Below are positions 1 through 64,000 of a stretch of DNA of 64,000 nucleotides, piece by piece; position 1 is the first letter of the stretch; each line of letters starts with the position of its first letter. A program made the translations under genes and the position numbers. Below the pieces are notes generated by a model, which had not been told where the DNA came from, ran no database searches, and worked only from the letters and a program-made list of their open reading frames with translations. Where the stretch lies: NCBI GenBank assembly GCA_963922205.1, contig CAWUHX010000140.1, forward strand, positions 858,582 to 922,581, in the 5' to 3' direction. This stretch comes from Romanomermis culicivorax. Its lineage: Eukaryota > Nematoda > Enoplea > Mermithida > Mermithidae.

Positions 1-715
1 TGTAATTTTGTCGGTTGACTCTTCTACTTCTCTTACGATGAAAAGTTCAGTCACGTTTGACATGGTTTTGTTAACTTAACAGAACATGTACATTTTACAA
101 AAGATGTTGTTTGACGTCAACAATCTTGTTACTTCTTCGGTCAAACTTATACAATGAATGCATAAGTTGTGTTGGCGGTAACTAATAATCGTCTTGAGGT
201 CAAATCTTGAAGTATTTAGTGATAATTCTGTCATGCAAGTTTAACAGATCAAATGTTTGATAAATATGCCTATAGAGCTTTTTTTACCCACTCATCCCCA
301 GCCCCCTTCGATTAAATGTCCGAGGACCCTTCTCCCTGGAAGCTTTTTGATGTACATGTCTGTATTTGTCTATCTTTGACATTTGGATAATCCAACGCAC
401 AGGATGGCCAGATTAAGATGACTCAAGAACGTTTTTGTCTACACTACAATAGTATGATCACTCCATTGTTAATACAGTACTGAAACCCCTGAAAGATTAT
501 CACAACATTTGTCAACAAGTATTTTGATTTTTCATGCCTATTTTCCTGAGAAACTTCATTGGCTGACACTAGACTATAGTCAGTTGTTTAACTGCTTGCA
601 AGTATAACAATGACAAATTAAAGTTCCAATCTCGAAGCTGATAAAGCTTTTACTGTATGAGCATATCTTTAAAATTTTTTGCCACAATACCCAAGAATGC
701 TTGCCTTACCGTAAG
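1..715. other. AT-rich stretch with no recognisable gene
   Basis: Both strands hold only short, interrupted reading frames. I see no RNA gene or clear repeat before the target-site duplication of the next transposon. Confidence 0.5.
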
Positions 716-724
716 GCTTTTGAA

Positions 725-2832
725 GGGCATCACTAATCGGTAGAATCTGCGTGGGGATGCTGATGGTGGATATGGTCTAATTGGTGGATGTGGATATGGG
801 TGGCGGATGCAGAATCCCCATATCTGCTCCCTAATTGGCCGATGAAAAAGATGGAATCCGCCTTTTTCAAATGACAAACTAGTATCAGAAGGCAGCATTG
901 CAACCGAGGAGACATCGATGGATACCTAGAATTGCACATGTAAGGGCGCAAGCAACACTATGTTGATTGGATGTGATTTGGGGCAATCTCCAAATTGCAG
1001 GGGATATTACCATCAAGATTGTGAAAACGTGTCGAAGACCGTCTATTTCAAAAAATGAAAACCAAAGCCATATTGGGAGTGCAGCACATGCTTCCAAATA
1101 ACACGTTTTCGTTGGGCACCACCAGCTTTCGCCATCGAACCAACAAACTGAACAATATGTGTAGGTTGGACCCATGTTTCACCATGAATTCAATCTAAAT
1201 TTCTTGGAACAGGTATATTAATTTATACAGTTTATTCTGTGAACCAATTTCAGTTCCCAATTAACACTTTTCAGATACCTCAGGAACTTTCTCAGTACGA
1301 AGAAGCAATATTGTCATGGGCAAAGCATCTACATAACATCGGCGCTTTACGAACACAAATAGATACTTTCAGTGCAGTGGACAAATTCTTCATCAATTTA
1401 ATCAAGCCACTGGTCCACTTGTACTGAACATTGACTTGCAGCAATAGCAACTGCTCAAGCAAAAAAGTGGTAACCCGAATTGACTTTCTGAACAAGTAAA
1501 AATAAGAAATGTACCAAAAAAACCTTTTTTACATTTTCTACTTTACATGCATATAAAAGACAAAATGGATAAATTTGTACACCAAGAGTTTCATAAATGC
1601 CACGAACTATGTAAACAAAGATTGGGTGATAAAAGATGTAGCGGTACATGCACTATAGATCAGCCTGAATTGATGCAACAGATACCTCTCATGTTGCCAC
1701 CAATTTTTTTTGTGGAATGCCCCATTCATGGATATATTCGACCTTCCCATTACTTGGACCATAAAAAATAAAAAGTTAGTGTTTCCTTCTTAACTTAACT
1801 GACTATAAATTAACCTTCCATTTACACATTTTTTTACAGATTCCATCTGGGCTCAGTAATACTCTACACACAGAGCCATTTCTCATGCATTTTAATATGA
1901 CCCAACACGCATACCTCATCGTATTATTTCTGTGATAGTAAGTATCTGGAATTTCGGGAAGTCAACCTGCATAATGTTGACGAAAAAGTGAGTCAATGTT
2001 TACTACAATACACATTTTATTTTACCATTTAATTTTATCATTATTACTCTTAATTTTTCTTGCTCAAATATGTGACCAAATTTTTATTTCTTCTTTAATT
2101 TCATGTGATTTCTACTTTTTCCAGTGTTTTAATATTGTAATTTGTATTATTTTAATTTTTCTCGCATTGTTGTACATCTTGTTTGTTTTAAATTCATTGT
2201 ACATATTTAGTTACCGGTTGTTGTATATATTTGTGTATTTGTTGTTTCAATTTTAAATTTTTGTATGTTGTATGTATGTTGTATTTTCAATGTATATAGT
2301 TGTTTATTTTGTTATTGTAATTGTACATGATTGTTTCTCATCCATATGTAAATAAAATGTATATTAGATTTTGATAAACAGTTGAGCGTTTAGATAAATT
2401 CACATACTGATAAACATTTGAGCATTCAGATAAATTAAAGTGTACATAAGGCATAGGAATCTGCCTTGAGATGGGTTTTTCAACCTTGAAATTAATGCTT
2501 AGGATATCCGCATATCTGCACTACATATCTGCCCATTAGATGTTGTGCGGATGGGGGATATTTCTCCGCCAGCCAGCACAATATCCGCCAATTAGACGTG
2601 CATATCCCCCAAAAAGGTTGACAGCTACGACAAAATATTTGAAGGTTGACGACAAAATATCTGCAATCCACAAAACATATCCGCCGATTAGACATGGAAA
2701 AAGCAGATTCCGCATCGGCTGATTAGACATAAATATCAGCAAAAAAAAGAGTGGATATTTATCTGCCGACAATATCTGCATCTGCAGATTAGACCATATC
2801 CACTATGCGGATTCCGCTGATTAGTGATACCC
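725..2832. mobile_element. 2.1-kb TIR DNA transposon with 9-bp target duplication
   Basis: The left end begins GGGCATCACTAATC and the right end is the inverse of GGGTATCACTAATC. Identical 9-bp direct repeats GCTTTTGAA lie just outside, at 716-724 and 2833-2841, as expected of a target-site duplication. The inverted ends are long and internally repetitive: short boxes of the form CGGATAT...TCTAATTGG recur at 745-870 and, inverted, at 2500-2830. A 9-bp duplication with long subterminal repeats fits Mutator-like elements best, but no transposase is recognisable. The two longest internal frames on the + strand (1239-1427 and 1547-1771) match nothing I know. I read it as non-autonomous or decayed. 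Confidence 0.75.
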
Positions 2833-2909
2833 GCTTTTGAACACAACAGGTTTCAGTATTGCCAGATAACATTCGACAGAAAAAATTAATACAGAATTGT
2901 TGAACCTAA

Positions 2910-4094
2910 GGGCCGGATGTTAGAAAGAATAGTGTTATCTCAGGAATAAATTCCAGTATAAAGTGAGGCATAAATATTTGTCATATGATTGAAAGAGGAA
3001 TAACTGTGCTTAACTCTAGAATAAATTTTGTATGACAGAAAGTGGAACAAGGCTTATCTCAGGGATAAATCCTGGAATAAATTGACGGAATAAAATTAAC
3101 CATATGACAGAAAGTATAAAATGCTATGTCTGGAATAAAAAATGGTCATTTTATTCCTCAGTTTTATAAATGCTCGGAGCAGGTATAACTGGAGAAATAA
3201 GAAATTTTAGCCCCATTTTGCTACAAAAAAAACAAAACACAAAAAAAACATTTTCTTTTCTTGTGTTCTTTGTCTAGCATGGAAAAAATCGAAATATTGG
3301 GACTGTTAATAGAAACTGATCCAATCGAAAATACGATTGTACCTGTAAACAGTTCATTAAAAGAATTTCTCTTACGTTACTGTAACGTAAAGAAACAGTT
3401 CAAATTATAATTGATGAATTAGGAGTTACTCTTCAACAATCAGCTGCACGTCACAATGTTTTAAGTCCTGAAACACAAGTAAGCAATCAATCGTCTTCAT
3501 ACTCTTTTTTAATCCTTTCCATTTTACAAGCAATTTTTCATTTGATCTTGATCGACAATTTGGGTTTTTGTCAAATGCACCACCAATAGATTCCCATGCC
3601 GACTTTTTCGCTTTGAGATAGGATCCGTCCGTTTATTTTCTACAATATGTATGTGATCTCTGACCACTTCGATTAAGAAAATCACTTTCTCAGTTGAAAA
3701 ATTTGATTCGCGATTTTTATGGGCTTTCAGCCATTATACAAAAAAAAACAAATAACTCGACTAAAAACGATTTCTTTATGGAATTTTCAAAAAAACTATT
3801 TTTGTCAAAGTTATTTTTGTTCTACCTTTTCTTTGTAACCTCATGCTTTTACTGAATTTCAATGAGCTTCTTTTTCAAATATCGAGAACATGCGTAATTC
3901 TTTCTTATCCCAGGAATAGATCCATTTTATTCCTGGCCCATCTATTTCGCTGTTACTCTGCTTTCTGTCATACTTTTATTACAGCTATTCCTGTAATAGC
4001 TGAGCCGAGAATAACATTTATGTCAAGAACAGCTACCCCATGAATAAGACTTATTCCTGAGATAACTTGTTCCTCTTCCTGTCATCTGGCCCTC
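2910..4094. mobile_element. PIF/Harbinger-like element, decayed
   Basis: The left end GGGCCGGATG is mirrored by CATCTGGCCC at the right end. Subterminal sequences are also inverted: a TTATCTCAGGAATAAA box lies at about 2937 and its inverse at about 4050. The 3-bp flanks (TAA left, TCA right) resemble the TWA duplication of PIF/Harbinger elements but do not match exactly. Inside is a fragment that looks like the N-terminal part of a Harbinger transposase (separate entry). The right ends are AT-rich repeats of ATTCCTG/CAGGAAT. Confidence 0.55.
3279..3479 (+). pseudogene. Relic of a Harbinger-type transposase N-terminal exon
   Basis: An ATG at 3279 opens a 44-codon frame. One frame over, downstream, the sequence reads like the helical N-terminal part of PIF/Harbinger transposases: a KETVQIIIDELG segment followed by the hallmark LSPETQ, then a CAA|GTAAGC splice donor at about 3480. 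Joining the two halves needs a frameshift near 3395-3410, and no DDE catalytic exon is visible downstream. The similarity is judged by eye from known family motifs, so this is a moderate call. Confidence 0.45.
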
Positions 4095-4341
4095 AATTCC
4101 GAAAATGCAATACAACAAAAGATTACTTTACACTTCCAGCTGAGACCATGCAACATGGTTGGAGAATAAAATGCACAGAACGACAGAACCTAAATCAGGA
4201 TTGGCAGTATTATTTGCGAGATGTGCTGCATCTTGACCGGACATTAGAGTGCGGGACAATAGAGTGCATGGACATGGAGCACATTTGATAAAGCTGATTC
4301 TTTCGAATCGACGTTCCCTTTTATGCAATGAACGTGAATTC

Positions 4342-4593
4342 TATAGTCTGTTTTTTAATAAAATGCTTCCAAATAGAAAAGTGACACAAATCAGAACTGC
4401 CGTCAACATTGTTGACATATAGTACTTACTATAAAATTTTTCAGTCGAGAAATTGTTAAAGGTTAGGTCAGTATGTTCACAAATTTCCAGTCCTACATAT
4501 GATAAATTGTTTATCAGAAAATCGTAAAAACTTGAAATACAACTTGCTTTCTACTTTCATTATTTAGAAGCATTTCAAGAAAAGCAGACTATA
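4342..4593. mobile_element. TA-flanked MITE, 252 bp
   Basis: The ends TATAGTCTG and CAGACTATA are inverse, and the similarity runs inward for about 35 bp (AAATGCTTC...AAATA). TA at both tips fits a Tc1/mariner-type or related TA duplication. Related ends occur at 24740-24771, 42679-42866 and 42981-43020, so this is a dispersed family. There is no coding capacity. Confidence 0.6.
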
Positions 4594-5231
4594 AATTGTT
4601 TTTGAACATAAAAAATATCAAGCTTTATTTCAAAGCTGACAAAGTTTTTCTCTAAACTGCGTATATAATTCTGGATGCGAGTCAGAAATTCAAGATGAAT
4701 TCGAAAATAAAATGAAACAATTTCATTCAAAGGTTCGAAGGTCAAATATTTGCAATTTTTCAGTCACCAGTGCAATTCTTGTGTGAAAAATGTGTATACC
4801 CCATCTCTCTACTAACTTCTCGAACATTCATTGATTCGCCACTTTTCTACTCAGAAAGTGTTTTTACAAACAGCCAGCAAACTTTGATTTCTGATTTTTA
4901 CAAATAATAAACACAATAGAAATATGTGTGATAATGGAACAGAGGTATATCTCATATGAACGACTGGACAAAAAAAACGTAAAAAAATGTAAGAATATCA
5001 GTAATGATAGAATGGACGAACAATGTGAAATAAAAAGAATATAAGAGAAAAACAAAAGAAAACAAAGGGAAAAGAATATTTTATCATATAAAGAATAGGA
5101 GACGAAAAAGGAAGCGTGCGTAATAAGAAAAAGAGAAAAAGAAAGAAAAAGAAGAAAATACTCAGTGGTGGAAAATGTTATTACCTGAACTTCTCTGGTG
5201 TCATGAAAAATGTGGAGAATCAGCATTTTTG
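4594..5231. other. Gene-free flank with purine-rich tract
   Basis: No coding frame or RNA gene is recognisable. About 5030-5165 is a strongly purine-rich + strand (AAAAAGAGAAAAAG-type). Such a tract gives a spurious long frame on the - strand, which I do not call a gene. Confidence 0.5.
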
Positions 5232-5235
5232 AGCT

Positions 5236-5712
5236 TGTTGAGGTGGGCTCAGGTGCACGTGTTCAGCTTCCGGCGTTGGTGCGCAGGCGGTTGGACGCGG
5301 CGAAAAGTGGCCGGAAAGAATGATATATTTGCATAGGTTTATGCTGCCACTGTTTCGCGTGTTTTCTGTCTTTTTGTCATTGTTAAAAAGACTTATTTTA
5401 TGGAGCGTCGCCGCCATCGTCTTGTTTATAACATTTTTATTTATTATTTGTTATTGGCGTCGCCCTTCGTCACCCAATACACTTTGGACCTGTAAGTGTA
5501 TTGTTTTGTGAGCGTAGTGGAAGGAGTCTTTAAGACTAGGAGTGGAGACTTGGGTAGGAACTCCTAAGGTACGTGCCAAGGTGTTCTGCCTGAGGTTTAG
5601 TGAAAGTTCTGGTGTATATCTGGTGAAACGTCTGCGAGAGTTTGGTGTTTGTTGTTGTTGTTAGCCTGTGGTTAGAACTGTTGCTTGATTGTGACCCCAC
5701 AGCTGCCTAACA
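5236..5712 (+). repeat. 5' LTR of element 1
   Basis: It starts TGTTGAGG and ends GCCTAACA. A TATA-like GATATATTT lies near 5313, a plausible U3 promoter element. A strong splice-donor-like AAG|GTACGT lies at 5566-5574 and is kept as GAG|GTACGT in the 3' LTR. A 63-codon hydrophobic frame (5320-5511) lies inside but is probably fortuitous. Confidence 0.95.
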
Positions 5713-5713
5713 A

Positions 5714-5731
5714 GTGGTGGACTCTTAACGC
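5714..5731 (+). promoter_or_regulatory. Primer-binding site of element 1
   Basis: One base after the LTR the sequence runs GTGGTGGACTCTTAACG. The TGG followed by a stretch complementary to an acceptor arm is the expected form of a tRNA primer-binding site. Element 2 has the matching AAGTGGTGGCTTCTGAC directly after its LTR. The priming tRNA is not identified. Confidence 0.65.
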
Positions 5732-5796
5732 CTCTCACGACGGATAACCGGAGAACCACCAGAAAAATAACTAAACCTCCTGGGTTTTATTTACAG

Positions 5797-5820
5797 GCAC
5801 ATACCGGAAAAGTGAAAAAG
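5797..5820 (+). promoter_or_regulatory. Short gag leader after a possible splice acceptor
   Basis: TTTTATTTACAG ends at 5796, 24 bp before the gag ATG, and resembles a 3' splice site. Together with the donor at 5568/5569 inside the LTR it could define a leader intron (5569-5796). That splice would remove the primer-binding site, so it could serve translation only and not genomic RNA. This is inference from the splice signals. Confidence 0.3.
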
Positions 5821-8127
5821 ATGAGTATTCCGGTAGGAAAAATGTTGAGGACTCCTCCTAGGTCACACGAACCTAGTGTTTCGAATCTGGACTCTGCTGA
5901 AGAACACGCAGCGGTAGAAAAGGTTCAAGCACAGGCGCCTGAGACTGAAGGAAGGAGAGAGAGTGGAATTGCCGAAATGGCAAGAGTTGAAGAAGAGTTG
6001 AGGAGAAGTGGTTTTGAGATGGCTAGGAGAGCCGAGATTGAAACTACTGTAAGTGGTAGTGTCAGAGGTCAGCAGACCTTTGAGAAGGAGAGACCGACGT
6101 CGCCCTCGAAGTTGGTCCATCGGATGGCCGAGACGCTGGAGGAGATTAGACGGAAATCGAAACCGGCGTGGAGGTCAAACATGATGGACATGAATTACGA
6201 CGAATATTACGAGGACGCGCCGGCCGATTTATACGACGACAAATATTCGAGGCGATACGACCCCGAAATGGCGAATTTTATTCGGCGAGAGGAGCAGAGG
6301 GATCGAGTCGATCCCAAGGACGTACGAATTAACGCGCTGGAGAAGAAGGTCGAGTTATTGATCAAAGTAATCGAAAGCGCGCAGATCAAGGAAAAGGAAA
6401 CGGAGGATGATCAACGGAGGAAGATAGGTGAGTCTTCTTACCTTGAGAATAGAGTTGAGAGAGTAACTGAACCTAAGAGAGAGGTTCATTCAGAAGTTTA
6501 TGTCAGGTCTCAAGAGGACAGAGACAAATATTCGGCTAGAGATAGAGGTTGGACTGAGGAGCCGCAGAGTTCGAGGAATGCTGAACAAGCACAATCGAAT
6601 GCCTACGGTTACTCAGAGAATAGGAGATCAAGGGAAAGGAAGGTGACTATTTGCGATGAATCGTCCCAGGGAGAGGACAGGTTTTCTCGTCCCACTCCTT
6701 GGAGAGATACCGCAAATAGAGCTGACCTTAGCCCTGAGAGGAGAAGAAAGAGAAAGTCGAAGAGTCGAAAGAGATCTCACAGATCTAGAGCTAGAAGTAG
6801 ACATTACTCGGATAGTGATAATAGCAGTTCATCTACTTCGAACTCTAGCTCAAGTGTTGAAGTTGATGTGAGAGATGTGGTAAAGGCCTTGAAACATAGA
6901 CCTTTACATGATAGCATAAAGCCGACGGAGGCTTTGAAATTTTTTACTGATCTGGAAAGTGAATTTCTGGAGAATACGGCTGATAAAGTGAAAAAGGAGT
7001 GTTTGAGAAGGTTGTCTCAAAATACGGCGAGGAGGATAGCGAGAACATCCTCAAGTTATACAGAAGCGCGGAGAAATATTTTAAAGTATCTCGCGCCGAC
7101 TTATGATTTGACGATGCTCAAAAGAGAGTTATTTAATATGAAACAGGAAGAAGGCGAATCAGCCTTGGAGTTTTTAAAAAGGTTGAGTAATCATGTGGAT
7201 CTGGTCTATGCAGATCAGAGTGATCAAGTAAGGCAAGAGAATATTATTAATGCCTTCATTTATAAAAGTAGTCCGTTGTATCAGACGGAGTTGCAGGACG
7301 TATTGCCATCGATGAAAACTTGGCAAGACCTTGCATACGCCGTAACTCAGATTGATAAAAAGTATAAGAATGTTTTTACTACTTTTGGAGCCAAGGATAA
7401 ACCGATTGTAGTGAATCAAGTTGTAGCTACGGAGGAGATGTGCCCGGATATTGCTTTTGTCGGGAATGCTCCGTATGGAAGTACTAAAAAGTATAACCAA
7501 ACGAAGTCAAGACCACAAAATCAGTTGCAAAAGGCAGTGGAAGAGGAGAGAAGTGAGGAGAATGGGGAAGAGATGCTACCTGGTCCGTCGCCTCGTGATG
7601 TCAAAAAGTCTAACGAGGAGCAGGCCAAGGAGTCTTTTCTAGCTATTCTCTCAAAGGAGTGGCTACAATTGGTTCAGAAAGTAGATAAATTACAAGTTAC
7701 TCAGAGTGAAGCCTTAAAAGAGTTGACTACTGTGAAGGCTGCGTCTGCTGAAAAGCAGAAGCAGTTGAAGCAGCAGAGACCCTATTGCATTTATCATAAG
7801 AATAATACGCATGCTACGGAGGAGTGTAAGACATTAGCATACCGGCGTCAGCAACAGCAACGCGGTGGATTTAACCGTGGCATGCCTAATCAGTATTATG
7901 GTGGTGATAGAAACGCTTCATATAGAGGAAGTTTTAGAGGTAGAGGTGGACCTCAGTTTGGATTTAGAGGAAGAGGAAGAGGTGCCTATTATGTAGGATT
8001 CCCCGAAGAAGATCAAATGTACGGGTATGACCCAGAGTTTGAGAGATACAGGGAATTCTGCAGACTTAGGGAGCAAGGCATCCAGTTGCAGAGGCGAACC
8101 TCAGTTGATGTTACCTGCACCAACTAG
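5821..8127 (+). CDS. gag: Gag polyprotein of element 1
   Basis: 768 residues from ATG 5821; the open frame reaches back to a GTG at 5812, but the ATG is the likelier start. The protein should form the virus-like particle and bind element RNA. Residues 1-340 are charged and coil-like, with an Arg/Ser-rich basic stretch near 308-343 followed by a Ser tract. Residues about 350-520 form a helical, capsid-like Gag region. A zinc-knuckle-like motif C-x2-H-x4-H-x4-C sits at C656, H659, H664 and C669, a CHHC pattern rather than the usual CCHC. It is followed by an RG/RGG-rich tail ([14 protein letters not shown]) that probably also binds RNA. Pol overlaps the 3' end in the +1 frame. Gag of element 2 has the same layout, including the CHHC knuckle. 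Confidence 0.9.
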
Positions 8128-11100
8128 TCAACCTGCTATTCAGGGTAGTACCGTCCAGGATCAGTCTGGATCATTTGTTTCGAACCAGTCGCAACCTAGT
8201 TCGCATAACGTAATGGTGACAAGCCGTACGGATGTGGATGATGAAAGCGAGCAGAGTAGAAACAAATCTTCTAGTTTGGTTCTCGGAAGTATTATTCACC
8301 TGGATAAGGTGACACCTCTAGAGAAAGTGAAAGAAAGAGATTTGGCTCATGTGAAATATGGAAGAAGAGCAACGGACGTAGAGAGAAGGTTGTTGGAAAA
8401 TTATCCGAAAACGGTTCCTTTCTACATAAATGTGGTTATTAAAGAAACGGCTACCAGAGCTTTAATCGATACAGGAGCTCAGTGTACGGTCATGTCTTCT
8501 AAGCTCCTGAAAAGGGCATTAGACGTTGATTATACAGTGTACCCTCGTATCCTTAAAGTGACTGTAGCTGACGGAAAAGTTGTGCATGCCTATGGGTATG
8601 TACCAGTTTGTATGAAGACTGAATTCGGAAGTTTTCCAGTCAATGCTATAGTGTTGCCAGATGCAGGTGAGGACCTGATCTTGGGCACAGACTTTTTAGC
8701 ACACCCAGATTTAGGTGTGGTGATTGATTTCAAAAGGAATGCCATGACAATACAAGGCATTGAGAGAAAGATTGACGTAGTTCAAGTTCCTTCTGTAACT
8801 ACTGTGCAAACGGTAATGGAAGAAGTAACTAAAGTCAGTGTGGCGTCGACTGATTGCATAAATCAAATTGTTTATCCAAAAGTTTGTCTGCTAAAGACAA
8901 CTGTTGCAATTGTTGCATGTAGTAAAACCTACATTCCATATGGAACAGATGTTTTGATGAAGGCAAAACTTTGGGATCAACATGGAGATGCCACGTTGAA
9001 CGGAATTATTGTCGAATCAAAGGATTCTGAAAGGAAGTTCAGAATGGAGAAAGCGGTTGTAGACGGATCACAAGAAGAGTTTGTAGTACTAATCTCCAAT
9101 ACCACGGGTTCTGGATGTCGGTTTGAGAGAGATCAAATCATTGGCTATACAGAATCTATGCTTATTGAAGATGACGATACGTACAAGAAAGTGAAGGAAA
9201 TGAAAAAGATAAAGGAGGAAGAGGAATATCAGACCTGCATGGTAAAGGAAGGAATGCCTGCATTATCAAAAGCTGATTCTGTAGAGTTCTATACTTCACT
9301 ATGCAAGATGATATCGAAGGCGAAAATTTCGGAAGAGAAGAAAACGGAAGCTATAGAGTCTTTGTTGAAGTACAGAGATGTCTTTAGTTTGCCTGGTGAT
9401 CCGGCTACTACAACCCCAGCTCTGACATGCAAGATAGATACAGGAGATGCGAGACCTGTAGCAAAGAGATATTACAGAGCTTCAATTAATAGTCGGCCAG
9501 GAGTAAGGCGACATATAAAGGAGATGTTGGATCAAGGAGTGATCGAGCCCTCGAAGTCACCGTGGGCTGCACCCTTGTTCCTGGTTGGAAAGAAAGATGG
9601 AACTACGAGACCAGTAGTTGATTTTAGAGGTATAAACGAAGTGACCAAGGATGATAAATATCCCATCCCGAGAATGGATGACTATTTAGATTGCCTTGGA
9701 AGAGCGAAGTTTTATACGACTCTAGATTTGAAGTCGGGATATTGGCAGATCCCGATGGAGGAGGAAAGCAAGGAGAAAACGGCCTTTATATGCCAAGAGG
9801 GCTTATTTCAGTTTAAAGTGATGCCGTTTGGGTTAAAGAATGCACCTGCTGAATTCCAAAGGATGATGGAGAGAATCCTTGGGGATTTGGTATGGAAAAT
9901 TTGCCTAGTGTACATAGATGATATTATCATCTTCTCGAATACGTTCGAGGAACACTTAGAGAATTTGAACTTGGTGCTAGAAGCGTTGAGGAAGGCGAAG
10001 TTGACTCTTAAGCCAGAGAAATGTGAATTTCTTCCCGAGAAGGTGCACTTTTTGGGACACATCTTGGATGCGAATGGAATTTCTCCGGATCCTAAGAAGG
10101 TCAAGGCGATAACAGAATTTCCATTCCCAGATTCTGTTAAGAAAATGCAAAGATTCCTAGGTATGCTACAATGGTGTAAGAAATTTATACCGGACCTAGC
10201 AGCACTAGCTGAACCGTTGTATAAATTAACCGGCAAAAAGGGAACATGGAATGTAACGGAGTTACATTACACAACTTTTGAGAAGCTCAAAGTAGCATTG
10301 ACCTCAGTACCTTTCTTAAGACATCCAATTCTAGATGGATCTGCACGATTCATTCTTCAAACGGATGCCAGTGGAATTGCATTGGGAGCAGTGTTATGTC
10401 AAGAGACTGACTCGGAACGTTGGGTAGTTGCCTACAATAGTCGGATATTGCGGGCGGAAGAAAGGAAATGGTGCGCCACCGAAAGGGAATGCTTAGCTGT
10501 GGTTTACGGCCTTAAAATTTATAAACATTATCTTTTGGGCCAAAAGGTCAGGATTCAAACTGACCACAAACCATTATTATCAATGAGGGTGAATACACAG
10601 ACTAATGACAAACTCAAGAGGTGGTACGCATTCATTTGCCAGTTTAATCACAAGTTGGAGTACGTGCCTGGCAGACAAAATGCCATGGCAGATTTCCTCT
10701 CGAGGAAGGAGGAACCGGATGAGCAGAAAGAGAAGTTGCCACCAAAATGGGAGCTTATCTTTCAGAAAGAAGAAGTGAAATCTCTTGCTGAAGACGAAGT
10801 CCTTAACCAAAACCACAAAGTTTTAGTGAAACAACTTCGGGAACTCAGAGGAGATGAAGTGGATGAGGCTGTAGGAGTCTTCACTCCGGTGAAGATGGCC
10901 ACAGCTTCAGTGGCTTCAAAGTATAGTGTTAGTGATGAAACTCAACTTAATATTTCTCCAGAATTTGATAATTATCGAACGCCTGAGAAATATGAAATTG
11001 AGGCGGTAGTCACTAGACAAATGGCAAAAAACTTGCAGCAGGAGGAAAAAGGACATCCTCCTGGGCAAGCAAAACCTAAAGAAGAGGTGAAGAGAATATT

Positions 11101-12475
11101 TGAACCGAAGGAGAAGGAGTTTGAAGAAGCCCCAGAGATTGAAGATGGTAGACCGAAAGGGCTTATCTCAAACGCCTTGATGTCAAAGTTGCAAGGAAAG
11201 GATAAAGATCTAAAAGTGATCTTCGAGAAACTAGGTGCTAATAGTGGCACTAAGTCTCAAAGTAACTTTTATATCGATCAAGGGATACTATATAGAGAGA
11301 CTTTTGGCAAGGCAGAGGATCAAGTTGTTGTCCCCTCTGTTCTCAAAAAAGTTGTCCTACATCAGTATCATGGAGCAGTGATGATGACGCATCAAGGGTT
11401 TAAGAGAACCCTTGCTATTATCAAGAAGCGGTTCTGGTGGCCGAGCATCGAGAAGGATGTTCGGAGCTGGATCAGCTTTTGTCCCATATGTCAAATTGCG
11501 ACTCCAGGAAAGGCTACGATTCCGCCATTGAATCCAATCATTCCTAGAGGACCATTTGACATAGTCTCTGTAGATATTGTGGGAATATCTCCCATGAGTG
11601 AGAAAAGACCGTATGTGATAGTATTTCAAGATTACTTTACAAAATGGGTAGAAGCAGAAATGATCCCGGATCAATCTGCTGTAACCATTGTGGACAGTTT
11701 TCTTCGAAATATTGTGTTCAGGCATGGAACCCCAGTGAAATTGTTGAGTGATAATGGTTCATGCTTTACAGCTGATTTGATGACGTCAGTCTGTAAATTG
11801 TTGGAGTGTCAGAAGATTTTCACAACTGCCTACCATCCACAAGGAAATGGAATGGTTGAAAGGTTTAACCAAACCTTGATCAAGCAGTTGCGAAAGGTTG
11901 CTATAGAAGATTCAGATAAGTGGGACAGATATTTGCAATCTGTCGTTTTTGCGTATAATGCCACACCTCATACCTCAACAAAATGTTCTCCATTTGCCTT
12001 ATTGAGAGGTCATGAGGCTAATTTTGGCATCAGTATTGGTGTTGCTAGAAACATAGTTCTGCCAATGAACTATGAGGCTTATAAGCATATACTAACCGAA
12101 AGTTTAGTAGAAACTTATGAAGTCATTTCAGAGAATATCAGGAAGGCTGCGGAGAGCAGTAAAAAGTTTTTTGACCGTAAAGCAAAGGCTCATGATTATT
12201 CCGTCAATGATTGGGTTTTGCTGAAAGTCGATAAACAGAAAAAACTGGGTCTGCCGTGGCAAGGACGGTATGTTGTTACTGATAATAGGAGATTATCAGA
12301 GAATGTGCTTGAAATCGCTCACTGGAGAGAGCCGCTGAAAAAGCAGGTGGTATCCGTGAGCAGGTTAAAGCACTTTCGCTACGAGACCGGCAGATGGCTG
12401 CAGTCTAACGACGTGTCATCTAAGGACACGCAGTTTACTGTAGATTCAAAAATCAGTAATTATAAACTGCCGTAG
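8027..12475 (+). CDS. pol: Pol polyprotein of element 1 (protease, RT, RNase H, integrase)
   Basis: An open frame of 1482 codons in the +1 frame relative to gag, overlapping it from 8027 to 8127 and probably reached by frameshifting. Residue numbers count from 8027. The aspartic protease has LIDTGAQ with the catalytic Asp at 148. Reverse transcriptase has VVDFRGIN, then YIDD at about 629. RNase H has QTDASG near 780 and TDHKPLL. Integrase has a zinc-binding HHCC region near 1110-1160 ([14 protein letters not shown]) and a DD35E core at D1183, D1242 and E1278, followed by a GPY/F-like segment (LPWQGRYVV). The domain order is that of Ty3/Gypsy (Metaviridae). There is no stop or gap in any domain. 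A linker of about 200 residues rich in Glu and Lys separates RNase H from integrase. Confidence 0.95.
8065..8071 (+). promoter_or_regulatory. Candidate +1 programmed frameshift heptamer CTT-AGG-G
   Basis: In the gag frame, CTT (8065-8067) is followed by AGG and G. This differs only in the last base from the Ty1 +1 shift site CTT-AGG-C, where Leu-tRNA slips from CUU to UUA while the slow AGG codon waits. A slip here moves translation exactly into the pol frame, 56 bases before the gag stop. An alternative is AGG-C near 8091, also inside the overlap. The position and frame are seen; the use of the site is inferred. Confidence 0.4.
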
Positions 12476-12944
12476 CGCGTAGCGCTGTGTTTTTGTGTGT
12501 GTGTGCGTATGAATACCCCCCCATATTTTTTCGTCCCCAATTCTGTATTTAAGTACAAATTGTATTTAATTGTAATTATTTATGTATTTATCGCGTATTT
12601 ATTGTGTATTTTAAATTTTTCTCGCATAAATCTTAAAATTTCTCAAAATTTTTGGTAAAAAACCACTCTTCGCCAAAACCTAAATTTTTAAAACTTTTTT
12701 CGCGGCCTAAATTTTAAATTTCCCTGAGTCCGATTAATTTCGGAGGAAATATTTAGTTGTTGCCCCCCAATTCTGTGAATATTGGAAGAATTGGGAAAAC
12801 CGCTGAAGTTTTAGAGTGAAAATAGACAAAAAGTAGCGAAAGCGGAAAATTTGTCGATTTTTCAGCTCATATTAAACAAATTTAAAAAATTTTGCAAAAA
12901 TTGATAGCGCCGAATTAGTAGAATTCGAAAAAGAAGCGGAAGGA
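12476..12944 (+). promoter_or_regulatory. pol-ORF3 spacer with TTTTTCAG acceptor
   Basis: This AT-rich stretch has no coding frame. GATTTTTCAG|CTC at about 12856-12865 is a good 3' splice-site match 80 bp before the ORF3 start. It could receive a leader from the LTR donor at 5568/5569, as in env-type subgenomic mRNAs, or a trans-spliced leader. Element 2 has a similar ATTTTCAG at 61445-61452 in its pol-ORF3 spacer. Confidence 0.4.
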
Positions 12945-13056
12945 ATGTCCAGGCCCCCCAATGGACGCCGGACGAAGCAGTATCTGGTCACAGACCCCCA
13001 CGTGACCTACGGACAGCCGCAGGTGCGGCAAAACAATCGGTATTTTTTAGTCGATG
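12945..13056 (+). CDS. ORF3 of element 1, coding exon 1
   Basis: ATG 12945 opens 37 codons plus one base, ending at GTCGATG|GTAAGC, a good splice donor. The unspliced frame runs on to a stop at 13220, but splicing to 13764 restores a frame of about 1475 codons. The last part, with the motif GQPQVRQNNRYFLVD, is matched in element 2 by GQPQGRQNNRYFLTD. Both exons are exactly 112 nt and are cut in the same phase after the same Asp codon, which is the main evidence that this is real coding sequence. It has no signal peptide. Confidence 0.75.
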
Positions 13057-13763
13057 GTAAGCGACCTAAGTTATTAAACTTAGTTAATCTAAAAATTATT
13101 TGGGCAAAGCAGGATGTCATAGCCCACGGGTGTCTAGATGAAGGCCTAGACAATTGTAAAAGTTTAGTGGGAACATATTTGTTCTGTCAACTTGAAAAAG
13201 TGTGGCAAAGCTGCCCGTAGCGCAAAAATTTGGACTTTTTGCGAAACTACATTATTCCTCTACACACATAGCGAGTTGAATAAATTCGTCTATGTGATGG
13301 GGAAGAAGTGGAGTGTAGCAACTAGTCAACTAGGGGTAGATAATTTCAAAATTATTTAAATTTCTAAATTCCATCTTAATTTACTTTTCTACGAATTTCC
13401 ACATTTTGGGTAAATTAGTAAATATATTTTCAAATTTCTTCTTGGAAATTCTTAATTTATTGATTGGATAGGCCGTTTTGGGCGTTGGATTGAGACGGCT
13501 AGCAGTCGATTGATGGAAGACGCAGGTGGTCTGTGCGTGTACTCCCGTATAAGGTAGAAGTCGGGGCCGCACTTGTGTTTAACTACCTGCCAACACTAAC
13601 CCAATATATGTTTGGTACCTTATTTTCCCCTGCTTGCAATTTTCTTTTCTTCTTTCCTATTTGTGCTTACTATCTGTGGTGAAGGTAGAATTTAACCGAT
13701 GTTTGTCCGCTTTGGGAAAAATTTTCATTAAAAAGTTGTAAACATTTCGCCTGAATTTTTTAG
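13057..13763 (+). other. Intron inside ORF3 of element 1 (707 bp)
   Basis: The boundaries are G|GTAAGC and TTTTTTAG|ACTACAA. Element 2 has the same acceptor (TTTTTAG|ACTACAA) and a GTAAGT donor at the homologous site, with 623 bp between. The intron sequences themselves look unrelated in length and detail while the exon ends are conserved. Because the element carries the intron in its DNA, the genomic RNA must escape this splice, as retroviral genomic RNAs do. Confidence 0.75.
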
Positions 13764-16700
13764 ACTACAATGTTAAACGCATTGTCAGAGTCGGCGAATT
13801 AGAACGATGGTTTGCCACGACGTTCGGGAGATTTCCGTTGGAATTGACGGAACCGAAATTGGTCGAGGTAGGTAAGGTGGCTGAGATGGTGGAAACCTTG
13901 AAAGACAGTAGGTTTCGAGGACAGCCAGTTATCGGTTTTGATACCGAAAAAGTTACTCAAGAGTATGTGAGTAAGGTTTTCGCGACTTCTGGGGTTGATA
14001 ACCCAAAAGGGAAGGAGTTCGCGAGAGTCATTAGCTTCTCGACGGTAACTGGAGACACCTTTGTTGTAGATACTACGACAATCATGCCGAAGGAATGGAT
14101 GCTCATTCATAAGCTCTTAGATTCGGACATGCTTCTCGTTGGATACAACTTGGTTACAGATCTGGTTGCCGTCTGGAATGTTAATGGCGCAGGCAGAAAT
14201 CACCAGGATGTTGATCTGACAGCAGAGATCAAGTATAGAATTGCATCTTCGTATGGCCGTTATTATGACATAGCCAAGGTAGGGGATCAATTGAACGGAA
14301 GATTTTTGGCAATGTCCAGGAAGTTGGGACTTTGCCCAGAAACATTTAAGCTGAAAGGGTTGTTCACGGAGCTGTATCTGGCCGACGTTGGTTATTTCCA
14401 AATCGATTTCCGTCAGAGAGCGCAACGTGAACGATTCTGTAGGCACACGTTGACGCAGTTTGAAATCAGGTATTCAGCACTGGACGCCTACTACTCATTG
14501 TTGGTTTTCTTAGCGTTTTTCCACTATGAGTTAGCTATGGAAGTCGAGGTCGGATTCCAGTATTTTCCGCATGATTTGATGAAAGCGGATCAAATCCAGA
14601 TAATGTCGTACAGGTTGTACAGGTTTTTTAACATGATACATGGAGAGAATTTTTCGCAGACTTTTTGTGGAAGTCCGGAAGTAGAGGAGCCGCAGTCGTC
14701 GGCTATTTACCACGTAATGAGACAGGAAGCGTATGCCCGTATGGCTGCCCAAATGGACACCTCATTTGGAGGCTATGTGGAGTACAGCTTCCCTCATTAC
14801 GAGGCAAATCCGAAGAGAGGGAGAGACGTAAGTATACCTAAAGGTATTCATCCTGATTATACCGTTAAAGAAAAAAGTAAGAATGTAGACGGTAATGATA
14901 TGGTAAGTGAGGATGAAGAGTTCGAAGAAGCTTTGTCGGAAAAGCAGATTAGAACTCGAATAATGAACAAGGTGGTAGATATGGTTAATCGAGGGAAGAG
15001 TTTCAGTAGACTCGATGAACCAGTATCTATGGTTTTATACGAGAATTACCTAAGGTATAGGAAAGAAACGAAGCAGTTATTGGAGATACCATCTCTGGAA
15101 GTTGATTACCACGAGTATGAACCGGTCAGAGTTTCGAATGGTAAAGACTCGTATGTAAGGCAACACTGGAGTATGGATATCGCTCCTTATTCTGAAATAT
15201 TGATCGAGGACAATTTTAAGAATTTGGAGTCAGTGTGTAATAAAGTTCCGCTCACGTTTCATTTGTTTTGGCCAGCTTGTAGAGAGGAAGCGGAAGAGTA
15301 CCTTACCTCTCTCCTTGACCACAACTATTTGAGATCCTTTAGCCCTGAGGGAAAGGAGCAACTCTTGAAGATGTTGTGGAGGGGAGATAGGTACGGTCAG
15401 TACTTATCATTTTTGAATAGTCTTCCAGTAACAGAGGTACATACGCCAACCAAGGGCGATTCTATTACATGTTGGGGAAATCGTTTCGGATTTCTGCCGA
15501 TCCGATTTTGGCCCAAGACAAAATCATGGGAGCAAAGACCGGAAGATAAAAGGAAGCATTTGGTGGAGTGTCCGCAGTACAAAGATAATCCGTACTGCTA
15601 TCAGAGGTTTTATTTCCGCCAGATAGCTGTTAGAGTTCCAGGTTTGCGATACCCAATAGATATGAGTGAGGACGCAACGAAGGAGAACCAGAAAAAGAGC
15701 GTCTTAGCCTATCAACCGGAATACGTTCCAGGTTACGAGCCGCCATTTTTTGAACCGATATTGCCGTCCGATGCTCCAGGTTTTACGATTACGCATATTG
15801 GCGATAAGGTTGTAGTGACACCGACAGGTAAGCAGCCAGCAGTGCCGGTTACAGGCACTGAGGTAAGCACAACGGTGAGTCAACAATCTGGAGTTGATAT
15901 GAGTAGTTTGGATCAGGTGCAGGGGATGCAGGCTGAGCCTGTTGCGGCGAAAGCACAGCAACAGGTGATACCTGCAGACCTCAACACCCCCATAGACTTG
16001 AATCAGGTAGGAGACGATTTAGAAGTGGACAATGAGGTCACTGTTGAATCGTTGATACAGCCTGATCAAGAAACACAGGTAACTTCTTTACTAGATCAGA
16101 CAGAGAGTTTACTTTCTGGAATGGATGTCAGGGCAGAGCAGATGTTGGATGAAAGCAATCTGATAAAGATTGCTGCAAGCCCAGCAATAGAGGAAATTGA
16201 AGCAAGGCTCAGGGAGCAAGCTGAAAAGGAAATCGAGAGACAGAAAGAGATTTTTACTAAGCAGCTTGCGGAGCAGAAAGCGAGATTAGATCAGCAGCAG
16301 AAGCAGCTGGAGCTAGTATTGGCTGGTTTTACAGTGCAGCCGACGCCTCTGGCAGCGCCTACAGTCGTGCAAGCTCCAGCCAAGCCGCCTACTGCTTATC
16401 ATATCCGGAAATTGCCGGCGCAACCCGCTAGTACGCAGGTCATCCAGCCTGCGGTCAGCAAGGTTACGCCGACAGTTCAAGTAGCGCCCAGAGATCCAAG
16501 TATAGACGGTGGTATACCAGGTATGTATACTGCCGAAGAGGTCAGAAAGTTCAGAGCAGAAGGTCGTACGGATGATCAGATTAAAAGACTAGGAAGACGA
16601 AAATTAACCCGAAAGGCCAATAGGGCTAAGAAGAGAGAGGAAGAAGATGTTATTGAAATCAGTGATGGTGAAGGAGAACAGACAGGGAGTTCTACGTCTG

Positions 16701-18079
16701 TGGATTTGAAGTTTGCAGGATCTACAACTTTATTGACTGATTCAACCAAATCCAAGATGGGAACTACGCCGACAAGCCTGATGCCTGGAACCAAAAGTTC
16801 TACGAGTCAGGTGCAGTCGACGGTTGCTTCGGCTAAAGTACCTAGTAAATCGTCTGCATCTCAGGTAAGTGCAACGACGAAAAGTACTTTGGCTAAGCCC
16901 GTGTCTAAAGTCGATAAGACTTCTCAGCAGGACCAGAGCAGTGCTTCAGGGAAAAAAGTTGTTTCTAAACCCTCTACGTCGGAACCGACTAAATCGGTCA
17001 AGAGAAGTAGAGATAAGGAAGTAACTTTGGAGTACCTGAGTTCTGTTTTGAGAGACTACTGGGACGTCCATAAGAAGTTTCCCTTGGTGAAGGGAAGGAT
17101 AGATTTTTCGACACCGGAGGTGATCGAATTCTTTGCTCAGGATATGCCGGATGATAATAGGAATCAAATCATCTGGGCATTGGTGAACAATGGAGTAGAG
17201 GAGCTTTACGAGAACTACGGGGATCACTTTGATGTTCAAGGTGGTTTCCTGTATGATCATGTAAACGTTCCTGAGCCCATTTGGGAGTATATTTGGCTCA
17301 AGTTCATGCCAAATTGGTTTCATCATTTTGATGCGGAAATAGTGATGGCAGCCGTGAGATACTTATGTACCATGGTGTTGCTAAAGTTAGAACAACAGCA
17401 GTTGGGCCCGAGACATATTGGTGCAATTGATGCACGGGCCAAGTCATTTGTTACGGAAAGATATTATTCTATCTACCTGCGGGGAGAAGGTAGTACTGCA
17501 TTCAGGGAAGCGTATGCCAACCGAATGCAGGAACACCAACAAACTGCAGTAGATATGGCAGCAAAGAGAAGGTTGTCGGACATGGTTCAGAAATTTTCTG
17601 GTAAATTCCAGAAGGCCGAGGATGAGGAGGGGCAACCCTTCAAGATTCCAATGTTAACGGAAAGACAACCTAGGGATGCATCCAGGACTAGGAGCCAGCA
17701 CTCGCGACAATCGTCTCATTCGCAGGGTCGGCACCAGCCTGGAGTATTCAAATTACCGTATGCGAATCAACAAAGTCAAGGTAGGTCCACTACCTCAGCT
17801 TCAGGAGTATCTTCCGTAAGTTCCACTCAGGGCTCGTACCAGAGGGGAACTGGAGGGGGATATGGCCGGGGCTGGGGTCAGGGACAGGGTCAAGGTAGAC
17901 CCTTTAAGATGGTTAATCCGCAACCGTATAGAGGACAGGCGATGGGCGGACCCCCTCGTGTGGCCCAACCTCGAGGAGTTTTTGGGGGATTCCTCAGGGG
18001 TCGTGGAGCTCGAGGTGGTCCCTACCCTCGCCGTGGTAGCTTCCAATACGGCGGTTATGGTGGCGGCGGGCAACAATAA
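13764..18079 (+). CDS. ORF3 of element 1, coding exon 2: DEDDy 3'-5' exonuclease domain, low-complexity middle, RGG tail
   Basis: About 1437 codons. The frame is open from 13742 and has no convincing internal start near the 5' end (the first long-frame start is a TTG at 13838), so splicing from exon 1 is the likely way in. In spliced numbering, residues about 90-290 form a DEDDy exonuclease fold of the RNase D/WRN/MUT-7 type. Motif I is GFDTE (D97, E99), motif II is GYNLVTDL (N166, D170) and motif III is YSALDAYYS (Y274, D278); YYDIA lies between II and III. Residues about 440-680 form a second conserved region shared with element 2. Then come a Gln/Glu coiled coil (about 840-893), a Ser/Thr-rich basic stretch (about 1014-1120), a further folded-looking region (about 1120-1297) and an RG/GG-rich tail from about 1350. 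There is no membrane segment, so it is not an envelope protein. The exonuclease family is clear; the substrate is unknown. Confidence 0.85.
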
Positions 18080-18824
18080 TTTCATATAGCCGCATCACTT
18101 TTGGACCAAAATTCGTTATTTCGTACAAATTTTATTTCAAAAACATAAAAATACAAAAACACAAATAAAATACAAAATAAAAAAAAAATATATATTATCT
18201 CGTTTTATTGTTGCTTTAAATTTTGAAATTTTCTCGTTTCCGGTGCTCAAACATTGCCCGGCAAAATTTGTTATTTCCGTCCATCTTATTTCGGGCGTGT
18301 ATATAGCCCTCGTATTTTTCTTGTTTACTTTCAGGGCCTGAAAAAGATGAAGACGTGAAAATTTTATTCGCGTTTATAAAATTATTTCGTAAGTAGATAT
18401 TTGAAATATTTTATAGAAAATATTTTTTACTGAGTAGATTTGTATTGGACGGAGCGATGTGGCGAGCGGCCGGCCGGGGAGGAAGCGCACCTGGGGCACC
18501 TCATCACCGAGGTTGTAAAAACCAGGAAATGGGAGAAGAGGAACGGCGACGCCCCGGATCTAGGCACAGATCGACGTCAAAGTCCAGGCCGAACTACGTT
18601 CGTGATCGTTTCCGGTAGCCCGAAAGGGAGTGCCCTGCCGAATGGATTGGTCAAGGTCGCCGTCACCTGAAGGACCTGGTAGGGTCTGGATCACATCTTG
18701 GAGGGGGTAGCCCCAAAAATTTGTTTTCCGAGGGGAAAACTGTTATGCAGGCGGGGCCTCAGTATGAGACTCAGGCTGCAGAAAGGTTTTCACCTCCCGT
18801 TGGTCGGTTTTGAGGGCCGAGGGA
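18080..18824 (+). other. 3' untranslated region and polypurine tract of element 1
   Basis: 18080-18420 is AT-rich with poly-A runs. 18430-18780 turns clearly GC-rich and unlike the rest of the element, with a 76-codon frame (18440-18670) of unknown meaning; it may be a structured RNA element. A purine-rich GAGGGCCGAGGGA at 18812-18824 abuts the 3' LTR and is the best polypurine-tract candidate, though two C residues interrupt it. Confidence 0.55.
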
Positions 18825-19301
18825 TGTTGAGGTGGGCTCAGGTGCACGTGTTCAGCTTCCGGCGTCGGTGCGCAGGCGGTTGGACGCGGCGAAAAGTGGC
18901 CGGAAAGAATGATATATTTGCATAGGTTTATGCTGCCACTGTTTCGCGTGTTTTCTGTCTTTTTGTCATTGTTAAAAAGACTTATTTTATGGAGCGTCGC
19001 CGCCATCGTCTTGTTTATAACATTTTTATTTACTATTTGTTATTGGCGTCGCCCTTCGTCACCCAATACACTTTGGACCTGTAAGTGTATTGTTTTGTGA
19101 GCGTAGTGGAAGGAGTCTTTAAGACTAGGAGTGGAGACTTGGGTAGGAACTCCTGAGGTACGTGCCAAGGTGTTCTGCCTGAGGTTTAGTGAAAGTTCTG
19201 GTGTATATCTGGTGAAACGTCTGGGAGAGTTTGGTGTTTGTTGTTGTTGTTAGCCTGTGGTTAGAACTGTTGCTTGATTGTGACCCCACAGCTGCCTAAC
19301 A
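18825..19301 (+). repeat. 3' LTR of element 1
   Basis: 477 bp, the same length as the 5' LTR, with four substitutions in total, at about offsets 42, 224, 332 and 409. It is followed by the AGCT target duplication. The low divergence indicates a recent insertion. Confidence 0.95.
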
Positions 19302-19359
19302 AGCTGAAACATTCTTATTTTTTAAAATATTTTAATTGTCGGTTCTTTTATTCTGCTCT

Positions 19360-19505
19360 GATCTAATGTCTCTGCATTCTGATGTCCTGCAGTCTATTGT
19401 CCTACCATTTAATGTCCCTGCTACAAGCGTAAGCTGCTGCTTAACTCTCTCCATATGTTTTGTGTACGATTTAAGCTGTAGCTGAGCTGCACCTTAACTA
19501 TTCGT
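19360..19505. repeat. Fragments of two dispersed repeats
   Basis: 19365-19430 carries ATGTCC/ATTGTCC boxes that match, inverted, the GGACATTAGAGTGC boxes at 4240-4275. 19430-19505 is a copy of the TTAAGCTGYAGCTGAGCT repeat also found at 21545-21735 and 28073-28262. Confidence 0.5.
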
Positions 19506-21544
19506 ATAAAGAAATGCTTCCATGGTGCATTGGGCAGACTTTACCCGAAAACTTTTCGTTCGATTATCGATTTTTTCAATCGACTAGAAAAAATTTCGCC
19601 TTTTGTTGAAGCTTTGCAAGTACTGGCAACTCAGGATGAGCGTTTTGGCATTTTATTAGTTCGTTCGTTTTATTTAGTTCCGAATCCAATTTATTCTATA
19701 TTATTTTATATTATTTTAGGAAGCTCACAGGGAATTTTCACTTACCCATTTGGGCGGAGCTCAAAAAATCAATAGTACTACAGTAGGATGGTAGATGAAA
19801 TCGTCAAAAATGGTCATATTTCGATATTAAAAAAATTGCATAGAGAATAGCTAGCAGATTCAACATCTGATCTTAATTAGAGGATTTCCGATTTCGCCCG
19901 TATTTCCCTATGTTAGATATGAACATCTCCCCATTAGATTTCCCTAGGCTAATTTCATGAAAATGTGTTTGTCAAGTTTTAGTATTTTTCAAGGTCTTTC
20001 CAATGATTTAATGTAGATCTAATGATTATGAGCGGTTTTTGAGAAAATTCTCAAAAACAAATTATTTTTTGGATTGAGTAGCATAGAGGGGGACCTGATC
20101 ACACAATTGAGTCACTTCATATGCAAAAAACACAGGCGTTGGAAAAATTTGCCAGCTGCGACCCTCACACTAAACAAGACGACTAATTTTTCCAGCCAGA
20201 AAGAAGCATGACGTCACACCTGGGTATAACGAAAAAATTGTCAAAACTTGACCCTCCCACATCTCCACCAAAACTCGAAATAATATGACATATATGCACT
20301 TTTCGGAAGCAGCTCAATGAGAGCTATGGATTGATACCCAACACGACTCATTTAGGACAAAAGCCCGAATTGGGTGCAGCAGTCCCCATTTCACTTGTGG
20401 CTGAAAATTTTAATTAGTGCCCAAGAAATTTTCCTAGCCGATAAAGCTGAAGTTGTGGCTTCAAGCTTTATAGAGCTAGCCTATTTGTTAAATAAAATAA
20501 ACAGTCGATATCAAAATGTAGAAAAGTCATATGATGTATCAACAACAATTGTGTACTCATTCGCACTAATCATACCACGAGTCCCAGAGCCAGCCCTATA
20601 GAGGCTAGTACATGCGTCCATGAAAGAAAGTACCCACAAATTGGAGAATAATCATGCAGTATTCAAGTCAGAATAACCAGAAGTTTTGCAATAGAGGTAC
20701 TTGGCTGATGTCAAACCGTCATTGGCCCCTCACCATGCACCTAACTACCTCTACACACATACACATGCTCAACTCCAGGCAGTCATTGGCTCCTCATCAT
20801 GCACCTGAAACCCAGCATAGAGTTGCATGACCTTAGACTGTCAGTGGCTTATCACCATGCATTTAATTCCTTGCTAAATACATATATTCAAACAAGAGAA
20901 CTGGCGATTCATTTTTGTATTGCTGGAATACTCTCTTCTTTGTGTTAAAGTAAGAATGACTACACTGTACACATACAAATATAGACATAGTTTAAAGAAA
21001 TAAATAAAAAAGGATAAGAGGAAGGAAGCTATCACAAGTCCAATGGGACAGTTGTTATGCCATCATCTTCTGCTTTTCTTGAACATGCATATAGATTTTA
21101 ATATCTGGCAACATTTAAAAAAGAAAGTTTGTATCAGTGAACTGTTCCATTGTTTCCAGTATGGCTGCATACTTTTCAAAGTTGAGTTGATTGATCTTTT
21201 TCATGACCCCTCACAGTCAATCTTCTTTTTATCTTCCCCTACCCTAATATATGTTTTTGCTGAAAGACAACACATCGATGTTCCCTGCCATTCAACTTTT
21301 AGTAAGCCAGGTATTCTTTTTTGCTCTGGTTTTGTAACAAACGATTTGGGGTATACCTTATCCATAAATTCGTCCTTGAATTCTGGTCTTACTACATCTA
21401 AGAGATCAGATTCAGATATTGTGAGGTAGATGTCAGTGTCTGTTTCCTTGCACTCATAATTTGCTGGACCAAAATATTTTTCTAAAACATCATAGAAAAA
21501 TTCCAGAATTCAAATTTTGGCCCAGTTATAAACTGAAAGGCCAA
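19506..21544. other. No supported gene
   Basis: The frames here (for example 19530-19775, 20374-20601 and 21043-21429) are short, AT-biased and unlike any family I know. I see no splice-linked exon series and no RNA gene. Confidence 0.4.
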
Positions 21545-21735
21545 CTAAAAACGGAAATGTTATAACATACAAAGTTAAGCTACAGCTCAGCTGCAGCTTA
21601 ACTTTCTCAATATGTTGTGTGCATGAGTTAAGCTGCAGCTGAGCTTCAGCTTAAGGGCAATGGTGTAACATATAGAGTTAACCTACACTTCAATCTGCAG
21701 CTCAGCTGGAGCTTAAGTCTCTTTGATGAAACTGG
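21545..21735. repeat. AGCTGCAGCTGAGCT dispersed repeat, copy 2
   Basis: Alternating direct and inverse copies of TTAAGCTGCAGCTGAGCT are spaced by TATGTTGTGTGCATG. The block ends with GATGAAACTGGCCC, as does the copy at 28073-28262. The core is palindromic. It has no coding capacity. Confidence 0.6.
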
Positions 21736-22725
21736 CCCAGGTCATTGGTGGAAGCAGGAATAGTTTCAGGTAATGCAGACAAGATTTTCAATCCTCCACA
21801 CAGTCCCAAGCCTATATTAGTTTAACAGGATTGCAGATTTTTCCTCATCTCAATATTTTTAATGCTTGGAACTGGTTCATGCAATTGATTTTGTCTTAAG
21901 AAAACATTATGCTGTAGCTTTCTTTCTAAAAAACTGAGTTGAATTTTATATGTCAACTTCCAACAGTCGATTCCTGTTTTATGGCCATTAATTTGGGAAA
22001 AAAGTTGGTTGGTTTCCAACGCAGTTGGAAGCACACATGTGCAAGTTGAGATATTAGGGATAGGTGCATATCCCCATAGTTTTGAAATTAGAAAATCTTT
22101 GATGTGAAAGAAATTTTTTGCCAACTTTTTTCCAACAAATTTTGTTGGACTTTTGTCTCAAAAAAGCCAAAAAACCAGGGTCTAGCTTCTGTTCAAAATT
22201 TTGGAGCTCCATATGTATAGTTGGGAGGTGCATTGATGAATCAGCTGCAGAATATACTTTTCACAGACAGAAATTTTTTTAATGAGAAGGAACGAAAATC
22301 CAATATTACCAAACTGGATTTTTTAAACTCTTATACAAGTTCCGAAAAACCTAGTCCACCCCTTTTTCTAGCTTGGCAACTATCTAAGCAAGTATCTTCT
22401 CTTTTTTCTGCCCCATTGGTTCATTTTCCAATAAAACTAGTCCACCCTTTATTAGTGGATCTTGACCATTCATAAAAACTTCATTGATATTTTAAATTGT
22501 GTCATCTTCATGGCAGAGAAACAAAAAAATCTAACTTTTGGCAGAAGTGAAAAATATGTGTAAACTGCATGCTACTAGAAACACATTGTAAACAAAGTTA
22601 AATATGGTCAAAAACTACTTTTAGTACTTTTCATTTCACAATTTATTATATTTTTCTTTTGTTCATTTTACTCCAACTAGTTGGAACTTGATAATTTGAC
22701 CATGTTCTGATAGATAGTCATAATT
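21736..22725. other. No supported gene
   Basis: Only short frames and AT-rich sequence are present. Nothing is recognised. Confidence 0.4.
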
Positions 22726-22729
22726 CCTA

Positions 22730-23165
22730 TGGACAGCTGCGTTTCACTTGCAGCTACATCACACGTGTAGATAGCTGCGTCCTTCTGCGCCTCATCTGTG
22801 AATGGCTGCACCTCTTTCACAGACTGTAGCATCTCACTAATGGATGGCTGCATCCGGCTGTATCTCATTTGCAGGCAACTACTTCACACTTGTGAATAAC
22901 TGTGTTTCGCATGTGAATGTCTGCGCATCACCTGCAGATGGCTGAGTCTCACTTGCAGACAGCTGCATTTCACCCGCCGGTAACTGTGTCCCACTTGCAG
23001 ATGGCTATTTTACTTGCAGACCTCAGCATCCTGCTTGCAGGTGACTGTGTCTCTTTCCTGGACAGCTGTGTCCCACATGCAGATATCTGTGTCTCACCTG
23101 TAGGCGGCTGCATCTCACATGTGGATGATTGGTTTCACATGTGTATAACTGTTGTCACATTCCGA
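22730..23165. repeat. Degenerate minisatellite, about 24-bp unit
   Basis: Many diverged copies of a unit like TCTCACTTGCAGATGGCTG follow one another, with variants such as CCCACATGCAGATATCTG and CTCACATGTGGATG. Unit length varies around 22-30 bp. The 86-codon frame at 22917-23177 is a by-product of the repeat. Confidence 0.65.
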
Positions 23166-23699
23166 TCAAAGTACTAACATCACTTGATTTCCCCAGCCCA
23201 AATTTTGTTACTTTAATCATTTGTCATTTTTATTATTATTTCTGATCCTTTGTCATTTTTATTATTATTTCTGATCCTTTGTCATTTTACTTTTGTTTTG
23301 ATTCATTTGTCATTTTTATGTACGTTTCTGTTTTGTTTTTGCTCCCTCATCTATTTTATTTTATTTTGTTTCATTCCATGCCAGCTATGGTATGCCCCTT
23401 TAGCTAAAAGTTTCCTTCAACGGGCACTATATGCTCATAGCTATTTTGATCCCATTACATGCCCCTTGTGTCAACAAAGTGAGCTTTGCACCTGCTGATA
23501 CAAATGAGTAGCTTCAGAAACTTTAGCTAAAGATGTTCATTTGTTTAGCATAGGCACTAAGTCAGCCCCAATGCTAAACGTATTTGAACTGGGCAAGTGC
23601 CTATGTGCACACAGGCCTTTTCTGCACCATTATCTCTGCAGAATTTGGCCAGGCATCATCAACTCTGCCCAAGTCTTACTGTAGCCAACAGGGTCCTTA

Positions 23700-24500
23700 A
23701 AAGTGCATGTTGTTATGTATTTTCACTCATTTCTGGGTTCACCAGTTTTCCCCTTCATCTTTAGTCACCCATTGTGCTGTCACCCCATCTTATTGTGCAT
23801 TAGTTCAGGGCATATAGCCGTCCATGCCTAATTTGCATATGCACAACCCACCATCTTACTCTACCAGGACCCTTACCACCGTCGTTTATTACAAATAAAG
23901 TCGTCCCTCCACCTTTGTTTATGCTTAGCCACCCGGACAGGATCCCCTGTTATGGCCGTAATCTCCAGTGACCAGTCACCTGGCTGAAGCTGTTCATAGC
24001 CCGACTACGTGAGTTTCAGAGTGTATTATTGTTGAGGGTATTTGGGGCAACCCTTATTAAGTCGGTGTTCGTCCCTAAGTCTTCCCCAATTAATAAGAGC
24101 TTCCTTCCCTTGAGGTCGGGTCAAACAGGGATCTCTTAGTTTACAATCGGGGTCCCTGCTTCTAGGTCATTTTACAGATGACCCTGTCCATCGTTCATAC
24201 TGAACAGGACCAATTTTGGTCACCCCTTACCTGGCTGCATTATCCTTATTCTACAGTAATAACTCCAGAGCAGCACCACAATACCTATAGTTTCTTCTAT
24301 AGTTAGTACTAGCGGGGTTAGGTTCCCAGTGGAAGTTAGCCCTTGCCTCAGTATTGGGCCCATGACCCCCTATTTCAGTGATACCTCTCTCTTACAGGGA
24401 CGTGGGGACTACATTTCACTTACAGTGGCTTAGTCGGGTCACTCTCCATTAATGTGACAAACTGTCAATTAATGGCCCAACTTTTCACTTAATGTGGCGC
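23700..24500. other. GC-richer block, possible old LTR or other mobile remnant
   Basis: The base composition is nearer 47% GC than the AT-rich surroundings, with abrupt edges. AATAAA at about 23895 and a TGTTATG start near 23708 would fit an LTR, but I find no second copy or clear terminal inverted bases in the window. It has no coding frame. Confidence 0.25.
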
Positions 24501-26700
24501 TGTGTCTTACTTGCTCTGGACGGTTGCAAAGTCCAATTAGGATGAACTCGGATAGTGCATCTAAAAAGAAAAAAAATCAACTATGTTGTCCAAATGGCGT
24601 ACAGAAAGCTTTCACAATGGATTTTTTATTCTAAAAATGTTAAAGATTGATTGAATAAGCTCACAAATTGTCAGCCTCACATGACGACTTTAGCAGTAAA
24701 CTGTAAAAATCTGAAACAGCACTGGCTTCCCACTTCATAATTAAGAAACATTTCAAGAAAAACACACTATAGGTGGAGCTCTGCCAGTCCCAACCTGTTA
24801 CGCCTATTCTTCACCATTGCCTATCCTTAACCATTGCGGGCTAGGGCGGTCAAATGACCACACGCACCTCATATTACCCTCAACCACTTTTTGCATGCAC
24901 ACATGTTGGCATGAATGCATCATGCTTGAGAAAGCATACAGCAAAAAATGTTATACAAAAAAATAGTTTTTTTGAAGCCATAAATTTTATATAACAGAAT
25001 TGTGGAATTTGGATGGTTTTCTGGACTTTGGGCCATGGTATAATTGTATTGAGGCCATATTTTCAAAAAAGAAAAAGTCTAATCTGAAGGACATCGGGTA
25101 GATGCATTGGGTGAAGTATCAAGCTCGGAGATGCTACACCCAATGTGAGGCATGCTGGAACTAAAAGCTCCAAAAAATGCCGTTTTGCATGCTTTTGGGG
25201 CACCACCGAGCACCATTTTGGGGTAGAAGTCAAATGACACTATAGTTTGTCCCTAAGTTTGTCAAAAGTCAAATGACACTATAGTTTGTCCTAATTCACC
25301 CCATAGTTTGTCCCTAAGCTCTAAATTATGAAAAAACCCAAAGTTCTAGCCTTTACTGTTTTAGCTCTAGAGGATGGGGGGACGCTAAGGTTGTCGCTAC
25401 CACGCCACCTATGATTCATTTTAAGTCAAATACTATGCCAGTCAGATATTGTGCAAAATCAAATCAGAGCGTTGGAAGCTCTATGGTGTATACTGGCAAA
25501 TGGCTTCACCTCACATATGCCGCCATATCGCAACATTCCTACTCTCTCAGTGACATCAGCCACAGACTTACTGTAGATAAAGTGACGCTATTCCGGTTAC
25601 GTTGTAGTCCATCATTCAATATGGATCCAACAACAAACGAAATTGCATTTTGACTCGTTTCAAAAAAATACGAAACGAGAAACTAGAGTCAAAAATATTA
25701 TCTCGTTGTAAATTCATTAATAAATCTCGTTTCGCTTTTGTTGAACAAAATAATGAGACGAAAAACGAGCGTCGTTTTATTACAGTAATGTGTCCGATTG
25801 GATACTAAACAAGCACAAAATTCGTTTCAATTCATAAAATTGTTGAAAAAAATCGACTGGGCCGATAGGGCGCGGACATTTTTAGCACACGGTAAGTCTT
25901 ATGCCCTCAAAAATTTTTCAATAATCGATACAGCCTGATAATATGATACCATCTGGAGCATCAGCTGTTGACCGTATACATAGTTTGCAATAGTTTTTAT
26001 AATTTATTTCGATTCTTTTATGGTTTGTTGGATGGTCGGTTTGTCCTGCGTCAATCTTGGGAAACTTTTAAAGTCGAGTGAAAATTTATTAAAAAATGAG
26101 TTTGAAACTATTTACACATTAAAGCTACAGGCATACGTAAAAAAGATCATGTACACATAAACATTTTTAATTTTTTTTCTGTAACAGCAAACCACGATGT
26201 TCCAAGCTGAGGAAATTTTTTGCAGACGCTGACAAGTTTGACCTTAGATTGTGAGAAGTCAGAAAATCCAAAAATCCATATTCCCCAATTTTTAGTCAGT
26301 ATTGAGTAGTTTTGCTTTGTCACTCGATCTAGAGGAAGTATGTTGTTACAGTGTGCTTACTATCATTTTCCTGCGCAATTTCTTGGCTGTAGAATAAACA
26401 ACCGTTTGCACCCATGTTCAAAGTGATGAAAATTATTTTCAAAATTCGTCAATATGTATTTATTGAACATAAGCCTACTTTTTACAGGAATAAGCACAAT
26501 TTTTTAGTTATTGTGAGGGCAACCACTTTCATATGCCGTGTATTCAGTGAAATTTGCATAACATGTGTGGCGTCCTTTTTTGCCTTTTTGTTCTATCCTG
26601 TTTACATTGTGGTGCAAATGTTCCTCTGTACACAAACGTCTATTTTTGTGTACTTTTTCATTCTGGGATTTCGTTTGATTCCAGCAGCTTTAGATGTGTG
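24500..26700. other. Intergenic, repeat fragments only
   Basis: 24740-24771 is the right end of the TA-type MITE family (CATTTCAAGAAAAACACACTATAG-like). Two CAAATGACACTATAGTTTGTC copies occur at 25229-25300. No gene is recognised. Confidence 0.4.
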
Positions 26701-26710
26701 TTTTCCCCCC

Positions 26711-26779
26711 AATAAATTAGCGTATTTATTTCGGCCATACAGTAGTATGGCCGAAATATACACATAACACTAATTTATT
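26711..26779. repeat. Double hairpin palindrome
   Basis: ATTTCGGCCATAC (26728-26740) and GTATGGCCGAAAT (26745-26757) are perfect inverse copies around a 4-base loop. AATAAATTAG and CTAATTTATT form an outer inverted pair at 26711-26720 and 26770-26779. Confidence 0.7.
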
Positions 26780-27264
26780 TTCTGTGAACGTCTCAACAGG
26801 AAAAGTACCCTGATATAGTTTCTCACCTTGAAATTTTTCTGCATTGTGTCGTTAGCCGTGCCCATTCCTGTAATACCATTGCTTTTTTATATCAATTTTT
26901 CCTTCGTTTCGAATTAGGTGTAACAATTGAACCAGCGCCAGACCTGTAGATAAGGGGGATTGGGGGAAGAATCCACCCAAAATTTTTAATCGCATAAGCA
27001 GTTGTCCTAGACTAATCCCCCCCCAACTTTCAGTTATCGACAGCTATCCATCCTGCCGGCTGGAAATCTCTTGGTCAGGTCTCTTACGGGTATGCAAAGA
27101 ACTGACTATAAAAAGTGCACATTTGGGTGGAGAACAGCATTTTTCTGGTGAAGTCTAACACATTCCTATAAGTAAGATATTATCTGCTCTATCCACCACA
27201 TGACCAACGGAACGCAAAAAAGTCCAAAGATATCCATGAGCAGGTGATGATTATGCATCGTAAG

Positions 27265-27666
27265 CATACATGCACGTGGGGGAGGTTTGGGGGGTTTTGA
27301 CCCCCAGCAGATTCTTGCTGACCCCCAGCAGATTTGAATTTTCCATCAATTATTGAGAAGATGACGAAGGAAAATGAGCGAGAGAGAAGAGAAAGTTGTG
27401 ATAAAAATGGAAATGATGCTGTAGTTTGACAATTTTTGTAAACAAATCATACTTGATTAAAAAAACAGTAACATGAAAACATGAAATAGTGCTGTCTAAG
27501 CAAGTAATTTAACATATGTGACTAATATACGTTGCAAAATATGCTGCTTGAATGTTAGAAGACTTTCTGAGACCTTTCTTTTCGTTATCAAGAAGGAAAA
27601 AAAACTTTGTATACCACCCCCTGTCCTGGCTGACCCTCAGCAGATTTTCTGTGCTGTGCATGTATG
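27265..27666. mobile_element. hAT-like MITE, copy 1
   Basis: 402 bp with ends CATACATGCAC and GTGCATGTATG. The 8-bp flanks ATCGTAAG (27257-27264) and ATCGCAAG (27667-27674) match at 7 of 8, a size typical of hAT. Inside are repeated TGACCCCCAGCAGATT boxes. A second copy lies at 40604-41022. Confidence 0.7.
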
Positions 27667-28072
27667 ATCGCAAGCCAACATTTTCTTTTCAAGTCGTAAT
27701 CCTGACCGCTACAGTCAATTTGATTAAAAAGGCTGCCGAGTATGCAGGTTGTTTATTATTTCCTTGAGAATCTCTTTCCTTCTAGAGGCTTATCTGACTA
27801 TGATGGCTAAAGGTTCAAAATTTCATTTGCTACGGATTTTTGCGCCAAGTCTACAATATCCTATTTAATTTGAAATGGCAAATGCAACAATCACAAAAAA
27901 AGTTTTAGTTCGACACACATTTTTATGAAGCAGAAAACTTTATACTGTAGAAGAACGATAAATTTCTTCTGGAGGACAGGAAGGATCAAAACCAGTAAAA
28001 AAACATCATGCTCATCCATTATCGATTTGGATAGAACTTTGTATACACCTAAGTGAAAAACATATCGGGAAA

Positions 28073-28262
28073 GTTAAGCTGCAGCTGAGCAGTACCTTAA
28101 CGAAGCTACAGCTCAGCTGCAGCTTGAATTTTTCGATGTTTTGTGTGCATGAGTTAAGCTGCAGCTGAGATACAGCTTAACAGCAATGTTATAACATACA
28201 GAGTTAAGCTACAGCTTAAGCACCTCATCTGGAGCTTAAGTGCCTTCGATGAAACTGGCCCC
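28073..28262. repeat. AGCTGCAGCTGAGCT dispersed repeat, copy 3
   Basis: The same alternating TTAAGCTGCAGCTGAGC boxes as at 21545-21735, ending in GATGAAACTGGCCCC. Confidence 0.6.
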
Positions 28263-29212
28263 TGTTGTAGCCATTTAACCGGTTCATAAATGTGTTAGTT
28301 TTAGTGAATAAAATCTTATAATAATGAAATTATGCTTCGTTTTTAAATATTTTAAAGTATGTTAAGTTGTGAATCATCTATTACAGAAAAATGGTGCGGT
28401 GTAATTATTGGAAAAATGATCCGCTAAACTTGAGTTCGCCCAGGGCAGCTAAAACCCTAAGAACGGCCCTGTGTTGAACTTACTTTCGTGGATCGCTGCA
28501 CCGATCATTTTAAGACAAATGGACTAAAGTTGACTGTCTAAAACTCAACAAGTGGATTCGCAACTGGGAAATTGTTTAGTTTACAATTTTATCCACATTC
28601 GCAAATGAAGACTGTGATGATTTTCCCCTAGGTTTGTTTTACGGAGCAAGGAAGTTAGGATGGCGGGAATAAGCTTAGTATCGTGATCACTGAATGATTT
28701 TTCCTGTCAATTTAGTTCCCCTTCCATCAGCTGTTACCTTTTCTTCGTTCATAGATTACGAGGAAATCATAAAAGCTATGCACCTGTCGTCGAACCAGTT
28801 CCGCAATTTACCATTTATATATAATATGTGTGTTGAACTTCAGATTCACGCCCCTGTATCATGATTTGCAGAGATCTGCCTTGGTTAGTTGATATATCAA
28901 ACTCGAAGTTTGCTGTAATGCGACATATTGAATGTTTTTTGTTACCTCAGTCCAAATTTTCTTTTTTGAAAATGGGATATAAAACAAGCAAAAACCTTAA
29001 TTCCATCGTAAAGCCCAAAGTGAAATTTTTTGTAGGTTGTTAGTGTCATCTTGACGATAATATCAAGCCATGGTGCAAGTTTTCTGTTGGCACAAACATT
29101 TTTTGCCCGATCAGGGTTCATTTTGAAAAAATGCAATTGAAACATTATTCTGTTTTCTATCCTTTTTAGATATATTCCACTTATCAGCATCCCCTGCAAT
29201 ATACCTTGCAAT
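28263..29212. other. Upstream region of the TIL gene
   Basis: No other gene is recognised. TTTTTAG at about 29163-29169, 44 bp before the TIL start codon, could be a cis- or trans-splice acceptor for its leader. Confidence 0.35.
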
Positions 29213-29270
29213 ATGCAATCAGCTATTGTTATTTTCGCCATCCTGGCATTTATTTCATCGCCGTTTGCTG
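29213..29270 (+). CDS. Secreted TIL-domain inhibitor, exon 1 (signal peptide)
   Basis: ATG 29213 opens 19 codons plus one base that read as a classical signal peptide: MQSAI, a hydrophobic core (VIFAILAFI) and a small-residue end SSPFAG. The exon stops at GCTG|GTAAGTAG, a strong donor in phase 1. The phase fits the cysteine-rich exon at 31128. Splitting a signal-peptide exon from the mature domain is common in nematode secreted inhibitors. Confidence 0.65.
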
Positions 29271-29504
29271 GTAAGTAGTCGTCCCACTGTTTAGTACCCT
29301 GGGCAGGTTTCTCATTCGCATGGTCAAGTCAGACATAGGGAACTCGGCCAATAAACATTATAATAAGGTTTCCCATCATATAGCCGTGGTTAATTTAACC
29401 ACCATGGTATTTCCCATTGTTTACAGCAGCTAACTTAAGCAGTAAACATCTTAATGGACGATTCTCATAAAATAACCGTGGCTAAGTTTATTGTGTCCTT
29501 TTTC

Positions 29505-29655
29505 CCCGAACGTCCCTTTTCCCCGAATGTCCTGATTCTCCGGAAGTCCCTATTCCACGAAGATCCCGATTCCCCGAATAATAAATAAAAATTCCCGTTT
29601 CTCCCAACAATACATAGTTCCTATTCCCCCAATGTCCCAATTCCCCGAATGCCAG
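29505..29655. repeat. TTCCCCGAATGTCC minisatellite in the TIL intron
   Basis: About eight degenerate copies of a 15-18-bp unit TTCCCCGAATGTCCC. It lies in the 1.86-kb intron between the TIL exons. Confidence 0.7.
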
Positions 29656-29775
29656 GGATGGGACGGATCCACTTCGGTTCCGGATCTGGATCTAGAAAAC
29701 TGCAATCTTCGGATTTGGTACAGATCCTAAACAGCAGATCCGACCGGATCCAGATCGAATCCGGATCTTGTATAT
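29656..29775. repeat. GGATC-rich repeat
   Basis: Recurrent GGATCC/GGATCTGGATC boxes, many with a CCGGATC core. It has no coding role. Confidence 0.45.
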
Positions 29776-31127
29776 GGTATATATATCATGTATGCTTCTT
29801 GAACAATCGCTTATATATGTTTTCAAAATCGAATTGTTGTTTGTATTTGTTGTATGAATTCATATTTTTAACAGTTCGAGATTATTAATCATTGAAATGA
29901 GAATCGAGTTGAAGCAAGAGCTCAAGGCCTTTAGACTAGGATTTGTTGCAAGCTTCTATCTGCATCGTGCAGGAATGACTGAAGAAATTCTGCATTGAAG
30001 AAGTTTTTTCTGTTCCAAATAAATATAATTTTTAATACTTTTGATTAACCTACGACGAACCATATGAAAAATTTTTCAGTGGTCCCGAAAAAGAACCGCT
30101 TAAAAGTCAATTTTCGTAAAAATCAACCAATATAAACCATTCTCATGACACATGTGTCCATCGCCTTTTTACGCTGAATGCGATTGCATAACTCCAACGC
30201 TTCCATTCCTCCAAATGTCTGTAAGGCTTCGAAATTTTGCCATAATCTGCGGTTCTCAACCAAAGAACAACAGAAAATTTTTAAAAATTGCGAATTTTCC
30301 TTAAAAGAGTACATACGTCTCATAATATTAGAACATGAAATCGGAGCTCAGAAACCAAATATTCACTCTTTAGTTTGTTCAGTTTTGGTGTTAAAGTATT
30401 TCTAGAATATCATCAAGGTGCAATAGCCTAATACTACTATTTTGAAAGAAATAAAATTTTATATCAAAAGATAGTGGTTTATTATGGATCAGTACATGTC
30501 ATGGCTAATTTACAATGAAAGACGCAGCGAAAGCCGAACAGCGTGAATCAAATTTGATGCGCAGTTTCCATCAAGTTGAAAACTTTATACTGACGAAATG
30601 AAAACGAAAAACCCATTTCTTTACAAAAATGGGAAAGGCCAAGATCACTGGAAAGACATCACATCTATCCACTGTCGAACGGGGCAGAACTGTGTCGATG
30701 GCTCAGCGCTCTACTCTATAAATTTTGATCACAAATGAATTATTAAAGAAAATTTTCAGTTCTTCTGCTTGCCACGACGAAAAAAATTTCCATTGACTCA
30801 GTAATGAACCTATTGTTTTTTTCATTTTGAACTCATTTTCATAGGATCGCTGCATCGATTATTTCAAAATAACTGAAATATAAAATAAATAGGCTATACA
30901 TGTAATTTACGAAACTCGAACGCCCTATCTTGATTGGTAAAGGTACAACAGGCTTTCTAGGCAGGCCGTTTTTTACCACTCTATGTAAGTCCAACGGAAA
31001 ATTTGAACTTGCAATCCCATGTGTGTATTTTTGGATCGTTGGAATCGCACATTGTATGAAACTGATTGCGATCCCTACCCTAGATATTTCAGAATCATGA
31101 AATTTTCTATCACTGAATTTTTTAAAG

Positions 31128-31324
31128 AAGGAGCGAGCGAGTGCCCGGCCGGTCAAATTTTGAATCCTTGCGGTAAAGGGTGCCAAACGACATGCGCCGA
31201 AGTCATCGCGAACCAGGTTAGGCCGTTTTGCCCTCAAGATTGTTCCCGGCCGGCCTGCGTATGCCTCGAACGCAATCATGCCATGAATCAAAATGGACAA
31301 TGCGTTACTTACGATAAATGTTGA
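31128..31324 (+). CDS. Secreted TIL-domain protease inhibitor, exon 2
   Basis: This exon encodes a compact domain with ten cysteines in trypsin-inhibitor-like (TIL, Ascaris-inhibitor) spacing, from ECPAGQ through NPCGKGCQTTC, CPQDC and CVCLER to a final DKC, ending in TGA at 31322-31324. TIL proteins are usually secreted inhibitors of serine proteases; the short loop between cysteines 5 and 6 would hold the reactive bond. The acceptor is either AAAG|AAG (exon from 31128) or AAGAAG|GAG (from 31131), and both keep the phase of exon 1. The frame is open upstream to 31019 but lacks a credible start there, supporting the spliced model. The predicted precursor is about 85 residues. Confidence 0.7.
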
Positions 31325-34300
31325 TTATTTTTCAATTTTAGAAACAGGCATATAGTAGCTTTTTCGAAATTAAAATGTCGTGGGTTTTACTGTAGTCATA
31401 TTGGTCAGGTTTCTCGGCGTGTTATCTTTTCCGTGAAATATATTTTGATGTGAGGGGTTTTTCTGCGGCGAATGATCAAATCCATGGGTGTAGTGAAGCA
31501 TGATCAAGGTGCTTATTTTAAAATCAGTACATTCAATCGGATTAGGTCATTTCAGCGTCGCCGTTTCGACTCCAAGCATTGGCGTCGGCTGTTTCTCCGC
31601 CTGTTAACCTTTTTCATTTCGTTATTTTAAAAAGTGGAGTTGGTAATGTAATTAAAAGTAATTATGATGGTTCTTTCAGTAAAGAACGTCCCAGCTGCCT
31701 AGGCTAAAGTCTGGGTGCACCTCAATAGCGTATAATTTTGTGAATATGATGAATTTTTTATAGGGTAAAATATTGAACATAGTGAGAAATGATGTTGAGA
31801 TACTTCTGACCTTGACCTTGAAGCTCAAAAATACTGTTATTGACTATACAAACAAATTGTCAAATTCGGAATCGGCTCTCATGAAATCATCGCACTATAA
31901 GAACATCGTCAAACACACTATCTATTGTAAAAACTAAGGAGAGCAAACTAAGAAAAGATTAAAATTGAAATGAAATATTTACAAAATATCGAATACATAT
32001 GGAAACAACATAAAATTTTGGGGAAACGAATCGAAATGTAAAAACACAAATAGAACTTTATAAGAATGAAACAAATAACAGAGAAAAGTAGAAGATATGA
32101 CAGAAGCACAAAATATTGTTTCGAAGAAAGTTGCTTTGCTCAAAGCAGTATGATTCATCCAGAACTTTAGCATGTTCTAATAACTTGAAATGACTCAAAA
32201 CAATGGACAGATAAAGCTCGCCGACATAAGGAATGTTTCTCATTGGAGGACACAATCTGATCTAGTACCATTTTCAATCTATGAGATCTAGAACTTCGTA
32301 AAAGTTCAGAAATATATATTTCAAAATTACAGATGAACGTTCCATCTAATGGACTTCATTGTAATGCTTGCAGTTATCTGCCTAACGCACGTTCAACATC
32401 TTTTATCTTTCTTAGTTGTTGAGATCGCATCTATAGCATATTCATGTAAATTTTAGTGCAACAATTTAGGGCAAAAAGATTGTTATAACATTGTTCACTT
32501 GGATATAGCCTATCGAACGCACTATAATGCATAAATATTTCGAATTAATACCCGACGACTTTTCCTCGTCAGTTGGCGCAACCAGTTCGATTCGTGAAAT
32601 ATACATTATAAATGGTTTAAACGACCAAAATACAGAACATGATTTGAATTGTACTTTTCAAAAATTTCTAATTACTTCTGTCTACACGTTGAAAAATAAG
32701 GGAGTGATCATAAGGTTGACAATAATTTTCACTTCTACATCACCTTAAGAGGAACGCGTGCCCTCTCGTGGCCTAATGACACAAATCCCGTAATCAATGT
32801 TTGTAAATGTGTTATCTTTTCTCATACATTTGGCTATGGGACGTAACGTATTAACCCCTTCAATGAAGAGTCAATTGTTAGCCAGATGCTCACTCTTAAC
32901 AAACCATTTGACTATCATAGAGCTGGTGCGTGATGTTCCCATCCTATATCAAGAAAAAAGCTGAAAAATGTGGACTTGTTAATAAAACGTTTTGACGTCT
33001 TTCACTATAAATGCGAAATTTCGGGGCTTTTCACACCATTACAACAATTTTTCCGATTTCGAGCGACTACTGATCTTTACCCCTGTAAAGCTCGCTGCCG
33101 ACCAATGGAATTGCGAAGCGTCACAAAACCCGATATCTCCCTCAAAAACTCGACATTGCTACACAATCTCAATTTTTGCTTCATGCGAAAATCTGTGATC
33201 AGGTATCCATTTCAATGTAAAACTGTTTGAATTTGCGGCGGAGCCCGGCATACTCGTGAACCCAAGCTTGTAGTCATTTATCGTGATTTTCAGAAAATAA
33301 CTGTTTTCAGTGTGATACCCATTTTTCGAAAACATTGATGTTTCTACGAATGCTTGAGTATTGAAGCGTACATACCTATTACTGAATAAGGAAATTCAAG
33401 ATCGCATAAATGTTTCAACAAGTCGTAATTCTATCTAGGTTTGTGAATCACTCATTCATTTTTCCACGCAAAATATTTCAAAATTTTGTCAGTAAAAAAA
33501 CTTGAACAGTTGCATTGTGTAACGTATTCGAATGACAATACTTATTTTTGTCGTAATTTAGGAGCATTTCGTACAATAACCACTCATAAGTTCATCAAAA
33601 ATAAAGTTGCCTACAAAATTTTGAATCATGTTTTTATTTAGATGTGGATCTAGCAATAAAACCAAGAAAAGTTCCTCATATTCTAGGTCACTTTAACCCC
33701 ACAACCTTTACCCACATCGATATATGTTTCTGAATCTGTGAAACTTAAAATTTTCATGGTTGTTGAACCTGTGGCTCACCTAAACAGACAGCTCACCTAA
33801 ACAGGAAGTTGTACAACAGGCAAAAAACTACGGTGTTTATTTTAACTTTAAACTTTGCATGTCTAGAATTTTATAGTCATGAGCAAAAGCACTGTTTCCA
33901 GGAAAAATTGAAGTTTTCTGATAGGGAGCCACACAACGACTTGAAATTAGCTTGAATTGAAATCGAATTTTTGCTTCAGAATTAGACTTTTTAGCGGTAT
34001 TTACGTTTGATTTGTTGATTTTTTTGGCATCCGTCAAAAAAATAATCAATGAAAAACTATAGGAATGTGTGGTTTTGCCTTAAGCTGAACCAACTAATGT
34101 CTGTATTCTTTGGAAATCGAAAAATGAAAAATAAGTACCGTCCACAAAGCCGTTTACACTTTAACTCTATGATTTTTTACTCGAAAACGGTGGGATAGTT
34201 GCTTGGGCCAAAAAATTTTCAGTACTATTTGACATATAGTTCGGGAGAAAATCTTAAAACTACAAAACAATACTTGTTTTCCACTTCGTTACAATGTATG

Positions 34301-34585
34301 AAAGTCTGGCAGAGTAATTTTGCTATCGAATGCCAAAAACCGTAACGTCAGATGTGCTGCTTACTGTAGTGTTGTACTTTCAAATAGGCCAATTTTTTAC
34401 CACGCTGATCATTCCTCTCAAGATAGGAAGACCTATTGCAGTAGAAAGTGTTCAAGAAAGAGTAACGGACTAAAGGAACTGACCATCTGATAAGTGCAAT
34501 CAACGATTGAGGTCCGTGTGAAACGGCACAGATCATTGAAATTTCCAATAAAAGCAAAATGTGGAGCTCGATTTTACAAAATGTG
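31325..34585. other. No supported gene between the TIL and calmodulin-like genes
   Basis: The sequence is AT-rich with only short frames on both strands (for example 32527-32748, 32970-33230 and 33837-34049). None shows a known domain or a credible exon chain. Confidence 0.4.
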
Positions 34586-34969
34586 CTATTTATTTGATGT
34601 CATCATCTGAACAAATTCTTCGTAATTGATTTGCCCGTCGCCGTCGATATCGACGTCGCGTATAATTTCGTCAACTTCGCTGTCTGTGAACTGTTCGCCC
34701 ATGTGGGTCATAAAGTATCGGAATTCTTGAGCGGTGATGAAACCGTTGCCGTCCCGGTCGAAAACGCGGAACGCTTCGCGTATCATTTCCGAATCGTTTT
34801 CTTTGTTCATACGTTTCATCATTTGGCAAAATTCCACGAATTCTACCGTACCGCTGCCGTCTATATCCACTTCGTTGATCATGTCCAAAAGCTCTTGCTC
34901 GGTGGGATTTTGGCCCAATGAACGCATAGCTATACCCAATTCTTTGGTTGTTATAGTACCATTTCCGTC
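34586..34969 (-). CDS. cal-1-like: Calmodulin-like EF-hand protein (nematode CAL-1 type), exon 2
   Basis: 127 codons ending in TAG at 34586-34588. They carry the rest of EF-hand 1 ([10 protein letters not shown], completed by the Asp-Lys end of exon 1) and EF-hands 2-4: [26 protein letters not shown] and [13 protein letters not shown]. All four loops keep the Asp/Asn and Glu calcium ligands. The acceptor is CTTGCAG|GAC, in phase 0 with exon 1. The predicted protein is about 164 residues, longer than calmodulin because of an N-terminal extension. [10 protein letters not shown] and [17 protein letters not shown] place it with the CAL-1-type calmodulin relatives rather than troponin C. It should act as a calcium sensor. 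Confidence 0.9.
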
Positions 34970-35499
34970 CTGCAAGCAAGTGCGATTTAGACGAGTTTCA
35001 ACAAATGCTTCATTACAATAAACTGTAGAGGTAAGGTCTCAATGGTCCCATGACAACTAATGAATGGAAAATAGGCACCAGCTTCAAAATCTCTTGCACA
35101 AGTGTAAACTTTTTAGAAAAAAATGTAAGCCAAATGTCAGTCAAAATCCATGCAGGCCTGCAGAGAACCCATCAAGTCAAATTACAATTCATGCTAAAGA
35201 ACATTTATATTTTTTAGTATTCTATGCTGGAGACGGCTGTATGAATCGTTTTGCAGAGAGCTATTTTTTCGCTTCACAGTGACGGTGTAAAGTTATCAAA
35301 TTTAGCCCAGATGATGACCTTGGGTGTGTATACTATTCTAGTTATTATCATCTCAACTTATTTGATCTTCGCAATATTTGGATTGAAGCTGTAAGCAGGT
35401 ATTAGCAGGCTTACAGTAATGTCTATATCGCATATTGGGTGCCCGTAAATCACCAATCATCATTTTGAACACAAAAAATTTTCTACATTTTTACGGTTT

Positions 35500-37400
35500 A
35501 TGTTAAGCTAACCATGAGAAATAAGTATCTCACAATTTTTTATCACATAGTATCTACCATTTCCTTACAAACCGAAAAAATAAAAAGACCATTTTAACGT
35601 GATTCTGCTCTTTGTATCGTTTACTTCAAGCTCGAACCATATTGTCTCAACCAGGGAAGAGAATGCTTCATATAGAATATCTGCTCTTGAGAAAATGGAC
35701 TAGTGTCAAAAATTTGTAACGTTACACCATAACAGTGAAGCAAAAAATTTTTGATGCTTAATAATTTACACAGCAGTCATGTTCAGCGCGATACATTAAA
35801 AGATTTGATCTTGTGCTCCATTGACCTATGACATGTTGGAAATGAATAATATCTTGAGTTGTTTTACAGGTGCCGCATTCATTCCGCATAAAAGTCAAAA
35901 TTGCTACAGTAACCCAATAGTACCCCAAAGTTTAGAATGTTAAAATTTTTTGATATTTCTCGGTCTGTAAACGTGTTACAAAATATCACAGCACAGAAAA
36001 GACATGAATCTGTGGCCAAATGATCATTGCATGGAGAAGATCATGTTCTATATTCAAGTATGAAAAATTTTCAATTTTTTACCTTACACTTTTTGTCAAA
36101 ATAAACCTAAAATTTATTTTCAGTCGTTTTGGGCACCTTCCCGCAGAATGCCGCAGAATGTTTTCCTTTATTTCTGTAGCTACAAATGTCCAATGTATTT
36201 TGTTAAAATTTCAATCAGATTTGCTCACCGTTTTGGGAGCTGTAGGTGTCTGCACATGCTGAATCTTGAGACAACGTATTGATTAATCCCATTGAATATG
36301 CTATCAATGAGATGTAAGAAATATTGGAGACGTTTAGATTGAACGAATAAAAAAAGATGGGTTAAATCACTGTTATAATTTCATCGGTCTATACACGACG
36401 GTTGTGCAACAGGATGTCTCAGAAGATATGCGATAAAAGTTACTCTCTTTAGTAATTAAATTGGAAAAATCAAAACTACGAGTTTAATGTAACAAAGAAG
36501 AAACGTCAACTGTTTACACCGGTTTATGTTATTAGCTGTGAGAAAGTGTTCAGCAGTTAAAGACACCCTGTTTCACATCAAGTGATGGCAGCCAGATGAG
36601 AACAATAGTCGATTGTAGGGCCTTTCGAATACAGAAAAGGGTATCTGAATAACTCCCTGCTGTTTTCCTGTAAATAGATTTCAAACAGTCATTCGACATC
36701 CGATATTTAATCAAAATTTTCGACTTCTCATTCGAAGCATATTGTTCAGCAACCATCAAAGCTGGAGTCACATTTTTTCTTCTAAAGTGACGCATCATAT
36801 TTTAACGGAACTTTATTGGCTGGAGATTTATTCAGATGCAAAAACATTTGAATGACAGTGCTGTATGAAGAAATCTCTACAACTCCCACAACAGTATGCA
36901 AATCAAATTGGAATTTTAACACAAAATGTGGGACATTAGTGCCTAACAGAAATGGAGAAAAATATTCTGCGGCATCTTAAGGGAAGTTGCTCAGAAAGAC
37001 ATTTTCGGCTTTTCCACCTTTTTTGATACTTCACAGTAATGTAAGTACCAGATTAGAATTTTTTTCGTACCAAAATGTAGAAAATTAGTGAATGTCTTAC
37101 TATAGGATTATGTCTTTTCTACGCATCGGTATTTTGAAGCGCGTGTATATAACACAGAACTCTAAAAAATTTGAAAATTCTAATGTTTAGCAAACTGTAG
37201 CAACGAAAATTTTGACTTTCATGCAAAACAAATTTCGGAACGGTACTCGGCATGTAAAGCTACACAATATACATAATTTTTAGATACGATTAATCCTCAA
37301 CTTATCAAGGTCAAGATCGAATATCTCAGAAACTGGGTGTAAATTCCAAGATGACACGCCTGACTCGACTCAGCATAACAATCTGCGTGATTTTTCGCCT
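35500..37400. repeat. Long-inverted-repeat element, copy A
   Basis: 36130-36265 (CACCTTCCCGCAGAATGCCG) is inverse to 36885-37010 (ATTCTGCGGCATCTTAAGGG). Outer arms match too, for example CATAAAAGTCAAAATTGC near 35890 and the inverse near 37210. The same arms and centre recur at about 43.1-45.1 kb. Exact ends are not resolved by eye. Confidence 0.6.
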
Positions 37401-37819
37401 GGTATATCCTAATTTTCATGAAGCAAGTCTTTTTTCTAAAAGCTGAAAATGTAATTTATGATTCATGACGTTAAGTCTGATGACTTGCAGACGGTGAGAT
37501 TTGCTGAAATTGAATCCAGCACTAAGACACGTGTTTGTACCCACCCAAATAATAGTAAGTTTTTAATGCAAGTCAAATTTTTTTTCATTCCGAAGCATAG
37601 CAAATCCGGTTCCATAGACCTCGTGGGTTTCTATACAAAAACATGATTTAAAATAGTGCATTTATATTTTTGACGGTTATAAGTGCTTACCATTTTGTTT
37701 TGATTTTGCTGCTGATGTACTCGTATGTAGAACATAAGGACCTTTTGTAGTAGTTCACCACCACTATTTTTTTTCATATTTTTTCATTTTTTTAGTTTTT
37801 CGGCGATATTTTTTGTATC

Positions 37820-37895
37820 AGTTAGGTTTCGAACCTGCAACCTTTTGATTCAAAAACTCCAGAGCGTTACCACTGAGCCAAACACTCACTTAAAA
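37820..37895 (-). other. tRNA-derived sequence (A and B boxes)
   Basis: On the - strand TGGCTCAGTGG (37870-37880) and GGTTCGAAACC (37825-37835) are classical RNA polymerase III A and B boxes 34 bp apart. The acceptor arms do not pair and the anticodon stem is not standard, so this is more likely a tRNA-derived SINE or pseudogene than a working tRNA. Confidence 0.5.
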
Positions 37896-37987
37896 ATTAA
37901 CCTTTTAATTCCCATTTATTATTTTCATTATTTCAAACAACTTTGCATTATGGACACGGCCAAGAAGCTGCAATATTATTCAATAAA

Positions 37988-38056
37988 GCCTAAGCCTAAG
38001 CCTAAGCCTAAGCCTAAGCCTAAGCCTAAGCCTAAGCCTAAGCCTAAGCCTAAGCC
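37988..38056. repeat. Interstitial telomeric repeat (TTAGGC)n
   Basis: 69 bp of uninterrupted GCCTAA, the complement of TTAGGC, the telomere hexamer of many nematodes. A short two-copy relic occurs at about 47692-47704. Confidence 0.95.
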
Positions 38057-38559
38057 AAAAAAATAGTGGTGGTGAACTACTACAAAAGGTCCGAATATAA
38101 ACCTCAAATGTCATCATTCATTAAGCATCAGCAGCAATAAAAGAATTCAATGGCACAACTAAAGCAGATTTTTATTGGAGCTCAATGATGAATAACTCAA
38201 TCCAAAACAGAGGTGTAAATTACTGAAAGGATTGATCCTCAAAGGACCTGTATCATGAAAAAAAAATTATTGGATAGGGTCAATGAACTTTCCATAATTT
38301 TAAATGAAAGTTTAACTGCGACCTCGCTGCATCATTTGGTATTACTTTTTCTATAAATCCGTAAAATTTTCAGCTTTCGACATTTTTTCACGTTTTCTTA
38401 TTCATATATTTGTCCCCCTTCTTTAACGAGCAATAATCCTCCTAAGAAAAAAAACCCAACTTTTCGCGATTAATGGTCGCAGCATATTTTTATTGGCGGA
38501 AAAACTTTTTTTTTTCTTGCTGACCCTAAAAATAACAGAAAAAAGTAGAATCGTCTCAC

Positions 38560-38670
38560 CTTATCGAATAATCTAAACGCCTCCTTATACTCTTCCAATT
38601 CGTCTTGAGTCACATGTTCTAATTCCGGTGGTAAAATTGATACTTTCCTACCAAATCGAGTAATATTCAT
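38560..38670 (-). CDS. cal-1-like: Calmodulin-like EF-hand protein (CAL-1 type), exon 1
   Basis: 37 codons from ATG 38670 to the donor AAG|GTGAGA. The end reads EEYKEAFRLFDK, the entering helix and first ligand of EF-hand 1, which exon 2 completes with DGNGT. About 25 residues (MNITRFGRKVS...) precede it as a family-variable N-terminal extension. Upstream on the - strand, AATTTTCAG lies 13 bp before the ATG and could be a cis- or trans-splice acceptor for the leader. Confidence 0.85.
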
Positions 38671-38900
38671 GCTAAAAAAGCTGAAAATTAAAAAAAATTA
38701 CCGCGGAAAAGCATGACAAAATTCTAGTATGTTTCCATAAAGTGCTCGTTGACGGCGTGTCCTGTTCGTGAAACCCGAAACTGGATGATGTCAAACACAG
38801 GTTTAGGATCAATTAGACGATTCAAATTTTCAAAACTTTACATCTGTTAGATCCGGGAAATGTTTAAAATGAATTAGAGAAGCGTCAGAATTTTTCAGTC

Positions 38901-40321
38901 GCATACGAGGGGATACGGACAATTCGCCCCCAGCAATTTGCCCCCAGCAATTCGTCCCCCACAATTCGCCCCTGGTAATTTGTCCCCACTGCAGTTCACC
39001 CCCGGACAATTCGCCCCCAGTAATTGGTCCCCAATTCACTGTTTTTTAATTTAAAAAATTCAGATTTATAAATAATTCCACCAGGTTGTTAACAGTTATG
39101 TAGTAGCATTTGTACTCATCCATACACTAAACCTAGAGATTTTTCCCAGCCGAAATAGCATGTTTATTTATGAATTCTGCATGCAGAGTGCAAGTATTAT
39201 GTACAAGAAGAAAAAGGTCGACAGCAATGTTCCAAATAAAGATCCACAAATAATCTTTTTTTATTTTCTTTGAATATATAGTTTTTTACTGGTGCGGTTA
39301 GTACTAAGTCAGTATAAGTCTTTCTTACTCTTACAGTCAGCAATACAGGCGTTTGAGCACTAGTTTCCTAAAATTGAAGTGGCCGGTTGTTTTTCCACTT
39401 GAAACAAAATGTGTGGCTTCGAGTTCTTCAAGTCTATCTGACTGAAAATAATCAATATCGACCAAAAATGTGTGAAAAATCTCAACACTGGCAATTTACA
39501 AATCCATATTCTTTCAGGTTTGTAATGATGGTGTCCTAATCCTCAGAAACCATGCCAAATTTTAATCTGATGGCGTGAATACCCGGGATAATTTACGCAG
39601 AATTTTAATGTGTAACACGGATTTCATAAACATAATTGCGAATCATTTATGTTCTTCGATCTGCATTTGTTTTTTGTTCCTTTTTCGTTTAATTTTCTTT
39701 CTTGTATTCCTCTTTTTTGTCTTTCCTCTTTCTTGTTTAGTTTCTTCTGCTACATTTTTTTGACTACTTTTTACTCATTCTTCTTTTCTGATTTTTTTCC
39801 TTTATATTTCTCTTCTGTTTTTCTATTTTTATTCTTTTTTGTTTTTGGTACACCGCAAAGTTGTCACAAAAAAAAAAGATAGTGAAGAACACGATAGAGT
39901 CACACGTAGAATAATTGTGATACTTTGTCATAATCTTAATTTCTCTCCATAGATCACGATAAAAAGTAACAAGAAATGAAGCTGGAAAAAGAATATATGG
40001 ATGCAACCAGAAAAGAAAAGAAAAAAGACAATGTGAAAAAGGAGTAAAAAGGAAAACATAGGAGACAGGGCGAAGTGAAAAATCATCTTTTCATCTCCTT
40101 CAGGCTTCACACAAAATATGGTTACCTAATAGGGGAAATATCTGGAGATATATTACATATCATGGAGTTGCTTTTAAATCACCTAGGTATGTACAATACC
40201 AGGGGCGAATTACTGGGGCGAATTGATCAGGGGCGAATTGTGTTGGGGGCAAATTGTCCGGGGGCGAACTGCAGTGGGGGCAAATTACCGGGGGCGAATT
40301 GTCCTAGAACTGCATACGAGG
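38901..40321. mobile_element. Foldback-type element with tandem-repeat TIRs
   Basis: The left end (38917-39035) is a run of CAATTCGCCCCC/CAATTTGCCCCC units of about 16-18 bp; the right end (40195-40304) is the same run inverted (GGGGGCGAATTG). The outermost units are exact inverses (GGACAATTCGCCCCC). The 10-bp direct repeat GCATACGAGG flanks both sides (38901-38910 and 40312-40321). Tandem-repeat TIRs are the hallmark of foldback (FB-like) elements. The 1.1-kb interior has pyrimidine- and purine-rich tracts but no transposase. Confidence 0.65.
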
Positions 40322-40603
40322 TGGGGTTTAGCGGAAAATGGTAAAATCTGCACACGCATTTTTCTGGTACTATGATTGACAAAAATTTCAAAAGCAGCAA
40401 ACTATGTAAAAAGAGTATTACTGTACTAGTAACTCGAATAAATGATTTTTTGCATATGAACTTTAGTCAAATTGAAAAATGACAAAAATAGGTGTTCTTG
40501 TCGAAATCATTCACACAAAGCGTTTACTGTATATCTTAGTATTCAAAACTTGTTACAAGTTGGTTCAGTTGCTAAAGACCAGTTTATAATTTTAGGTGGT
40601 GAC

Positions 40604-41022
40604 CATACATGCACGTGGGGGGGGGGGGTTTGGGGGGTTTTGACCCCTATCAGACTTTGATTGACGCCCAGCAGATTCTTGCTGACCCCCAGCAGATTTG
40701 ATCACCCCAGCAATGATCCAGAAGATGACAAAGGAAAATGAGCAAGTGAGAAGAGAAAGTCATCATAAAAATAGGAATGATGCTGTAGTTGAACAATTTT
40801 TCTAAATAAAGCATACTTGATGTCCAAAAAAGTAACATTAAAACTTTAAAAAGTGCAGTATAATTTCCCATGTCTGACTGATATAAAATAAAGAATATGC
40901 TGCTTGGATATTACAAAACCTATCGAAGATCTTTTTTCGTTATCAGGAACAAAAAAAATTTGTATTCCACTCCCTGTCCTAGCCGACCCCCCCCCGCAGA
41001 ATTTCTATGCTGTGCATGTATG
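40604..41022. mobile_element. hAT-like MITE, copy 2
   Basis: 419 bp, closely similar to 27265-27666 along its length, with ends CATACATGCAC and GTGCATGTATG. The flanks GTGGTGAC and ATGGCGAC match at 6 of 8. A run of 11 G lies near the left end. Confidence 0.65.
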
Positions 41023-41030
41023 ATGGCGAC

Positions 41031-42675
41031 ATAGGGACTAGCAGAAAGTTGCTAAAATGTAATTGTACGTTATTTCCAGTTTAATTTTCGGAAACTTTTT
41101 TTCATCAACTCGTTTTTCAGCTAGCACCTGATAATAACGAATTTTCACTGTGACTGTCAACTTACAAAATGCCCCCAAGCAGTTAGTTTACTATAATAAA
41201 TATTGCTCAACTGCTACCACAGCTAAGTTTTCATGAAAAGAGCCTACATTATACGCGACATTTAGAAACGTGATCCGAAGCCTTGAACTTGCTGCCTTAG
41301 GGTCTAACATTATTTCACAATACTTTGTTGTTAGTACTGGAGAGAACTTTCCCATGTAATAAAAACGTGGGAGTGCAAATAAAATGTAGCAGACAATGGA
41401 ATTGAAAAAGGCATGCTTAAACATTTTTTCTACCGCTTATTAGTAGGGCTCAAGGCAAAAAAATCTAGCATTATTTATTTGTTTATATTCAACTAAATTT
41501 GGGACAGTTTGTCTTTAAAATACGGTAAGATATGTCTGAAATCACATGGAGTTGCATATGGCTCAATCTACACCTTAAATTATAACAAAAAAGTGTGCTA
41601 CATAAATGAGGTTGCCATGTAGATTAATCTCTACGACAGAAGTAAGCCTTCTGATTCCATTAAATTAAGGCGGCTTCTCAACAACTCACCTACACGGTAA
41701 AATGCGTGCAATATTGGCAGTCAAACTGACAAAAATATAGCATAACTATCAATGGACACTTTTCGCACACCAGAAAATGTGCAATCAGTAGGTTACCTAA
41801 AAAAACCCGAACTTTCTTTCTATTTAATCTATTTCGTAACCATTCCAATCATATAAGTCGGAGAAACGAGATTTTTGTATGTTAGGAGTCGATAAAACGA
41901 TATCCAATGAAAAACCATACGATTCAATTAGGGAGAGAATCTCACACCGTCTTCATTCAATTCCAGTGACATTCTTCTAGAACAGGACGTTATAACAATG
42001 AAATTTCATTAGATTTTTGGACCAGCAACAACCACCATAAAAAAGCATTCCTATGCCCCCTTGATTAATGTAAAAGCTATAAATTTGGCGATTTTTTTGT
42101 TGCATGGCTTTTAAAGAAAGAAAAAATTCCTAAATCCTCGATAATGCGACGTTTCTAGGGAGAGAGTGAGAAAGAAGAAGAGTCTCCACCAAAAAATAGT
42201 GGATAGGAAAATAATTTTTTTCCAAAAGGTGGGAAGGTAAAAGACTTATAACACAAATGTTTGTTATTTTTTATGAACCTTGAATCGCGAGTTTCAAATG
42301 AAGTATATGAATGCGTTTTTCTCCATTTGTGGAGCGAACTGTTTACGAAAATAAAACCACCTGCTCTCCAAATCATAGAGGGCGGATTGAATAAACACAC
42401 CACAGAGAGCATAGAAGAAGAGATTCAAAGATGTTCTTCACAAAATGAAGAACATTTCTTTGCTCGAAGAAAAGAGGAAGAAGAAGAATCCAAATTAATA
42501 GGCGTCGTTTAATTATCGGGTTTTACAGCTTTTCACATCTAAAAAAAGACTGACGGATAATGTCTAGGCTGACGTCATTGGGTTGCTATAAATCAAAATA
42601 ATGGCCGTTAAAATCTCGCTTAATGAAAGCTTTGTTCGTGACGTGATTCTAAATTTTACCAGTAACAAAAATTCT
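41031..42675. other. No supported gene
   Basis: Short AT-rich frames only. The Glu-rich frame 42261-42512 and its antisense partner 42155-42412 are not recognisable. Confidence 0.35.
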
Positions 42676-42678
42676 GTG

Positions 42679-43020
42679 TATAGCCTGTTTCTTATAAAAT
42701 GCTTGTAAAACGCCTGGACAGACTTGAAAGTCGTTCACACAAAACTCTTACTTTTATTTTTCACCTCTCCATTTTATAACGCGTGGTCTGCCAAAAAAAC
42801 GACAAAAAACAATATTTGCCTCCAGGGTTTAACATTTTAGAGGCATTTCAAGAAAAATTCAAAATCTTCTGTCACTGTCCCAAAAAAATTGGACTATGCT
42901 TGGGTCAGTCAGTACCTGTTACGTGTCGTTTTGATATTTCACATGCATCGAACCGTTGAAATCATCAAAATCAACATTGCTATAGTCTGTTTTTCTTGAA
43001 ACGCCTTCAAATGATGGGTC
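42679..43020. repeat. Decayed copies of the TATAGTCTG MITE
   Basis: TATAGCCTG...AAAATGCTTG at 42679 and GGCATTTCAAGAAAAA at 42841 are the two ends of a degenerate copy. TATAGTCTGTTTTTCTTG at 42981 is a further left end. Confidence 0.5.
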
Positions 43021-43099
43021 GAAAACAAGTACTGTTTCATATATTTAAGACACGATTTCTGAGAGATTTCTGAGACCTTCCCTTTGAAAATTAATCATA

Positions 43100-45100
43100 T
43101 CCCAAAATGAAATATTTTAAGTAGTTTCGTGCACTGTTTCATGGTATCATTAGTTTTGCTTAAAAATGAATATTCACGCAGCAACACTACGCCAAAGTTT
43201 GAAAATTGATTATATTTTGGCATTTTTAAGTGCTCTTGCTAGTCAATCGGTATTTCGGGATTTGAGTAATCTTATTCAATAGATAAACATTCATTTTACA
43301 CAGGAGAAGATGTCTGTTGATGTAATATTTACGGTGAGCTTATGCATACTACATTTTTTAAGAGAATTTAAAGTGTCGAAAATGAGCCGTCAAAATTGAA
43401 AAAAAAATTTTTTTGGACACTTCCGAGCACCTTCCAATTGGATGCCGCAGAATTTTATTTTCTCATTCTATAGCTCGCGCATTCTTACTGTTTGATAAAA
43501 TTTTTATCAATAATTTTGTACCGTTTGGGGAGCTACACGGCTCTGAAGAAGGCAAACTTACGGAAATCGTCCAGAAGTCACTGCATTTTTCAACTGGCCC
43601 TCGTCTACTCCTTGTGATTACATTTATTATTTGTACTATAGAATTGAATGATGTACTAATTGTTTCGCCAACGAGGATTTTACACTCTGTAAAAAAGTTT
43701 TAACTGTCGAAAGTGAGAAGCAAAAAAAAGAAAAATTTCGTTCACGCGCAGTGTGAATCTTGACCTATGATCCTGGAGAATTTCATCTTTTTATTCTTTA
43801 GATCATACATTCATACAGTAACTGTGAAAGTAATATCATTATCATCGCGCAATGTTTTGGCAGCTGCAGATATTTTGCATATACTGCACCGTCATTCAAA
43901 TGTGTTTGTGAATCTGGATTAATGTCCAACAATAAGTTCTCGGAAAACAGAATGCGTCTTTACCAAATAAATTGAGACAAAATGTGGCTTTAAGTCCCGA
44001 TGAATTTTCAACGGTCTAGGTATGATTGTTTTTTGATTGACTAAAGTGCTTCAAATGAAAAATCGAAAACCTATAAAAAATTTTACTGAATTTCAGAAAT
44101 TGGGTAATTGTTTGAAGTCCGTTTACAGAAAAACGGCATGAGTTATTTGGATACTCTTTGCTGTATTGGAAAGCCACTGCAATCTACTACCGTTTTCTAT
44201 ATTTTCGTCGGGCTAATACCACGCGGTAAAAAACAGGGTGCCTCTAACTGAATAGCACTTTCTCATAGCTTATAACATAGGCCAGATTCAGAGAGCCGAT
44301 ATTCATTTTGTAACATTAAACTCGCAGCTTCGCTTCTTTTCAATCGAATTCCCAAAGAGAGGAATTTTTGTTGCATCGCGTTTGAGACACTTTGTTTCAC
44401 AACCATTGTAAACAGACCAATGAAATTTTACTAGTGATTCGATCCACATCTTTCCTATTTATTCGTCTAACCTGAACGTTTTCCGATGTTTGTTGCATCC
44501 CGTGAATGGCATATTTAGTAGCATAAAACGGCAGTTTTGTATCAACTTTCAGAATGTACAGACACCTCTAACAACTCCCAACACGGTACAATAATCGGAT
44601 TGAAATTTTAACAAAATATGTCAGATACTAGTGGCTACAGAAATCAAGAAAAAAATTCTGCGCCATCCTATGGGAAGGTGCCCAAGAAAGTCCCAAATGA
44701 CTTTTTCGGTTTATTTTCACATCCGTTCCGACACTTCAAAATAGAATAAAAAATGTAAAATAAGGAATTAGAAAATTTTTTATATCTGTATATAGGGGAT
44801 GGTCTTTTGCATGTAATGATGAACATTTGGCTTCAGAGTCACGTTTTTTCTGGGCTGTGATATTTCGAAACACATGTACAGACCGAAAAATGCCAGAAAA
44901 TGTATAAATTCAAAACTTTGGAGTAATGCGAATTTTGATTTTTATGCGAAATGAATGCTATCATGATATTCAGCATGTAAAACTACTCAAAATGTTTTAC
45001 TTTCAGATATTATTCATTTTCAGCTTGTCATACGTCGATAGAGGAGAAGATTGAATCTCTCAGAAATTGCGTCTTGAGATTTTCAGTTAAAATGTAATGT
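43100..45100. repeat. Long-inverted-repeat element, copy B
   Basis: 43424-43545 (GCACCTTCCAATTGGATGCC) is inverse to 44570-44695 (CTGCGCCATCCTATGGGAAG). The centre, with GGGTGCCTCTAACTG and TAACATTAAACTCGCAG (44237-44325), is inverse to 36485-36575 in copy A. A third arm fragment lies at 46140-46480. Confidence 0.55.
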
Positions 45101-45319
45101 ATGTCATATGGGACGGAATAAGAATACTCGACTAACCTTCAACTATTTTGTGAATAAAAAATGTATTGGCCATAGTTAGTGTAAACTATTTCAACGATAA
45201 TACTGATTTCTGTCAATTATCAATTTACAAGCATTATACGACACAATGTCCGAGAAGATTAAGTTCTTCATGCAGAGATCTGCGATAAATTGAAAAGTAA
45301 ACCCATCTGCAAATTACAT

Positions 45320-47010
45320 GATGGGATAAATTGATGAGTTACGAACGAAAATGATATTCATTTCATCAGAAAGTCAAACGTTACCGCTACAGTAAGACAA
45401 AAGTTGAGAGTTCTAGACTTTTTTTGGGTTCTTGATATAAATTTTTTTGAACTTCTGCAAGTTTATGTACATCAAACATTTTACGTTTGCTCAATGTTAG
45501 ACGAGTATTGAGAATACAGCAGTGCTTGAAGTATGATACTGTAAGTGCGTACTTTGCAGATTCTTCCACAAAAATCGCAATATCTACCGCTAATGCACAG
45601 AAGTATAAAAAATTTCCATGTGCAATAGATAGCTTACCATGTTTTCTGCCTGCTAACAAAAAAAGCACGAAAATGCATCCGCTGCCAAGAGATCGCAGAA
45701 CTTGGAGTTTGTACACCATTCTGTTATTGCATTTCTGAAAATTGCAACCTTTATTGTGAAAAAATACAAATTGATAAATTTCTAAAATGAGGTATCATGA
45801 AAAGTTTTATATGCTGAATAAAGGTAACAATCACCCTGCATAAACAACAGAATTCGCATGACCACGGATGCCCAAAGTTAGGAATTTTTGAATTTTTTGG
45901 CGTTTTTCAGTCTAACCAGCCCTGAGGGAACTTTATCGTTGAGCTATCTTTCGATGTGAAATAAAAATCTCTGTAATGTGATATAAAAATCCTTGTTTTA
46001 GAAAGTGTGACTTCATCTATAGCTTGAGCTCAAAAAATAATATGCAATGAACAGCCTAGTTGCTGGCAATAAAATAATCAAAATTTGTTCTTTACTGCTA
46101 GGAGGTTAAATTTACTGAAAAAACTACACACAATCGAAGCCAAAAGAAGCTACATAGAATCAATATTTGCGGCATCGTAGTTGGGAGATGCCCACAGGCG
46201 TCCGCATTTATTTTTTTGACTTTCTTTACCATCCCACCTTTGGCATTTCAAAATATCACGAAAAATGTAAAATGACTACATTGCATTGTATTCTGCGTCT
46301 AATGAAAGCCCAACGATGAAGCTACGTCATTCCCAGACTGATATATCTCAAGTCTCGTTATAGACTGGAAAGCGTCAAAAAATGCAAAAATTCACAACTT
46401 TGGGGTATTGTAGCTAAGCGAATTTCATTTTTTATGCGATTGATTGTTACCATGATATTCAGCATACAGAACTTTTCATGATGTCTCATTATTGAAATTT
46501 TCCATTTTGTAATTTCTTCACAACAGTTGTTGCAATTCTCAGAAAATACGACATAATGACGTACAAACTCTAAGTTCTGCAAACTCCTGGCAGTTGATAA
46601 ATTTTCTAAATTTTTTGTCGGCAGGCAGAAAACATCGTAAGCCACCTATTGCATGTGGGAGCTTTTGGTGCTTCTCAGTTATGGCGGTAGATATTGTGAT
46701 TTTTGTGGAAAAATCTGCAAAATTCGTACTTATAGTTCCATGCTTCAAAGCACTGCTGTATTCTCAATAGGCACTTTGCACTCATTGTTCCAGCAGTATA
46801 TTGTAGCTCATGCATTCGTTTGATATTGTGCAAATTTGCAGAATATTATGTTTTCTGTACATAAACCTGCAGATGTTGAAAAAAATGTATGTAAAATGAT
46901 AAAGTCTACAATTTTCAACTTTTGCTTTACTCTAAAATAATTTTGACTTTCAGATAAAATGAATATCATTTTCGTTAGCGCATCAATTTATCTTTTCGTT
47001 AGCGCATCAA
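45320..47010. repeat. Pair of about 450-500-bp inverted repeats
   Basis: 45320-45775 matches the inverse of 46490-47010 for most of its length, for example ATTGAGAATACAGCAGTGCT at 45509 and its inverse near 46750, and AACGAAAATGATATTCATTT at 45341 with its inverse near 46962. The pair encloses a right-arm fragment of the copy A/B family. Confidence 0.65.
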
Positions 47011-47510
47011 TTTATCTTGATCTTCGGGCGAGTTTAATTTTTTACTTATCTTAACCAAGTTGAATCCTGCCATTATGTCTTACAGAGAACAGACTACAAG
47101 CTTATGTAATTAATTGACAATAAAAAAATTTTCGTCGAAACAAATTGATATGTGGTGGCTTTTTAAGTGTCGTCACCATTTTTTAAATAAAAAATCAAAG
47201 GCGACCAAAGGTGTTTTGATTATTTAATTTCCTCCGTCGTCGCGAAGAATTTCAGCGTTTTTCTTACAGTGTGAAGCTTTTTCTCAGAATGCGTGTTGTA
47301 TGTAACATATATTTATGTTGTCACTGCATCTGCAATGGCTACAACATAAAAAATAACACCCATAAAAATTTATTTTTATATTGAATGACAATCATCAGAT
47401 AAACCACCATGAGCAAAAAGTGTCAATGTGTTCAATATCGCATTATTAGTGTAGGTTATACAAGAAGCCGAATTTATCAGGCAGATACCAGGTTTACTGT
47501 AGTATAGTCA

Positions 47511-47817
47511 AAGCATCACGGACGAAGTGTTAGCCCTCTTTTGATTGACCGAAATTACCGCCCCCTTGTTGATTGGTCAAAATTTTTGCGATGTCGAAAA
47601 TACATTATACGCGTTTTAAATGGTTTTAACTAACAACTTCATTTGAAAGAGGTTCAACAGCACTGCGCCCTTCGGGTGCAGTGCTGTACCCTAAGCCTAA
47701 GCCTACGGAAAATTTTGAAGGAAAAATTAGTGAAAAATACATATTAGGCAAAAAACCGTCTGGGGGGCGGTAATTTCGGCCAATCAGAAGAGGGCTAACA
47801 CTTCGTCCCTAATGCTT
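47511..47817. mobile_element. MITE with about 50-bp TIRs and a strong hairpin
   Basis: GGACGAAGTGTTAGCCCTCTT at 47520 is inverse to the right end at 47788-47808, and the TIRs run on through ACCGAAATTACCGCCCCC. Inside, ACAGCACTGC and GCAGTGCTGT (47657-47687) form a perfect 10-bp stem, followed by two telomere-like CCTAAG units. The target duplication is not clear. Confidence 0.6.
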
Positions 47818-48057
47818 AGTATGCCCGGGATATTGTTATCGGCGTTTTCGCTCCTAATTTTTATGCATATTCATTCGTTTATATACTAGGATCAGCTAAA
47901 ATCGGCGCATTCGTTCCGATGCAATGGTCAGACTATCCCAAGTTCATTTTCTTCCAATAAAGGTAAATGCCAGGCACTGTTTTTTCCCCAAGTGAACATA
48001 CCTGAGCTGTATGTAAGAGGTCCCGACCAGTTGGTGGGAAGGTAAATCCGAAATTTG

Positions 48058-51000
48058 GGGGGAGGGGGGGTCGGAAAAAGTCGAAAATTTTCCCAAAAAA
48101 GGCCACAAAACATACACTTTTTTGCCAATTTTTTAAATTTTTTCCAAACTGGAGGGGGGGGGGTTGGGCACACCGTTTTTTCCTCGAAGATTTTTTCCAC
48201 ATGAGAACCGGACCCAAAATTTTTTCCTCATTTTTAAAAACGTTTATGATGTGGCCATGGACGCTTTTTTATGCATTTTAAGAGCATACCCAAGCATTTC
48301 ATTGTATTTGGAGTCAGAAACCTGCAAAAATGAGGAAAAAAATTGAGAAAATTCAGGTTATGTTAGTTAAAAATCAGCTCATTGGTTTTCTACAGAAGCA
48401 GGGGAAGCATGTTAACGATTGAGTTCTCAGGAATTTATCCGCTCTATTGACATTTCTGTGGTTCCGATTAGAATCATCTAATTTTATTTAGTTCTTGGTC
48501 CGGCGCGGAGCGCCAGAAAAATTTTTCGATTTTCACTTTCTAAAACGCTGGAGAATGAAAATTCACAACGTTGAGAAATAAATTAAAATCAAACTGATGA
48601 ACTGTAATTTGTTTCAAATTCCGGCGCGAACCGCCGGAAAAATTTTCGGGTTTTTATATTCTCAAACGCTGGAAAATAAATCTCTCCAACAGATATTCAT
48701 GAACAGATCGCAGTCTAGAATGATGTCTTCGATTTCCATCTTCAATAAAGGCAAAAGTTCAGGTTGCAAACGTTTAAAAAATTCCAAGCATCGAGAGAAA
48801 AAATTGAGAGAATTGATGAGATATCTCAATTTTGGGCGACATAATTGACTGCTAACGATTAGAAAATGAAACGAGATAACTTGATTGATAGTAACTGTGA
48901 AGCATTACTTAGTAAGTTGAAGTAGATATGCTAACGGCCGCGCCTGATAGAAAATAGTTAAGATTATACCCATGAACGGCGCGGAGCGCCGGAAAATTTT
49001 GAGATTTTGACCCTTTCAAGTCCACCAAAACGCATCTTTTCGGTTTTAAATCCCCAAATTTTTTCCTCAATGAGAACCATACCCAAAATTTTTTTCCTCA
49101 TTTCGAAATTTTTTTCCTCAAAAGACACCATTTGAGGAAAAAAACGGTGGTTGGGTATATGGTTGGCCAAGTTGTGGGGGGGTGCCCCCCCCAATTACAG
49201 GTATGTACCTGAGATTCCGGGTCTACAGTTTTTTCCTCAATCGACCACTTTTTAGGAATTTTTTTTGAAATTGAGGCAAATTTTTTTGTACTTAGGCGCC
49301 AATTTGAGGAAAGTTTTTTGATAGTTTCCTGTTCGGAGGTGCATTTTACGCATTATAAAATTGAAAATTGTTGAAATTTTCCGGCGCTTCGCGCCGGATT
49401 TTGATTATTTAATAATTTTTCTATATTATTCGATGCGCGATTAGAAAATGTCATTCTATCTAATGCTTATAGCTTTTAATTATCAAAATATTATGGATAA
49501 ATGTTTGATCCTGTGTCGTTTTTTTGAGAATTCGATGGAAAGCAAGATTTTTCTCGGTTATTTTCATAAAGTCTTTTTGCGGTCTTTAAAAGAAATTTGA
49601 AATTTGTGTGATTAAAACATTTTCAGTCCAAATGGGAATTCTTTCCGGTTGAAGAATCAAAATTCTTGGTTGCTTTCCTAGTTTTTGAATTGTAGTCTGC
49701 CCGACTGAAATTAAACCTTCTGTCTAGGAAATAAAAGTTAAAAATATTCATTTTCTAGCGTTCTAGAATATCAAAATCCTAGAAAAATTTTCGGCCCTGG
49801 GCGCCGAGCAATTTACTCATACCAATCTTCTCATTTTCTCTTCAAATTTCAAAAAATTTGGTTTTAAGAGCCTAAAACCGACGCGAATTGAATGAAATAG
49901 AAGAAAACTAGCTTTTTGTCGTTTTTTCGATTGATTTAAGCTAATTTATTGATTTTAGAGTGAACAACCAAAATTTATCTGTGCAACCAAAATTTTTCCC
50001 CAAGTTGCAGATTGGAACCTGGCCTTTGCAAAAAAAAGCCCTGTGATCAAGTTCATACCTTTATGTCAGATTGTCAGCTGTTGAGAATCAGTTTTAGAAT
50101 TTTATTTTTCTTTGTTATCTTTTCATCAAAGTTTACTGTTTCATTAACTTGTTATGTCAGGGTTAGGTTGTTTTATGTCGTCAAAGAAATATAAGAAATA
50201 AAAGTTATGCCGTTGCATACCTGTACCTGGGGGGGTTGGGGGGGGGACCCCCCTCCCCAACTTGGCCAACCCTGTACTCAAAGTCATTCCCCCCCCCAAC
50301 CCCCCCAGTTTGGAAAAAATTAAAAAAATTTGCAAAAAAGTGTATGCTTTTTGGCCTTTTTCGGGAAAAATTTCGACTTTTTTCTACCCCCCCCCCAACT
50401 GGTCGGAGGTCTTACAGGTATGTGCCGTTGAATTATTCTCTTGCTTGGCTCATGTAAACTCACTTAAATATTTATTTACAAGCGGGTCATAGCTCGAAAA
50501 TTTTTGCAAAAAATGTCGGTTTTCTGGCGGAATAAGATGCAAGTTAATGAGAAACGTTCAAAAAAGACATCAGAAATGATTTCGATCGATTTTTAAACAA
50601 GATAACTGAAAAAAATTGATTTTTCCACATGAGGAAAAAATTTTTGGGGGTTTTCCTCAAATGGGGCAAAAAGTTTTTAGCAAAAAAGCACTGCCCGGGT
50701 CTGGGGGGGGTAAACCCAACATTTTGGGATGGAGGTCCCAAAATTTCTAAAATTTAGAGGCGTCAAAAAATTGCTAAAATATCGATTAAATTTCGAAAAT
50801 TTTCCCAAAAAAGTACTTTTTTCCTCATTTTTAAAAGTTTGGGGGGCTGGGTATGAGATTGACCTAGTTGGAAGGGGGGGTTCCGTCCGAAATTTGTTTG
50901 GGTATAGGGTTCGATCACGTTGGGGGATCCATGGCCACAAATACTTTTTTATGCATTTTAAGAGCATACCCAAATATTCTGATGTTTTCGGAGTCAGTAA

Positions 51001-51750
51001 CCAGCAAAAATGAGGGAAAAAACTCTTGCCAATGTCAAGTCAGTCACATTGAGCTGATGAACGACATATTAGTGTTCTATAGCAGTTGGAAGCACATGAA
51101 AGATAGATTCCTCAATTTATCTGCAATTAACATTTCTGCGGTTCCGATTAGAGTTATCGAATTTTATTTAAGTGGGAACCAAAAATATATACTCGGGTCA
51201 GTAATTTGATTATATAACTTTTCAAAAAAATGAACCAACCTGATTTTTTGACATGAGTGCAGGACGTTACTCATAGTTCCCCTGTAGCGATTTTCGCAAC
51301 ATCCTTTTTAATGCATGATAGCCACTTGTATATGCTATCGAACAATGTATATTGTGTTTACACTATTTGCACACTTTATTTGTATCACAGTGTAACCCGA
51401 AAAAATCATTTTTTGAAGATGGTCCCTAATATTGTAATCTTTTGAACGGCTTGCAGTTTGGTGCGAAGCAAAAAGACATGGATGGACTATGAGGTGGTGG
51501 GTAAAAGTTGGTGGGAAACAGACTACCCTGTGGGAAGGGGTATGAGGCAAAGGTCCCCAAGGTCGAAAATTTAGGTAGGGGTAAAATCGTAAATTGTAAG
51601 GGTAGTACTTGAAATATGCCGTGACCATTTTTTGCTCCCAACTTTTTTGCGGAGGTGGTGATGTAGTACTCTCACAAAAAACCACTTACAAAAATGATAA
51701 CTGCTCTTACAGTTAAGCATCCTTTACTATTTCAACCCCCTTTTTCCAGC
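48058..51750. repeat. Repeat region with poly-G runs and GGCGC palindromes
   Basis: G or C runs of 7-10 bases (48060, 48160, 49175, 50227-50300, 50395, 50705, 50875) alternate with AAATTTTTTCCTCA-type blocks. 48214-48495 and 50900-51185 are diverged direct copies sharing TTTTTTATGCATTTTAAGAG and ATTTCTGTGGTTCCGATTAG. GGCGC-type palindromes lie at 48501, 48621, 48977, 49381 and 49792. The frames found here are by-products of the runs. Confidence 0.6.
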
Positions 51751-52016
51751 TCAAAATCATGCAACTTGAATATACTAATTATACGCAGAGAATAGTCACA
51801 CTTTGAACATTGTTGTGTCAACTGATTCCTGCACATTTCAAGAATCAGGCACAGCATAGTTTTGGAAACATTATTTGAACCAGCATCTTCGGGAGTATGA
51901 GCTTATTCCATCACTGATAAGGGTTGAAACAGTGCTTCCATTTAAAAGTGCACAAGTGGGAAAAAGGAAAGAAGAGCATGAAGAGGAAGGATTTTAAGAA
52001 CATAATGTTTTTCTTC

Positions 52017-52736
52017 CCAAGGGCCGATTTTTTGATAAATCACTTATTTACATAACTCATTATTTGATCTGTTGCATAGTTTCCCATTATCATCGGCTCA
52101 GAAATGTGTCAAAAAGACCAGTGAGTAATTCCTCTCAAGCACACATTGTGCAATTTTTCTCGAATTACTATAACCTACTGAGGAGAGGATGAGGTCTACC
52201 AAAATTTTTTGCCATAGTGAGCTGTTTTTATGGGGTTAGTAAATGAATTTCCAAATCTAAGACCGGGGTAATACCCCCCCCCCCATGGGGTGCTCTGGTA
52301 TGAGAGGAGTATTACCCCTACCTAAAGTCCTTAAAATTGATCACTGGTTGCAGAGCACCCCGTGGGGGGCATGGGGGGGGGGTATTACCTGTCTTAGATT
52401 TGGAAATTCATTTACTACACTCGTAAAAGCAGCTCACTATTGAGAAAAAAATTTTTTTTTCGAAAAAATTCTGGTAGACCTCATCCTCAGTAGGTTATAG
52501 TAATTGGAGAAAAATTTCACAATGTGTGCTTGAGAGGAATTACTCACTGGTCTTCTTGACACATTTACTTAGCAGATGATAATGGGAAGGTATGCAACTT
52601 GTGTGCCATATAGCGATCTTTAGGAAAGGATATTAGCACATTAATATATACTACTTGTAGGAAATCATTATATATATAATTGGGAGATCAAATAATGAGT
52701 TATGTATATGTGATTTATCAAAAAATCGCACCTTGG
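52017..52736. repeat. 720-bp imperfect palindrome
   Basis: The arms start CCAAGG...GATTTTTTGATAAATCAC at the left and end with its inverse at the right. They pair along most of their length around a centre near 52330, which has C and G runs (GGTAATACCCCCCC and GGGGGGGTATTACC). It looks like a foldback or long-TIR MITE. Confidence 0.75.
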
Positions 52737-52741
52737 CATAC

Positions 52742-53870
52742 ATGTAACGGAGCCAAGAGGTCTGGGGGGGGGGGGTTGGGCGACATTTTTGGGGCCGGGG
52801 GTCAGTAATTCCCAAAATTTTGGGGAAATTTTTAGTGAAGGTGAAGAAAAGTGAAGGCTACCAAAATTTTGGAAAATCTCAAGGAAAACAAATTCGATTT
52901 TTTCACGAAAAAATTCCGAAAAATAGTAATTTTACCCTAAAAAACCGAAAATATGTATCCATGGTGCGAAGCGCCAAGAAAATTCACATTTTTTACCACT
53001 TTTCGTTCAAAATTTGACATTTTTAATCAAAAAATTGACATTTTTCAGTATTTTTCCGACCAAAAGTATGGGGGTCCCTAGGGCTACCATATGGCTAGCC
53101 ATTGGATTGGAAAATCCTGGGGGTGGCGGTCGCTTAATGGCTAGCCATATGGTCGACGATTTCTGGGGGGGGGGGTTCCCATAGCACTTTCCCCCCAATT
53201 ACATCTTCCTCTTCATGCTCTCCTTTCTTTTTTCCCGCTTCTGCGTCGGGTCTTCTGTGTGCATATGGTTATATTTCTCCACCCAAGCTGTGGCATACTT
53301 TCCTGCTATGAGTTGAGACATGCGAGGCCCGTTGACGTGGATCAGGAGTGGTACCTGGTTTCAAACTCGTGGTTCATAATGTAATGGGATTAATAATACT
53401 AAAGCCACATTGGGCATGACCACTTTGAACATACATGTAACGGAGCTCCTAGGTTTGGGGGGGGGTTGGAGCACTTTTTCTGGGCCGGGGGTCAGTAATT
53501 CCCAAAATTTTGGGGGGAGGGGTCGCTGGAGGAAAAAAATTCAATTTTTTCATGAAAAATGTCCGAAAACCGGTTCAAAAAGTAGTAATTTTTGTCTAAA
53601 AAATGATAAAATATGTACTTATGGCGCGAAGCGCCGAGAAAATTGACGTTTTCGACCATTTTTTGTTCAAAAATTGACATTTTTTATGAAAAAAATTACA
53701 TTTTTCAGTATTTTTTCGACTAAAACTATAGGAGTCCCTAGGGCTACCATATGGCTAGCCATAGGATTGGAAAATCCTGGGGGGGGGTCGCCCAATGGCT
53801 AGCCATATGGTGGACGATTTCTGGGGGAGGGGGGTTCCCATAGCACTTCCCTCCCCAATTACATGTATGA
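52742..53870. repeat. Two direct copies of a 450-bp G-rich module
   Basis: Copies at 52742-53210 and 53433-53870 share GTAACGGAG, a G run, GGTCAGTAATTCCCAAAATT, a GCGAAGCGCC palindrome, and the pair CCATATGGCTAGCCAT/ATGGCTAGCCATATGG. 53211-53430 separates them. Confidence 0.7.
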
Positions 53871-54149
53871 CTTTGAATTGGAAGCACTGTTACAACCCTT
53901 ATCAGTAATGGAATAAGCTCATACTCCTGAAGATGCTGGTTGAAATAATGTTTCCATAAGTATGTTGTGCCCGATTCTTGAAATGTGTAGGAATCAGTTG
54001 ACACAACAATCTTCAAAGTCTGACTATTTGTTGGGGATGTGCTTACGGCAGTAGCAATCCCACATCTATGCAAAATTGGTGAATCGACAAAGTTACGATT
54101 CCACCAAAAAGGAAGAAAACATTCATTATTATTCGTGTTTACCTTCTGC

Positions 54150-54643
54150 AATTTGGTGTGTTTTGGGCGAGTCGCGTCCGTTAGAACATTGTATTGTTTT
54201 GCTTCACCTAGTAAAGGCCAACGTCGACAGCCCCACACCATATTTGCATATTATTATTATAATAATTATTTATTATTTACATTATTATTATTTCTCGCGC
54301 ATTGAGCGGTTGGAGGGAGTCGTCTTACACGGGAGCCAAGCCAAGGTGAAGCCCCAGTCCTTTTGGATATTATCGAAGTGAGTTCTGTGTATTTGTGTGA
54401 ACCTTTAGGAGGCATCTGGGGAGACCCTGAGTGCCCTTCGATTGCAAGAGTTAGAGTTTCCAGTTACTTATTAGTGACTGAAGGTTGTGTTTATTTCTGC
54501 TTAAGGACTGTTGCACTGTGTTCAGTTGATTGCTAATAGGAAGCTCCTTTGAGTGACCTACAGTAGTCGATTGAGTACAAGCCGATAGGACTTGAGTCAT
54601 ATTGCTGACATCTTCGGATCTAAGCAGAGAAGTAAACATAACA
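54150..54643 (+). repeat. 5' LTR of element 2 (left boundary not resolved)
   Basis: It ends AAACATAACA at 54643, directly before a primer-binding-site sequence of the same form as in element 1. The other LTR lies beyond the window, so the start cannot be fixed; it must lie right of about 54030, where the inverted repeat ends. It is rich in ATT triplets near 54245-54290. Confidence 0.55.
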
Positions 54644-54661
54644 AGTGGTGGCTTCTGACAC
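54644..54661 (+). promoter_or_regulatory. Primer-binding site of element 2
   Basis: AGTGGTGGCTTCTGACAC follows the LTR end. The first part, AGTGGTGG, is identical to element 1 and the rest differs, suggesting a different or altered primer tRNA. Confidence 0.6.
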
Positions 54662-54737
54662 TTGCAATACGGAAGAGCGCAGAGTCACTCAAGGTGTCAC
54701 AAAACCTAAAGGTTTTTACAAAGACTTAGGGCTCAAA

Positions 54738-57700
54738 ATGTCCAAAAATACTGAGGATTTAGCCTCTGGTACGACCTTGCTGAGGACTCCGCCTGGTGTA
54801 AGGCATGATGAGTCGGATAAATCTTTCCCACTGCCCGTGGTATCTAATACTACGAGCAAGCGGAAAGGCTCCGACTCAAGTGCCATAAGCCAGCGGGCTG
54901 AGGTAAAATTGGACCCAGTAAGCGCTCCCACTTCCGTAGCGCCTATAATGGCCACTAATAATATCAATAATATGGCCACGGCAAAGGAACTATTGACTGC
55001 CGAAGATAGAGATGCTCAATTATTAGCGCCTATTGATAGAAGGCCGAAATTGGCCGAGGATCATATTGATCCGTTTGATCAATTTAGAGAGGAACGTTTT
55101 CGACGACCTCGACAGCGATTTGATACGTATCATCGCGAATACGTCAACGAAAATTTGGATAATATTCGGGACGATTACCGTCATGATCCACTGGACGATT
55201 TACGATTCGAAATGAGTCAAAAGGATGACGAAATTCGAAGACTAAATGTCAAAATTGACAAAATGGCCGATTCGATGGTCAGAGTCCAAGGACTATTGGA
55301 AAGATTCGTCCTGGAGCAAAAGGAAAGGGATATCCGAGTGAGTATGACTACAGACAGACCATTGCAAACTCAGGATATGTGTAGAACTTTGCCAACGACG
55401 TCTGCAACCTGTATTGCCAATGACCAAAGGTTACGGCAGATGGAAGCAGATGAGTCAGAGCAAAAGTTCACAGTCAAACCTGCTGTGAAATCAAAGGTTT
55501 CTACGGAAAAACAGGTAACTGAACCGCTTGCTGTTCGAGAACAAGCAAGTGACATAGTTGCTCAATTTTTCCAAGAGGCTGATGAGGAAGCAGCAGGTAG
55601 TCATAAGGAAAGCAAACATACTACGTCGAAGCACAAACGATCCAAAAAGTCCACACGAGGAAATTCATCAGATTCTGATGACTCCTCAGTGGATGGATTG
55701 GAGCCTACTGTGTCAGATATAGTGAAGGCTGTAAAGCCAAAGCTACTCCTCGATGACATGACTGAGACACAAGTTCTCAGCTTCCTAAATGATTTAGAGG
55801 CAGAATTTACTTCAGAAACTACTGATAAAATGAAGCTGGCTGCCTTACGAGCGCTTTCTAAGGGTGTACCGAAAGCTACTGCCAAAAGGTTCAAAAGTTA
55901 CGAAAAAGCCCGAAGAAAGTTGCTCAAAGTGCAAGCTCCAGATTCAAATGTCGGTATGCAAACAAGAGAGCTGATGAACATAAAGCAGGAATTTGATGAA
56001 GCTCCAGTGAAATTCCTCAAGAGAATTAGTGTGCTAGTAGATAGATTATATCCTAATAAGACCGAAGAGTTCAGAGATCGTTTCATAATTGATACCTTTT
56101 TGTATAAAGCATCTGAAGAGTATCAGATGGAGTTGCTAGATCAAAGAGAAAAGTATGAAACATGGCACAATTTAGCAGAGGATGTGCACAAGATTGATAA
56201 GCGGAACACAGCTGCTTATAAAAAGAGAGGAACTGCGGAGTCTCCAATTGTGATAAATGAGGTGACGATGGGTGAAGGGCAAGCTGAAGTGGCTTATGTC
56301 GGTAGAAATAAATTTGGCAATGCCCCACAAAGGCAGTTTCAAAATAAAGCTATGCGACAGCAGGCAAGGAGAGAGAAGCAAGCCCCGATCCTAGTGTCAG
56401 AAAAGAAGGATTCCGATACTTCTATAGAAGAGAATAACTCACAGGGGACTCAAATGGCTACTACTCCCCAAAAGGGAAAAGAGCCTGAGGAACCTAGCAG
56501 TGATTCTGTTCTAGCAAAGTTATCACAGGAGATTGCGAAGTTAGCTCAGTGTTATCAGGAGATAAGCCAAAAAACTGATGCTAAATTGAATGAAATTTCT
56601 GCCAAAGTTAATAAGGGCAAACCCCAAAAACCTGGTGGAAACGAGTTCAGGAAACCATATTGTCGATACCATAGAAATAATTCTCATGACACGTCCGAAT
56701 GTAAAACCCTTCAATGGAAAAATGCACAAGGACATAATTGGGATAATCGATATGGTGGAAACAGAGGTTTCAGGCAACAGTTTGAAGGCTTTAGAGGAGG
56801 ATATGTTGGCGGGAGCAGTAGAGGTGCTCATGCCGTAGGTTATTATGGTGATACTATGGATTATGATACTTATCAACGATTCATGGATTACCAGAATAGA
56901 TTGCAGAATGAGCAACTCTATATGGCACCACAACTGCCAGCCCCTAGCCAACAGCTGATGATCACAGCTCCCCCTCAAGGTCAGGTTCAAATCAGTAACC
57001 CTAGCCCAAGTGTGCAAGCCATTTCCAGTAGTCAACCATCCACGTCCAGTCAGACAGAGTTGGGATCTGCTGGAGGTGTTAATAGCATTGCCACTACGGG
57101 TCAAGGTGTTAGTGAGATGAAATGGCCTGGAGTATTGAAGTGTTCCATGATGAAAGAAGATTATTCAAAGGTTACGAAAGCGTTCAAGCATGGGTTAATT
57201 CCTAATCAGGAGGAACGATTAAGGTTTTCTAAATTTCCTCGAACTCTCCCATTTCACATTAATGTGACTGTATGTAATACTAACACCAAGGCTTTAGTGG
57301 ATACTGGTGCTCAGTGTTTGGTGATGTCTTCATGGTTTCTTAAGGAAGCCTTTGATGAAGAATATACCAGATATCCTGAGATACTAAAAGTCACTGTTGC
57401 TGATGGTGCAGTAGTACATGCACATGGTTACATACAATTCAAGATGCATTGTGAATTTGGAGTTTTCTTGGTGAAAGCCATAATCATTCCTAATGCGGAG
57501 GAAAATCTCATAATTGGAACGGATTTCTTAGCACATCCGGATGTTGGAGCAATGATAGATTTTGCTAAAGGTATCATGAAACTTAATGGAGTTGAGAAAG
57601 CTATAAGTGTTGTACCTAAAGATCATGCGAGTCATATACAAGCCATTGATTGTATAGGGGAAGCACCTATAGTACATTCAAGTCCTGAAGAGGATCAATA

Positions 57701-60467
57701 CCCCAGGATCTGCCAATTAGGTATAGTGGTTCCAGTGGTATCATGTACGAAGGTATACGTACCACACGGAACTGATGTGCTTATTAAGGCAAGATTATGG
57801 GAACGGTCATCTAAAACAGATCTCAATTGTTTGGTCATAGATGGAAATAAAGAAGAAAAGAAATTCAGAGTTGATAGCACACTGGTTGATGGTAAACGGG
57901 AAGACTTTGTTCTGATGATTTCGAATAATACGGGTTCCGGATGCCAATTGCAACCTAATCAGGTTGTAGGCTACTGTGACTCAATATTACAAGAAAATTC
58001 AGGAGTATCAGATGCACAAAGTACGAGTTGTGGGATATTTAGTGTTGAAGATAATTTTAATGCCACTCCCAGAATGTCCGTGCATGATGCATTGGCATTT
58101 AGGGAAGCGCTATATAAAATGATCTCCAAGGCTGATATCAATGAGGAATTAAAGGAAACAGCTGTAGCAAAACTGTCTAAGCACAGGGATGTTTTCAGCT
58201 TACCCAATGATCCCTTAACTACAACACCGTATCTTACGTGCAAAATTGATACTGGTAATGCAATGCCAGTGGCAAAACATTATTACAGAGCTCCCATTAA
58301 CCAAAGATCAGGGATTAGAGCTCAAGTCCAGGACATGTTAGATAAAGGAGTTATTGAACCCAGCAGGTCACCATGGGCTGCTCCACTTTTCCTAGTGGGA
58401 AAAAAGGACGGTTCCATGAGACCAGTTGTGTATTTCAGAGGTATAAATGAGGTTACTAAGGATGATAGGTACCCTATACCTAGAATGGATGATTATTTGG
58501 ATTGTCTAGGTAATGCCAAATTTTATACCACATTGGATCTAAAGTCTGGATATTGGCAAGTCCCACTTGAGGAGAGTAGCAAGGAGAAAACTGCATTTAT
58601 ATGTCAGGAAGGCCTATATCAGTTCAAAGTTATGCCTTTCGGACTTAAAAATGCACCTGCAGAGTTTCAGAGAATGATGGAGAGAGTGTTGCATGGTCTA
58701 GTCTGGAGAATCTGCCTAGTGTATATTGATGATATCATTGTGTTCTCCAAGACTTATGAGGAACATTTGGAGAATTTAGAGTTGGTCTTGCAAGCTCTTC
58801 GGAAAGCAAAGCTAACACTTAAACCGGAGAAGTGCGAATTTCTTCCAAAAAGTGTTCATTTTCTTGGACACATACTGGAGGAAAATGGAATCTCACCAGA
58901 TCCGAAAAAAGTGAAGGCTATTACGGAATTCGAATTTCCCAATAGCGTTAAGCGTATGCAACGATTTCTGGGGATACTGCAATGGTGTAAGAAATTTATC
59001 CCAAACCTTGCAAATCTTGCAGAACCGTTGTATAAGCTTACCGCTATGGGAAAGAAGAAGTTCCGAGCAACAGATGAACATCGCCAAGCATTTGAAAAAC
59101 TGAAAAAAGCACTCACCTCAGTGCCATTTCTATGGTATCCTGTTTTGGATGGAACTGCGGAGTTCATTCTCCAAACAGATGCCAGTGGAACCGCACTGGG
59201 AGCAGTACTTTATCAGAAGACTAAAGATGACCAATGGGTAATAGCCTATAGCAGCCGAATCCTTAAGGAAGACGAGAGGAAGTGGTGTGCTACAGAGCGA
59301 GAATGCCTAGCGGTTGTCTATGGTCTTAAAGTTTACCGGCACTATTTGTTTGGACAAAAAGTACTGATCAAAACTGATCATAAACCTCTTTTATCTATGA
59401 AAGTTAATACTCAAACTAATGATAAGTTGAAAAGATGGTATTCCATTATAAATCAATTTAATCATAGGTTGGAGTATGTGCCCGGTAGACAAAACGCAAT
59501 GGCTGATTTTCTCTCAAGAAAAGATGAACCCGAAGACGCTAATGACAAAAACCCACCAAAATGGGAATATGTCTTCAAAATTCAATTTCGTAATTTCGGA
59601 ACTCAAACCAATGAAATTGAAACCCAAATACTGGTACAACAATTTCAGAGGATGAGGGACGAAGAAGTTGAAAGTAGAGACGAAAAAATTGTCCCCGAGC
59701 AGACCAAGGAATTGACGGATATCCAGGAATTGACGGTAGGAAATGACAATATTGCACCAACTACCAAAGATGTATTGCAGAGCAGAAATGAAATGCAGAA
59801 GCTTACGGTAGTTGATGCAGTCACAACTAGAAGACAAGCAAAACTTCAGGATCAAAGTGCACAAAATCAAGAACAGGGTACATCTGTACCCAATGATCCT
59901 GAAAACATTGCTTGGCTTTTCCCGAATAGAGAAAAGGAGTTTGAAGAGGTGAAGGAAGGAGAAAAGGAAGAAAAGGATGATGATAAGATCGATTATCCAA
60001 TTGATCTAAATGTTATCGCTCAATTGCAAAAAGAAGACACTAATCTTACCCCAATTTGGGAAAGATTAGGGGTCAAAAGCACTACGAAGTATCATAGTGG
60101 ATTCTATGAGGATAACGGAGTTCTTTATAGGGAAACTGAGGGACGTGGCCATGATCAGATCGTGGTCCCGAATTCCCTCAGAGACAGCATACTTCACCAA
60201 TATCACGGAGCCGTTATAATGACACACCAAGGGTTCAAAAGAACTCTGGGTATTGTCAAACAGCGGTTCTGGTGGCCTGGCATTGAAAAAGATGTCAGAA
60301 ATTGGTTGAAGTTTTGCCCTGTCTGCCAAGTGGCTACTCCCGGTAAAAGCTCCATATCCCCATTGATACCCATTATACTTCGATATTGTGTCTGTGGACA
60401 TAGTAGGGATTGCTCCCTTGAGGGAACGTCGCCCATATGTCATTGTCTTTCAGGATTATTTCACTAA
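54738..60467 (+). pseudogene. gag-pol: Gag-Pol of element 2, single fused frame, cut off in integrase
   Basis: One frame carries both Gag and Pol; the likely start is ATG 54738 (frame open from 54645). The Gag part has a capsid-like helical region, a CHHC knuckle (C-x2-H-x4-H-x4-C in CRYHRNNSHDTSEC) and a short Gly/Arg tail. Pol follows without a frameshift: protease VDTGAQ at 57300, RT with YIDD at 58723-58734, RNase H QTDASG and TDHKPLL, and the integrase zinc region. RT shows VVYFRGIN where element 1 has VVDFRGIN, a GAT-to-TAT change at 58431 in a usually conserved Asp. An 11-nt deletion relative to element 1 near 60380 shifts the frame and ends the product at 60467, before the DDE core. 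Hence it is a broken copy. Confidence 0.9.
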
Positions 60468-61332
60468 ATGGGTTGAAGCTATATTGATTCCTGATCAGAC
60501 GGCTGAAACCATAGTGGATGAATTCTTAGAGCATGTGATATTTAGGCACGGTACCCCAAGAAAACTTCTTAGTGATAACGGATCTGGATTTAATTCAGAT
60601 CTTATGAAAGCAGTCTGTAAACTGTTAGAGTGCAGAAAAATTTTCACAACAGCATACCACCCACAGGGTAATGGTATGGTTGAGAGATTTAACCAAACTC
60701 TAATAAAGCAGCTGCGAAAAGTTGCAATTGAGGATAACAATAAATGGCCAAGGTACCTCAGTGCAGTGGTATTTGCATATAATGCCACACCTCACGCAGC
60801 AACAAAATGCTCGCCATTTTCACTGCTGCGGGGGCATGAAGCAAATTTTGGTATCAATTTCACTGCTGCTCTTAGAATAGTCATGCCTAATGACTATGAG
60901 GCTTACAAGTATGTTTTGGCTACCCATCTTACAAATTTGTACGAAAGTATTGCCGAAAACATACAAAAAGCCGCTAAGGACAGCAAGAAATATTTTGATA
61001 ACAAAATTAAAACTTCTGGTTTTAAAAATCAAGATTGGGTTCTGTTGAAAGTAGACAGACTGAAAAAATTGGGGTTACCTTGGCAAGGACCACATATCAT
61101 CATCGATGATAAAAGATTGAAAGACAATGTGCTCACAATAGCGCATTGGAATAACCCGCTTAAAAAGCAGGTCGTATCGGCAAGTAGGCTAAAACACTTT
61201 CGATACGAAGGTACCAGATGGTCTCGACACGAAATGTCGCAGGTCTTCCGGGATACTCCAGTTAACGCAACTGGAAATCCCGCCGAAACCGAAGATCATC
61301 CGGTCGTTATTTCTGTGTCTAAAAATTTTTAG
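60388..61332 (+). pseudogene. pol: Integrase catalytic part of element 2, out of frame
   Basis: It continues Pol in the +1 frame after the 11-nt deletion: SVDIVG (first Asp), LLSDNGSGF (second Asp), [10 protein letters not shown] (Glu), a GPY/F-like LPWQGPH, and the C-terminal [10 protein letters not shown] as in element 1. No further lesion is seen down to TAG 61330-61332. It would be expressed only by recoding. Confidence 0.9.
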
Positions 61333-61747
61333 CGGAAAATGCTGTATACGTGTATTTTATGTGAATAAAATTTTTATTTTCTGTGTTATTTAACCGATTT
61401 CTATTCGTTTAATACCTTTCTTAAATTTTGGGTAGCGAAGGGTCAAATTTTCAGAATAATATTGTTAATTTGTACACCCGATGCTAAAATTTTTGGATTA
61501 CATTTTGGGAGGTTTACGACCAATTTTCATTTTCAATTTCAAAAGTCGTATTTTTCTTGTGCTCCGCATCGCACAAAATTTTCGGAACAAATTTTTTCAT
61601 CCAGCCCAAGGACCCGATAAAATTATTTTCGGTAATTCTGTATATTGTATCGATATTGAAGTAACGATAAGTGTTCTTTAACATTTTGTTTACTTTAGAA
61701 GATACAACGCGGAATTTTAGAAAAAATTTTTTAAAAAGATTTTGCAA
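61333..61747 (+). promoter_or_regulatory. pol-ORF3 spacer of element 2
   Basis: AT-rich with no gene. AAATTTTCAG|AAT (about 61443-61452) and GGAATTTTAG (about 61712) are possible acceptors for an ORF3 subgenomic mRNA, as proposed for element 1. Confidence 0.35.
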
Positions 61748-61859
61748 ATGTCGAAATTAGGCGTTGCGCCTTTCGCGCGAAATTATTGCGCGCACGCCGA
61801 CCACATTAAGGCGGGCCAACCGCAAGGCCGCCAAAACAATCGATATTTTTTGACCGACG
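61748..61859 (+). CDS. ORF3 of element 2, coding exon 1
   Basis: ATG 61748, 37 codons plus one base, ending ACCGACG|GTAAGT. The length (112 nt), phase and final motif GQPQGRQNNRYFLTD match exon 1 of element 1, while the first 20 residues differ. This argues for selection on the protein and on the splice position. Confidence 0.75.
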
Positions 61860-62482
61860 GTAAGTTTTTATTTAATTATTTCTTGGTATGTGGGACGAAT
61901 TCGCCCATTTAGGTGTCTTAGGAATGATTTCTTCATGCTCAATTTTCTGAATGGGCCAACCAAGGGGAAAACGAGTTCGAAGAAAAGTTTCTAAAAATGT
62001 TAGGATAGGTGAAAAGAAAAAACCTAATGGATTTACGGCCCTAAAAAGCCAAAGTCTAATGGTTTTTTACCTTGGATCCGATTCCGAAGCATTTAATTTT
62101 TGGTTTTATTAAAGCCCCTGGTTTACTAAATTTATTTCTTGGATTAATTAAAACCTTAATTGGTTGTTTATTCACTATTTAATTTTGGTACCGAGGCGTG
62201 AAGTTATCGCTAGGGTAAGTGGTAAATCGATGGCAGCTGACATCGAGAAGCGAAAGGTGGTGCAAATGTGAGGTTCCTGAAAAATTGGTGTAGCATTTGC
62301 GGTAATCACTGGGCCTGCTTACTTTATGACTTTGACACCTAACCTCACTAATTAATTTATTTTTCCCCACGCTAAATCTTTTTCCTAATTGGGTGCCGGT
62401 CAAAGTTGATTATTTATTTGGTGGTGGTGGCCTAATGCCTGACTTATAAAGGGTCAAGGGGCAAATTCTTCTTGATTTTTAG
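61860..62482 (+). other. Intron inside ORF3 of element 2 (623 bp)
   Basis: G|GTAAGT to GATTTTTAG|ACTACAA. It has the same position and phase as the element 1 intron, with no obvious similarity between the intron bodies. No gene is seen inside. Confidence 0.75.
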
Positions 62483-64000
62483 ACTACAACATCAAGCATC
62501 TGGTCCGCATCGGAGAAATCGAACAATGGTTCGCCGGCGCGATGAGTTATTGGTCGCAGCGACCAATGGAACCCGAACGGGTTCACGGCGGCAACGTCGA
62601 ACCGATCCTGAAGCAATTGGCCACAAGCCAGTTTCGGGGGCTAGGCGTTGTCGGATTTGACGTCGAAAAGGTCAAGAAGACCGAGGTATGTATAATACCT
62701 TATAAGGTAGCGATCCAGAACCCGGAAGGGAAAGAGTTCACTAGGCTGGTGTCATTTGCACACATAGATGGTTCCAGCTTTGTGATTGACCTTACAACAT
62801 TGAAACCGCAGGAATGGGATCTTTTGATTTCATTCCTGGCATCGGTGGATCGTTTCTTGGTCGGTTTCAAAGTTGTGGACGATCTGGTTGCAATTTTGAA
62901 CGTCTAGGGATCCGGGTCAGGGGCCTCGGCTCATGATAAGACGAAAATTATACAGGCCCGTATACTCCAAGGATTTGGAAAATATTGGGACTGTGAAATT
63001 TGCTTCAGATTGATGACGGGGCCCATGACAAATCACGCTCGTGATTTAGGATTGTGTCCTGAAAACCTTGGGTTAAAAGGACTTTTCACCGAATTTTACT
63101 TGGCTGATGTCGGCAAATACCAATGCGACTTCGGTGACAAAAAGATTCGAGAAAAGTTCTTGGCCCCCAAGATTCAAGACACAGAAATTGTGTATGCTGG
63201 CCTGGACGCCTATTATTCAATTGCCATATTTTTAGGGTTCTTTCACTACGGGTTTTGCGGTGAATTGAGTGGGGTTACGGCAACGTACCCCCATGATATT
63301 GTATCGCCGGCCCAAGTGAAAACCTTGGCCTTCCGCTTTTATACGGTGTACTCTCAAGACCTAACGGGGTTCGAGGATCGAAACTTCGTAGATGAGAAGG
63401 ACATCGTAAAGAGGCAGTTGTTCAAGGTCTACCATATGATGCGGCAAGAGGTAATGGCCAGGTGGGCTACACAATTTCATAATGACTTGCCAGAATATTC
63501 GTGTCCTGCGGGTATTAAAAATCCCGCTAAAGCTACGGACCACACTTTACTGTCTGGGGTTTATCCCAAGGCGCTAAAAGCTGGTCCAAGCAAAAAGAAA
63601 ACAAATCAGTGGGAAGATGTAAGTGATCCGGAGGACATGGATACAATGGAACAACAGGTCAATAGGACAAACGAGGTGATAAACCGACTGCATACAGAAA
63701 TGTTGCAAGGGGTTTCATTTTTCAAATTGACGGATCCTGTAGATGTTGTATGGTATATCACAGCGGGTCTTGCCATGAATAAGACTCCTCGACAGGACTG
63801 GTCGAAGCAGCTTCAATCGTTTCAACTCGGAACGGACTGCTACGAACCAGTGGAAATCGACACCGGTATGGCTAAGTACGACAGGGACCACTGGATGGTG
63901 GACTTGAGGAATTACGAGCATGTCATGGACTCAACAAAGTTTCCTGCGTTGGAAAAGGCATGCAACCTAATTCCTCTACCATTCTTTGTTTTCTGGCCTC
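62483..64000 (+). pseudogene. ORF3 of element 2, coding exon 2 (DEDDy exonuclease domain, one stop, runs off the window)
   Basis: The frame from the acceptor is open except for a single TAG at 62905-62907 (codon 179). Beyond it the same frame continues without any stop to the window edge, about 364 further codons. In spliced numbering motif I is GFDVE (D97, E99), motif II is GFKVVDDL with Lys where element 1 has Asn (catalytic Asp 171 kept), and motif III is YAGLDAYYS (Asp 279). LGLCPENLGLKGLFTEF and HYGF continue the match to element 1, and the second conserved region (DRDHWMVD, FVFWP) is present. One stop in an otherwise clean frame suggests a recent loss, or readthrough. Confidence 0.8.

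Follow-up and report, generated by a model that had tools for sequence, protein, structure and literature searches.

Why should an LTR retrotransposon carry, downstream of its pol gene, a further gene whose product resembles a 3'-5' exonuclease? The question is raised by a locus of the mermithid nematode Romanomermis culicivorax (assembly GCA_963922205.1, contig CAWUHX010000140.1), analysed here within a stretch of 64,000 nucleotides, positions 858,582 to 922,581 of the forward strand, hereafter referred to as the window. An earlier note on this DNA had read the catalytic signature of the DEDDy exonucleases at the start of a large third open reading frame (ORF3).

A young and complete Ty3/Gypsy element

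The ORF3-bearing element is of Ty3/Gypsy type, young and abundant. The window copy is complete (5236-19301) with ORF3 downstream of pol, as the earlier note had proposed, and its two LTRs differ at 4 of 477 positions. It is flanked by a target duplication (AGCT at 5232-5235 and 19302-19305); this short duplication, the TG/CA ends of the LTRs and the order of the pol domains recognized by Pfam (protease, RT, RNase H, integrase) are those of a Ty3/Gypsy element. PBS-like and PPT-like stretches are also present, with a purine-rich tract immediately 5' of the 3' LTR. The gag and pol genes occupy two overlapping frames in the window copy and a single frame of approximately 2258 codons at many other RT places.

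Table 1. Positions of the annotated features in the window
Feature	Positions	Strand	Remarks
5' LTR	5236..5712	+	477 bp, TG...CA ends
gag frame	5821..8127	+	counted from first ATG; RG-rich tail
pol	8027..12475	+	Pfam: aspartic protease, RT, RNase H, integrase (H2C2, rve)
acceptor-like site TTTTTCAG	12858..12865	+	79 bp before exon 1 ATG; 30/30 copies examined
ORF3 exon 1	12945..13056	+	112 nt, ATG start, ends phase 1 at GATG/GTAAGC
ORF3 intron	13057..13763	+	707 nt, GT...AG (GTAAGC ... TTTTTTAG)
ORF3 exon 2	13764..18079	+	predicted spliced product 1475 aa
DEDDy 3'-5' exonuclease-like domain	13863..14540	+	limits approximate
C-terminal ORF3 tail	17687..18076	+	Gly/Gln/Arg/Ser-rich, 8 RG pairs in 130 aa
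3' LTR	18825..19301	+	477 bp, 4 differences vs 5' LTR
second related Ty3/Gypsy element	54645..61332	+	gag-pol in two frames
second element ORF3 exon 1	61748..61859	+	112 nt, phase 1, donor GACG/GTAAGT
second element ORF3 exon 2	62483..64000	+	DEDDy motifs, one internal stop, cut off by contig end

ORF3 is predicted to be a two-exon gene

The ORF had been placed at 13764..18079. The long frame is indeed open from stop to stop (13742-18079), but 13764 is an exon boundary following the acceptor-like TTTTTTAG, and the gene is longer, beginning with a first exon further upstream (Table 1). Conservation and the pattern of selection bear out this predicted structure. The donor GGTAAG of exon 1 is kept in 30 of the 30 copies examined; the ratio of nonsynonymous to synonymous variation in exon 1 is 0.19 in frame, the other frames giving 0.58 and 2.77, and it is only in the spliced frame that both exon 1 (0.19) and the start of exon 2 (0.09) display coding-type variation. 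Each frame of the intron is interrupted by 14 to 17 stops; judging from RT-ORF3 spacing, none of 88 paired copies is shorter by the approximately 707 bp expected of an intron-less copy. Expression of ORF3 from the gag start, with a donor just after it, was rejected on the ground that the phase does not fit; the local exon 1 was preferred because it agrees with both phase and selection. The gene is thus presumably spliced and expressed in vivo, and TTTTTCAG may serve as a splice acceptor in cis or in trans. A search for SL1-family spliced leaders gave no match for the leader or for its positive controls among the 50 of 149498 candidates scored.

Envelope-class Ty3/Gypsy elements similarly carry a third ORF after pol that is translated from a spliced message; theirs encodes an env-like product, whereas the window ORF3 is a nuclease homologue. 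The approximately 1200 residues that lie beyond the DEDDy domain gave no Pfam match above cut-off, and Pfam revealed no env-like domain in ORF3. Its Gly/Gln/Arg/Ser-rich tail is perhaps RNA-binding.

Relationship of ORF3 to the DEDDy exonucleases

The catalytic residues noticed earlier are all in place and in the correct order. The ExoI (D-x-E), ExoII (D) and ExoIII (Y-x3-D) motifs of the window ORF3, numbered from codon 13763, comprise D60 and E62 (GFDTE), N129-x3-D133 and Y237-x3-D241, the D, E, D, Y and D codons lying at 13940, 13946, 14159, 14471 and 14483, respectively. D60, N129, D133, Y237 and D241 are invariant in 30 copies; E62 is found in 29 of them and is replaced by K in one. The aligned A, D, F and B sequences contain the same D, E, D, Y, D set.

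The profile search suggested in the earlier note gave a divided answer: the window protein alone matched PF01612 at E 0.057 (13.7 bits, under the curated cut-off of 23.6 bits), and significance was reached through its relatives. Of five family C loci, four (L054, L055, L057, L058) match the window ORF3 (25-27% over 194-277 aa, E 3e-13 to 6e-16), two of which, L055 (E 5.5e-8) and L057 (E 1.3e-7), exceed the PF01612 cut-off. Members of families C and B both do so, these relatives from the same genome, also located 3' of integrase, exceeding it at E 5e-8 and 2e-13; for L068 and L076 the match stays under the cut-off, and L078, L082 and L083 are without match to PF01612. Profile A4 (8 rows, the window sequence first) scored 45.3 against family B, compared with a maximum of 22.1 over 60 column shuffles and 12.7 for the reversed profile. 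The window ORF3 is linked to PF01612 because families C and B bridge to it, and the third ORF of this young element is supported as encoding a putative DEDDy-superfamily domain.

In the PDB, the family B profile matched WRN (8e-6), a mut-7 homologue (7e-5) and Rrp6 (0.005). PDB searches with the window ORF3 protein yielded no match and those with profiles A2 and A4 no exonuclease, A4 finding no chain; exonucleases came up only with profiles that contained family B. NCBIfam gave no match for the window ORF3 protein or L055, and no ORF3 relative was found in a scan of viral contigs. Fold predictions of the domain had a mean pLDDT of 32.3 from a single sequence and 34.6 from three rows.

ORF3 is widespread in the genome and under purifying selection

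ORF3 recurs in other copies of the element: it lies 3-6 kb downstream of the RT, on the same strand, at 88 of 111 listed RT places, with a spacing of 4173-4250 bp in 87 of the 88 pairs, and the 1445-codon stop-to-stop frame is free of stops in 66 of 129 scored copies. These copy numbers are lower bounds because only part of the first-look candidates were scored (129 of 3350 for ORF3, 111 of 8570 for RT places, and 150 of 2256 in a further genome search). Recurrence in other copies and a profile match through relatives were the two points on which the exonuclease assignment could have foundered, and on both it stands.

Among the 30 best-scoring of the 129 copies, pN/pS was 0.095 for the domain, whose pN is lowered by this very choice of copies, and 0.213 for the following 500 codons, which lie outside the score; upstream noncoding DNA read as codons gave 0.73. 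As far as sequence variation can tell, ORF3 is under purifying selection.

Family B places ORF3 beside the integrase of the same loci. Its 21 loci, whose choice by Pfam score carries the bias of the best-30 sample, were grouped by alignment into 10 with a gapped integrase (L001, L002, L005, L006, L007, L008, L041, L042, L044, L049), 7 with a fuller one and 4 in neither group: L003 (no integrase match), L004, L043 (stretch ends there) and L048. A subset (L006, L007, L008, L041, L044) was chosen by eye. In the 10 gapped loci pN/pS was 0.16 for ORF3 and 0.67 for integrase, a contrast that is not clean because the loci were picked by score, 4 of the 10 have 1 or 2 stops within the ORF3 domain, and synonymous divergence is much higher in ORF3 (0.475) than in integrase (0.188). 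A constrained ORF3 beside a relaxed integrase fits an activity that would not need the integrase of the same copy.

Comparison with known elements and enzymes

The earlier note had held that no LTR element with this domain was known. The literature says otherwise: DEDDy ORF3s were described in 2017 in the Juno and Vesta LTR elements of bdelloid rotifers (PMC5408684), and a 2019 paper counts a DnaQ-like exonuclease among the well-known accessory domains of LTR elements (PMC6338049). According to the rotifer study, the DEDDy ORF3 was captured at least twice and ORF3s typically come from spliced messages; its authors considered the benefit of captured enzymes unclear and saw no significant deviation from neutral evolution (PMC5408684). 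Among the matches listed in open-licence PMC text, none had a title pointing to a nematode LTR element that carries this domain.

Juno1/Juno2 and Vesta2/Vesta5 resemble the window element in combining LTRs, gag and pol with a separate DEDDy exonuclease-like ORF3 (PMC5408684). What sets the window element apart, on the strength of their published descriptions, is the following. Juno, Vesta and TelKA pols have a dUTPase between protease and RT (PMC5408684), whereas no dUTPase family was matched in the window pol (Pfam, E up to 10); the rotifer paper describes a change of DEDD to DEED (PMC5408684), whereas the window ORF3 reads D-E-D-Y-D; and the window ORF3 has an internal intron and is under purifying selection, the word "intron" being absent from the rotifer main text (PMC5408684). 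Terminons (Athena Penelope-like elements) are likewise retroelements with an accessory DEDDy ORF, but they are described as having a Penelope-like RT, being endonuclease-deficient and telomere-attached (PMC5408684, PMC6431247). Cellular DEDDy exonucleases, which were matched by the family B profile or by its member L001, have the catalytic motif set in common with ORF3 (WRN exonuclease, the MUT-7 homologue, Rrp6, RNase D; PF01612); ORF3 differs from them in being a far diverged retroelement gene with approximately 1200 extra residues. The window ORF3 is a further, better-conserved case of a kind already described in rotifer elements; its intron-bearing gene structure, its diversity within one genome and the purifying selection on it are new.

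Possible functions of the ORF3 product

The reading that we favor, with about even confidence, is that of a gag-pol-ORF3 element whose third gene would encode a spliced, RNA-acting auxiliary exonuclease not tied to its own pol. The unspliced full-length RNA would act as gag-pol message and template, and the spliced exon 1-exon 2 message would give rise to ORF3 by analogy with spliced env messages. In the predicted protein, a DEDDy 3'-5' exonuclease-type domain at the N-terminus would be followed by a long middle region and then by an RG-rich, perhaps RNA-binding tail; the protein would most likely act on RNA, whose 3' ends it would trim or degrade, so as either to mature or protect the element's own RNA or to clear away the host's small RNAs or small-RNA precursors. 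Homology, gene structure, purifying selection and abundance are what the sequences show; catalysis, splicing in vivo, RNA as the substrate and a benefit to the element are inferred, and the observations do not discriminate between RNA and DNA as the substrate. Whether retrotransposon-captured accessory enzymes benefit their elements is testable in this abundant, young family, because its DEDDy ORF3 has a high copy number, a conserved intron-exon structure and purifying selection. Should the ORF3 protein counter small-RNA silencing, it would be a rarity, a counter-defence enzyme encoded by an animal-type transposon.

Alternatively, and with a lower but still appreciable probability, ORF3 might act on DNA in the particle, trimming cDNA 3' ends before integration or removing mismatched ends in a proofreading role. 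WRN is the best match of the family B profile, and DEDDy/DnaQ-like enzymes, WRN and the proofreading subunits of polymerases among them, are able to act on single-stranded DNA (PMC5408684); the RG-rich tails of gag and ORF3 could moreover bring both proteins to one RNA. ORF3 is nevertheless a separate gene with no RT fusion, and it is constrained in those loci of family B whose integrase is gapped, although action in trans within a particle would still accommodate the latter finding. That same family B pattern is the point of departure for a further, doubtful proposal, in which an intron-bearing exonuclease gene, kept over deep divergence, would act in trans against silencing by destroying small RNAs of the host or the precursors of these: family B ORF3 would be maintained by selection where integrase is unconstrained, so that selection would be on a shared counter-defence product and not on replication of the own copy.

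Loss of catalysis, with the domain reduced to a nucleic-acid-binding module for RNA packaging or localization, is rather unlikely. The high divergence of the domain (the PF01612 E-value given above) would suit such a role, and RNA-binding inactive DEDD derivatives are known, as reported for Maelstrom and EXD1 (PMC5408684); yet the aligned A, D, F and B sequences have the catalytic set, which hardly varies across 30 copies, whereas Maelstrom lacks it (PMC7968707). That ORF3 replaces env and mediates cell exit or entry despite its exonuclease-type domain, an idea raised and doubted by the rotifer authors (PMC5408684), is highly improbable: the post-pol position and spliced message are reminiscent of env, but no env-like Pfam match was obtained and the C-terminal 130 aa are Gly/Gln/Arg-rich. 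A chance occurrence of the motifs in an unrelated protein, to which the weak single-sequence Pfam score and the lack of a direct PDB match might point, is equally improbable in view of the family C bridge, the alignment of the motif residues in register and a profile-profile score double the highest among 60 shuffles.

A second element in the window

A related Ty3/Gypsy element lies further downstream in the window (Table 1), its pol pieces being 58% and 69% identical to those of the first. Its ORF3 is 36% identical to that of the first element, and the two genes have the intron position, the phase and the 112-nt length of exon 1 in common.

A complete Ty3/Gypsy-type element with a conserved third frame

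The window contains a complete Ty3/Gypsy-type element whose third frame (ORF3) is stop-free over 13742-18079 and carries GFDTE, N-x3-D and Y-x3-D, bearing out the DEDDy motif read there in an earlier note. Gag and pol occupy two overlapping frames in this copy (5821-12475); a single frame of ~2258 codons is found at many of the at least 111 genomic places matching the element's RT.

Features of the two elements in the window
Feature	Position	Details
LTRs	5236-5712 and 18825-19301	477 bp each; 4 differences between them
Target duplication		AGCT, 4 bp; flanks both LTRs
ORF3 exon 1	ATG at 12945	112 nt; ends GATG/GTAAGC, phase 1
ORF3 exon 2	from 13764	long frame picks up; preceded by TTTTTTAG
Second related Ty3/Gypsy element	54645-64000	gag-pol in two frames; runs into contig end

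Searching the genome with the ORF3 domain returned at least 129 places at 92-100% identity, and the full 1445-codon frame is free of stops in 66 of the 129 copies scored. At 88 of the 111 RT places listed, an ORF3 in the same orientation follows at a distance of 3-6 kb; for at least some of the other 23, its apparent absence perhaps comes from the restriction of the RT and ORF3 lists to best-scoring places. Among the 30 copies of the 129 scoring best by the ORF3 domain, pN/pS was 0.095 over that domain, a value lowered by this choice of copies, and 0.213 over the following 500 codons, which lie outside the score, compared with 0.551 for the last pol codons covered and 0.726 for noncoding DNA read as codons. 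Pairs of ORF3 copies of this element family (A) that share an orientation and are separated by 5.8 to 15.7 kb (contig 96, 400457 and 406236; contig 139, 222662 and 238379; contig 13, 1335922 and 1348313) suggest nested or tandem insertions.

ORF3 is predicted to be spliced

Variation among the 30 copies revealed coding constraint already 5' of the point where the long frame has its earliest in-frame ATG. Joined to an upstream exon, the frame yields a predicted protein of 1475 aa with no internal stops. Nonsynonymous over synonymous variants per site in these copies amounted to 0.19 for exon 1 in the spliced frame (versus 0.58 and 2.77 in the other frames) and to 0.09 for the first 120 nt of exon 2 (versus 0.75 and 8.03); the intron gave 0.56-0.86, with 14-17 stops in every frame. 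Donor, acceptor and TTTTTCAG, located 79 bp 5' of the ATG, are present in 30 of 30 copies. The RT-ORF3 spacing is 4173-4250 in 87 of 88 pairs and 3950 in one; none is shorter by the ~707 bp expected of an intron-less copy, and the template RNA thus appears to retain the intron.

The second element is arranged as the first, with an exon 1 also of 112 nt that ends GACG/GTAAGT and an exon 2 that starts ACTACAAC and is preceded by GATTTTTAG. Its ORF3, which contains one stop, is 36% identical to that of the first over 509 aa, and two copies gave a pN/pS of 0.27 over 397 codons, one stop omitted. In a further family (locus L083), whose ORF3 is 26% identical over 352 aa, the long frame starts at the same residues, DYNV, and exon 1 is only weakly recognisable (E 0.096).

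Homology to DEDDy exonucleases through related families

The exonuclease assignment of the earlier note found profile support in relatives of the window protein and not in that protein alone, whose match to the Pfam DEDDy family PF01612 is non-significant (E 0.057) and for which the PDB returned no match. PF01612 has 80 matches in the same genome. The 28 loci taken from around these matches comprise 23 of a second element family (B) and five of a third, decayed one (C). Family B ORF3s match PF01612 (L001, E 1.7e-13; L008, E 1.4e-10), their profile has PDB matches to WRN, Rrp6 and a mut-7 homologue, and a pol matching that of the window lies upstream in 20 of the 23 loci (6 of 8 and 14 of 15) within the stretches fetched. 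Four of the five family C loci match the window ORF3 over 194-277 aa (E 3e-13 to 6e-16), L055 and L057 score above the Pfam threshold for PF01612, and L054, L055 and L056 have an integrase upstream. The A4 profile, built from the window ORF3 and members of families C, D and F, scored 45.3 against that of family B (at most 22.1 for 60 column shuffles; 12.7 for the reversed profile), with an E of 2e-5 and a probability of 77% in profile-profile comparison. The same profile, without family B, found no PDB chain; L068 and L076 match PF01612 under the cut-off, and L078, L082 and L083 have no match to it. On the strength of these bridges, we regard the homology of the window ORF3 to DEDDy exonucleases as established. 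Fold predictions for the domain were uninformative (mean pLDDT 32 and 35), and its exonuclease fold and activity are putative.

Known elements and proposed mode of action

An LTR element with a DEDDy ORF3 is of a known kind, contrary to the novelty claimed in the earlier note: PMC5408684 describes such ORF3s in the bdelloid LTR elements Juno and Vesta and as shared with Penelope-like Athena elements, PMC6431247 likewise reports Terminons with DEDDy exonuclease ORFs, and a later paper counts the domain among the well-known accessories that LTR elements carry (PMC6338049). Compared with Juno and Vesta as described, the elements studied here have a pol without a Pfam dUTPase match, an intron within ORF3, several diverged families in a single genome, and purifying selection on ORF3.

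Our results show a successful element whose ORF3 is conserved and under selection, has a DEDDy-type domain and is predicted to contain an intron. We propose that the protein is a 3'-5' exonuclease on RNA, perhaps tethered to it by an RG-rich tail, and that it is translated from spliced RNA and can act in trans. Such a nuclease might mature the element's RNA or destroy silencing RNA, two roles that sequence cannot separate. The main rival is that ORF3 trims DNA in the particle; strict proofreading is less likely, given that the enzyme and the RT are not fused.

Selection on ORF3 and integrase in family B

Ten of 21 aligned family B loci (L001, L002, L005, L006, L007, L008, L041, L042, L044, L049) share an integrase-core gap of ~five residues; eight of the ten have a second, three-residue gap before the region of the second active-site aspartate; seven loci are ungapped and four were left ungrouped. 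For ORF3 and integrase, respectively, pN/pS was 0.16 and 0.67 in the ten gapped loci, 0.15 and 0.72 in the eight with both gaps, 0.12 and 0.84 in a five-locus subset, and 0.18 and 0.31 in the ungapped seven. These values suggest that selection retained ORF3 but not integrase, and the ten gapped loci may represent a non-autonomous lineage under selection for ORF3. Counting against so simple a reading, the ORF3 domain has one or two stops in four of the ten, and the loci were chosen by Pfam score. Against it, too, synonymous divergence of ORF3 in the same loci is 2.5 to 3 times that of integrase (0.475 vs 0.188), as at four-fold sites in the five-locus subset (L006, L007, L008, L041, L044; 0.247 and 0.074), where third-position GC is 0.57 and 0.32; overall nucleotide identity is similar along the loci (8 pairs; those with L003 differ upstream). 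This divergence might stem from any one of three causes: biased mutation, recombination between elements, or selection acting on synonymous sites. We note, finally, three equal-scoring family B-type domain fragments on contig 158 (182213, 187991 and 193769), whose exact 5778-bp spacing suggests a tandem array carrying part of an element.
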